From NCBI GenBank assembly GCA_023231475.1, contig JALJEE010002126.1:29894-93893 (forward strand): DNA of 64,000 bases, given 5' to 3'. Source of the DNA: Seison nebaliae. Its lineage: Eukaryota; Rotifera; Pararotatoria; Seisonacea; Seisonidae. The translations under genes and the position numbers were made by a program. Below are positions 1 to 64,000 of the stretch, one piece after another. How positions within the stretch are numbered: position 1 is the stretch's first letter; the number at the start of each line of letters is the position of its first letter. The notes under the pieces are model-generated. The model was not told where the DNA came from and did not search any database. It saw only the letters and a list, made by a program, of their open reading frames with translations.

Positions 1-126
1 GGACAATTCTTCACCTTCTGGGACAAGATCGGTTCATCCATAAAAAATCCATCAGCATTCGAAGATGACGGCCCACTCGATCAGATTATTCGTTTAGAGA
101 ACGAACAATCAAAGAAAACAGAATGA
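1..126 (+). CDS. C-terminal end of an unidentified protein (partial)
   Basis: An open frame enters from the left edge and ends at TGA 124-126, giving a 41-residue tail rich in charged residues (it ends in QSKKTE). It begins with an aromatic stretch (GQFFTFWDK) and later reads EDDGPLDQIIRLE. There is no start codon or splice acceptor in view, so it is either the last exon or the end of a longer exon starting outside the window. I do not recognise the family. That it is coding rests only on the open frame and on the non-repetitive composition compared with the AT-rich sequence that follows; this is moderate support. Confidence 0.45.
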   Translation, partial: GQFFTFWDKIGSSIKNPSAFEDDGPLDQIIRLENEQSKKTE

Positions 127-476
127 GAAACATATTTCATTTTATTCATTCTAAATGATGTCATTTTATATATTATCTTTCCCATTTTGTGAATTCGACA
201 TGACACGTCAAATGGATATGGATTAGAAAGACAGATTGAAAATGGAGTTTGTGAGAAACAACACAAATTACAAAGAAACTCAATTAGTCAAATCTCTTCT
301 GTTCTTTTTCATTTCCATTCAACAAATTCTGATGTTCTCTCTTCATTATCTCTCTCCCACTTTCACTTGAATGTTTTTCATACAAAATAAAATTATTTTA
401 AATTTCTTTTCTTCTTCTCCATTCGAACTGTTAAGCTGAAAAAGTTTTTTTTCAATAAATCTCACAATATTTGTCA
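127..476. other. Intergenic, leader of RAD17
   Basis: AT-rich spacer between the end of the partial gene and the RAD17 start codon. It holds T-rich tracts and no coding signal that I can support. The RAD17 promoter and 5' leader must lie here. Confidence 0.6.
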
Positions 477-2586
477 ATGACTAAAAACCGTTTTACGACA
501 ATTGAAAATGATGATAATTCTATCCAAAATAAAACTCCTCCAATTCATTCTAGAAAATTACAAGAATTGACTTCACTTATAAAATCAGATAATTCGATTA
601 TATTTGTTCACGGACCCATCGGCACATGTAAATCGACATCAGTTCGATATATTTTGAAAAAGTTGACATTGAAAACCATCGACGTTATCACTAATTCAGA
701 TTTGATTTATGAACGTTCCACACGTATCTCACACATTTATGCAACAATTAATTATTGGACCAATCAGGAAAACTACTCGGAAGACGTCGCATTGATCATT
801 GACGATGATTTTAATGATTTATCACAGAATCATCTCGTCAAATTGGAGAATATATTCGAGTTAAATTTCTCTCATTTCTCTTCATTTTTAAATTATTCCT
901 GTTAGATATTGGAAGGGAAAGAAGAGCAAAATGAAAAAAATCCTCATTTTAGTCCATTGTGGAGAAATGGATCAATTTCATCAATTTCATAGTTTACTCC
1001 AAAAATTCGATATTGAAATGATTCACTTCAATCCAATTAATCGAACACGAATGAATCATTTTCTTCAAAATCTATTCGAAAACTCTTTATCTATCGATCA
1101 TTCCAATGCCAATCAATATCTCGCTAAATCTCTTCTGGATATATCGAACGGAGATATCAGATTTATTGTGAATCAATTTCATTTTTGGTCTCTCACTCAT
1201 TCAACCCAAATCACTTCCTCCTATCTCTCTACTCTAAAGTTAATTTTTTAATGAATCTTCTCATTTAATTTTTATTTCACAAATTGAAACTTTTTTCAAT
1301 CTGTTTTTCTTATTTTGAATTTTTTTATTTAAATTGTTTCAATTTAAAAATTCTAAACAATTTTTTAGAATGCATTTTTTTTGTAATTTTTTTTAAATAT
1401 TAAAAAAATAATTCTCTGCAGTTTTTTTTCTCACTTGGAATTTTCTGAAATTTTTTTTATCACTTGAAATTGTCCGAAATTTTTTTTTTCACTTGAAATT
1501 CTCTGAAATTTTTTTTCTCACTTGAAATTTTCTGAAATTTTTTTTTTCACTTGAAATTCTTTGAAATTTTTTTTTTCACTTGAAATTCTCTGAAATTTTT
1601 GTTTCACTTGAAATTCTCTGAAATTTTTTTTTTCATTTGAAATTCTCTGAAATTTTTATCCTTTTTATTTTATTATAAGTGTACATCGGTGTAGGGTAAT
1701 TGACCGATGAAAAAAAGAAAATCACGACACTGGTCGTTAGAAATAAGTTTTTCATTTGTGAACTTGCCTGAAATATTTTTTCGTTTCCAAATTTCCTGAA
1801 TTTTTTTCCTAATTAAATTTTTTTTTAATTTTTTCTCCTTAAAGTTTTATGCAAAGAAATCATGATTTCGAATTATTTCACCATTGTGGAACGTTGTTAC
1901 ACGCAACAAGAGAACAAATTGGTTCAAACAAGACTGTTCAGAAAAGAAAATTAAAACGAAGTTCATCACACAATGCCCCGTCATCGAAGGAAAAAAGACC
2001 GAAACTGATTAATCCGATATCAGTTTTGATAAATTTATTTATTTATAAATATCATTCAATTCAATTGTAGATGGTAATGCCGAAGTTTGATGACCATCAA
2101 AATAACTGGAGAGCAATAAGTATAATATTTAAGAATTATGTCAAATTTTTCCAATCACTAAAATCGATATCGATTATTTCGGCGTGTATATCAAAATGTG
2201 ATGAGAGAATGAGACGATTGTTTTTGGACGGAAATTTCGATCATCGTCATTTCTACGAGTTGAGTTTGTGTTTAGCGAATGAACGATATTTGGACAGAAA
2301 GCCGATCGGATTCGAACCGATCACATCAGATCAAGAGTTCGATATCATCCAAACGAAAATCGATCGAAACGAAAAATTGTGTGAAAAATTTCCAGGTTTG
2401 TTTATTTTTATCGAGACTGATATTTTTGTATGAGATTTAGCGAAGTATGTACGTCGGAAAGAAGAACTGAATGATTTCTATTCGTTTTATATTTGTCGTG
2501 TGGACGAAAGTGGTGGGAAACATGATGAGATTAAAGAGATTCGAGCAAATAAATTTATGAATAATTCTGATATAGAATTTGATTGA
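477..2586 (+). CDS. RAD17: RAD17-like checkpoint clamp loader ATPase
   Basis: Homolog of RAD17, which with RFC2-5 loads the 9-1-1 clamp at damaged DNA for ATR signalling in the nucleus. Inferred exons are 477-859, 906-1238, 1845-2022, 2071-2395 and 2441-2586, giving 454 residues (human RAD17 is about 680, so this is short). Seen: a P-loop GPIGTCKST in exon 1, an acidic Walker B-like strand (LIIDDDF), the sensor-region motif SNGDIRFIVNQFHFW in exon 2, and in exon 3 a match to the family block that reads F-LFHALGKILY in RAD17. The P-loop has Cys where Gly normally precedes Lys. The ATG at 477 is the first in frame. Intron 2 is 606 bases and holds a minisatellite; the other introns are 45-48 bases. 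Poly(A) signal AATAAA at 2594-2599. The family assignment is firm; the short C terminus may reflect a real reduction or a missed exon. Confidence 0.88.
1421..1655. repeat. 29-base minisatellite in RAD17 intron 2
   Basis: Eight tandem copies with a period of 28-30 bases. The core reads CACTTGAAATTCTCTGAAAT followed by a T run; CACTTG or CATTTG starts at 1432, 1461, 1490, 1519, 1549, 1577, 1605 and 1634. Copies differ by single substitutions and T-run length. It accounts for much of the unusually long intron. Confidence 0.92.
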
Positions 2587-2697
2587 GATTTTAAATAAAT
2601 TTAAATTAAATTAAATTTTTTTTTTGGAAGAATTGAAAATAAGCTGATTTTCTAGATAAATTTAAATTTAAAATTAAAATCTCATTGTGTACAACCA

Positions 2698-3024
2698 ATG
2701 GTTCTTTATCAAATTTTTGTATTTGTTCCCGAAGAACAATGTGAGAAAGTGGAGAAGGCGATGTTCGGTGCTGGCGGTGGGCACTTGGGGAATTATGAGA
2801 TGTGTTGTTGGAAGACGAAGGGAATTGGACAATTCAAACCACTCGAACGAAGTCAACCAACAATTGGTGAAGTGAACAAACTAATAAAAGTGGACGAGAC
2901 GAGAATGGAGATGATATGTGTGCAAGATAAATTGAAATTTGTCATTGATGCAATGAAGGAGGCACATCCATATGAAGTACCAGCTTATGGTATTATTAGA
3001 TTGGAGGAGGATCCGTTGCTTTGA
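2698..3024 (+). CDS. Standalone NIF3/YqfO-type domain protein
   Basis: Short intronless gene of 108 residues. It matches the single-domain NIF3-related family known mainly from bacteria: the N terminus has the F-V-P-E-E motif and a V-x-x-A-M-F-G-A-G-G-G-x-L-G-N-Y block, then W-K-T-K-G-I-G-Q-F-K-P, and the C-terminal half has EAHPYEVPAYGI, equivalent to the family AHPYEEPAYD signature. Its biochemical role is not established; related domains bind metals or small ligands. The ATG at 2698 is chosen because the family motif begins a few residues later. It lies 111 bases after the RAD17 stop, on the same strand. Poly(A) signal AATAAA at 3150-3155. The resemblance to bacterial standalone forms suggests possible transfer, but base composition is like its neighbours. 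Confidence 0.88.
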   Translation: MVLYQIFVFVPEEQCEKVEKAMFGAGGGHLGNYEMCCWKTKGIGQFKPLERSQPTIGEVNKLIKVDETRMEMICVQDKLKFVIDAMKEAHPYEVPAYGIIRLEEDPLL

Positions 3025-4008
3025 ATCGTCTCGATTGAGTGGAGTGAAGTGAGAAAATAATTCGAATTTTTCTCACTTAATTGAGTGAGTGACAAGAAGA
3101 GTGGCGATTTACATGCTTCATTAAATATGAGTTGGGACGAAGTGAAATGAATAAATAATAGAGGAAATTCTCAATCTCATCCTCAATTCGTTACGTAGAA
3201 GTGATCTATATAAACGAGTGTTCTCTATCCAATAGACTTCTCACAGACTCTTCTCACGTTTTATTAAGTTGATTGAATCATCCGATTTTTGAAGAACATG
3301 TCATCATCATCATTATTATTATTATCATCATAATATTCTGACGATTCCTATGTAGAGATGATGTTGATGGTCTCCTTCCTATACGCATATACACGCATTC
3401 TTCTCTAGCATCTTCAATCATTCATTTTATTAACTGGTTCATTAATCATTGATCATGAAATTTAATAAAAAGATCATCTAAATTAATTTTTTAGTTTTTC
3501 AAAAAAGTTCGAGCTTTTTTGCTGACGTTGTTCATGGTCAACAAAATAATGTCAAGACATAATAAATCTGATGGAGGACTGGTATAAATACGTTGTGTTT
3601 ATTATTCTTATTCTCATTCACCTTTCCTCATTCTAAATGAAAAATCCATTTCCATCCAATTCTCGAAATTTCTTATGACCATGTCTCTGTTGTTATGGCA
3701 ACATCGTTAAACATTCTAATTATCCTCTCTAATCATCTAATTTGTTAACTGACTGTAATTGTTAATAATATGTCACTTTTCTTGAAAATTTTCTTTTACG
3801 AACTAGAAAGAATTTCTTGTGATTTTACGAATTAGAGACAATTTCTTGTGATTTTAGCAAATTGTAAAAATTGCTAAACTTTTAATTTTAAGCGTTTATT
3901 CCTCATTGAAGAATCTGACGTATTAATTCCGTTTGCTGGACTGAATAAATCAGAAATTATTATCTTATTATAAAATTAATTGTAAAAGAAGTTGGAAAGG
4001 TGAAAAGA
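3025..4008. other. Intergenic region before AASS
   Basis: About 1 kb of AT-rich sequence with simple ATC/ATT runs near 3300-3335. I see no coding or RNA gene. It should contain the NIF3 3' end and the AASS promoter. Confidence 0.6.
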
Positions 4009-7000
4009 ATGTTAGCACGAAGTCATTTAATACGCACATTGAATAATCGTTCGTTGTTGCGTCATTTATCGATCAGTCTCCAAGATTATGGTGTTATTGG
4101 AATTCGTCGTGAAGATCAAAGTGTTTGGGAGAGACGTGCACCATTGTCACCTGATCAAGTGCGAACATTAGTGAAGAAAGGAGTGAGAGTGATTGTACAA
4201 CCGTCAAATCGACGAGCATATCCGATGGTGGCTTACGAGAAAGCTGGTGCAGAAATTCGAGAAGATATGGACGAAGCGAATTTGATAATTGGAGTGAAAC
4301 AAGTTCCCATAGACAGTCTCATCAGTAATAAAGTATATGCTTTCTTCTCTCATACGATCAAAGCTCAAGAAGCAAATATGGATTTGTTGGATGAATTATT
4401 AAATCGTAACATTATGATGTGTGATTATGAGAAGATGTGTTATCCAGACGGACAAAGAGCAGTGGCATTTGGTCAATATGCAGGAATTGCAGGAATGATC
4501 AACATTCTTCATGGTCTTGGTTTACGTTTATTAGCTCTTGGAAATCATACACCTTTTATGCACGTCGGTCTCGCTCATAATTATCGTACGACAGAAATGG
4601 CTTGTCAAGCGATTCGTGACGCCGGTTATGGAATCTCTTTAGGTAATATGCCTCGATCTATTGGACCACTTATTTTCATTTTCACGGGAACTGGAAATGT
4701 CTCTCAAGGAGCACAACAAGTCTTTCGAGAATTACCAAATGAAGAGATTGACGTGAAAGATTTAAAGAAATTCGCTGAACATGGAGCAACTAATAAAATT
4801 TATTATTGTGTCGTATCACGAGAAGATCATTATGAACATAAAACAACTAGAACTTTTGACCCAGAAGATTTCGATAACAATCCAACTAACTACATTTCTA
4901 CTTTTTCTCAAAAGATTGCACCATATGCCAGTGTGATTATTAACGGAATTTATTGGGATGCCACATCTCCAAAACTCTTATCAACGAATGATCTGAAAAG
5001 ATTATTGAAAAGTTCCAACAATTCACAAATTGAACATTCAGTCGGATGTCCCATTCTACCACATCGACTTCTCGCCATTTGTGACATATCAGCTGATCCT
5101 GGTGGATCTATCGAATTTATGACTGAATGTACCACTATCGATAAACCATTCTCTATGTATGATATTAATGGTGATTGTAATCATTCAGATCAATTCGGTG
5201 GAAGTGGCGTACTTGTTTGTTCTATCGACAACATGCCAACTCAATTACCGATGGAAGCCACCGAATTCTTTGGTGGTCGATTACTTCCACATATCTTCGA
5301 AATGGTTTCTCATTTTTTTTTCATCTTTTCATATTATTTATTTGTTTAGTTGAAATGTTTACCTAACACTCAATTCGACAATCAAAACATCGATCCAATT
5401 GTCAAAAATGTTATTTTTTTTCTTCTTCATTTTCTTCTTTTAATTCTCTTCTTCCTTTCTAGGCCATCATTACTGCCAATAAAAAATTGACACCATCATT
5501 CGAATATATTTCTGATTTGAGGAAAGAGAACGAAATGAAGAAGAATGTTCTTCTATTAGGAGCGGGATTCGTCTCATCACCAGTTGTCGATTATCTGTGT
5601 GAAATGAGCAATGTTTCCATCCGAATTGGTTTATATATTTTTTTAAAATTTTCTTAAATTAGAAAATATTCGGAAAAAAATATATTCCATTTTTATACTC
5701 CAATATTTTTATTAATTCAAAAATTTTTTCCGTTTCAGGATCTCAAATTGCGAAAGATAATGCAGTACTTTGTGATAAATATCCGAACACGTCGTCATTC
5801 GTTTTCAACCGGAATAAAGACGATGAATTGTTAGAGAAGGAGATCTCTCATTCATCGTTGGTCATCAGGTTCGACGATTTTCCATATTTGATTATTTGAA
5901 GAAATTGTTTCAGTTTACTTCCAGCATTTATGCATCCGAAAGTGGCAAAGATGTGTTTGGCTAATAATAAGAATATGGTAACGGCGAGTTATATCTCACC
6001 CGAAATGAAATCATTCGATGCCGAGTTAGTTCTTCGAATATTAAATATGGAATTAAATATCCAATTAAATTTAGAGCAAAAGAGAAAAATGTAGTTTTGA
6101 TGAATGAAGTTGGTGTAGATCCAGGAATTGATCATATGTTATTAATGAACGCTTTCGATCAATTGAAGAAAGAAGGAAAGAAAATAAAGAAAGTGATTTC
6201 TTATTGTGGTGGATTACCTTCACCTGATTCGATTGGTGATAGTCCACTTGGATATAAATTCAGTTGGAGTCCACGTGGAGCACTTCTCAATTGTATTGGT
6301 GAAGCGAAATATTTGTTAGATGGTAAAGAAATAAAAATAGAAAAAGGAGGAGATTTGATGAGAAATGGAGCGAAGAAAGTGGAAGCGATCGATTCATTAA
6401 TTGGATTTAATTTGGAAGTATATCCAAATCGTAATTCCATCGACTACAAAGATAAATATGGATTAGAAGGAATCGACACATTAATTCGAGGAACATATCG
6501 ATATAAAGGATATAGTGAACGAATTGTAAATTTGATTGAAATTGGATTAATTTCAGAAAATACTCATAAATCATTCGATAATGAATGGATGAGTTGGAAG
6601 GAATTGATTGCACTTCTCATCCATCTTCCCAAATCGTCGACTGTCGATGAAATTAAAAGAAAATTGGAAAAAATTCTTTCACAGAAAATGAAGGGTGTCA
6701 ATATCATCGAATCGTTAGGATTGTTGGATGAGAAGAAAGAAGTGAAATGTAGTCCAGATGAACCAATGATCGATGTTCTATCGAAACATTTGGCAGAAAG
6801 ATTGAAAATGGAAGAAGATGATCGAGATATCATCATCATGAGACATGAAATTACCACATCCGATGATCAAACGGAAATCATCGATTTCGTCTGTTATGGT
6901 GACGAAAAGAAGATGACAAGTGGACCATGTCCATCATCCAAACCATTTCGATTGAGATATTCATATTCGGCTATGGCGAAAACTGTCGGCCTACCCACTG

Positions 7001-7149
7001 CCATTGCAGCAAGAATGATCTTGGAGAAACATATCACTAAACCAGGTGTACATGCCCCCTTATCCTCCGATATTTACGGACCGATGTTGCGATATTTGAA
7101 GGAGGCGGGATTGCGATGGACTGAACGAGTCGTCCAAACTCCCAAATAA
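4009..7149 (+). CDS. AASS: Alpha-aminoadipic semialdehyde synthase (LKR/SDH), mitochondrial
   Basis: Bifunctional enzyme of lysine breakdown. The N-terminal lysine-ketoglutarate reductase makes saccharopine, and the C-terminal saccharopine dehydrogenase releases aminoadipic semialdehyde and glutamate. Exons: 4009-5304, 5350-5409, 5463-5628, 5739-5868, 5914-6024 and 6075-7149, giving 945 residues (human about 926). Residues 1-25 are Arg-rich without acids, typical of a mitochondrial presequence. The LKR part (about 28-430) has GIRREDQSVWERRAPLSPDQV and HVGLAHNYR. The SDH part starts around 455 with the Rossmann motif LLLGAGFVSSPV and has MVTASYISPEM, DPGIDHML and SYCGGLPSPD. The 60-base exon 2 restores the linker expected from the family. 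The ATG at 4009 is used because the upstream frame has only GTG. Poly(A) signal AATAAA at 7255-7260. Confidence 0.96.
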
Positions 7150-8016
7150 TATTTCTCTTCTGAAAAACAAATCGAACAATTTTTTTATTTTTGTTATTTC
7201 CCTCAATTCTTTGTTAAGTTCTCCACTTTTTAGTTCGAAATTAAAAAGATTACAAATAAATTATTAATTATTCCATTTAATTATCTCCATTAAATTAATG
7301 GAGAAAATTGTGTTTCTTTCAAACCAATTCATTCAAAACTAATAAATTGGTCATTTATTCAACTCTCGAATAAAATTTAGAAAATTGTCAGTTGAAAAAA
7401 TATAAAATAATTTCTTATAATTTCTACTATTTTAGAAGCCTCAATTTCTATTGATTAGATGGAAAGCTATATATTTGAATTGATGATAAAGTGCATATGA
7501 GAAATATGTGAAAAATTTGGGTGGAAGTGACTCATGTTAAAGTTACGAAAATAATAAAATTGTTTATTCAATAAAACAATAGAGACATATATATATATGA
7601 AGATTTGTGTAATAAAGGACATAGGGTGGAATTATTTTATTTGATTTGTTGAAGAAGAGAAATTAATGTTAATTCGCATTAATTCCATTGAGAAAATAAA
7701 TAAGTAGTCACATGACGTAAATGGAAATGAATGAAAGAGATGAAGATAAGAATGATGTCTTTATACACCATCATTTTCCATTTGAAAATAATGAGATAAA
7801 TGTTCTTATAAAAGTATTTCTTTCGAAATCTAGAAAGAAATCTAGTAAGGAGAAAAGCTTCTAATTATTTCAGTTGGAAGAATGGAAAGCCGTTTAATAA
7901 TAATTCTCATCTCCTGACTAAATTAAAGGAAAGTTGAAGTTTATTTTACCCACAAAATTTCATTTTCCTACTCCGAATGAGAAGAATATAAAATAAATTT
8001 TAAAATATTATTAAAA
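7150..8016. other. Intergenic region, AASS 3' end and PPC upstream
   Basis: AT-rich, no supported gene. It holds the AASS poly(A) signal and a short (AT) run near 7589-7598. Confidence 0.6.
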
Positions 8017-8499
8017 ATGTTTTCCGCCAACCAAATCCTCAAATTGAACCACGGCGATATTCGGCCATTCCTCCTCCGACTAAAGCCAGGAACAAATGTT
8101 TTGGACAGTATCGAAGAGTTCATGAAATGCGAACGAGCAGTTTGTGCAAGTATTGTGACGGTGGTGGGCAGTGTGAGTAATATTGTGCTCAGGTTCGCTG
8201 GTAATCGTTCGGACGGTATGACAATTCACCGTTTCGGTAATGATGAGAAAAATGAAACTTATGAGGTTATAGCGATGTCTGGTTTCTTCACTCCGAGATC
8301 TGATCCCAAATGTCATATCCATTGCTCCATCAGCGACAAAAATGGGAAAATGGTGGGCGGACATGTGATGGCTGATATGATTGTACACACGACGCTTGAG
8401 ATCGAGTTGCATCTGATGTCTGATATCTATAACATAAAACGGGAGTATTGTCCCATGAGTACGTTCAACGAAATGACATTTAAACAAAACAATTCGTGA
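8017..8499 (+). CDS. PPC (DUF296) domain protein
   Basis: Single-exon protein of 160 residues made almost entirely of a PPC/DUF296 domain. This trimeric fold is found as bacterial standalone proteins, in plant AT-hook nuclear proteins, and in some invertebrates. Seen: an opening strand DIRPFLLRLKPGTNVLDSI, then GSVSNIVLRF, then the diagnostic CHIHCSISDKNGKMVGGHV with the His-x-His pair and GGH, ending TTLEIELHL. There is no AT-hook, signal peptide or membrane segment, so a soluble protein is likely; substrate or partner is unknown. RAB7 starts 105 bases after the stop. A GTGAGT sits across the stop codon (8494 on), so a spliced alternative C terminus is possible but not needed. Confidence 0.86.
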   Translation: MFSANQILKLNHGDIRPFLLRLKPGTNVLDSIEEFMKCERAVCASIVTVVGSVSNIVLRFAGNRSDGMTIHRFGNDEKNETYEVIAMSGFFTPRSDPKCHIHCSISDKNGKMVGGHVMADMIVHTTLEIELHLMSDIYNIKREYCPMSTFNEMTFKQNNS

Positions 8500-8604
8500 G
8501 TCGACTCTTTCTAATTTATAAACTTTTTTCTTTCTTAATTTTATTATAGAATTTTTTTTATACTCAAATAATTAAAACTATTCACAGATTAAACATCGTC
8601 AACC

Positions 8605-9406
8605 ATGAGTACGTCAAGGAAGAAACTTTTGTTGAAAATTGTCATTCTCGGAGATTCTGGGTTCGTTTTCTCAAATTGTTTCATTAAATTTTTCTTTTAG
8701 AGTTGGCAAAACATCGTTAATGAATCAGTATGTACACAAACGATTCACTAATCAATATAAAGCAACAATTGGTGCAGATTTCCTAACGAAAGAAGTAATG
8801 ATCGATGGTCGATTAGTTACTATGCAAGTTAATTTTCATCATTTTCTTCCAATATAATCACTAAATCAACCAGATTTGGGACACAGCCGGCCAAGAACGT
8901 TTTCAAAGTTTGGGTGTGGCTTTTTATCGAGGGGCAGATTGTTGTGTACTAGTGTACGACATGACGAATCCAACTTCGTTTCGAGTTAAATTTTCCTCTT
9001 TTCAATTCCTTTCAATCTCTCCTAGTCTTTAGATACTTGGCGGGATGAATTTCTGGTGCAGGCAAATCCGAGAGAACCGGAAAAATTTCCGTTTGTCTTA
9101 ATTGGAAATAAATTGGATTTGGATAATCGATCTGTTTATTTCTCATTTTATAAATCATCTCTTATCTAATTTCTATCATAGGTTGCTCCAAGGAAAGCAC
9201 ATGAATGGTGCAGATCGAAGAACTCCGTTCCTTATTTCGAGACGAGTGCTAAAGAGACAACCAACGTCGATCAGGCATTTTTAGATATTGCCAAAAGTGC
9301 ATTGACAAGAGACGGAGAGGACCCGAACACTCAGAATACGGAAATTGTTATACCAGGACGAGAACTCCATCCAAAACCAGAACCAAATGGATGTAAAAAT
9401 TGTTAA
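8605..9406 (+). CDS. RAB7: RAB7 small GTPase (late endosome/lysosome)
   Basis: Rab7 drives late endosome and lysosome maturation and fusion. Exons 8605-8660, 8701-8827, 8874-8984, 9026-9133 and 9182-9406 give 208 residues (human RAB7A 207). All G motifs are visible: GDSGVGKTS, the switch I sequence [40 protein letters not shown] and ETSAK. Introns are 40-48 bases and begin GTT. The C terminus is PNGCKNC: the two cysteines are separated by two residues instead of the usual CXC or CC, so prenylation may follow a CaaX-like pattern. An acceptor-like TTCACAG at 8581-8587 lies just before the start, in the 105-base gap after the PPC gene. A broken copy of exon 5 lies about 0.9 kb downstream. Confidence 0.96.
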
Positions 9407-9442
9407 ACATGAGTATTTTGGTAGTTGAGAAAGCCAATCAAT

Positions 9443-9446
<4 letters not shown>

Positions 9447-9492
<46 letters not shown>

Positions 9493-9502
9493 ACACACAC
9501 AC
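9447..9502. repeat. Compound (TC)n(AC)n microsatellite
   Basis: About 32 bases of TC dinucleotides followed by an AC run, interrupted once, in the RAB7 3' untranslated region. The downstream partial copy of RAB7 lacks the long run at the matching place. Confidence 0.95.
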
Positions 9503-10035
9503 GAACACAATTATTATAAAAAAAGAGGAAATGTGCCAAAGATAAAATAATCAAAAAAATGGTATAAAAAAAAAAGAAGACAAACCTTTTTTTAAATACT
9601 TTCTCTATTTTATATTAATTACAGTCACATTATGATCAATTGATATGTTTATGCAGGAGACAACACATATCCTGTTGTAAATGCGTCTAACATTTATTAT
9701 ATTAAATTTATTTGCATGTACTTCATTTTTGTCTCTCTCTATTTTTTTTTAAAGCAAATACTTTTTCAGAAGGAGAATATAATTCAAATTATTTCATTCC
9801 AATTTCAATTCTGTAATAATTCCTTCTTCTTCCTCCTTACTCTTTTCACTCATACACATCTTGCACGTTCTTTCAATTCTTTTATCTATTCTATTACATC
9901 CAACGGAATTATTGATAAGAAAAATTAAATCTATATTACGTAAGATTTCTTATTTAAAAAGTTTGAGAAAGCAAATTTGAAATTAAGTTTGAAAAAAAGA
10001 TATTGAGTTGGAATTAGTATTGAAGTATTGAATAT
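9503..10035. other. Spacer between RAB7 and its partial duplicate
   Basis: T-rich sequence with a likely RAB7 3' end. A 70-codon T-rich open frame at 9716-9928 has no family resemblance and I do not call it. Nothing else supported. Confidence 0.55.
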
Positions 10036-10387
10036 AAAAAATCAATCTGTTAATATTTCATCTTAGAAATCATCATCAGTTTCTCTAAAGAAACTACATG
10101 AATGTTGGAAATCGAAGAATTCCATTCTTTTTTTCGAGAAGAGTGCCAAAGAGAGAACAAACGTCGATCTCAAGTGTTTTTAGATATCGTAAAAATGCAT
10201 TGACAAAATAGGGAAACGAATCGAACAATCAGAACGCAGACTAATATACTTATGAATATCACTTCGAAACCAGATTCAAATGGATATTGCAATTGTTAAA
10301 GATGAATATTTTGGCAGTTGAGAAAACTAATTGATTATTTCTCCCCCTCGTTCATGCACATACATGAACACGATTATTATAAAAAAG
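10036..10387 (+). pseudogene. Degenerate tandem copy of RAB7 end of exon 4, intron 4, exon 5 and 3' UTR
   Basis: Collinear similarity to 9124-9527 covers the last bases of exon 4 (AATCAATCTGTTAAT against AATCGATCTGTTTAT), intron 4, exon 5 and the start of the 3' untranslated region (GAATATTTTGGCAGTTGAGAAAACTAA against GAGTATTTTGGTAGTTGAGAAAGCCAA). Retained intron sequence shows a DNA-level duplication, not a retrocopy. It is broken: the TAG acceptor is altered, the frame shifts near the FLDI codons, and an early TAG follows. The 3' end still reads as GYCNC then TAA, a CXC terminus unlike the CKNC of the intact gene. No exons 1-3 were found. Confidence 0.9.
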
Positions 10388-10898
10388 TTTTTATTGTTAA
10401 AAAATGAAAATAGTTTTGAAAAATGTTTTATAGTAATAAAGTTGAATTAATTTTGAAAGTAGAAGGAGATAGGTATGATTAGGTATTAGGTATTAAGAAA
10501 TGAGAAAATGTCTAGACGTGTGACAAGTGAGAGAATTGAGAAATAGATAGAAAGAAAAGTGTAAAAGAGGAAATTTAAAATTAAAAAAAGAAGCTTGAGA
10601 ACAGGAAGAAATTCGAAAAATGTTGGTGATGGAAATGATTTGAAGTTCATTCGTTGTGACAAGTAGAAGGGAATTTTAATTTTTTTTTCCAAATTAAAAT
10701 AAACTTTTATTCAATTCATATCTCGTTTGTTTGGGATTTATATTCTGTATATTATAAGTGGATAATTTCGTTTATTTTCTTCCAACCTCTTACGACAGTA
10801 CTCTCATTCGAATTCTCAAATAATTTCTCCTTTCTCTTTTTAAGTGAATAGAAACTTGTCTTTTGATTCACTTATTGTGTGTCTATTGGAATTGTAGG
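10388..10898. other. Intergenic region and PSMD3 leader
   Basis: AT-rich. GTATTAGGTATTAAG-like short repeats near 10478-10498. A TAG acceptor (TTGTAG, ending 10897) sits one base before the PSMD3 ATG, which suggests a leader intron or a trans-splice site. Confidence 0.55.
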
Positions 10899-13052
10899 AT
10901 GCCGTCGGCAAAAATCAAGAATGAGAAGACGAATGTGGAGGAAGAGACTTGTCAATATTCGAAGGACTTGCTCACTCTCTGTGACATTGGGGAGAATATT
11001 CGAATCATCGAAAAGAGTTTGATGTCCAAAGACGTCCGTCAAGTCAAGAAAGCATTACAGAATTGGCATTTGATACGAAGTCGATTGAATTTCAACGTTC
11101 TCTCCACTTTATTGAAGAAAATTTTCAATTCTTACAACGTCGATGAATTAGCGATATTGGAGAAGTTTCTCGATAATATTCGTGAGAAATTAACTGATGT
11201 TCAAATGGAGAATGATATTACGATGATTGATGAAGAAATGAAAGAGGAAGTGAAAAATGAGGAGAAAGAAGAGAAGAAAGAAGAGAATGAGAAGAAGAAA
11301 GAAGAGAATGAGAAAAATGATGTGAAAAAAATAAAGTATGCAAAAGATTGGAATCCAATGATCTATTTGTCGAGTGGACGTCCATCGTCGAATAAGAACA
11401 CGAATATTTCCACTCCCCTTCCTTTTAATAGTTCATTACCACCGATTAATATGTCTGCACTTGGAACTGTTGGTGGTGGAGGAGCGGCAACATTATCATT
11501 GGAAAATACAGTCGCTTTATCAAAAGAGACTCGAATGTACATTTATTTGTTAGTTCAAATTTTCTCGTTTGATCACGAGAATGAAGATCAGGTTGGAGAA
11601 ATGATTTCCTCGAAATATTTCAAACATCATTTCTTCCAAATATTTTAGGCGATGCAAATCTGTGAGAAATTGTTGGAGGAAGTTTGTTATGAGAATCGTC
11701 GATCGATGGATTCATTAGCAGCGAAATTATATTATTATTTCTCGTTAATGAAAGAGCGATCGACTCTTGATGAATATCGGAAACTTCGAGTGTTCTCTTT
11801 TTCTAATTTTTCATTAAATTATTTAAATTTATTTTTAATTTATTTATAGTTTTCTCTTATCTCGATATAAGATCGCTGCTCTTCATAACGACGCCGAGAG
11901 TTGTGTCGTATTGATCAATTTGATTTTGAGGAATTATCTTCGTTTCCATCAATTCGGACAAGCGAATAAATTTCGAACGAAAATTGAATTTAATGAACGT
12001 GTCGATAATAACGAGACGGCAAGATATTATTATTATATTGGTTCATTTCACATTTCCAACACATTTTCTCTATTTGATGTTTAGGTCGAATTAATGCCAT
12101 CAATTTGGAGTATACGGAAGCACATATGAATCTCATGGTAGCGTTAAGAAAAGCTCCACAATATAAAGCAATCGGATTCAAACAGAATGTTCTTTTTTCT
12201 CTTTAATTTTCATCAATTCTCATTTTATGTGATAGGCGCAAAAATTGTGCACAGTCATCGAATTGTTGTTGGGAGATATTCCGGATCGAAGTGTCTTTCG
12301 AATTAAAGAATTTCGTCGATGTCTCTATCCATATTTTTTGTTAGTGCAAAGTTTGCGAATTGGTGATTTGCGAAGTTTCTCCAAAGTTATTCATGATCGA
12401 CGAAAGAATTTCATTCAAGATGATACCATGAATTTAGTTATCAGGTCAATTCATATTTCCATTTTTTTCTTCTTCATATTCTCTTTCTCTTTCTCTTTTA
12501 CATAGATTGAGACATAATGTGATTAAGGCTGGAGTGAATCGTATTTGTAATTCATATTCTCGAATAAAATTATCAGATATGGCGAGAAAATTACAATTAG
12601 ATTCGATCGAAGACACTGAATATGTGACATCGAAAGCCATTCGAGATGGTGTGATAGCCAATGCTTGTATCGATCATGAAGATGCACAATTCGTCTCGTT
12701 AACCAACACGAATATCTATCAGAGTACATTGGAACCGATGGATTCATTCGCTCGACGTATCGATTATTGTATGAAACTTCATCAATTATCTGTTCAAGCG
12801 ATGAAATATTCGAATGCAGCAAAGAAATTGAGACGTGCTCGAGAAGAAGAAGAAAGACGAAGAAAAGAAGAAGAACGAGACGCAAGAGAACGACGTCGTA
12901 AGAAGAATACAAGTTCGAAAGATGATAAAAAAAAAGATTCCGGTTTGGATGATATCGAATCAACCATCGAACGAGTTCTCAACGGCGACGATGATGATGA
13001 CGACGATTTCGATTCAGATGACGACGACGATGACGATGATCTCCCATTCTAA
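10899..13052 (+). CDS. PSMD3: 26S proteasome non-ATPase regulatory subunit 3 (Rpn3)
   Basis: Rpn3 is a PCI-domain scaffold of the 19S lid. Exons 10899-11591, 11649-11791, 11850-12040, 12085-12188, 12236-12444 and 12506-13052 give 628 residues (human 534). Family blocks seen in order: [111 protein letters not shown] (PCI winged helix) and AIRDGVI. Two lineage extras explain the length: a Glu/Lys-rich insert at about residues 120-150 followed by a Ser/Gly-rich linker, and a C-terminal basic Arg/Glu helix ending in a long Asp tract. Human PSMD3 has only a short acidic end. The ATG follows a TAG acceptor by one base. Poly(A) signal AATAAA at 13110-13115. Confidence 0.95.
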
Positions 13053-13705
13053 TATTGAACATGAAATCTTTCCGATAATAACAACAATAACAACAATAAC
13101 AAAACTAAAAATAAAAAAATATGATTGATAATTGAAATTTGAGAGAAGAAATGAAAAAAAAAACGTTTTCAGTTTGATTTTGTGGAAAAACTTTGAAATT
13201 ATTCTTTTCAGAATCTATCCTTTCTTATTATCATTATGATGGTGCACATTGTTCGAATGATTAGCATCATATTATACAACATTTAATTATACTTCTTTTT
13301 CTATTAAAAGATTTTATCTGTTTTTCTTTTTTTTTTTCGATTTTCATTTTTTTTTCGTGTTAAAAAATTTGTTAACATTTCTGTACAAATTTCTTCCTTT
13401 TCTTTCGACATTTCTCATAATTATTTCTCTTTTTAAACTCACATATAAGAGTAACAATTATAGAGTAATTTCTCTTCTCCTTTTTTATTTTATAGCAAAA
13501 AAAAAAAAATAAGTTTCATATCCGAACGAAACGACTAATTGTTTTGGAAATTTTGTTAATTTTTTTTTAAAAAAATTTTGATAAATTTTTTCAGAGAAAT
13601 TTTAAAATTATTTTTACGAGAAATTCCATTTTCTCAATTTGATTATAAGAAATTCTTGTTTTTTAGGACAACCATCCCACCTACCACTATACTAGTTAGA
13701 CGGGA
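13053..13705. other. Intergenic region before extended synaptotagmin
   Basis: AT-rich with several A and T homopolymers. A TTTTTTAG acceptor-like site near 13665, about 40 bases before the next ATG, may end a leader intron. Confidence 0.55.
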
Positions 13706-15922
13706 ATGAGTGATGTGAAGGAGAACCGATATGTGAGATTGTTGAAGGATTTCGGACGGAATTTCTCTTCTCATATTTTCATTTGGTCCGTCGGTTTTTT
13801 CGAATATTCTTCCGTTTGGATTATAGTCTATTCGGCAATGGTGATTTGGAGACGTGAATATCAAAAAAAAAGAGCAAGACGACGTCAATTAGCTATAAAT
13901 ATTGGAGAGGATGAAAATGAGACGATTTTGGCGAGAATCGACGAATTACCAGCATGGGTCTTCTTTCCGGATGTAGAACGTGCAGAATGGTTAAATGAAA
14001 TGATCAAACAAATGTGGCCGTTTATTGTAGTATATGGGAAGAAAGTGATTTTGGAAACGGTTCAACCAATCCTCCAATCGAACACAGCGAAGTCTATTCA
14101 TTTCACTCATATTGATTTGGGTGATATGCCACCAAGAATTGGAGGAATAAAAATATATCGTGAGAATACTCGACGAAATGAAATCATCTTAGATATGGAA
14201 GTAATGTTTGCATCAGATTCACGATTCCAATTAACTTTAGGACATATGAATGTGGGTGTGAATAATTTGCATGTTAGTGGGCAGATTCGGTGCATTCTAT
14301 CTCCACTCATCTCTCGAATCCCAATGTTTGGTGCTATAAAATTATTTTTTCTTGAAAATCCAATCATCGATTATGACTTGACGAAATGTGCCTCAATATT
14401 CGATGTACCAGGAATTGGAGATATGATAAGAAATATGGTAGTGAATACCATTTCTTCTTTATTCGTTCTCCCTAATCGTTTCATTTATCCAATAATCGAA
14501 GATGTTGATATAAATGAATTGAAATTCTCATTAATTGATGGAATTATTCGTATCGATATAATCGAAGGAAGTGATTTACCAGAAACAGATATTTTATTAA
14601 GTCGACATACTGACGCATTTTGTGTGATGAATATCGGTCAACAAGAATTTCAAACGAAAGTTATTAAAAGTAGTTTAAATCCGAAATGGAATGAGACATT
14701 CTTCGCTATCGTCGATGATATGAATGGTCAAGTGATCAATATTGATATATTAGATAAAGATTTCGATAAAAATGAAGATATTGGAAATTGTCAAATTGAT
14801 GTTCGACGTTTAGCATCTGAAAAGATTATTGATTCATGGTATACGTTAGAATTCGCTAGATCTGGTCGATTACACATTCGAACGATTTGGTGTGATCTCC
14901 TCACCATCATTCCTCATCCCACCATCAATTATCCATATTCATCAATTCTGATGGTTTTCGTTGATTCATGTGAATCGTTACCGATGACGAAGAAGAATGG
15001 TCATCGATATGAACCATGTATTTTCTGTTCAATGACGATGGGTGGGAAGAATGAAACGACGAATGTTGTGATGAATACGACAAATCCGAAATTTGAAAAG
15101 AATTTCCAATTTTTGGTAGAGAATGCGGAAGCGGAACAATTACATATTGATATTATAGAGACGAAAGGAGATAAGAAACAATTTGGTTTTATTGATATTG
15201 CATTGATGGATATAATCCGTTGTGATGAAATGAAATTAGAACGATCATTTCCAATAAATACAAATCGTGGATCGATGAAAGATGGAAAGATTCATCTCAA
15301 AATGATATTGAGAGGAATTCAACAAACGAATATTGTTCGATTAAATAGTTTCAATAATGACACCATTTCTTCCAATCAATCTCTCATTGATGATAAATTG
15401 ATAATTGATGAATTAGATGAAAATATGAAAAGATCATTATCATTAGAAGAGAAATCGACAATTGTTGAGAAGAAATCATCGATGGATGAAGAACGTTCGA
15501 AAATTGATGAAATTATCAATAATCCAAATGGAGTAGTTAATTTCTCTATGTATTATGCTGCGGCTAGTAACAGATTTATTGTTCGTATTCATGAATGTCG
15601 AAATTTACCATTTGCTCATGACGATGACGAAGAATTGCCTGATGCATTTATCAAAATATATTTACAACCTGGAAAGGAATATAGTGATAGGAAATGTACG
15701 AAAATTCATCAGGATAATATCTCACCCAAATTCAACGAAATGTTCGAATGGAATCTCTCTCTCGAACAATTGTCCAACAAGAGAGTTGTGATGAGTGTCA
15801 GAAATGAGAAATCCATTTTCTCCACACAGAAAAAGGTGTTGGGAGTAATGGAAGAGTCTCTCTTCAAATTCCGAACTCAATTGACATACGATAATTTATG
15901 GAGACGATTAGAGAATGAATAA
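13706..15922 (+). CDS. ESYT: Extended synaptotagmin (ER-plasma membrane tether)
   Basis: Intronless gene for 738 residues. E-Syts anchor in the ER, tether it to the plasma membrane through C2 domains and move lipids through the SMP tunnel. Seen: a hydrophobic hairpin at about residues 23-48 followed by a basic stretch (RREYQKKRARRR); the SMP domain about 75-265 (ERAEWLNEMIKQMWPF, IHFTHIDLGDMPPRIGGIKI, VPGIGDMIRNMV); C2A about 272-395 (GIIRIDIIEGSDLPETD, NPKWNETF, DILDKDFDKNEDIG); C2B about 408-525 (NPKFEKNFQFLV); a Ser/Glu-rich linker; and C2C about 608-738 (ECRNLPFA, SPKFNEMFEW). This is the three-C2 layout of invertebrate E-Syt and vertebrate ESYT2/3. Many acidic Ca-binding positions remain in C2A. 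Poly(A) signals at 15985-15990 and 15998-16003. Confidence 0.94.
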   Translation: MSDVKENRYVRLLKDFGRNFSSHIFIWSVGFFEYSSVWIIVYSAMVIWRREYQKKRARRRQLAINIGEDENETILARIDELPAWVFFPDVERAEWLNEMIKQMWPFIVVYGKKVILETVQPILQSNTAKSIHFTHIDLGDMPPRIGGIKIYRENTRRNEIILDMEVMFASDSRFQLTLGHMNVGVNNLHVSGQIRCILSPLISRIPMFGAIKLFFLENPIIDYDLTKCASIFDVPGIGDMIRNMVVNTISSLFVLPNRFIYPIIEDVDINELKFSLIDGIIRIDIIEGSDLPETDILLSRHTDAFCVMNIGQQEFQTKVIKSSLNPKWNETFFAIVDDMNGQVINIDILDKDFDKNEDIGNCQIDVRRLASEKIIDSWYTLEFARSGRLHIRTIWCDLLTIIPHPTINYPYSSILMVFVDSCESLPMTKKNGHRYEPCIFCSMTMGGKNETTNVVMNTTNPKFEKNFQFLVENAEAEQLHIDIIETKGDKKQFGFIDIALMDIIRCDEMKLERSFPINTNRGSMKDGKIHLKMILRGIQQTNIVRLNSFNNDTISSNQSLIDDKLIIDELDENMKRSLSLEEKSTIVEKKSSMDEERSKIDEIINNPNGVVNFSMYYAAASNRFIVRIHECRNLPFAHDDDEELPDAFIKIYLQPGKEYSDRKCTKIHQDNISPKFNEMFEWNLSLEQLSNKRVVMSVRNEKSIFSTQKKVLGVMEESLFKFRTQLTYDNLWRRLENE

Positions 15923-16350
15923 GTAGATTCATTTTTATCTCCTCTCGTCGCTCCTTCTTATTGTTGAAAGAAAGAAAAATGAAGAATAAAAAAATTGAAT
16001 AAAAATTTTATGAAAAACAAAAAAAAAAAAGAATGATTTTCTTAAAGTTTATTGAACATGAACATTTTATGTGATGAAAATGGGGAGGAGACTTTCTCGG
16101 GAAAATTTCGTTAAACTTCTCCAATTTTCACAAATTGGTTGAACGGTTAAGATGATTAAATGTATTTCCATCATCATTATCCTTTCGCTCACGAATTATT
16201 TCTCTTCATCAGACGTGAATAATATGGAAAATGATCGATCCATTCATCCATCTCTCTAATTCCACTTCATTCATCAACAAAGAAGAAATATTTTGAAGAA
16301 GTTTCTTATTCGAATGAATTAAAAGAAAAGACTTTGAATTATCTGATAAG
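15923..16350. other. Intergenic region before serine protease
   Basis: AT-rich, holds E-Syt poly(A) signals and the presumed protease promoter. No gene seen. Confidence 0.6.
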
Positions 16351-17709
16351 ATGATAATGAATCTCATTTCCATCTTCATCCTTCATCACATTACAAGCAT
16401 GACATCAGCTTTCCGCCGTTTTAATGCCAACAATTATTTATTTAATCGAATCCCATCCACATCATCCATCAACTCGATAGGTTCGATCTTCTCTCAAAAT
16501 AAAATTAAAGAAATTTTTTATCTTCGGCAGATTGTGGAGAGTCGGCCATTCTTAACGAGAGGAAAGGACGCGTCCTATTTGGAATCGATTCGATTCCTCA
16601 TTCCTTTCCTTGGATTGTACAAATTCGCAGTCTCATCCGAACTCCCCAACAATCGTTTATGATCACCGTTTGTGGTGGTACATTAATCGATAATCAACAT
16701 ATTCTTACAGCAGCACATTGTGTGGAGAAGTCCTTCAATTTCTTAATAAAACTTTAATTATGCAATTCATTTATAGATTAACATAAAACTATTAATATGA
16801 TCGTACTTAATTAGAATTGACTAATTAGATATTTTACTAATTCTCAATATATTATTTTATTTTAAATTTTCACTTTTCTAATCCTAATTCTTTCCGTACC
16901 ATTTGACGACTAAACGTGTCGATGTGAATTAGGAAAGGAAGATAACTAAATATTTCATATCAATTCATCTCTAGACATCCAATTTATGAGGTGGAACCGA
17001 TTGATATCCTTTTAGGTTCCCATTATTCCAATAATATTCACTATCGACAACAATCTAAAAATATCGTTTATCGGCGTATTCTAGCAATTTATAAAGTTTG
17101 CTCATATAAACTTTCTCCATTTTCAAATTTTTTCATCTCCTTTTCAGTTTCCTCTGTGGCATATTGAAAATAACATCGAACATGATATCGCAATTATTCG
17201 AATAGGAAGAATAAGAAATTTTAATGATATCGTCCGACCAATTTGTATTCCGAATACAATCCGATTCCGATTAAATGAGTCAGTAGTAGCAGCTGGATGG
17301 GGTTTTACTCGTTCTCCATCCATCATGCTCAAAACTTATAAACGATATGGTATGAATAGTTTGATGAAACCAATCGCTTTACAACGCATATCTCTACCAA
17401 TCCGCAAATGGAGCATGTGCAAACAATTACCACTTCATTCTACTCATATATGTGCAGGTACAATCAATTCATCTGTATGTTCCGTTTAGTTCAATTTTCT
17501 TTCTTCAATTTCATCAATTTTATTATCAAACCATCAATTAGGGTGACAGTGGTGGACCACTAATGAAATATGATGTATCCATCAAAAAATGGATTCTCAT
17601 CGGTGTCGTTTCCAATGGAGATCCCACTTGTTCCAAACCAAGTTTATTCATTAATGTCTCCATGTATTATTGGTGGATCGGATTGATTAATGAATACGAC
17701 ACTTCATGA
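16351..17709 (+). CDS. Secreted chymotrypsin-family (S1A) serine protease
   Basis: Exons 16351-16480, 16531-16729, 16975-17095, 17148-17483 and 17542-17709 give 317 residues. A hydrophobic start (MIMNLISIFIL) is a likely signal peptide. Activation should occur after Arg57, producing VLFG. The catalytic triad is complete: His106 in TAAHC, Asp163 in EHDIAIIR, Ser265 in GDSGGP. Also seen are PHSFPWIVQI, CGGTLIDNQHILTAAHC, RPICIP and AAGWG. In the S1 pocket segment ICAGTINSSVCS the residue at chymotrypsin position 189 is Ser, which predicts chymotrypsin-like rather than trypsin-like cleavage; this depends on the donor at 17484, which restores Cys191. A nearby GTATGT donor at 17475 would remove that cysteine. 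Intron 2 (245 bases) is the longest. Substrate unknown. Confidence 0.92.
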
Positions 17710-19385
17710 CTAATAATCATGATGACGAATGATAACTAATCATCAAGACTTGGAGACTCATCAAATTCTTTCATGACATTAATTATAAACAAATGTAGAT
17801 TTGTTCTTAAATTTTATTTTATTTCAATTCATCTTTAATAATATAATTTTATAATAAAATATAAATTTAATTTATAAGAAATTTATAAGTGTAGATGTTC
17901 AAAAACGTGAAACGTTCGAATGTTTAACAAAATTTCCTAAATAAATTCTGTCTTACAATACAATTGTTAATGAATATTCAAATTTAAAAAAAATTGATCC
18001 TTATAATAATAATATATAATTATATAATATAAAAAAAGAAAATAATAATAATTGTTATTCATAAATCATAATAAGAGTCATCGTTAATCTATCAAACACA
18101 AATGAATTAATTATATTATAATAATATTGTATGTTAATGAAGAAGAAACATTCTCCAATACACAAATTTAGGCAGTTGTTCTCCTTCTCGAGAAAACTTC
18201 TTCCTCTTATCGACTTCACTAACAATTTGACATAATTAATCCATATAACACATACAATTATATTTAACCCATCGGCGACTATATGAAGGTAGTCATTAAA
18301 CCGATGACGTAATATAATATGATAAATGTTTAATCATTCTCCGAAGGAGATGAGAGAGGAGAGGAGGGGAGAGGAGACACGTCATTAATAAACAGTTAAA
18401 TAATATTTGAATAAATTAAAGGAAATTATCATTGAACATTCCATGACATAATTAAATGTATGAGAAATTCATATGTCTCATATACGTATAATGGGGAATG
18501 AGAATGTCCTGACTATTGACGAAAACAATTTGAGATGAAGCTGGAAATTTGAAGGAAAATTTTCCGGTCTATGGAGAAAGTGAGTGGTGGAAGACGTGGG
18601 AAAAAAGAGACAAAATATATCATCATCCATAAATGTCAATTGATTATTGTTAGAAATACATATATGTTTGGTTTCTTCTCCGAATATTGTTTATTTGATA
18701 AGTAGAAATGAATGAGTCCTTTTTATTTTTCTATTTTTCTTTCACCGTTTGGACGTTGCGATGGAAGAATTTTCGCTCACTTTCAATTAACATCTTGTGC
18801 TGTGTCTCCTCTCCTTTCTATCGATTCTCTTCGAATATCGATTATTAATGTCATGTTTCCTCGTCCTCTTATGTCTCTTGTCCAATTCCCTAGTTCACTT
18901 AATAGAAAATCTTTATTTTTAAAGTTACCCAACTCAAATTACATTGTCGAATAATCAATAATTCTTTTCTTTCCCTTCATTTTTCTTTAACATGTTCCAA
19001 TCGCTCTCCGGAGAAACATATCGAGAGTTAATTTTTAATAATTGCCCAATTTTAGAGCGGAAAAGTGGAAAGCTTTCATTAACATGTTTCATTTTTATCC
19101 TCTACATCTCTTTCTCTACACCCAAAATTGTTTTTTGGGAGGAAAATTTCAAAATTTTACTTTTCTTTTCATTTTCGTTTCATTCAATCCATTCACATTG
19201 TAGTGTGACTGTTCCACATAAATAACACGAGAGAAGTGTACGAAAGAGCTAATTTATTTTTTTTTCTTTCAAACTCAAACAGAAAATTTGTTGAATTCTT
19301 ACCAAATTCAATTTTATTTTTCGATTTTCATTTGTTTCTATTTGTGAAGCGAGTCCTATTCTTACCTTTATCTGGGATTCGTACA
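17710..19385. other. Intergenic region, 1.7 kb
   Basis: Very AT-rich after the protease, with a purine-rich GAGGAGAGGAG patch at 18352-18375. Short T-rich open frames at 18712-18954 and 18992-19225 resemble nothing and are not called. It should contain the promoter of the next gene. Confidence 0.5.
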
Positions 19386-20515
19386 ATGAAGTCGTTGTGT
19401 TTCCTACTCGCTCTAATTCTATTCTCCTCCATCGTCTATGGCGAGGACGTGAAGGATGGTTGTATGGATCGTTGTCCCGAAGAGAACGAGGGATGTCGAA
19501 TGGGTTGCATTAACTTGCGAACGGAAAACTTGAACAAAGAGTCCAATTCCCTTCTGAAGATCAGTAACTGTGTTGAAATCTGTCGAAAGAATTTCGAAGG
19601 AAAGAATATGGAAGAATGTAGTAAATCATGTCACTTCGTCGAACCATCGACTGATGATGTTTCGGAGAAAGAGAAAATTGTTCCCGAGAAAAAAATCGTT
19701 AATAATTTTTTCATTAATTAATTTTAATTAATCTTTAAATTTAATTTGAAATGAAGATTCAAACGGAGAAATTAACAATTTCCTCATTCCCTTTCAAACT
19801 CATCAATTCTTTATTGTCTGGAAATATCGAAGATACGATCGAGAGTCAATTAAACGAAGGAATGAAGAATATGGATATGATGATGAAAGAGAGTCCTCAT
19901 CACATGATGATGGGTCCACATCATATGATGTTCGCTAATATGCATCATATACCACGACATATGATGATTATGGTTAATGGTCGTCGAATTCCTCCTATGT
20001 CTGAAGAGAAACCGAAAATTATTGATTTGACTGCTCATCGTCAACCATTGGTACCGTTCCATCATTCATTCAAAACGAGAGAAATGGAACCTCGTCATTA
20101 TCATGAACGTTTCGCCAGTTCTATCCATAATGCTTTCTATCATTTCTGGAATTGTATGACTCAACGAATTTCGATTCCACGTTGGATCGCTCTCTCTACT
20201 CTCGGACTTGTCATGTGTGTCTTCATTTGGGCTTTCTGTGGATTATGGGTCGTCTCACGTCATATTCGACGTCGAATTGCATTCCATCGTGAAATGGAGA
20301 ATCGAGTCGCTCTCCAACGTTCAGTACAAACGATGAATAAGACCATCGATTTAGATATGCCAAAATTTGACAAATTACCCGAATATCAAGATGCAGTGAA
20401 AAATGGAGAAGATGAAGAAATAATTTCCAATGAGACATCTGATGTTTCCATGGAAACTGAACCGACAAACATCAATGACAATGACGAAACTAACGAACTT
20501 ATCAACAAAGTTTAA
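19386..20515 (+). CDS. Orphan single-pass membrane protein, Cys-paired and Met/His-rich ectodomain
   Basis: Two exons (19386-19697, 19757-20515) give 356 residues. The ATG at 19386 starts a clear signal peptide (MKSLCFLLALILFSSIVYG). Next come eight cysteines in CxxxC pairs (CMDRC, CRMGC, CVEIC, then CSKSC after a single spaced Cys), suggesting a disulfide-bonded helical hairpin. Then follows a Met/His-rich stretch (ESPHHMMMGPHHMMF, MHHIPRHMM), a membrane segment around IALSTLGLVMCVFIWAFCGLWVV, a basic stop-transfer run, and an acidic tail of about 90 residues. Predicted topology is type I. Met/His clusters resemble copper-binding ectodomains such as CTR1, but CTR1 has three membrane segments, so any metal role is speculation. 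The 59-base intron starts GTTAAT; its acceptor has a weak pyrimidine tract. Family not recognised. Confidence 0.68.
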
Positions 20516-23097
20516 ATAGTTTCTTACAAAGTTCATGAATGTTGTTCGTCGATAGATATCGAATGAAAATAGATTTCCTAATAGATTTCTTTCTTAGTTC
20601 AATCTCTTCCAGATATACTTCTCCCTCCTTCATTTCCGTTCATTGTGAGGTCAATTGTCAGTCGATTGTTATCAGTTAACTGGAATAAGATAAATGAGAT
20701 ATGATTCTAATACGATATCTATAAACTTTAATTCTTCGATACTATCAACAAAATATTTCAAATCAAAAAAAAAAATATTAAATTCTTCTTCAATTTTTCT
20801 TTGTGGAATTTTCTTTTCATTCTAATTTTGTTGTAGCAACAATTCTATTCCGTATTCAGAAAATTTTTGAATTTTTTCATTTTATTTTTCAAGTTTTTTT
20901 TTTCAAATTTTCTCGAAAATTTGAAACTCGTAAAATTCTTCTGAAATATCTTCAAAATATTTTTTTTTTCGAAACCATTCTCCCCAATATATTCTCCCAC
21001 TTTTTTTTCCTTCACGTTTTCATTTCCCAACATTTTCCATCATATCTCCATGATTTCCATTTTATTCAATTTTTTCGGACATGTACACATATCTTGTGTG
21101 CCCAACAGAAGCTGAGTCTCTCGTCTATAGTTTTTCGAAGTTGCGTAGAGTAAATGCATCAAAAATTCAATGAAATCCGCTCATCTACTACGCTTTCCAA
21201 ATAGACAAATTTCATTTTTGATCGATACGAAATTATTTCAAATTTCGAAATCGAACCGGAGAAAATCAGATTTTGAAGTTTTTTTTAAACAATTTTCTTT
21301 CGAAATGCGAATTGTTCTCTCGAAACATTTCATCATCGATCGATCGTGTGGCTGTGGCTGGAAATGGTCCCTCTTCTAATCTCAATTGATTTAGACATAT
21401 AATGAATTTTTATTCTCTTTTATTTTAACGACGAAAAGTGTTGATTATATTCCACACAATTCCTTCGTTTAGATCCCATTCATTATAATCTCATTCTATT
21501 TTATTTTTCTTTTTGGTAAATTATATATTTATTTTAAAAACATCTTTCCAATTACCAATTAATGGCTAACGGAACGTGTGTTCATTTTATACGGGAAAAG
21601 AATATGATGAATATTTACATGAGCAACTTGTTAGAAGGCTGTTGTTGTTGGGAAAGCTTAAAATTCGAATTTAATAAAACGTGAAAACTTTTTTTGTGGA
21701 TATAAACATATTGGTTGAATTTATGATATAAATCCATCGCATGTAGTTGATTAATAATGTTTAGTGATTAAGTTTGATTTGACAATGTTAGTAAGTCGTT
21801 TAGTTATGCACTAATTAATTCACAGTAAAAAAATAATAAGGAAGCATGTGGAAGAGGGAGGATTAATTTCATAATTTTTGAAATTGAAAGCTCAATAATT
21901 GATGTTTAGTTTATCTGATCCATGTAATTTAGTAGGATAAGTCGCGTTATCTTCCAGTCTCGGTTGATAATTTTTGTTATTGCAGATTGAGTTAAGATTA
22001 GTGTGATGAAAGTTAGGTGGATTAGTTAGATACAAAATTGTTCGGATGTGAAAGTTACGGAGGAGGTATGGAAGAAAGTATTATGTTAGAGTTAGAAAAT
22101 ATGAGTCTATAAGCAGACTAGACGAAACTATGAAGTTTAGGAAAAGAAATTGTAAGAAAACAGTTTTGTCGAGCCCTACAAACTTCTGAACGGTCGTATT
22201 CTCATGAAGTCTTTCCACGTTTACAATGCTATTTAGATAGTAGTAGTCCTATGAATTGGAATACATCAATGTTGCTAAGGTGGTATGAATTAGATTTATT
22301 TGTAGATTGATGAAACTATCGATTTTTATCATCATTCCTCAATCAAACTCAATTAAGTAAGTTCCAGTAGAGAATGTTGTTAATTTCCATTGTTGTCATA
22401 ATAAATGAAGAGCAGTTTAATTCGTTTATTAAGAGTCTAGGCATGATAAGTTATCAAATTGGCAGTCTGATGATTTTCCAATTTTTCCGTAGCCACTCAC
22501 CAAAAATTGGCGTTTTAAGAGAATTAGTAAATTAAACTTTAAGCCACACTTATCAGATAAGGTAGCAAAGTAAGATATGGATAGTTGCAGATTCTTTTCA
22601 AAATTTCAAATAAACTCATCATCCCACATTAGCATTTATGTTGAAGTCCAATTACTTTTTCCTAACATTTCTATGAAATTCCTCGTTTTTTAATTCCGAG
22701 ACGAAAGAATTAAATATTCATTTTCTTTTATTTCATTTAAACATAGAGGCAGACAGAACGAAACAAAGTTTTTTAAAAGAAGAAACTTTTTTTTAAAGAA
22801 ATTTCTCTTCTTTTTTTAAAAGAAGACAACTCTAAAAATTTCTATTCTTCACAAGAATCGTCTTTTCGTATAAATCGGTTAAACTCATCAATCTTTCTTC
22901 TCTTAATCTCATAAATCTCAGTTCTGCTAACAATTCTAAGATTACGTCATTTCAGACGAATTGTGAAGGAGGATGGAAATATTTGGCGAGCAGCAACATT
23001 TCTTCCGTTCACTCACTTCACTCGATATCGATTGGAAATTTTGAGTTTTTTTTCTTATCAACGACGAGAAAGGAAAGAGAAGAAGTGAGAGGAAGAG

Positions 23098-23132
<35 letters not shown>

Positions 23133-23317
23133 AAGAAAGATATTTATGAGTGAAATATACGAGAAATAGAGAGATAAATATTGTTGTAAAGAAGAGGAAG
23201 AAGTGAATAGTTGGAGGAATTTCCATTCCGAACTGAATCGATTGGAGAATTATCTTGAAAATAATTTTGAATTTTATGAATTGATAAATATCAAATCGAT
23301 CGAACTTCTTCTCAGAC
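20516..23317. other. Intergenic region, 2.8 kb
   Basis: Starts with a T-rich region (to about 21050) whose open frames on both strands look like shadows of homopolymers. The part from 21540 to 22650 has more balanced composition and might hold regulatory sequence or a non-coding transcript, but I see no specific signal. It ends with a GA tract and a CTTCTCAG acceptor-like site two bases before the ATG at 23318. Confidence 0.5.
23103..23129. repeat. (GA)n tract upstream of the ELM2-SANT gene
   Basis: About 27 bases of alternating GA within a wider purine-rich block, about 190 bases before the start codon. It may lie in the leader or act as a GAGA-type promoter element; the second is inference. 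Confidence 0.85.
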
Positions 23318-26284
23318 ATGTCATCGTCAGCATTTGTACCGATGAATTTCGTTTGTGATCAATTGATCAATGCGTTGGAGAATGATCTCTCTAACAATAT
23401 TTCATGGGATGATGAGACGATTGATCTTGATGCCGTTTTGAATGAAGTTGATGATTTGGTGACTGAGAAACGATCTTTCTTGACACGAGAAGAAACTCGT
23501 AAACTCTCCAAACTTCATTTTGATGATTCGATTTTTATGGAGAGCAAACCGAAATTACACGTAAGATTTACGGAGAAACGGAAAAAAGTGGAAGTGGAAG
23601 ACGATGATGATTATTTTAATGAGAACGATTTACCATCAAAAGAGTACGATTATGAGAAATATCGATATGAGAGAATGAAAAAGAAGAAGAATAAGAAGAG
23701 ATTTAGTAAAAGTAAAAAAGCTGAATCGACTTGGACTGAATCGAAATTATTCGATTTCGAACGAGACGATGCTAATGAAGAAGATGAAGACGCTCGAGTT
23801 TCCATCGGACCCGAATATCAGGTGGATGTGGAAGAATGGACAATTGACGAAGAAACTAATGATGAATTAAGGAAATTGTGTGTTGATCGTGAAGATGATT
23901 GTTTATGGAATAATCGATTATATGAAGAGACATGTGACACAATTTTACCAGATCATCAATCTGATAAATTGAATGAATTCCGCACAAACATTTCTACGAG
24001 ACTCATTTCTGATGAGAACGAATTGGAAATTATTGAAAATTATTCAAATAAATTACTCAATTCATCACTAAATGCTCAATTAGTGAATTCAACGCCGATA
24101 ATTAGCGATTTCGAAAACCGTCCACCCAGATATGAAAACGGTTTATTATCCGACGATGAATTGATTGAGGAGAAGATTTTGAATGGGAAAGACATGCGAT
24201 TGAATGAGACGATGATTAAATATTCCTCATTGATCTGTTTGAGTAAAGAGGACATGTTATTCTTCCTTCAAATATTCGATTATGACGAAACGGATTTTTA
24301 TGAATTTTTGAAACGATTTCATGAAATCGAACGATTAACAATTGATCGACATCAAACAATTTCATTGTTAACTGATGATTGGAGTTATGATAGTCAGGAA
24401 TTGTTCGAATTAGCTTATGCGACATATGAGAAAGATTTCGAACAAATTGCAACATTATTTCCAGATAAATCATTTCAATCCGTCGTTCGAATGTATTATT
24501 CGAGAGATTTGAAATATGAATATGTCTCCGAAATGGATATTCGTGCAATCGATGTACGTTGTAAAACGTTATTAGAATTCTTATTGAATCCATTTCAACA
24601 CGTACCAACATCATTGAGAGGAATGAAATTATTATCTCATGCTCTTCATTTATATCGATCAGTCATTATGGAATATCGGAAGGAACATGAAGAGAAATTT
24701 ATTAATGAAAAACATGGTCGTTATAATCATGGGAGACGACATGTTCTCAAACATCATCGTGATAAAAAACAAAGAATTCTCTCAGATAATTTAAATCGAG
24801 ATAGATGTAATACCGAATTAGATATTCAACGAATTTTGGAAGATGATGAAAATAAATTTGAAATTGATGAAATTCCTGAATCATTGAAAATTGATGAGAA
24901 TGTAGAAAGACATTTGAATGAGACTCTGAAAGAGATGGAAGATAATACGGATTATTCACATCTCATTAAAAACCGTCATCAACGGAAACCGGGAAAATTT
25001 AAAAGTTTCTTAAAATATGTTCGATCGTCGAAACGATCGATTTTGGTGGAGAAGTTTTATGAGAAAATACGAAATCAAAAATTTATTTATTTCAATCACT
25101 TTTATCTCCAATCTCAACAAATCATTTCGATGGCACTCATTTTCTTCAGTTTCTTCTATTGTCTCGAAAACGATTGGAAGGAGATTATGGGACAAATTCA
25201 GAGTTTTCTCGAACCAGAATTCCTTCATAGTTTCCGTTCGGGGAAAGATTTGAACGAAGTTTTCTTATTATTTGATGGAATTCTCGGACTGTATCATAAT
25301 AAATGGAAATCATTGAAAAATTGTAAATTCTCAATGAATTACATTTCGATGATTCATCTCTATTATATTTTCAATTCGACCGATTTCCAATTATTGATGT
25401 ATTCGACGATATTTCATCCGTTGAAACATTTGAATAGATTTCGAGCGAATTTTATCAAATTCAACAAAAAATCAAAATCTACATCAAATTTATCTTTATC
25501 GACGATTAGTTCGATGACGAATGAACAATCGATACCATCGTCATCCTCATCGTTGTGTGTATCGTCTCCATCGTCACCATCGTCATCGGGAAAGCTGGTG
25601 AATAATCAGGAATTGTTTGTTGATCATCGAGTTCAATTGTTTCATCGTTCTCATAATAATAAGAATTTAAATTTCATGTTAAGTGAATGGCGAATTCAAT
25701 TGTTGATGTTAATACGACGGAAAGCGGTGACAGATAAAAATTTTCAATATCTCCTCAAATGGAAATTGTCGACATTGAAATTGATGAAAGTTTATTGGCA
25801 GAAATTAATAGGAGTCAACGAGAGAATTACTCATAAATTGAACGAACGTTATATGAATGAAGATCAATTTTTTCTTCTCTATTATCAATATTATCCACTC
25901 TTTTATTGTTATCAATCAGACGAGGAAGTTTTTATCACTCTAATCCAAAATGTTCTTCAATCGGATTTGGATGAAATGAAAGAAGTTCATTCATCCTCTC
26001 AAATGGACAAGAATGAATATCCTCATTTATATTTCTTATTGATTGTTGAAGGATTGATTATGTGGAATGAAATATTTTCATCGTCATATTTCTCTATGAA
26101 TGTCACGAAGAAATATCATCATATTAATCAAAAGAATCATCAAAATATTTTATCAATTCCTGATAGTAATTCAGATAATTATTCGGAAATCGATTTTGAA
26201 AATCTTTCAAAAAATAAAGAAAAAAATGACGAACATAATATTGATGAAATTCTCAATCTTTATCGTGACAATAATAATATTAAT

Positions 26285-26340
<56 letters not shown>

Positions 26341-29300
26341 TTGTGGAGGGAATTTCGAGAGATCAGTGAATGAATTGAAACAAGAAATTCGTCAATTGCG
26401 CAAAGATGTTCAGAAGGAGATCGATGCAAATATTTCATTCGCTAACAAAGATCTGATTAGTCGGAAGGAATTGGAGGAATACAAAATGGAGAAAAATGGA
26501 CAGATAATCAATAATGGAATGATTAATGGAATCATCAAAATGGAACCAGAGGAAGTGAAAGTAGAAGATGAAGAATGGACGTTATTGACGTTACATGATA
26601 TCGTTCGAAGTATCGGGAAAGAATTTCTCTGCGAATCATTCCAATTGTTTCTAGTGACGAGAAAGGATTATGTTAACGGTAAATATCCGGGTGAATTAGA
26701 AACTATCAAATTCAATTTAATGACGTCATTAGAATCGTCGGATTTTATCAACGCACCCATTACACTCAATTGTCAACAATTCACACAAATCACTCGACAA
26801 TATGAACAATCTGTTACACGCGATATGGAACATCTTTTCTTCTTCAACAACGACGAGGAATGGGAACAACGATTTGTTGAGATCAGTCAACAAATCGATA
26901 ATTTATCGAAATATGTGGAAATGATGAATGGTGATGAAGAGAATAAAGAGAATGGGAAATCTGATAATAATAATGGAAATATTTTGGGAGGGATTAAAAT
27001 GAAAGAAAATGATAAGAAGAAATTGATGGAATTGAGTGTTGAAGGAATAACAGATATGATAAAAATGAGTGACAACAATTACATGAGAAAGACACCAGAA
27101 CAAATGGATTATATTCAATCAGAAATTATGAAAATTGATTTTAAATTACAAACAATTTCCTCTCAACTCGAATTCAGACGTCAAATGCCTAATGAGAATT
27201 ATGGCGATCGAATTCGTCGTTATATTCAAACGAAGAAGAAAAAATCGAAAATTTCTACGTCTTTCTCTTCACATTCCTCTTGTTTCTCGTCATGTGAATC
27301 GATTCTTCCACATTTCTCTGATTCCACTATCTACTCAACTAGTGATGGAGCATTCGATGATTATGAGAGTGATACTGAATTTTTTCAACGACGACGACAA
27401 ACTGATTCATCCGATAATGATTCATCTAAAGACGATGAAGATGAACATGAAAATGATGAAGAGAATGAGAATGAAGACGAAGAAATTGATGATGATGATT
27501 CCAGATTTGATGGTGGTGAAGCAGATGATGAAGAAGAAGAAGATGTATCAAAAGAGAACTTAGAGAAAGATGATGATGATGATAATGATAATGATGATGA
27601 TGATGATAGATGGTTTACAAGTAATAATCGAAATGGACGGAAACGACGAATTTCTGATACGGATTTGAATGGAAAACCGAATTTCTTTTTAGAAAAGAAA
27701 TTGAAAGAAAATGAAGAAAAGATGGAAGAGGAGGGAGAAGATGGAGATGAAACGATAAAATCTCTTGATGATAATGATGATGATAATATATCGGAAGAAA
27801 CAGTTTTGAAAAAGAAGAAAATCCGACCAGAATATCCAGATGAAACGAAAGAATTTGAAGAGTTGAAAGAACAATTAGTTTCATATCATCTCGATCAACA
27901 AGATCGTCGACAACCAAGTTTAACGGAGAAAGACATTAATTTATTACTTCAATCGTCATTTTTATCAATTCCATTTGAATATGATTCGTTGAAATCGAAT
28001 AAATTATCTGAAGATAAATCGGATGAGAATAAATCGATTGAATTGAATGAATCATCTCTAACTGTGAAATCATCAGAATTATCATTTCCATTCGGATTTT
28101 TAGAAGGAATCGATTCGAGTGGTCGTCGTGAAGATTTGGAGAAATTAGTAAAAAATTTTGATTATAAAAAAAATGAGTTTGGTGAATTATCTGATACGGA
28201 TACTGTGTCAGATGGATCTGATACAGCAAATAATATTTCATTATCTCTCATTGAACAAAGTTCATTGAACGAACCATTTGAAACATTATTTATGAGTCAT
28301 TTGAATGGAAAACGATTTTATTCGGATCAGAAAATTTTAGAATATTTATTAAGTCATCATAATGTTCCTCATGAGATTGGAACGACAACAACCGCCACAG
28401 TCACCACTTCATCATTAGACGTTTCACTTGAGATGGCGAAAGATTATCAAAATTTATTATTATCAGAAAAAGGTTTTGATGAATTTCCATCAAACAGTTT
28501 ATTTGATGATGATTCAATAGATGAGGAAATGCCACCATCATTATTGACATTAGAACAATTTGAACAATTGTTCAATATTTCCAATAACATTAATAATAAC
28601 AACAATGTAATTGATGAGGAGACGGTAATGAATATTTTGAATAATTTGACGGAATATGATATGAATGTTCTTTATGATATTTTGCCAATGGAGAATATTA
28701 TGAATTTATTTAATGGAAATGATGATAATGATGATGATGATAATGATAATGATGATGATGGGGGAATAAACGAGAAAAGTATTCGTGAAAAAGAATGTTT
28801 ACAACTTCTTCCGACTGATTTGAAATTTGGATCAAGATCGAGACGAATGTGTCCAGGAAAGACGAAAGCTAATATTCTTCAACCATTACGTGAAATTCAT
28901 GGATCTGCTTCCATTTTCGATCGTTATCTTTTCGAACATTCTAAACGTGTATTTGATGAAGCAGCAGCAGCAGATGTAACAGAAGATGAAATGATGATTG
29001 ATTTTGAAGAAGAGAAAGAATTATTTGAAGATAAAGAAGTGAATGAATCGATTGCGAAGAAATTATGTCAGATATGTAAACGACCCGTCCCAATTATTTA
29101 TCATCCAGTTTCTTTCATTCGAAGTGTAGTTCATAAACGAGCGAAATCCATTTCTAATATTCCAATCAATGATAATAATCGATTTAATACTCGACCACAA
29201 CGAACGAGACGTCCAATAATTCCACATACACCCACTGAACCGATTAGAACATCGACACGTCCAAAACGACGACGACGACGACGTCAAAAACGACGACAAC

Positions 29301-32300
29301 AACAACAACAAATCATTCCTAATAGAAAGACGACGAGAACGAGAAGAAAAGGATTTTTGAAAAAAGGGAAAAATTCAACAAAGAATAGAACCGTCGCCTC
29401 TACCAGATCACAATCTGAAATGACAAATAGAAGGAAAGTGAATGAATTGTCATTGAAAAGACGGCGTTTAAATTCTTATTCAAAAAACACTTCAGAAGAT
29501 GATGAATCAATAGAGAAAGAAGAAGCGAAAGGAAGAAATCGTAAACGACGGAAATCGACGGAAGAGAAAGGGATGAAGAAACGACAACAAATCGGAAGAA
29601 GAGTCAGAAGACAATTGGACTCGCCTCAATCAACAATCTGGTCACCAAAAATTAATGAAGATGAAGAAGAATATTCAGAAGGTAAAATTAAAGAACCATC
29701 ACGACGGAATATGAGATTGGTGAATAAAGACGATCGACCAATACGACGGAATTCTAATCGAAGATCACGTTGGAATTTGAAAACGATAAATGATGAAGAG
29801 AATCGATGTCGATTACGTCCACGATCAACTCGACAAGTTTGTTATTCGGAGACATTTAATGAAAAAGATTCTGATTCAGAAATCGATTATCGGAATGTGG
29901 ATCAATTGGACGGTTATGCGACATTAGGTCGACAACGACGACGTAAAAATTATAGACGTGTAGGACAAAAATTATCATCATCGAAAAATCAATCGAAAGA
30001 GGAATGGACTGAAGAGAAAAAAGTGAGATTGAAAGGAGGAAAGAAGAAATTCTCTCAATTCGAAAAATCTTTGGCACTTGGTGCGAAAAAAGAAGAATTG
30101 GATGATCCGAATATTTATCTTCGATGTATTCGAAGTCGATCATTAATACCAAGTGGTGCTAGTATTGGTACTGCTCAATTATTGAATAATTCGAAAATGG
30201 TAGAATCGTTTAATGTCCGTTATATGGAATCGATTAGAGGATCACGTGATTTTGATGGATATTATGAGAGACAATGTCATTTGATTCATCAAATATTCCC
30301 ATTTGAAAGAGAAGGAATTATTTTAAAAAAGAGATTGAAAGAATATTGTGATGAAGAGAAGAAGAGAGATAAATTCAATAAAATCTTCCTCTTTCCAATT
30401 CGACAATTTAATAAGAAATTAAATAAATCAACGAATAAATCGATGAAAAGATCTATTGATGATATTATTTTGAATTATCAATATGAATTGAAATTATCTT
30501 CATGTCAATTACCGAAACATTTATTCAATTGTATCGATGAATCGATTTTGTTATCAGATGATGATATGGAAGTGAAAGTGAAAACAGATAATCGAAAAGT
30601 TGATAAAAGAAAGAAATCTTTCATCAAACCAGAAGAAGATGATTCGAGATCATTCCTTCTTATGGACGTTCCATTTGATCGAAAAAAAAATAATTTACCA
30701 TTCATTCAAGTCAATGAGAAAGAGAAGAATTTGGAATTAATTGGTCATTTCACTCATACGAATTCGAAAGAATTAGATAAAACTCTTTATTACAAATCGG
30801 TTTTAATGGAAAAAAAATTGATGGAATTGCCAATTAAACACCATCGACAATATCGAACAAATGAATTGTTTTATAATTCTGATGATCAATTGAAGAATGA
30901 GAAGAAAAAGGTGCAGGAACGACGGAGACGATTCAAAGAATTTCTGATTGAAAATAAGAAATTTTTAGAAGAGAATTCTAAAAAGAAAAATTTGGAAATA
31001 TCGTTGGATATGAAGATGAATGAGGAGATGAATTTACCCATAAATGGAAAAATTGAAGAAAATCAAAAAATGGAAAAGAGAAAGAAGAAGAAGATGGAAA
31101 TGAAGAATTCATTCCAATTGAAAAGTGGAAAATATGAAATTCGTCGACGATTCCAATTGAAACAACGAGATAGTGAAGAAGAGAAGAGAAGAAAGAAAAG
31201 AATAATGAAGAATAAATTAGAGAAAAAGAAAGAATTATTTGAGGAGAAGAAGAAGATGATGATGATAATGAATGAAGATTATGTTCCCTGTCAACCAACA
31301 GATTTCCGTTCATTCGAACTTGATCTATTTGGAAGAGATATGAAAATAAATCGAAATTTATTTCAATTACCATCATCATCGAAAGATGAAGGAAATGATG
31401 ATAATAAGAATGAAATTAAAGATTCATTTTATGACGTAGTTCCATTCAACAAAGAATTCATCTTAAGAAAATGGAAAGATGAAGATTTGGGAGGTAAACA
31501 AAAAAAATTACCGGTAGAATTGACGATATGGAAAGAAGAATTGGAAAAAATGAATAAAAGGAAAATGAAGAAGAAGAAGAAGATGGATAAAAGAGAATGG
31601 AAATCACAAATCACACATCAAGATCTAAATAAGATGATGGGACTGAATCGTAGAGAATATGATGAAGTCACTCAATTCGAAATGACACCATATCAAGGAT
31701 TGATTTGTCATCGATGTCTAACGAAAAAGAGAAATTGGAGAACCGTCAACAAATTAATGGAATGTCGTTCTCGTTCGAATGATGAGAAGGAGAATGAGGA
31801 ATTGATGGATAAGATGAATATGGAATCAGACGATTTTAATGATATTGGACATGAATGGGTGAAATTGTGTAAACCGTCACGATGGGAGAAATTGCCAGTA
31901 TCGTTTAGTACAAATTTTTTTTTTTTTTTTTTAAAATTTCCATTTTTTCTTTTAGAGAAATGAATAAATCAGAATATGATTCTAATCGTGATGTGATGAT
32001 GGTGGATTTGGATGATGATTGGTTACCATCTTATCAAATAGAAGTAGAAAATTTCCGTCATTATCGACGACCATTTCCCACAACAACAATCCCGTCGATC
32101 GACGTTGATAAATCAAAAACGTTTTTTTTTTTTAATTTTTTTTTTTCAAATTAATTAACTTTTGTTTTGTTGAAGAATTGTGACGAGGGAATTACCATAT
32201 AGTCGATTTATTAGAGAGAGTTATCAAAAGAATTTCTCCTGTCTGTTGTATCAGCAGAAGTTGGTGGAAGATATTCGACGAGATTATTTATCGAAATTTC

Positions 32301-33600
32301 TTCATGACATTCTCATAAGTGCAATGGAAGATGATGGAGATGATGATATCGGTATCGATGATGAAAATTTGAATGAAGGAATGGTGAATGATGCATTGAG
32401 AGCTGACCCCAAATTAATGAATGTTCTTTTAACCAATGACATGTTATGTGCATATTCACCTGATCGAATGGAAGAGACGAAAAGAAGAATGAATGCTCAA
32501 CATTTCAAGAGATTCTCAGAGAATTTCATTGATCGATCGATGATGTATGAGGGATCGAATATTTCCGGATTGGTTATATACAAATTTTATAATATTAATT
32601 ATTATTATATATTTATCTTTTTTTCCAATAGATTCAAACGATTCGCGATCATCCAAATCGTAAACGATTTTGGTCGACGATTGATATTATTTTCGATATT
32701 TTCTCTCTTCAAATGCATGGAATGGATGAAGAAGCATTTACTCATATCAACAAATATTCCGATGAAGATTTAGTGGATGAGGAAAGAATGATTTATAATA
32801 AGGAATTACCATATTATCCATCATACGACGAATCGGATATTGACGATAATTTTTATGATTATCAAATTAGAAATCAGTCATTAGACACTGATTTCGGTGA
32901 TGATCTTGATGACGATTTAGATGACGATATAGATAATGATGATGATATGTCCAATGAGAATTCTTATTTCAATCGAATGAAAGGAAGAGAATATCTGATG
33001 GAAAATGGACTCAATTCAAATAAAACGACAACTCGTTTAATGGAAGAAGAATATTCGGATAATTCTGATAATTTTAATTGTCGTCGATCTACTCGATCCA
33101 CAACAACAACAACAACAACAACAACAACGATGATAGAAGATGAAGAAGAAGAAGAAGAAGAAGAAAATGATGATGATGATGAAGAAGAAGAAGAAGAAGA
33201 AGAAGAAGAAGAAGAAGAAGAAGAAGAAGAAGAAAGAATAATTGAAAATCTATCAAACAATTTCAATGAGGACGATGATGCTGAAGAATATTTCCAGAAT
33301 GAGATAATTGGAAATGATGTGGAGAACAGTGAACGATTATCTAATGATGATTTAATGAATGGAATAGAGAATGATGAAGATGATGATGGTCATACAAGTG
33401 ATGGTAGTGATTCGGAGAATGATTCAGAGAAGAGTATCGATTCACTTAATACAACGAATACTCAATCATCAGTCAAATCATTGACACGAGAAGAATTGGA
33501 AGAACTGAAAAGAAATCGATTCGTCAAATTCATGAATTCGTGTCCACTCCGCAAATTCATCTTCCAACTCATCCAACAAACCTTAATGGATGACGAATAA
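23318..33600 (+). CDS. Giant ELM2-SANT domain nuclear co-regulator
   Basis: Exons 23318-31902, 31956-32120, 32176-32572 and 32632-33600 give about 3,371 residues; the first exon alone codes 2,861. Near residue 160 an ELM2-type start (RVSIGPEYQVDV) is followed by an LWNNRLYEE block, and a SANT domain occurs at about 350-405 (DDWSYDSQELFELAYATYEK, then DFEQIATLFPDKS and VVRMYYS). ELM2-SANT proteins (MIER, RCOR, MTA and RERE families) recruit histone deacetylases. The remainder is lineage-specific: poly-Ser, poly-Asn (about 988-1007), long Asp/Glu tracts, an Arg/Lys-rich region (about 1950-2200), CxxC pairs near 1916 (CQIC) and 2792 (CHRC), Lys/Glu coiled regions, and an acidic C terminus. No BAH domain is visible. 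It is far longer than known family members, so the exact ortholog is uncertain. The start ATG is preceded by a CAG acceptor-like site. Confidence 0.78.
26270..26338. repeat. (AAT)n microsatellite coding poly-Asn
   Basis: A trinucleotide run inside the giant exon, read as about 20 asparagines with two isoleucines at its start. The run is nearly pure, so length variation is likely. Confidence 0.95.
33099..33235. repeat. (CAA)n and (GAA)n microsatellites coding poly-Thr and poly-Glu
   Basis: An ACA run (about 33100-33128, Thr) followed by long GAA runs (33136-33235, Glu, with a GAT/Asp interruption) in the last exon of the ELM2-SANT gene. Confidence 0.93.
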
Positions 33601-35749
33601 TAAATATGAGAAAGTCATTAGGAAATCACATACAACATATTCAGTCTCATAATGAAATAATTGTTTCGGAGTGAACTGACTCATTGGAATTGACTTCTTC
33701 ATCTCTCAGCTCCTCTTCTAGTCTCTAACAATTATCGGTCACTATGAAATCTGTGTTGTCAACTTAACTATTTATTATTATTATCATCATTTCTTTCTTC
33801 TAATCCTTCACAATTTTCTCAAACTAATTTATTTTAATTGAAAATACTAAATGAAAGAAAACATTATTACTCCTATCAATACCATTCTCTAAAACTTTCA
33901 ATTAATAAAATGTTATTCTCATCACCACCATCATCATTATCATCATTATTCTCCAACTTGTCACTTCATGCACTTGTCTCCCAGATGAAATAATTTCATC
34001 ATCATCTTGATGATTCATTCAAATTAAATGTGGACGTTTGAAGAGAGAGACAGATAGAAAGAGAGTAGAGAGAAAGAAAAGATATTGATCATTTCATATC
34101 GATCGTCCATCCATCCCATCTGTAATAGACGTAAGTTTATTGATAGCTATCATCAAATTTCAGTTGATTGAATATATCATTTCATTTCCTTCCTCTCAAA
34201 TTCTCATACAAATTGTTTGTATTGATAGGAGAATCCTTCAAATACAAACCAATTCCTTCCTTTCTTTCCAATTTGAATGAAGGAAAGAAAAGTTTTCTTT
34301 CAAGTAACTTCTCTTGAAAATCTCGAAAAAAATTGATGTGTAAATTTCTTTCTTTTTTGGAAAATGGTCGAAAATTGTCGAAACAATTACCAGATGGAAT
34401 GGATAGTTTTATTTCATTTTCTTTTTGTCCTTCACATCAATTTCACTAAACCGATTTTGTGAAATGAATTGAAAGAATAAATATTATTACTTTATATCTC
34501 ATCATTGGAATGGAATTGAATAATTTCCTATTCTACTTTTCAGAACTATTTTAAAGACACATATTGACTGTTATTGGTGTCATTATTATTGTTGTTGTTG
34601 TTGTGGAGAAGTAAGTAAAAATGAAGAGAAATATATTTAAATTTCCATTGGAAATTGATGATACTTTGACATGTTTCCTTCGTGCATCACAGTGGCCTTC
34701 GCACTACGGCAACAAATGTTATAAGAAGAAGAAAAAAATGAAAGAAATAACTTTCCATCTTATTTTCACTCCATCTTATTCAAAGCGGAACTTCTCTTTA
34801 TCGGAATAAATTCTTCCTTCTTTTTTTTTTCAATTTAATTCTCTTTCACAATTCCAATATTTATCATAATGATGGACAATTCTTAATCATTCTCCTTCCA
34901 CAATAATTATATGACATGAATTAGAAATCTTGTTAGATTACATTCTCTTTTTCAATATGAACTTCAACTTATAATTCTTCACCATTCCAATGATTAATCG
35001 GAAAGAAATTATTCAGTCTTCAGTTCTTTCTTACAATCAGTCTCCGTTCTGGAACACAGTTATATTCTTAAAATTTTCTCATTCTCCTTTTAACTGGTAA
35101 TTGAACGAAAGTAATTAAAATAACCATAATATGCTACATTTAGGGATTATGATTAATTTATCATCCTAACTCCATCAATTGGTGCTCCCTCATCTTTTCC
35201 AACATTTATTATCATCGCACATATGATATTTTATTATGTCGACTAATTTTTTTTTCAAAAATATCAATTCAGTTTCTTACTTTCAACAAACACATAAGTT
35301 AAGATTATTCTAATATTAACGATATTACAGAATACAGAAACAAATTGATGAAAGAATAACATTCAAACAATTAGTAATTATCAGAAAACGAGTTGTTCTT
35401 ATAAGAATTTTAGGTTGTTATTTAACAATTTAATATTTCTCAAAAAATTCAAAAACTCAAAAAAAATTTCCAGAAAAAAATGTTGATAATTTGGAAATAT
35501 AAAACGTATAATAATTTCTTTTTCTTATAATCAGATGATATTATTCAATTTTCACAACAATTGAGTGAACATCTCATTCTTTTCAATTTAATTTTTATCA
35601 TCAACCAACAAACCAAAAAAAAAGAAAACTGAGGAAAATTTATTTGAATAAATTCTCCCAATATTCCCTTTCACTTTCAGCAACTAACTAACAACAACAA
35701 CGTATAACAATTATTTTTCTCAAAAAAACTGATTTCTTATCAAAAAGTA
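33601..35749. other. Intergenic region, 2.1 kb
   Basis: AT-rich, with ATC/ATT runs near 33930-33955 and a GTTGTT run near 34592. A possible poly(A) signal AATAAA at 33905-33910. A 62-codon frame at 34621-34809 has no family support and is not called. Confidence 0.5.
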
Positions 35750-36571
35750 ATGAATCTGATAACTTTAGAAATGAGAACTGCAATCGCAGTTGGAATGATC
35801 GCGGGTATCGTAGCTCTTGTTACTCGACTTAAGGCGAGAAGTGCCTTCATGTTAAGTATGTCAACTTTGTCACTCTATTGTCAATCAACATTAGCTGGCG
35901 CTACGAGTCTCATCTCGTCATTTGTGGCGATGCACGTTGACAATCAATGGATCGCTAGTTCATTGATGGCTTTATCTTTCATCGCCTTATTCGTCAATTC
36001 GACTCCGTTATTGGCGGTGTCGATTGTGGGAAGTATCCTGTCAATTTGGAATAATAATTCACCATATACAGCATCGATTGCAACAATTTTTACAATTCTC
36101 TCCATATTCGTCAGAAGTCGATCAATCATCGCTCTTCTCACCATAATTACTTTATTCTGTTTCTATGGAGAATCGTCAATGGTTCTCCTTTATATCATCG
36201 GTATTACCAGCTTCTGTATGTTGGCTACCGATTGGCTATTTATACTTTTCGTATCGGCCGTCATCGCTTTCGTCCTCTTCAAACAATTCATTCCCGACAA
36301 ATACAATCCACTCTCCTCACTCCTCAAATCATCAATGTCATCTGATCCGTCGAAACGGTTATCCGAATTAAGAACTAAATTGAACGATCGATTAGCCAAA
36401 GCCGAAGAAGAAGAATTGGAATTACTCGAAAAATTCTCTACGATAACTGAAGAGGATAAATTGAAGAAGCAAATCAAACGGGAAGAAGAAAATCGACAAG
36501 AAAAAATTGTGGAAAAACAATCAGATCAACTCCTCAACAACGCCAATAATAAAGTAGCAATTACAACATGA
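35750..36571 (+). CDS. Orphan multipass membrane protein with C-terminal coiled coil
   Basis: Intronless frame of 273 residues from an ATG at 35750 to TGA. The first about 190 residues hold roughly eight hydrophobic segments with very short loops (for example AIAVGMIAGIVALV, SSLMALSFIALFV, LLAVSIVGSILSI, IATIFTILSIFV, IIALLTIITLFCFYG, MVLLYIIGITSFCML, LFILFVSAVIAFVLF). A cytosolic-looking tail follows: a Ser/Pro stretch, then a Glu/Lys/Arg helix (KLNDRLAKAEEEELELLEKF onward) likely to form a coiled coil. No signal peptide apart from the first membrane segment. I cannot match it to a named transporter or organelle-shaping family. The codon use and clean segment pattern support a real gene. Confidence 0.7.
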   Translation: MNLITLEMRTAIAVGMIAGIVALVTRLKARSAFMLSMSTLSLYCQSTLAGATSLISSFVAMHVDNQWIASSLMALSFIALFVNSTPLLAVSIVGSILSIWNNNSPYTASIATIFTILSIFVRSRSIIALLTIITLFCFYGESSMVLLYIIGITSFCMLATDWLFILFVSAVIAFVLFKQFIPDKYNPLSSLLKSSMSSDPSKRLSELRTKLNDRLAKAEEEELELLEKFSTITEEDKLKKQIKREEENRQEKIVEKQSDQLLNNANNKVAITT

Positions 36572-37089
36572 ACGTGAAATTTGAGGATTCTCTCTCATTC
36601 GATTCATTTGCTCTAAAACATCTTGAACTCCATTTCTTCTAGAATAGATCATTGAGATGTCCAATGAACTTTTATAATTTTTAACGTTTCATTTCCTCTT
36701 CTAAAACCAATAATTTCATTAAGCGAATATATCTTTTTTCCATTATCATTTCATTTATCCTTTCCTCGTTACCATGACAACTGAAGAACTTTCCCAGAAA
36801 AAAAAATTAAAAAACTAATTAAAATTCGTTTTTTTCTTTCCTCTCATATTATCAGATAGAACTCAAATGATTTATTTAATAATGACAATGAATAGAATGA
36901 GAAATTGGAAAGTTAATTCGATTTCTGAAGCAAAAAAAAAACTTCATAACATTCAAAAAGATCAACTGATTCTTTTGTAAGAAGAAAAATAAAGGAAAGT
37001 TAATGAAATCAAATTGTTTTGGAATTCTCTTCAAATTTCAATCGAATATATTTTCCTTCTTTTTTTTTTAATTCTTCCATCTCTTTCTC
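36572..37089. other. Convergent intergenic region
   Basis: AT-rich spacer between the membrane protein (plus) and CAPZA (minus), presumably holding both 3' untranslated regions. Nothing else seen. Confidence 0.6.
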
Positions 37090-38352
37090 TCAACTGTAAA
37101 ATTGAATGAAATTGTCAAATAATGAAAAAGGAAAGGAATAAACGTTGCCGACGAATCAGAGAGAGGATTATTTTTCAAAATTTCTCCGCCAACTCGATAG
37201 GAAATTAAATTGGCCCAAGAAATCTTTGTTTTAGTCACAGGAAGTTGTCGTCTCAAAGAACGGAAAGTAGTTTCTGACATTTTCAAGTAATTTGCATTTA
37301 ACGCATCCTGAAATTAAATAATTTTAACAAGACAATTCAAAATGGAGAAAAAAACTTCATAATCGTTTTCGCATTGAAGGACTAGTTTGTGGAATTTCTT
37401 TACGAATTCCTCCATATTCTTAAAATTAATTTCTTCGCTACACTTCTTATGAGACAACAGTTGGACGTTTCCTTCCTCATAATAATGGATTTGAACTTTC
37501 ATCACACCATCAATAGTACATTGAGAGTTATCTGGTGCAAATTGAGCTCTCCATTCAGATTTCCATGTGCCACCCCTGAAAATATTCGGATAAATGGAAT
37601 TAAATAGGAAATATGTTAAAAAATATAAATTAAATAAAAATTTAGAAATGAAAAAAAAAGTAAAAATATTACAGAAATTTAAGAATTTAAGAATGAAAAG
37701 TTTTAAAAATTTAACCAAAAATTTTTTGAACTAATTCTATTACTTTCTATGCAAATACAAAGAGTAAATAAAGTTGGATTGATGTCGTAGCTACCGAAAA
37801 CACTCATTGCTCCATTTCCGAATCGATCGGAAACATATTTGAAAAATTGTTCTTCCAAAGCATTCCTCCATTCTTCCACTTCATTATTCATTTTTTCGTC
37901 ATCGCCTCCGATAATTTCAGCGAGTTCAGCATCGCTCAATTTCGACACAGTTCCATTGGCATGATTATATTCGAACTTTTTTCTACTTCTCGGACAGAAG
38001 AAGAGTCCTGGAGATAATTCATTGAATGTTGTAATGAGACATGGCTTTTTTTCATTTGGTAATAAACAATGTGTAAATCGATTCTTATTGAAAGTAGGGA
38101 ATGATCTAAAAGGGAAATATTTTTCGGAAATTTAAAAGAAAAGTGAGAAACTTTTCTGCTGCTTCTTGTGCTATCGTATCGTCATTGAGTAGAATTCGAA
38201 CGTTGGAAAAGACATTTGATATTTCCCCTGATGGCACATATTTCATCAAATCAGTTGCACATGTTAACTTTATGATGATATGAAACAATTTAAAGGAAAT
38301 TAAAAAAAACTTTTTCATCTTTCGTTGGTATGTGCTCATCATACGATGTCAT
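37090..38352 (-). CDS. CAPZA: F-actin-capping protein subunit alpha (CapZ alpha)
   Basis: CapZ alpha pairs with the beta subunit to cap actin barbed ends. Minus-strand exons 38352-38311, 38267-38152, 38105-37716, 37575-37356, 37307-37144 and 37093-37090 give 311 residues (human 286). Matches: the N-terminal KYVPSGEISNVFSNVRILLN block (family PPGEFNEVFNDVRLLLN), KNFWGGTWKSEWRAQF, MKVQIHYYEEGNVQLLSHK and the signature SETTFRSLRRQLPVTKTKIS. The last intron is optional: without it, exon 5 reads on to a stop at 37068-37070 and adds a hydrophobic tail (335 residues in all), whereas splicing to the TTTTACAG acceptor gives ACT then TGA, closer to the family length. A high Asn/Lys insert in the middle is divergent. 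Introns are 43-140 bases and start GTT. Confidence 0.94.
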
Positions 38353-41300
38353 ATTCGACTCACGTTCCTTACTGAATTCTTATTAATTTATTTGTTTACT
38401 TTTTCGAAAGTCTGAAAGAAAAATGGAAAATTTATTTAGTTCCAATTCTTCTCCAATTCCAATCGATTGTTCAGGAAATGGAAATGATAAATTATTTATC
38501 TGGCAATAACATTCATTTTCAATATGTCTTCATATTTAATAGTTCATTCCTTTTATTTACTTTTAAACATTCTCTTGATAAGTAAATTTCGCAGATAGAG
38601 AAGATAGAATTCACACACTACTCAATTTTACCACTTAAAATTTTGGCTTTTATCATTCTTTGAATTTTTAGCTAAACTTCATTTTAAATAATTTTTAAAT
38701 TAAAATATTCTTGATTTTATGAATTATTCCAAATTGATATTAAGCTAAACTCTTGAATTTAACTTATTGGAAAATTTATAATTATGAAGAATTCGAATTA
38801 ATCAACTTGTTGTTATTGGTGATGAAGAAAATTTGATGAATCATCATTATTAACAGTTTTTTCTAATCACTATATATTGTGAAAATTTCTTTCAAAATCA
38901 TTATTAATGAAATTATTAGTTTTTTCAATTGAAATGGGAAGGGTGGAGGAAAGTTGAAATGAATTCTCCACTGAAGAGCAAGTTTTCCCATTTCTACTCA
39001 AATATTCTCTCGAATTTATGAAAAACTCGTTATACCAATTGAACAAACTACTTTATCGGAAATATGTGAGTCTGTCAAACTCCATCAATTGTCACTATCT
39101 CCAATAAGGATCTACCTAAAAAGTTATAATACTCTTAATTCCTCAATTCGTGACAGACAAATACTAATTCTTACCAGAATTAAAATCATGTTCCCAATTA
39201 CCTTTACTCTCATTCATTTCAATGTTTATAAAAATATTTCTGTTTTAAAATTTCTTCATTCTAATTTCCTTCTTATTCATTTTAAAAATAAAATTGAAAA
39301 ATAAATTATATTAAATTTCTTATTAAAATTCACAAGAATATGGTTTTCTCATAAAAATTGTTGACGTTAATTTTCTAAAAAAAATATATAAATAAAATAA
39401 AATATAATAGGCAATTGGGAAATGTTCGCAGAATGATATTCGAATAAATTCATAGTTAGATAACGGTAGGTAGTAAAACGGTAATTTCGAAGAATAAAAG
39501 CGCAAAAAATTTTTTTCACGAACTTCTCATATTGGAAAAGAATAACTGTCATTCTAAATTCACTTTACTTACAAGATTTACTTACACTTGTTAGATTTGT
39601 TTCTTAATAATTTGTTCAAGTGAAATTTCAATCAGATCTACAATTCAATCTACAAGAATGGTTAGTTTCATTCAAAATTTCCATCAATTATAGTTTCAAT
39701 GTGGAAAAATTGTTATGATCTAATTATGATTAGACGAGTGAAATGAGAAGAACAATTAAAAATGTTCCTTGATGAGGAAATGGTAAAGGTATTTGTGTAG
39801 TGAAAATGATTGGGAGAATATGGGGCGGTGGTTCATGAAGAATGAATGAAATTTTAGCGAATGGATCAATGGCAAAGAAATAGATGAAAGATCGATCATC
39901 TTTCATCTGGCGATTCACTAAACAACAATAGTTGCTTGATGTTTATTTACATTCTAATTGTTATTTGAGGTAAGGATTAGGAGGGAAAACTGCACGTTAG
40001 ATTGCCACCTAATTGTACCTGGCACGAAATGGTTGATAAGGGCTGAACTAAATGAGAAGGTTTCCTCTCTTTCGATAAGAGCAGAAGGCTTCATTGTGTG
40101 CAACGATATTAAACTGTTTGTCAATTAGATAAACATACATCGAATGTATCTTTTACAAAAAAAGAGCGATCGGACGACCTGTACGTATTTCATGTGATGA
40201 CTTTGATCTTCTTCCTATTTCAGTGTCATTGACCGACGAGTTGATGGACTGATTCTAATAATCGCTAAATTGGGGCTCGCACGATAGTGTTCTTTTATTT
40301 CTGTTACGTTCGTCTATTATTTCGAGAATGACGATAGGACTTTCATTACAAATAAGCAAACGTGTCACCTGATTCACAAGGAATTATGGAATTTTTAATT
40401 TTCTATGAATTTCCATCATCCAGTCGAATGGAATGCCAATTTTTCGGTTTTTTTTAAAGATATATTTGAACAAAACTTTATTATTGATAAATCATTGGGA
40501 ATGTTTTCTGAATGGAGGTGACGGTTGAAGATTAATGATGGGATGGTGAGAGGAGTGATGATGATCATCATCATTGCATAAATGAAACAGATGTGTATCT
40601 GAAGTTTGCTTTCGTGCAGAAGGAATACTTTGGAACGTAAGTTGTCAAAAATTTTTAATTTTTTTGCGCCGAAACTTTTTTATCATTCCCAATGATGATG
40701 ACGAGGATGATGATCAGTTGTACGTGTCCAATATTCAGTGTAACTGATGGTATATCGATGTGATGGATATTCTCCGATATTAAAGTGCGTGCTTGTCAGT
40801 CAAAGATTGTTTCGGTGCAGACAATAATGACAATAGTGACATGGATCGAGATAATGAGGGTAACAAAAATTCATCATGATTTATGTCACTAGAAATGACG
40901 GCGTAAAAAAATTGTTACTGGGTCAAATTATACAAAATGAAATGGGATGTTCGTAGTTAAATTGATGAATCTTCGATCTTTAATTATCGATCCATTTCAT
41001 CATTCCCAAAATTTTCTTCTGATATTCTCGTTGAGAATGAAACATTTCTCTTTTGGAAATCAGTTCAATATAAAAGATCAAAAAAAAGATTTTTCATGCT
41101 CCGTTTTTGTGAGTTAACTTGTCTATTGTAAATTCTGTATGTTATACGAATTGATGGAATTTGTGAAGAGATTGTTTTCGTAAATTAATTGGCTCGCTAT
41201 GAATAAGGTGTACGAGAGAATTAATTTAGGGGAATTGACATGAAGGGAAGAGAGATGGTTATTGTAAGAAAGAAGAAGTTATTGATTGATAAGTAGAAGA

Positions 41301-44300
41301 TCATGCATAGAAAACAATAAGGTTAATGAATCTACAAATATAATTAGTTGACGTAGTGAAGAAACTTATGAAGAGAAGGGAAATCTTGTCACTTCACCAC
41401 GTACGAAGTGAAAGCATCAGTTACACGTATTACTTGGAGCAGATGTAGATTATTGGTCGAGAAGAATTAGAGCATTATACGTGCACAACTTGTGCAGTTG
41501 AGTATAGATTAGAAAGATTCAATTTTCCTCCTATTTTCGAGTAGAATGAAAGAAGAAATTTCTTTAAGCACTTTGACAGGAACGATGAGAAATAGAGGTG
41601 AGGGGAGGAAAGGAAAATGAAATTAAGTCGACTCTTCATCTCTCGTCCGAGCATGATAGCTACTCGTTCTGCCCAAATCAGGCCCGCCAGTTATTGGCTG
41701 TTGTAGGGATTAAGTAAATATGATTATGCAATAAAGTTTGATCTCTCCCAAAACGGATTGGGCGAATAGAGATCATTCCAAAATGTTATTAATGAAGTGT
41801 GGTAGAGTGAACGTGTAAATAGGTGATTAAGAATAGAGAAATTTTCTGGTTATTCATCTGTCCATACATAGGTGACAAGAAAAAATGTGGAGCATGAAGC
41901 GCTCGTCGTACACTTTCGCTCCAAGTGCTTATTCATGAGATGAATGATTAACAAAATTATTGTTCGCTTTAAATAGATGTCGTACATTGAAATTGGAAAG
42001 AATTGAGATGGATCTATGAATCAAGATGAATCGTCAGCTATTGGAAAACGAGATTAGGTTTGGTTAATAACCAAAATACTCGTCTTCAACGACCAATTCT
42101 CATTCAATCAATTCTCTTCATTCTCCTTTCAATCCCAATAAAACATTCAATAATAATATCTTCAACTCTTCCTCAACTAATTTCTCCTCTAATCGACAAC
42201 AAATTTCCATTAACATCACGTTTCCATGACAACCGCATCATCTAATTTTTCAACATTTGTTTAGATAACTCTAATTTTTTCCAATGATCTTATGATATGT
42301 AAAATAAATAAAGAATCATTTCCCATCGTTTTCCATCATTATTCGAAGTAATTGATTTATGATTTAATATATTCGTTTCATTTAAATTAAATTCGTAAAA
42401 TAAGTGAATTTATGTTTTGTGGGAAATGTCCGTATCAACGAATTCTGTATTTATTTGTTTTATTCTTCCGAATAAGAAGAGTTGATTATTGAAATGATGA
42501 AGACTGGAAATAATTATGCATAAATATCAGGTCGAGTCACTTGTTTTTCAATCAATAAATTGTGATCGAACATGGATCTTCTGTTTTTGAATATTTTATT
42601 CCATTTCTGTTTCTCCAGTAATTCCTTCATCATTTTCTCAAGTCACTGACGGAAGAGAAACAAAAAAATTTCCTTGTTTCGTTTATTTAGTTCATTTTCA
42701 ATATTTGTTTGTTCGTCGAAATTGTTCGAATAACAAAGAACATCGATGATTCGCTCACAACTTAATTCTGATTTGTCGACAGATTGTTGGGGAGAGGCAC
42801 ATTTCACATGTTATTCCCATCGTCTACTATTTCTCTCGAGTTCACTTGGAATTCGTTCGAAATTAATTAATTATTAGAAGAAGAATAATTATTAGGAGAA
42901 TTTCAATTTTTAGTAATTATCATTAACAAATGATTCGCAGGAAAAAAGAAGAAAAAAAATTGTCGAACATTCGTCGTAATGATCGAATATGTCAATGATA
43001 AATTGCCTGAAGCATGACAGGCGTATACGATGTTTGATCATCCCGTTCTATGCTATAATGCGACAGAAGAAACGATTAGGTGACCTGTCTCATCTCTACT
43101 TTTCTATTTCCCCAGGCAGATGGATCTCATTACACGGAAATTCGTTGCATTGACATTTTTCGACATATCATCATTTCGTTGTGTATGTTCTGCTAAATCG
43201 TGTTTTCTTTCTTATTGTTATTATTTTCTTTCTTTCTTCCTTTCCCATTTTCGCTTTTAAAGGAAAAAACTAAAAAATTAATTGAATCTTCTTGTTATTC
43301 TTTACTTTTTGTTCGATCTTACATCTATCAATTTGTTTACCGATCTCTCAATTCATATGTAATCTCCATTCTTACAATTTATTATCTATATCGAATTATC
43401 GTTTTTATAGAAGAAATTATAATTCTCATCGATTGTTATTTGGTGAAGATAAGTTTGTTGATTTTCATGTTTTTTATGAATGTCTTCTTCTAAGAATGTT
43501 TCATTAATTTTTAATGGAATTTTTTCAAAACAAAGCAAGCAGTTTTAATTGGATTGCAATGGAAATTCATTGTGTGCTAAGAGAAACAAACGATGTAACA
43601 AAATCAGTTTGTTTCATGAATCGACAACGAAGAGTAAAAAGTAACGAGTATTAAACGATCAAATCTTCCCAATATGAGGACGTGATGGAAAATTGAGACA
43701 TTCTCTGATTGAATATTTTCCCCCTCCATATGAGTCAGAGGAGAGAGAGGGGTGGTGTATAATGTCATTGCAAATTGATATTAGATCTGTTGACGTTGAA
43801 GGAACCTGTAGGGCACGGTTTCAGTTCGGATAATTTGCTTTTACCTCCAGTGATAGTGCCTTCGAACAATGAGAAATAATAGTCGGATTTTATGGGTAGA
43901 AAGTATATGAATGTGTAGGAATTGAAGGGAGGGATGATAAGGGAAAGTAGACGGATTACATGAAATGACACATAATACACCTACAGACGACTGTCGGACT
44001 TATAAGACTAGGTTAGTAAAAAGCAGAATAACATTCCCACCCGACTAATATACCTGTGTGTGTGTGTGGCAGGAGAGTTATACGATTGTAAAAGTGTAGA
44101 GATGGCCCCTACCAAAGGTGTATGCACGAAAGAAGACTGATGACAAACACTAGTTCACTATAAGTGAAAGAAGAAAGGAATAAGAAGAAGAAGAAAAAGA
44201 AATAGAAAAAGAACAACGAATAAAGAAGACACAAATATCCTCTTTATTTGCATAGGGCCAACATCAACATTTTCTTTTCATTTTATGCATCTTTCTTGTG

Positions 44301-45506
44301 CAAACAGTTCACTGCAGTATTAAGAAACAACGGAAACATTATCAGCGAATCCGTTCTCTTCGTTTCATTTTTCTTTGTTTAGTTGCTGTTTTACTTCGAT
44401 TCCTCTTGAAAAAAAATTTCATTTTTTCTTTCACGAGAATGATGGAAAAATCCTGTTTTCAGCTTCAACATGATGGACATCGAATTTGGTCAGGGGCGGT
44501 GAAAATATTTGTGTGCGGGAGAATGAGAATAAGTGAAATGTTAGGGAGATCCGATTGCGTTCAATTATTAAAACGGTTTCCATTTGTCCATGTTCTCCAA
44601 TTCGAATAATTTGTTGCAATTATAATAATTGGATAGTATCGAATGGAAGGAGAAGGGAGATGTATATCATTAAACATTATCGTATTAATTTAGATGGAAC
44701 AACTGTTGTAGCGAGAAACGACAGTTGACTGCTTCCGGAATATGTAATAAAACGATTAAATGTTTTGAGTAATGTTTTCGTGACGAATCAGTTTTCATTG
44801 TTTCATTTTCTTCTTTTATCTTCCCAATTATCAATCGCCATAGAGGCGAGATCTAAGACAGTTTCTCACCTTACATGGACGATATGATGTCATCGACATA
44901 TGAAGGAGTAGGAGGATATGAATTCGTTTTCAAAAATGACGATCCTTAGAAATGTTTCCGTTATTCTATCGGTGAAAGTTCTTAGGAAGAGAGAAATGTG
45001 CAAATATTCTCCCCAAACTCGATTTTCTATCACGAAATTATAGATTGGTTGGGAGAGCATTGATTTTCGATATTTCTCATTTCATTAACTTTCCATTCTC
45101 TTCTCATAAATATTTCGATTTAGATTAAGTGCTCCACATTAAAATCTGAGATCAGTCCTTGTCAAATCGAACATTTTCTTGCTGTTCTAACTTCATACCT
45201 TTTCCATTTCTTCACATCTTTCCGAAATTTACTTGTTGAATGAGAAAGATGTCGATGTGTCGCAAATTGACGAGTTTTATGAGAGAAGATCGAACGAGAG
45301 ATTAATGAGTAAAAGATTTTATTGATGTTTTAATTTTTTATGTTGAACATATAAATTTGGTTGAAATCAATAATGTTTAACACAACTTTCCCAGGTATTC
45401 GACAAATAAAAACAGATTTTAACTCGTTTTTTTCTTTATAGAATTTTCATAGAATATATTTTAAAATCATTCAGAAAATCGTTCGGTGAAAATTTGTGAT
45501 AATGAA
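38353..45506. other. 7-kb gene desert upstream of POU4
   Basis: The longest gene-free stretch in the window. The section 38400-39700 is very AT-rich; 39900-42050 and 42750-45000 are more balanced in composition. Short open frames (39089-39304, 43200-43507, 44298-44609) have no family support. Octamer-like sites occur at 42511-42527 (TAATTATGCATAAAT) and 44246-44253 (ATTTGCAT), which chance alone could explain. The likely content is the POU4 promoter, leader exons and regulatory elements; this is inference. Confidence 0.5.
39883..39907. repeat. Perfect 10-base inverted repeat
   Basis: GATGAAAGAT, a 5-base loop, then ATCTTTCATC. No coding frame covers it. It could be a protein-binding palindrome or a chance hairpin. 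Confidence 0.8.
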
Positions 45507-45920
45507 ATGAGTACACCGTTTAATCCAAATGGAACGAATGCATCCAATGTGAGTGTATTGTTAAATCGTATGAATGGGGATATTGATGAGAAAGGATTGA
45601 ATGACTATTATCATCAGATCTATAATTATTCCAATATGACAAATGAGAAGTGTGCGAGTATTAAACAAATGAATTCGGTACTTCAATATCCCAACCGATC
45701 GACGAATGATCGCAAATTATTCGAAGCAGATAATAAACCAATGAAATGGGATTTATCCAATTATTATCAACCATTACATCAATCACTCGAACAACAACAA
45801 CAACAACAAAACATTTCAGAAATGCCACAACAAATCCAGACGATTATTGGGAATGATGATCGCGAAACGAATTTAATGTCCTCCATCCAATCATCAAACA
45901 ATAATAATAATATTAATAAT

Positions 45921-45954
<34 letters not shown>

Positions 45955-48900
45955 ATAATAATAATAATAATAATAATAATGATAATAATAATAAGAATAA
46001 TAATAATAATTTCGAATTGGTGAGTGGAACGGATAATTCGTTCTTGACGGCCATGATGATAAATAACGGTAATAATATCGATATGAATAATCATGAGGGG
46101 AATGGATTGAGAAGTAAATCTAATAAGTTTGTGCATGATGCTAAAATGACGAATAATTTAGGAATCAACGAAACGACTAAGGAGAACATCTCCACAAACT
46201 TTTTCCATCAAACTGGAAATAATGACGATAATTATTTATTACAATCCAATCTCAATCCATCCACAATGACCTTAACGAACATGACGAATGAGGAGATTGA
46301 GAGGAATGAAATGGCAAATAATAATTTCGATGAGGAAATGAAATTGAATAATGTCCATCAATTGGATGACAGGAACAGTAATCAGAATTCGATGAGTAGT
46401 GAAGATTATTTAGAATCTAATAAAACCAGTTCCATTTCGTTGGTGGATGGAAAGAAGACGAATGATCAAAATAAAAATGAAGAAAAGACGAAACAAACGA
46501 AAAGTAAAAAAGGGAGAAGTTGCAAGAAAGCCACGTCGTCAATGACGACAACCAAAAAAGATTTTACAAACAATCGATCTATCGATTATTCAACCATTAA
46601 TGCTCAACAATACTTCCTTTCGTTAGCGTCCTCATTGGCCGCCACGAATTACTCCACTTCATCCATCATGAGAGATGCGAATGATCAATTTCTTAATTAT
46701 TCCCCCGGAACTGAAAATTTCCCGAATAAATTAAATGAGAATTTCTTTTCTAATTATTTTGTCCAGTTCCCCAATACCATCAATTCCACCACACAACTCT
46801 TTACATCGACCACCGCTCCCGTTTTTAGTTCAACGACAGATGTGCAAGGTGCCGGGCAGACGGATTATTGTAATCAAATCAATAATGATGAGAATCGATC
46901 AACGAATATTATGGAACCGAATGAGAATCAATTGGAAGCGAATCAAATTGATTTGAAGAGATTAGCGGAACAATATCCATATTCGGAATTGCTCGGTTAT
47001 ATCAATAATATCGAGAATAATATCTATACATCAACATCATCAGAAAATATGATTGATAATAAAAATTTGTTAGGAACATCAACTTGTGGTGGTGGAGACA
47101 ATTCAAATATGACGAATTTAGCTCAAACGAAAATTCAATCAGCTCTTGGTTCGATGTTGGAACAAGTGAATGGTGAAGAAATGAGGAATAATGATTGGAA
47201 TAAAAATGTTTTCAATTCGAGTGGAGGAGGAGGTGGATGTGGTGCTGGAAGTGAAACCGGAGGAGTAACTCGAACAACAGAATTTCCAAACAATTTGAAT
47301 GAATCTACAAATGAGAATTTATTCATTAATCTCTTTGGAAATATCAATCCAATTTCAATAACAACTACTACCACTACTTATATGCTTCCAACAACATCGA
47401 CAACAATGCCAATGTCGAATCATCTCATAGAAACGAGAACTAGAACAACGACGAATAATTCGTTGGAGAATGATGGAAATCATCAGAATTTACAAACCAA
47501 TTGCACCACTAACCAAATGATGACGAATTCGGAATTATTACAAAATCAAGATGAAACTAATCCGATGTTCGCTTTCGATACGACGTCATCAGTTATGGCC
47601 CTTTTCCATCAATTGAATTCCGCATCAAATTTAAATGGAACTTCACCCAATTCTATTACATCATCAACATATGATGATTTATCGACTAATAATCTTTATA
47701 ATTCACTTTATAATCAAGCCACATCACAACTATCTCCTTATTATTTCAACGGATTAAATTGTACCAGTTATTCGACGACTCTCCCATTCCAAACTCCATT
47801 CTTTTCATTTCCATCTTATTCTTCACTACGATCCACATCTTCGACAACATTACAATCCAATTATCTTCTTTCACCTTACTACTCGTACATGACGTCGAAT
47901 TCGAGTCTGTCGGGTTCATCAGCCGTCGCTGCTGCTTCATTAATGTCTAATCATTCTTTAAACGATCCTCATGAAATGGAAACTTTCGCTGAGAAGTTCA
48001 AACAGAGACGTATCAAATTAGGTATCACACAAGCTGATGTTGGTCAACAATTGACAAAGTTGAAATTACCAGGAGTTGGCTCACTATCTCAATCGACCAT
48101 TTGTCGATTCGAATCATTAACATTATCTCAAAATAATATGATCGCTTTAAAACCGATCTTACAAGCTTGGTTAGAACAAGCGGAAGCTGAGAGTTGTGCT
48201 AATACGACGTCATCGATTTTATCTGGAAATCATTACGGACAAAATGGAACATCGATTAATCATCGATTATCATCAAATGTCGTTTCCAGTCAAATGAGAG
48301 TGAACTTTCGAATGATGGATAACAATTTCTATGGACGTTTCGACACGTCGAAAGTTCTCAATAAGAAGAAAACGACGAAATCGACAAATGGGAAAAAGAA
48401 TGAGAAAAATGGAAATAAATCGGGATATTCTCAGAATAATAATAATAGTAAAAGCAGATCGAAAAACTCTTCGATATCTTCACAAGCACCATCGTCTACA
48501 TCGACTTCCAGTTCGTGCACCACAATAACAACAACAGGAAAATCATCATTCTCCACAACTGCCACAATACCAAGTGATTCCAATTCGATATGTCACAATT
48601 CGAAACAGGATTTTAGTTTTGGAAAAATGAAACCGACTTTGGGAATTGACGATCCGAATTTACTACCAACACTTAATAAATTGAAACGAATCGATTGTAT
48701 TCCATCAATAGCAGTTTCTGCAATGTCAATTAATAACAAGAGTTTAATAACAACATCATCATTACTCATGCCATTAACATCGTTGAATTGTTCGAGTGCA
48801 TTATCATCATCATCATCATCATCATCATGTTCATCAAATATTACTAATAATTTAACACCGTTATTACCATCAACAATAACAGCGTCGACAATGAGAACGG

Positions 48901-50492
48901 GTTCATCATCGAACTTATTATCATCAAATGTCCTCACATCCAATTTGTTCGATTCTGAAAAACAGAAAAATTATGAATTCTCTGATAGTAATCGAAAGAA
49001 ATCGATTTATCAATTACAACCATTTATAATCAAATCGACATCATCATGTTCTTCAACGTCATCTTCATTAAATTCATCTTCATCAAAACAACAACAACAG
49101 TCAGAAGCATCAGCGTATTCGATATCATCGGCGTTACCATCTTCGACATTTGTATCAACTTCATTTCCCACAACACTCTCCCAATTGATATCGAGTGATA
49201 CCCAAATGAATATCGATCATATATCTACGAAAGTGATAGATGAAATGACGAATATTAATTCATATCATTCATCACCACCTCAAAATAATAATGAATTTTC
49301 GATTATCCCTTCATCATCCACGTCATACAATAATAATCATGCTCTCTATCAAGAACAAGAACAACAACAACAACAATTGTCGTCGTTCGAGAATAATTCA
49401 TCAGATCAATCGATGCAGTTCTCGATTGCATCTTATCCACAAGCCAATAACGAATTAATGAACGATAATGAACAAACAAATAATTTTTCTGAATTATTCA
49501 AGTTGCCACAACAATCCTGTGAATCGAAAGTAGCGAAAAATAATTGTTCATTTGAGAATTTGATTGTGGAGAAAAGTCTCAATATTTTCAACAACACAAA
49601 CAACAATATTGTTGAGGATGTGAAGAGTACGAATGGGAATGGTATTTCGACTGAAACTAATTTCAATCCAGATAATTGTTCCACGAATATTATGAAAATG
49701 GAAAATAGTAAGAACAATAACAACAACAATCACCACAGACAAGTAACCCCACCAATATCTATTAGTGATACATCATCTTCATCATCATTCTCTGTAACAT
49801 CGTCATCAACCTGTTTATCGCCAACATCCAGCACTTCCTCTCGTACCAATTCCACTAATTCCCATAAATTTGATGGTTCGAATGATAATCAGAATGAGAA
49901 TGATAGTCGAACATCAAAGGATAAGAAGTCGATGGATAAAGGTGGGAAGTCGTCGAAATCCAAACATTCGAGACTAAACGAAGACGATAATCAATTGAAT
50001 GACAAGAATGCGAAGAGAAAACGAACTTCAATTGCTGCACCAGAAAAACGGTCGCTGGAACAGCATTTCCTTTTACAACCACGTCCTTCGGGTGAGAAGA
50101 TTGCTCAAATTGCTCAAAAGTTATCGTTGAAAAAGAGTGTGGTGCGTGTCTGGTTCTGCAATCAGCGACAGAAGCAGAAACGTATGAAATTCGCAGCTGC
50201 CACTAACAACATGAATGAGACACAATCGAATAAATTGATCAATTCTTATTCGAACACATTAGCCGCTGCCGCAACACCCAATTATTCATCCATTTACGCA
50301 TTAGATACATTTAACAATCAGAGTTCTTCATTGATCTATAACACTAGTCTCTTGTCCACCAACGTCACAACTACCACTACCACTACAACTGATGCAGAAA
50401 TGATGGTTGATACGAACAAGCAATGGAACGAACCATCTTCTCAATCAACCAGTCAGTCAACATCCAACAACGTCACTATGAACGGATTCTAA
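45507..50492 (+). CDS. POU4: POU class 4 (Brn3/Acj6/UNC-86) transcription factor
   Basis: Intronless gene for 1,661 residues. POU4 factors specify sensory and other neurons. The POU-specific domain at about 822-894 reads METFAEKFKQRRIKLGITQA and later GVGSLSQSTICRFESLTLSQ and ALKPILQAWLE. The homeodomain at about 1504-1562 reads RKRTSIAAPEKRSLEQHF and ends VVRVWFCNQRQKQKR. Both are clearly class 4. In other animals about 20 residues separate them; here about 600 Ser/Asn/Thr-rich residues do. The N-terminal 820 residues are Asn/Ser/Thr-rich with poly-Asn. The start is ATG 45507, since upstream codons in frame offer only GTG. CAG and TAG acceptor-like sites lie in the leader. Poly(A) signal AATAAA at 50620-50625. 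Confidence 0.95.
45895..46011. repeat. (AAT)n microsatellite coding poly-Asn in POU4
   Basis: Imperfect AAT run read as Asn with scattered Ile, Asp and Lys. The antisense open frames over it are shadows. Confidence 0.95.
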
Positions 50493-50619
50493 TAGTTTAA
50501 TTTATTCAAACTCTCTCCCTTCAACCCTTTCTCTCATTTTCCGACGGACATTTATATTTCTCATATATATCACAATCTCCTTCATCTAAATCTATTATAT
50601 CATTTCCAAAATTTAAATG

Positions 50620-50625
50620 AATAAA
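50620..50625 (+). terminator. Poly(A) signal of POU4
   Basis: AATAAA 128 bases after the stop, followed by a TTATTGTGTT GU-rich stretch. Confidence 0.7.
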
Positions 50626-51012
50626 ATTTATTGTGTTCTCCAAATAATTTCCTTCTTGAAGCATCATCTCTCGTTAATTCTATTCAATTTAAGTTGAAAA
50701 ACATCTTTTACTCATTTAATTAATTTACGAATTTTCTAATTGAGAAATATTTACACTTTTCACAATTTTCTCCTATTTATCTTTAATTTAGAACTTAACT
50801 AGATATCACATACATGATAGTTATTAGCGGAGAATGAATGAAATAACAGTTGTCAGAATCCAAAATATTGAAAAGAAAAGCAAATTCAAAATATTTTAAT
50901 GTTAAAATTTCGAAATTATATGGTTTAATAGTCGTCGATCATTTGAAACAATTCATTTTACATCAGCAGTATGTCTTTTAAGTATGTTTTATTTTACCTA
51001 TTTCAAAAACGG
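50626..51012. other. Intergenic region after POU4
   Basis: AT-rich, no gene or RNA signal seen. Confidence 0.55.
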
Positions 51013-51218
51013 AGTGAATTCCTTTCCGAAATATCCTAAAGAGAGTGAGTTCCTCTGTGCACTGAAAAAAAGGGTGAGTTCCTCTCCGCAATAGACCCAG
51101 ATGAGTGAGTTCCTCTCCGAAATTGCAATATTTGCCTTTTTTCACAGAATGAGTTTCGCTCCGAAATTAGAGTGATTTCCACTCCGAAAATTAAAAATAG
51201 CGTGAGTTCCTCTATAAG
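51013..51218. repeat. 30-base minisatellite with core GTGAGTTCCTCTCCGAAAT
   Basis: Seven copies of a core of about 20 bases starting near 51013, 51043, 51073, 51103, 51147, 51170 and 51200. The first four are spaced exactly 30 bases apart. The core is better conserved than the intervening bases and is more GC-rich than the surroundings. It lies on the 3' side of the dead LINE, so it may be the decayed tail of that element or an independent repeat. Confidence 0.85.
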
Positions 51219-51439
51219 GCTCTTAGATTCTGTCTTTTATATAATGAAATTTGGAGAAAGTCGTGAGAAACATCTTCCAAAGAAGATCATGTGAAAAGAA
51301 GGTTTATGAGAAATTTATCATCGGAGAAATGTTCCTCGTGAGGAACGACACACCTCATCGGGAAATACCGAAAATATTAAAAATGTTCAAATTTATAATA
51401 ATATTTAGTAGCTAATTAGTAGTTATTTTCAATAATATT

Positions 51440-52760
51440 TTTCAGTTTTCCTTAAAATTAAATATTATCGTAAATAGGAGTTACCAAGAAGAATTTAATT
51501 GATGTTTCGATTTCGGTTTCAACTATTAGTTTCGATTCACATTCTTTCACATTGGAGATTATACATAGACATACATCATCAACACCATGTGACTTATACA
51601 TATTCATACAAGATATTGCGGTACGTAATTCAGCAACAGACACCAACAGAAGACGAAATAATGAATTCGTGATGTCAATATGAGAACGAATTAATTCAAG
51701 ATCGAACATGATAGATTCAAATAAACGTTTAAATTCTTCGATATCGATTTGAAATGAAGTAGCAGAACTTTTCCTCATTAAAAACCGAAATTGGACGAAT
51801 CATTTCTAGAGATATCACGATACTTTTGCTGTTCGGCTTTCTTAGCAAGATCCCTTACAGCAGTTCTAAACTTCTTCCTTGATAACTTTCTAATTGGAAA
51901 AGATGTCTCCTCTGCATCAACTCTTTACTTGTGATTAGCAGTGATCGTGTCATATTTGAGTTGACGAATTTGATGAAAATTAGGAATTTTCCGATTATTG
52001 AGGATTATATTCGTTAAGGATTATTTACATAGTTATATGAACCAGATAATTTAAAGTGTTCATATAATTGGTGAATGGAAGAAAATTAATATCATTCGTT
52101 ATATCAATCACCCGTTGAAGATGCAATTCATTCTTATACACAGGAATAGCAAAGCAATTGATTGAATTCTGAAGTCGGATGCATTGCAGGGAAACCATCA
52201 ATATGACAGCCAGATGATCGGACAGTTTCAATTTGTCTAATATAACACAATCACGAACATTCATACAAAGATTATTAGAAATTAAAAAATGGTCTATCCA
52301 AGAAACACCATTTGAAGAACGAAAAGTAACACACTCGTTAGACTTATATTATAAATCGACGACAAACAATCAAATTCACGTAAGAGATTTTTTCTGCTAA
52401 CTAATAATAGTTCGATATTGAAGGCAGAGAGATTGAAGTTTCCACGATTGATAAATGTCCGACCGTTACATTCATGGAATTGGTCACAATGGTCACTTTT
52501 TTGAAACTATCACCATAAAAGTTGACCAAAAGAATTTGGATTTCAAAACCGAACAAATATGTTGAGAATAAATTCGAAATTTGGTAGGGTACAAGTTTTT
52601 TCAGACCAAAATGATCATACCTGACGAACATGGTAAACGGAAGGTATCCCCGAAGTTTCTCTTTAATAAGCACCTTCCTCTCTTCATTATTAGATTTGGC
52701 ATAAAAAAATTGGGGATAGCTTCCTTTTCTTCATATTTTTATACGAAAGAGAAACATCAG
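51440..52760 (-). mobile_element. Decayed non-LTR retrotransposon (APE endonuclease plus start of RT)
   Basis: On the minus strand, broken frames give pieces of a LINE. An endonuclease segment near 52480-52400 reads FINRGNFNLSAFNIE, where the catalytic GDFN has become GNFN. Its C-terminal part near 52290-52190 reads SWIDHFLISNN and KLSDHLAVILM (family SDHLPV). The RT N-terminal region at 51778-51458 reads VSVAELRTAISCMNMYKSHG, then VDDV, and VTPIYDN (family EVRxAI-KSPGPDGI and PIYK). The fragments lie in different frames with stops between, and the RT catalytic core (YADD) is absent, so it is 3' truncated and inactive. The order fits Jockey/CR1/RTE-like elements; the clade cannot be set. Confidence 0.82.
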
Positions 52761-53246
52761 AATTAATATCAGTAAACAATAACGGAAGAGAATCTAATGG
52801 TTATCATTAAATCGATTTATTTGAAATAAAAAGCAGCTTAGAATTATTTTCTCGTCACAACTTTCTCGTTTCCTTACTTACTTGTATGTCCTTACTTTGA
52901 ATGTAATGGCAGTATACGAATGGAATTGAATAATCAGAAAAGAACGGTTCTCTTAACTGCCACATTTCTTCATCTTCCTAACTACCAGCAAAACAATTCT
53001 TAATCGACTTACTATAATTTTAGATGATTTATAACCTGCAACCCATTTTAGTTACATAATAATGAAGCAAATTTTCTCTAATTACTGTTCGGATGAATTT
53101 TTATAATTTACTACGTCAGTTCCAGAAGTACTTACGTCATGTATTTTATAAATCGATTAAGTTTAAGAAAACAGAAAAATTGTTATGAATTGGTAACTGA
53201 CTAAACATTATTCTTCTAACCGAATTGTTTCTAAATATTAGGAAAC
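52761..53246. other. Intergenic region before fibrinogen-like gene
   Basis: AT-rich, ends with an ATATTAG acceptor-like site five bases before the ATG at 53247. No gene seen. Confidence 0.55.
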
Positions 53247-54063
53247 ATGAACTGTTGGAATTGTCAAATAATCATTCTCTTAATCTTCTATTTGACTAAC
53301 GGAAGTAAATACATTTTGAAAACGGAACAAACTCTACTCTACACACAAATAATTTGTCACCTAAAACTTTGCAACGAAAACTCGAATTGTTTTGGAATTT
53401 ATTCAAAGTCTAGAAAAGTTCATCAATTGGAACGAATCAATTTGAATATGTTTAACCCGAAAACAGATCTTTTTTTAAATTCAAGTTAATTTTAAGTTGT
53501 TGTCCAAAATCGATGATTCTCATGATAATTATCATATGATTATATTTGAATTAGAATACAATTTCATTTACAACAAATTGGTAGAATACAAAAATTTCAG
53601 ATATTCTAATAAAAATAATTTCATAAAATTTGCAAATCTTCATTATGATTATCCGCGAACATTTGATGAATATTCTAAAGGTTTTGCAATAAACGGAAAC
53701 AATTTTTTTATGGGAAACGAATTCTTACATGAATTAAGTCAATTGTGGCCATTGACCGTGAATATATTAATAGAATATACCAATAAACAATTAGGCGATT
53801 TCATGAACAATGATTGTACTTTTGGAGACAAAGATAGTGGTTATGTAGCGAAACTTGGAGCTGATAGGGGGAAAGGAGCATTATTCAATAAATCTCTGAA
53901 AACATGTTTTCATTCAAGTTATATGCCAGTTCATGGAAGTCCATTTAAAGTAAATAATCAATATGGGTTCTGGGGATCTTGCAACGTTCCATTTGTTACT
54001 GTGTTTTTTAAAACGTATGCAGTCTATGTGACAATTAACATCGAATTTGATTTTGAAAATTAA
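53247..54063 (+). CDS. Secreted PAN/apple-like plus divergent fibrinogen-related domain protein
   Basis: Exons 53247-53417 and 53497-54063 give 245 residues. A signal peptide (CQIIILLIFYLTNG) is followed by a short Cys segment resembling part of a PAN/apple module (CHLKLCNENSNCFGIYS). The second exon matches the fibrinogen C-terminal domain: FDEYSKGFAINGNNFFMGNE then FLHELS (family W-x-x-Y-x-x-GFG---FWLGNE-x-H-x-LT), and DKDSGYVAKL---FNKSLKTCFHSS, aligning with the Ca-binding loop and the WWY-x-x-C segment. The middle of the domain is shortened, and the C-terminal part after CNVPF is hydrophobic and unlike the family. The intron was chosen because it joins the two frames with a GTTCAT donor and a TTTTAAG acceptor; the alternative is a frameshift in the T7 run near 53470. 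Such proteins often act as lectins; function here is unproven. Confidence 0.6.
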
Positions 54064-54474
54064 TATATTTATGAAAGTGGAAAGTTGAAAAAACTTCAAA
54101 CGGCGAATAATTTTTAAATCCAATTAATTATTCATATCTTCTAAAAAGAGATTAATGAAATTAAATTAATTATTCATATATTTTAAAAAGACGTCCATAA
54201 CATCTTTAAATTTTCTTTTACGAAACTTAATGTTAATGATCTTTGATTGACATCAATTAGGTTTCTTCATCTTCATTATCAGAATTGTATCTATTGTAAT
54301 GTAAAAGTTTTCCATCTCAACATTCCACGGAGAAGGTTTTGATGAAAACTAATTCGAATCGGATATCTATGTTTAAAATCTTACGAAATTTCCTTATTGT
54401 TGTTGGGAATAATACCGTTCTCTGATACATGCCGAATTATATAAGTGATTCAGAATTGGTTGATATATATATTA

Positions 54475-54505
54475 GTGTGTGTGTGTGTGTGTGTGTGCGT
54501 GTGTG
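54475..54505. repeat. (GT)n microsatellite
   Basis: About 31 bases of GT with one GC interruption, preceded by a short AT run. Confidence 0.95.
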
Positions 54506-55080
54506 ATGTCGGATTCTAAATAACGAAAGTTCATTTGACAAAATCGTCGAAATATGAAGCAGAATAAATAATTTGGTGAGAAATAATTGTTTAGATTATC
54601 ATCCGTCATAAGATGCGAGAACAGAAAAAGTAACTGGAGAAGGGAAAGAATCGGAGGAGATTGAATAGAAGAAAGGGAGAACAGTCAAGTAATGGCGTTA
54701 TCGGTTTATTCTCCCTACCCAGTTCCGTCAGAAGAAGGAGATGGAGAATAAATTTTTAAAAAAATTTTAAAAAAATCTTAAGAGAAAAAATTATTTTTTA
54801 GTTTAAAATATTGATAAATGATTAGTTTGCTTCTGCTCAAAAGAGGAAAAAATGTGGGAAGGAAAAAAAGAAGAATTTTCGGAGAAGAAAAGAAGATGTG
54901 GAGGAATTGAATAAGAATATCGATGTTTGTGTGTGTATGAACTGTTTCGAATTCAACATGATATCGTCAATAAACAAATTGTTGCTTTGGATAAGATAAA
55001 GATGAGAAGGAAAGAATTCAGTGGTAGATATTCTCTATATGTTCAATTCACTTCTATAATAATTTTAAAATAAGAAGAAA

Positions 55081-55110
55081 GGAAAGAAAGAAAGAAAGAA
55101 AGGAAGAAAG
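55081..55110. repeat. (GAAA)n microsatellite
   Basis: Imperfect tetranucleotide purine run. Confidence 0.85.
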
Positions 55111-55451
55111 AATCGGCTCAAACCAATTAAAATCGACTCTTTCTGTTTAAATGATAAATTAGCGTAAAACAGTTTAAAATGAAGAAGATTAATAAATTGT
55201 TCAATCAATTGATGGATTATCGATATATATATGTGTGTTTTTCTGATTAATTTTTTGCTTTGTGGTGTATCGTGATGATGATGGTGGTGGTGGAAGATGA
55301 TGTTGATATTTGTAGAAAATAGTTGAAAAGAAAAAATTTAAAGTAAAATAAATGAATTTTTTTTTCGAATAATTTCGAATCTTATCTATAAAATTTTAAA
55401 GTTGTCTTTCTTTTTTGGGGGGTTGGAGGAAAAATCTCTTTTTCTTCCGCA

Positions 55452-55457
55452 TTTATT
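55452..55457 (-). terminator. Poly(A) signal of filamin
   Basis: AATAAA on the minus strand about 8 bases after the filamin TAA, which would give a very short 3' untranslated region. Further AT-rich candidates lie downstream. Confidence 0.6.
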
Positions 55458-55464
55458 TTTTTCT

Positions 55465-58400
55465 TTATTGCACTTCGATGTTGAACGGACTTCCTGGTAT
55501 GTGATCTTCGCCCCATTTCACGACTAACACGTAAAGTCCACGTTCTTTTACGGTATATGAGACGATATATTTGTTGTTGCCTTGATGACGGACATGCAAC
55601 TCTTCACATGGATGTGTTGGTCCATAAATGCCAACCATTAACATATTATTTCCTGCTGATGTTGTATCGACATTGAATGATGATTCTTGACCAATTTTCG
55701 CGTTTTCCAATCCGGGTCCAAATGCACGTACATTCTTCGCGTCACCATGTGCACTGTCCATCAGTTTTCTTTGTTGTTGAGTTGGTGTAATACTATCAGT
55801 TCCGTTGAATCGTTGTTGAAATTGTTGATATTGAGATGCTGCGCCCATTGATGAGGATGTAGTGTTCGTTTGCATATGCTGCTTCTCTACCGTCTCAACG
55901 ACAAATACACTTTGCTCCTTTGACGCATATGGTGACGACGGTCGTACTTGTAATGAATTTGGTGATGTTTGTATCATTGATTGATTTGCATAATTCAACG
56001 AATCTACTTGTTGCTGTTGTTGTTGTTGAGTGCCGAATACGTGACATTTGAATGGAGAACTTGCAATGTTGACACCACCGAATTTGATGGTAATCAAATA
56101 ATCTCCTGGTGCGGTTGGTGTATAAATGACACGATATCCTTCTTCTGTTTCATGACATTCTAATGTCACTTTTGATGGTCCATCAACTGTGATAGCTAAT
56201 GCACCAGCACCAGCATTTAATGTGTTAACAATGAAATATGTTTGTCGTCCACAATCACATTGATGAAGACCAGGTCCATAAGCACTTACACGACCGGGAT
56301 CACTTATAGCATCTCCAACAACCACACGGAACGGTGATTCTGGTATGGGCGTACCATTCAATCGAACATGAACCCAATGAACACCATTTTCATGAGGAAT
56401 AAATTTCACACGACAATGACCATCGCCCATATCATCGATAAGACCACGTTCCTCAATACCCGACGGTGAAACGATGGAAGTAGTCAAATCACCAACAACT
56501 CCATTCATGTCAACAGTAAATGTACATGGTTTGTTCGCTTGAACTGGTTTCTTTATATTCTCCACATTTAACCGTCTTGCATCGCCAGCTGGTGGTGACA
56601 CATAAACCGAATAAGGTGAATCAGGAATATGTTCATCATTGAATTTGATAGCAACTTGATATTGACCCGGCTCACCACAAACATATGTCACGCCACAAGT
56701 TCCATCTTTACGATCTTCAAAATTTATTTCTGCTTTTGCCGGTCCTTCTACCGCTATCGATAAACCGCCAGCTCCAGCTTCACGTGTATAAATTGAGAAT
56801 TCATTAAATTTGTTAACTTCTCCACGAACCAATCCTGGACCATGTGCGTGTACTTTGTACGCGCCACCCCCTTCAATTGGACCAACAGTAAATTCGAAAG
56901 GTGAACCCGGAATATGTGTATTACGATGTTTCACACTTACTTTATGTACTCCCATTTCTTGTGGTACGAATTTTATCGAATAATTATTATCATCCAACGA
57001 ATGGATACCACACGCTTCCGTTCGACCACTTGGAGCGGTGACATATGCCGAAAGATCTGGAGAATGAACTCCAGGAATTTTCAAACTCAATTCACACTGA
57101 GATCCGATATGTGTCACTTCTGGATTGGTGGCAGTTCTCTTGATTATTTCTCGTTGTTTATCTACTCCCTCTCCAACAACTGGTACATGAAACGGTGATC
57201 CTGGTACTGGTTTATCAGCAAATTTCACATTTATCACATAATTTCCTGGTTCGGTCGGTCGATAAGTCACACGGCATGTCCCGTCTTCATTATCATGACA
57301 TTCGATGTCAGCTTTTGATGGACCTTCGATCGATAATGATAATCCGCCATATCCGGCGTCTTTCGTATTGACTGTAAATTCGTTGAGTTCGTTCGTTTTT
57401 CCTGAATGGAGACCAGATCCATAAGTTCTGACACGATTAGCATTTCCAATTTCTGTCGGTCCCACATGAATATTGAATGGACTACCATTAATTTGCTTAC
57501 CATTCTTAAAGACACTGACATAATGATCACCAACTTCTCGTGGTGTAAATGAAATTCCAAGAGTTCCATTCGACAATTTCTTTAAAAGACACGGCTCTTC
57601 CTTACCACTGGGTGCTCGAATATATGCATCCAATTCATGTACATTTGTATCATCGTCTAACTTCAATGAAACTTCAGAAGCATTTCCAACAGTCAGATAT
57701 GCACGTTTTGGTGAATAAGCCGTACCAGATGATGGTTGTACTTTCGATAAGAATGGCGATCCTTGAATATGTTGATCGGCGAATTTTATTGATAAATGAT
57801 AATCTCCAGGTGTCAACGGATAATATGTAACATCACATGTACCATCCTTATTATCATGACAATCAATTTCCGCTTTCGATGGTCCTTCAACTGCCAATGA
57901 CAAACCGCCAGCACCAGCATCTTTCGTAATGATTTTAAAATGAGCCGGTTCACCAGACACTCCACTACTAAGACCAGGTCCATGAGCTGATACATATCCT
58001 TTCGGTAACGCTTCCACATGAAATTTGAATGGTGCACCAGGTAATGGTACTCCATTATGATTCACTTGTAATTCATGAATTCCGATCATATGTGGTTGAT
58101 ATCGGACGGAAACTGTTCCGTCAGTATTATCTTCCATTATCGGTATTTCACGTTCTCCATTCGGTGTAATGATTGTTGCATGTAATTCGGTTGATGGAGC
58201 GTTGACCGGTAATCGTAAATCAACTGGTCGATAAGATGTCGTTTTTCCATCCCAATTCGATGGTGATTTACTAATCGAATGAATTGATGGTTGTTGTGGT
58301 ATATTTTGTATTTGTGATTGTTGTGTTGGTGAAATGGTTGATCGATTGATATGAATAGGAGTCGCCGTTGTTGATGGTGAATATGGTTGTTCGTTTTCAT

Positions 58401-61400
58401 TCTGATAAGAATTCTGTGATGTAATACTTGCATTCAATACCGGTCGAATTGGTGATTGATGACCAGATAATGATGTTTTGCTCGTATGTGACATTGACGT
58501 TTGGGGAGATATTTGATGAACAGGTTGTGGCTGTTGTTCGATAATTGGTCGAGTATATTTGTCAATTACATTTACTGTTCTATCACCATTCTTCACTGGA
58601 CGTCCTCCGAATAATGTTTCGATTTGATGAGGTCCATTCATGACGGGCGTATAGAAAATATTCACATTTCCATCACCAACTTCATCGACTATCAATGGGA
58701 TTGGTCGACCGGTTGGATCGCGAATATTACACGTCAATTTCCCAATTCCTCCTTTCGATGTATCAGCTGTAATTTTTTGTTCTTCATGTATCTGCACTTG
58801 TGGATTAATACCCGAACCATAAACATTGACATTTTCAGCGTCTCCTGTCGCATTAGCGAACAATTTATTCGGTGTCTGAACATTCTCATTTCCATACAAT
58901 ACATCCAAATCATAATCTCCAACATGAGGTGCGGTAAATGAGACGTCGAATGTTCCATCATTTCTTCTCTTCATATCGACCGGTAATAATTGATTCGTTT
59001 TATTATCATTCACTTTCACTTTGATCTCTTCATTTCCTGCATCTCGAGAATCGATATTGAATGTTGTCGGTAACGACGCTGTTATATTCGGTTTCAATCC
59101 ATTCACTTTCACCAATCGAGCATCACTACTGGGATGTACTTGTGCGGGAAATGGAGAATTTGGCAATTTCTCTCCAGCCCATTGAACATCGACAGCGTGA
59201 GGTCCCTCCGCTGTTGGTAGGACAGTTGCTGAAAATGTTCCATCATTATTCTTTCGAATTTGTGCTGGTTTCCTTCTACCAACCGGATCGATCAATTCTA
59301 CATATGGTGTCAATGATGCCTCGTTATTGGGAGTGGCAGTTCCTGCATTGCGACCATCAATCACAAAATCAGCAGGAACATTTTCTCTTAGAATTTGATT
59401 TGGATATTCCACTTTCACTTTACTCGCGTCAGCCATATCATTAATTTGGACTTTGAATGGAGATCCAGGAATATGTTGCTCGGCGAATTTGATGGAAATA
59501 TCATATGCACCCGATTTCGTCGGTAGATATTCCATCGTACATGTTCCATCTCGATTATCTTTACATTGCATCTTCGCTTCACTCGGTCCTTCAACTGCCA
59601 ATCCGAGAGAACCTTGTCCAGCACCTTTCGTCTCAATTTTAAATTCTTGTGGTACATTTGTAATTCCACCATACAAACCAGGACCATATGCCTTCACTCG
59701 AGCTGGATCACAACCACGTACTGCTCGTACTGAGAATGGAGATCCAGGAACTGGCATTCCTTCGTAAGAAATATCCAATTGATGTTGACCTTCTTCGAAT
59801 GGAACATATTGAACTGAATATGTTCCGTCGCGATTATTCTTGACTGGACATGCGGCTCGCGTATTCTTCGGTCCAGTGATCTCACATCGTACTTCTCCTT
59901 GTCCATTCGAAGTAACTGCACGTGCATCAACTGTAAATTCACTTGGACTATCTAAGAAGACTCCTGTGAGAAGAAGAAAAAAATGGATTATGATCAAATC
60001 GTTTCAATGATGGAATAATATCTCATTCCAATTAATTCTCTCATATACTTTTTTTTTTGGTTTAGTTCCAAATGAAAATTCTTCGTATTTGATTAAATTT
60101 TTAACATAGAGCGAAATTAAATTAGGAAAAAAAACTTAAGAAAAAGAGTAACATGTTGAAAATATTTAAAAAGGGAATTATTTCAAAAAAAATTATCAAA
60201 ATTCAGCTGAAAAAAATTAAAAGAAATCTTTTGAGATTTTCATTCGTTTTATCATCTCAATAAAATGATAAAAGTTGATAGCAAGCAATTATTAGATTCT
60301 CAAATAATAGCCAAAGTAGCTGTAAGAATTCCCTATCAAATTATTTGACTCGCATCTGAGTCTTGAGAGTTGTTGAATTAGACTGACTAAATTCAAATCA
60401 GTCCAATTGTCAACTTGTTTTTTCTTTCTTTTTCCTATGAAGTCAGTTGAGCTGATTAGAAAATAAATTGTATTATTGATTTCCTCATGAAATTCTTTCA
60501 TAATTTTCATTTCATAATAATTATTTTCTTTTTGTTGTTGTTGTTGTTGTTTCTGGAGATATGTTCATTAAAGTAGTATAGCAATTATTGCACTTCACCA
60601 AATCTTATGAATTTATAGCACGTTAAAGAAAGAACGAAGAAGAAGAGAAATGTTGGAGGAGGAAAGATTCATACCATCGGGTGATAATCCAACTCCATAA
60701 CATTTAATTTGAGAAACATCTAAATCTCCAGATACATAAGCGTCGAATGGAGAGCCTTTCACATGTTGTCCATCATGTTTCACATTGATCTTATAATCGC
60801 CCACTGAAGTAGGAGTATAAGTGATTCGTTGTCTTCCATATTTGTCTTCGTCGCTCTTCATTGAGGGACATGTCGGTCCTTCCATGGTCACTTCAATATC
60901 ACCATCTAATTTCGAATGATGTGGTCTCGATTTCATATACGAACTATTTCTACGATTATTTAATGATTCATCTCCATATTTATCATAAGGTGAATCATAA
61001 TGAATGGAAGTATAATTTCCATCATCTCCTTTCACATAATCACCTTTCACATCCTCCACATATTCATTGTTTTTTTTCTTATATCGTTTCTCCACGATAG
61101 GAATCGCTTCACCTTCCTCATTCTTCACGAAACATCCACTCTCGTCTGGTATGAGATGACCAGACTTATCATAATCGAACCGTTTCTTACCCACATGAAT
61201 CGGTTGACCACGATCGTTCAAAATATATTCGCCATTATGACTCGGTTTAAATTGACCGTTCTCGTCGATTGAATAGCGTTGACGGTTTTGTACGTCAATG
61301 AATGGATCCATCCAATGTGGATCTCTGATGAATCGACCGAAATCATCAGCAATCAATCCACCACGTCCATCATCTCGATAACGTTGAGCTCCCACTGGAA

Positions 61401-64000
61401 TATATTCCTGATTCTTTTCATCAAAAATAAAATCACCAGAATCATCTTCCACAAACTTTCCGTTTGGTAATCGTTTATACCGTTTCTTCAGATACGGAAT
61501 TAATTCATTATCATCATTCATAATATAATTACCATCAGCTGCTTCTACAATTCGTCCGTCATCCATCTTCTTATATCGTTTCTTCAATAACGGTTTTGGA
61601 ACGACAGAATGTTCAGATTTCGAATCATCTCCTCCATTTCCACTTTGTCTCATATAATTTCCATCTTTTGATTTAATGAAATTATTTTGTTTGTCAATTG
61701 AATATCTCTTCTCCCTTAATGGAATAAAATTACCATCATCATTACGAACATAATCACCATGTTCTGATGGAATGAATTCATTTCTCTCATTCTTTTCGAA
61801 TCGTTTCTTTCCCACATTTATATAATTTCCTTTATCATCTTTCACATAAATTCCTTTATCATCATCCACATTAAATTTACCATCCACATCCTTCATATAT
61901 CGATGATATTCATTGACTGGTATTAAACATCCACTACTATCTCTCACAAACGAACCGATATCATCATCACTTGATCGTGTGGGTATTGTTCGTCGTTTAC
62001 CAACTAAAATGAAATCTCCTTTTTTGTCTGAAACATATTTGCCATCTTTGTCTCGTACAAATTTACCAGTATCATCTTTCCGATAACGTTCCTCTCGATC
62101 AATATCAATTAAACTTCCATCACCTGTCTCCACGATATTGCCCTTCTCACTCGGAATAAGATTTCCATCAGAATTTACTACATATCGTTCTGGTCGACCA
62201 ACACGAATTAAATTCTTATTTTTATCTTTAACATATTCACCTTTCGGATTTTCATAGAATTTTCCCGATTTCTCATCTAACGAATAACGTTCCTTCTCTT
62301 TACGATCTATCAAATTTCCGTCATCATCTTCCAAATATCGATCGTCAGGTCGTCGATCTCTTGTCGTACTTCCTTCTTGCTCAACACACGTTCGACGTTC
62401 TGGACCGATATCGATGAAATTTCCTCGACCATCTGAAATGTAATTACCTTTTGATGATGGTATTAATTTTCCTGTAGAATCAGGAACATATTTCGGTTGA
62501 TCGACACTGATGAAACGACCAGTGTCATCATCACGAACAAATTCACCGTTTTCATCTGGAAAGAAATTTCCTTTGTGATCTGTTGTATATCTCCGTTTTC
62601 CAACATTAACAAAATTTCCATAATTATCTTCAACGAAATTTCCGTTATCATCTGGAATCATTTTATTCGTTTGCTCATTAATACGGAATCGTGGACGATT
62701 CTCTAAATTGATGGTATCTCCATCTTTCGTTTGAATGAAGGAACCGGTTGTGGAAGGAATTGTCGGTTTTTGTTTTCGATCAATAATATCATGTCGTTTA
62801 GGTCCGATACAAACATAATCTCCATGTCCATCTGATACATATTCTCCGTCGTCAGCTCTGATAAATTTCCCGGTAGGATCTTGATGATATCGTTGATTAT
62901 CGATTGGTACTGGTCGACCTTCATCATTTTTGACAAAATGTCCTTTTTCGTCTTTGACTAATTGTCCATTCTCATTATAAGAATATCTCGGTTTGCCAAC
63001 TCGTATCAATTCGTCACCAGATTTGATATATTCTCCTTCTGATGATGGTTTTACATTTCCATCAGTTTCATCGATTGTATATCGATCTCCAATTCGAGTA
63101 TCAATTAATTTACCATGATCACTGATAATAAAAGAACCGTTAGATGATGGAACGACTGATAAATTATTATTATCATCAAATTGAGATGGAAAATAATCAT
63201 CATCTTTTTTCTTATCGTCAATTGTTTTATATCGTTTTGGACCGACATTAACAAATTGATCATTTTTATCTTTTATAAAATTTCCATCAGTTGATGGAAT
63301 AAATTCATTTGTTTTCGTATCTTTTTTATAACGTTGTTGTTGTTGAATAGGAATCATTTGATTTCCATCATCTGATTTGATGAAATCTCCTTTTTCATCA
63401 GGAATAAATTTATTTGTTCGAGAATCTTTTCGATATCGAGGACGTCCAATATTCATCACATTTCCTTTATCATCTTTTACATATTCTCCATCATTATCTG
63501 GTATTAAATTATTTGATTCATTATCAAGTCGATATCGTTTTGTTTTTTCATTTAATGGTAATAAATTTCCATTTTTTGTTCTTACAAAATCTCCAACATC
63601 ATCTGGACTATATTCTGTTAATTTATCTGAAATTCGAACCATTCGAGGACGACCAATCGATAAAATATTTCCATCATTATCTAATACGAATTCTCCATTA
63701 TCATCCTCAACATAATTTCCATCAGAATCGATCGCTAATCGTTTTTCATCATTTAAATTTATTAAATTATTTTTATTATCTAAAATGAAATTTCCTTTTT
63801 CTGAAGGAATTAATCGATTCTTTTCATCTTTAATATATCGAGGACGTCCAACTCTCAACAAATTTCCTTTTCCATCATTTATATATTCTCCTTTATCATC
63901 TTCTCTCATTATTCCATCATCATCAATTCTATATCTTTGTTTATCATCAATATTTATCGGAATTCCATCATTATCCAATATCGTATCACCCACAACTTTC
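55465..64000 (-). CDS. FLN: Filamin (actin cross-linker), C-terminal part, with novel repeat array; partial
   Basis: Filamins dimerise and cross-link actin, also binding membrane receptors. Visible minus-strand exons are from beyond 64000 to 60675, and 59963-55465, joined in frame (phase 1). The second exon codes about 1,498 residues: 13 full filamin Ig repeats, a Ser/Gln hinge (about 58210-58560), a second hinge with poly-Gln (about 55745-56030), and the last repeat ending GSPFNIEVQ, equivalent to the dimerising Ig24. Repeats show the family AGxGxLSxxVEGPSKA, DGTCxVTYxPTxPGxYxIxIKF and IPGSPF motifs, and alternate in type as in vertebrate Ig16-23. The upstream exon has only the C-terminal half of one Ig repeat, preceded by about 1,000 residues of unrelated 33-36-residue repeats. 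The actin-binding calponin domains must lie past the window edge. Confidence 0.95.
59964..60674 (-). other. FLN: 711-base filamin intron
   Basis: Joins codon pieces G and GA to restore the filamin YGVGLSPD-GVF-SPSEFTVDA linkage. It is the longest intron in the window and the only one inferred with a GTA donor (GTATGA). AT-rich; a 72-codon frame inside has no support. Confidence 0.85.
61005..64000 (-). repeat. Tandem 33-36-residue repeat array inside filamin
   Basis: About 29 protein-level repeats are visible and continue beyond the window. A typical unit is RYRKDDTGKFVRDKDGKY then VSDKKGDFILVG. Within a unit, D-x-x-G-x-[FYL]-[IV] recurs about every 8 residues, suggesting stacked beta-hairpins. 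Unit boundaries alternate almost strictly between [VI]G-[KR/P]-x-R-Y and I-[PD]-x-x-x-x-R-Y, so the true period is a two-unit block of about 67-70 residues (about 200-210 bases). DNA copies have diverged, so the array is not a recent expansion. I do not recognise the repeat. Confidence 0.9.

Follow-up and report, generated by a model that had tools for sequence, protein, structure and literature searches.

A filamin gene of Seison nebaliae, a tiny epizoic marine rotifer, contains a long tandem repeat array in its coding frame, with filamin sequence on both sides of the array and one half of the same filamin Ig domain, Ig8, at each of its borders. The explanation we prefer, at a probability of roughly one half (0.48), is that the array is an insertion within one domain of a bona fide filamin and that it forms a looped-out lateral repeat arm. 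Filamins link actin filaments. If this explanation is true, an Ig loop that accommodates a repeat of ~1,500 residues would offer an extreme natural experiment on how domains accept insertions and on the mechanics of filamin.

Gene structure across the contig break

The window, by which we mean the whole 64,000-nucleotide stretch of DNA analysed, comprises positions 29894-93893 of contig C18, and its right end is the end of that contig. The filamin gene lies on the minus strand, where an open frame at 60613-63999 runs off the window end and encodes 1018 residues of array and linker followed by filamin sequence. A preliminary description of this DNA had proposed that the array is built into filamin, and this was borne out: the open frame runs into Ig8, and filamin sequence is found on both sides. 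The window part of the insert (60907..64000, minus strand), delimited by the open frame, the repeat statistics and the border, consists of array residues 1 to ~1000, numbered downwards from 63999, and of a short linker that leads to Ig8. The array had been described as ~1,000 residues from 61005 to the window end. It is in frame and does reach the end, but the insert begins ~100 bp lower, at 60907, and continues on a second contig, C677 (positions 1-1598, of which 141 bp are shared with the window). Next on the minus strand are the second half of Ig8 (60721..60906), from DGDIEVTMEGP, and the start of Ig9, which ends the array exon (60675..60720; from the sequence and the deposited protein). 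An intron of 711 bp within Ig9 (59964..60674, minus strand) has GT...AG splice borders in accord with the deposited protein SNEBB_011398, and the last exon (55465..59963, minus strand) completes Ig9 and encodes more filamin Ig repeats before ending with the stop.

The two parts of the gene stand on separate contigs. A search of the genome with the array gave matches on C18 and C677 only, and no other array in the genome. The start of C677 is identical to the last 141 bp of C18 (63860..64000 in the window), which places the assembly break within the array, and a genome search with these 141 bp reported two places, the C18 end and the C677 start, and no third. The exact overlap fits a break in a k-mer graph; the largest default k of MEGAHIT is 141. 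We have assumed a MEGAHIT origin of the present assembly record (36.0 Mb, 846 contigs), the size of which differs from those of both published assemblies. According to the available text of the Seison genome paper, the published assemblies were built with MEGAHIT and have sizes of 43.9 and ~99 Mb (PMC8351084). The difference in size, and the position of the break in a repeat, could be taken to mean that C18 and C677 derive from different genes or that the array was misjoined. We regard this as extremely improbable, however, given the exact 141-bp overlap with no third match reported, an Ig whose complementary halves flank the array, the lack of any other array in the genome and the in-frame run of the array into Ig8 within the window alone. 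Nor, in what was testable, was there any sign that the array belongs to a separate gene, a possibility that the preliminary description had raised.

C677 carries the start Met, two CH domains (4526-4840 with 83.7 bits and 4178-4477 with 71.9 bits; cut-off 26), Ig1-7, the first half of Ig8 and the first part of the array. Six Pfam Filamin stretches lie in the first exon of C677, with Ig7 and half of Ig8 recognised as well, and 14 lie downstream of the array (55558-59964). The last Ig, the domain through which filamins dimerise, follows a Q-rich linker in the deposited translation. The protein thus has the row of Filamin-type Ig repeats and the N-terminal actin-binding domain of two CH domains (two Pfam stretches) by which filamins are defined, the assignment of the two-CH domain depending on the C18-C677 join. 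Because C677 supplies the start, both CH domains and Ig1-7, the sequence argues for a real filamin of ~4,070 residues across the two contigs (~4,074 as 1467 + 30 + 2577).

The GenBank annotation divides this filamin at the array, and the C-terminal part is labelled 'hypothetical protein'. In a database search with the array the deposited model of the gene was found as "hypothetical protein SNEBB_011398 [Seison nebaliae]". This model begins at a Met within the array (window 63909), and the start is most likely an artefact because the Met is internal and close to the contig end. The other deposited protein, P0002, terminates within the array (C677:3), so that both models take in array sequence. 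The word 'filamin' occurs 0 times in the available main text of the Seison genome paper (PMC8351084). Among the matches listed (120 of 2457), the only filamin named as rotifer is the product of this gene.

Several other genes lie on the plus strand of the window. An open frame of 1675 residues (45465-50492) has a POU-specific domain (834-907) and a homeodomain (1517-1573) that are 609 residues apart; linkers between these domains are usually far shorter, and the frame may represent another large insertion in Seison or an intron read through. Two open frames at 3949-7149 with AlaDh_PNT_N and Sacchrp_dh_C domains are probably one lysine-degradation (AASS-like) gene. The open frame at 13700-15922 combines three C2 domains with an SMP lipid-binding domain and resembles an extended synaptotagmin. 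The one at 23288-31963 is single and intronless and encodes 2891 residues, among them long runs of N, of D/E and of K/R.

The repeat and its predicted structure

Residues 1-1018 (63999 down to 60946) have 0 stops in 1018 codons, for which the chance is 1e-41 given the base composition, and the other five frames have 43 to 167 stops each. Unit-to-unit identity is 0.51, 0.62 and 0.41 at codon positions 1, 2 and 3, against chance values of 0.29, 0.33 and 0.35. The lack of stops, together with identity that is highest at codon positions 1 and 2, shows that the repeat is kept at the protein level.

The strict motif D-x-x-G-x-[FYL]-[IV], which had been proposed as an 8-residue sub-period, occurs 29 times in residues 1-1018, whereas 1000 residue shuffles contain it 0.23 times on average and never more than 3 times. 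The autocorrelation of hydrophobic residues (0.44 at lag 8, 0.30 at lag 16 and 0.26 at lag 33) likewise upholds it. A profile made from 10 C677 units scores the window array at 530.6 bits, and the best shuffled array at 20.3 (936 of the 1000 shuffles returned a score); with this C677-only profile 25 window stretches exceed 10 bits, against one in all 1000 shuffles together. The repeat of 33-36 residues that had been described is a real tandem repeat, but its unit is 32-33 residues, that is, four 8-residue steps, and its core has 32 profile positions and is longer only with insertions. Two linker types, [VI]G and other, alternate as proposed, in 25 of 27 steps; none of 100,000 shuffles matches that. 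These steps come from 28 window linkers listed by hand, with the first and last excluded. The majority consensus of 30 clean units (20 from the window and 10 from C677, hand-picked with irregular units excluded) is RY..D..G.F.PD..G.YI.DD.G..I.VG.., in which the middle G is kept in 30/30 units and the other two G in 22 and 21. Profile stretches number 30 in the window and 16 on C677, with 2 in the overlap, giving 44, some of them partial or weak. The nested periodicity of the preliminary description is present, to which our reading of the profile matches adds a higher-order super-period, in which three regular units are joined by one irregular unit. The super-period starts are 129-151 residues apart five times and then looser. 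After regular units, irregular ones occupy residues 119-154, 256-305, 402-436, 534-570 and 670-699, and the grouping is looser afterwards. The array may be a chain of some eleven beta-rich modules, most of which would combine three regular units with one irregular unit that resembles a hinge.

The alignments supplied to AlphaFold2 consisted solely of this gene's repeats. The model of one super-repeat (129 residues, 11 rows) has a pLDDT of 82.9 and a pTM of 0.54, and that of two super-repeats (263 residues, 7 rows) a pLDDT of 76.3 and a pTM of 0.42. Both models, which are of single chains, have strands of 3-4 residues about every 8 residues at low global confidence, and agree with the earlier wording 'beta-hairpin-like'. 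Per ten residues, pLDDT is 86-96 in the regular triplet of the single model and 82-93 and 73-91 in those of the double model, and 34-70 in irregular units. Fold searches with both models gave no significant match. The array might instead lack a fold and be a charged chain that is mostly disordered, as its polar composition, the two pTM values and the fold searches could indicate. We consider this improbable, since the hydrophobic period of 8 is strict, one G is kept in every clean unit and, in both models, the first regular triplet has a pLDDT of 82-96 in blocks of ten residues. The array is mildly acidic only (177 K+R vs 202 D+E, pI 5.35), and the term 'acidic' spacer was an overstatement. 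Metal binding had also been suggested; an EF-hand-like calcium-binding repeat was rejected, as the D-x-[DN]-x-[DNS]-G loop is found once in 1487 residues and is not recurrent.

With one super-repeat, 38 of 50 matches listed in the viral fold search are named adenovirus fibre (19 of the first 20), and 13 of 50 listed from the PDB were adenovirus, reovirus or phage-like fibres. We take these fibres to be triple beta-spirals; triple beta-spiral fibre shafts are trimers. This raises the possibility of a similar shaft formed from three chains or from three stretches of one chain. We think it very unlikely, because the viral matches have E values from 0.0071 upwards and a query TM of at most 0.19, and the best PDB match has E 0.49, none of them significant. 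The longer model also gives a different PDB list, in which an IFT-A chain (E 0.0041) ranks first and a choline-binding esterase (E 0.012) next, with TM 0.11-0.12 and with fibre shafts absent from the top. In addition, filamins are known as dimers. On these models we take the array to be a modular beta repeat.

No family in Pfam, NCBIfam or PHROG has a passing stretch in the array. The Fascin domain was rejected: its whole-protein Pfam score is 23.3 against a cut-off of 23.1, but 0 stretches pass, and it matches none of 11 super-repeats at E up to 1. A PDB sequence search with the array gave no match, and no bacterial or archaeal relative of it was found. Two protein database searches gave no other match among proteins of ~560-4979 residues sharing enough 5-residue words, one of them scoring just the 7988 candidates that shared most words, and no literature title was found that describes such an array. 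The family and database searches gave no named repeat, a result that would have counted against the preliminary description, and the protein, family and fold searches made gave no convincing match to a recognised family or fold. The repeat itself may be a new family; the gene itself is a filamin.

Insertion site and possible function

Filamin sequence stops at ...NKPNHFFID on C677 and resumes at DGDIEVTMEGP in the window, and the insert between them has ~1,517 residues (17 + 1487 + 13). The second half of Ig8 is recognised by Pfam Filamin (E 1.3e-12) over profile positions 38-92 of 93 only and was aligned with the same Ig of other filamins. When the array is omitted, the Ig8 halves and their neighbours align straight through in 119/119 other filamins among the matches listed (120 of 2457, minus this gene; none is named as rotifer). 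Opposite 20 residues of this gene these have 23 (36 sequences), 25 (73) or 26 (10), only 3-6 residues beyond the joined halves in every case. None of the 119 has such an array, which agrees with the earlier view that it is foreign to known filamins. The array thus lies within Ig8, with one half of the domain on each side, and not between Ig domains; the site falls between strands B and C.

Among the matches listed, the Ig8 halves have mean identities to other filamins of 34.6% (n=115) and 30.5% (n=118). The values for Ig9 and Ig10 (n=119 in both cases) are 39.6% and 57.9%, and that for Ig7, with n=12 only, is 26.2%. Ig8 is therefore less conserved than Ig9 and Ig10 and more conserved than Ig7, for which there are only 12 alignments. 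The identity retained suggests that Ig8 has not decayed to noise, and is our main reason, not a strong one, for supposing that Ig8 still folds. If it does, the two ends of the array meet at a single point of the domain, and a looped-out side arm becomes more plausible than an in-line spacer. The simple spacer of the preliminary description fits badly with this arrangement. For the array to form a serial link from Ig7 to Ig9 that makes the filamin longer or softer, the Ig8 fold would have to be lost, so that it is unfolded as a single domain. The conservation of Ig8 below Ig9 and Ig10 is in keeping with such a loss, and a hinged chain of modules would give a long linker. A decayed domain would not need to keep recognisable halves, however, and since both Ig8 halves can be recognised and align with the same Ig elsewhere, we consider an in-line spacer unlikely.

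It has also to be considered that the array is optional, in that some transcripts lose it by in-frame splicing and encode an ordinary Ig8. A GT on C677 and an AG in the window, near the borders, would join in frame as FFIDRKHPLRD-DGDIEV, and the product is near the loop length of other filamins. With 6 GT and 10 AG near the borders, however, an in-frame pair is expected by chance. The candidate sites look weak (by eye, unscored), the intron would be ~4.4 kb next to a neighbour of 711 bp, and the deposited models include the array. An optional isoform is for these reasons quite unlikely.

In the looped-out arm that we prefer, the ~1,517-residue tandem repeat of short strands occupies a site, between strands B and C of Ig8, that has just a few residues in other filamins; the domain would close around the insert and the array would loop sideways out of the first rod of filamin. 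At rest it would bear no tension and might act as a large lateral arm, used in binding or in spacing. Such a role has a precedent in filamin C, whose 82-residue insert in Ig20 serves for binding and targeting. The array would join the load path only if Ig8 were pulled open, which could release up to ~0.55 micrometre of chain (1,517 residues x 0.36 nm, our own arithmetic). A lateral arm would be the simplest role, and a force-released length the bolder one. We speculate, as a doubtful extension, that a lineage-special beta-repeat fold has grown in one Ig loop, as a side arm and then as a force-gated reservoir of about half a micrometre once Ig8 opens. The host animal has a very high loss of core genes, according to the part available of a published study (PMC12256650).

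Relation to known systems

Viral and phage fibre shafts likewise consist of repeated short strand-turn units and made up many of the matches listed in two fold searches; they have no significant match to the array and are not inserts in an Ig. The C. elegans FLN-2 and Drosophila jitterbug proteins are, like the Seison protein, divergent filamins with long intervening sequences. Going by the available descriptions, they have three CH domains and the additional sequence between repeats (PMC3143143), whereas the Seison protein has two CH domains and an insert inside an Ig. Closer in position is vertebrate filamin C, in which, according to the available text, an 82-residue insert in Ig20 is a binding site for myotilin and targets filamin C to the Z-disc (PMC7216277). 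That insert is also inside a filamin Ig domain, but in another one, and it is ~18 times shorter than the Seison insert, to which it is likened by description. In overall plan the gene resembles the filamin/ABP280 family with two CH domains (cheerio, FLNA/B/C type), with which it shares the Filamin Ig row and linkers between late Igs, and its best alignments, among the matches listed, are to molluscan filamins. The Seison protein differs from that family in the ~1,517 residues inserted in Ig8 and in its total of ~4,070 residues.
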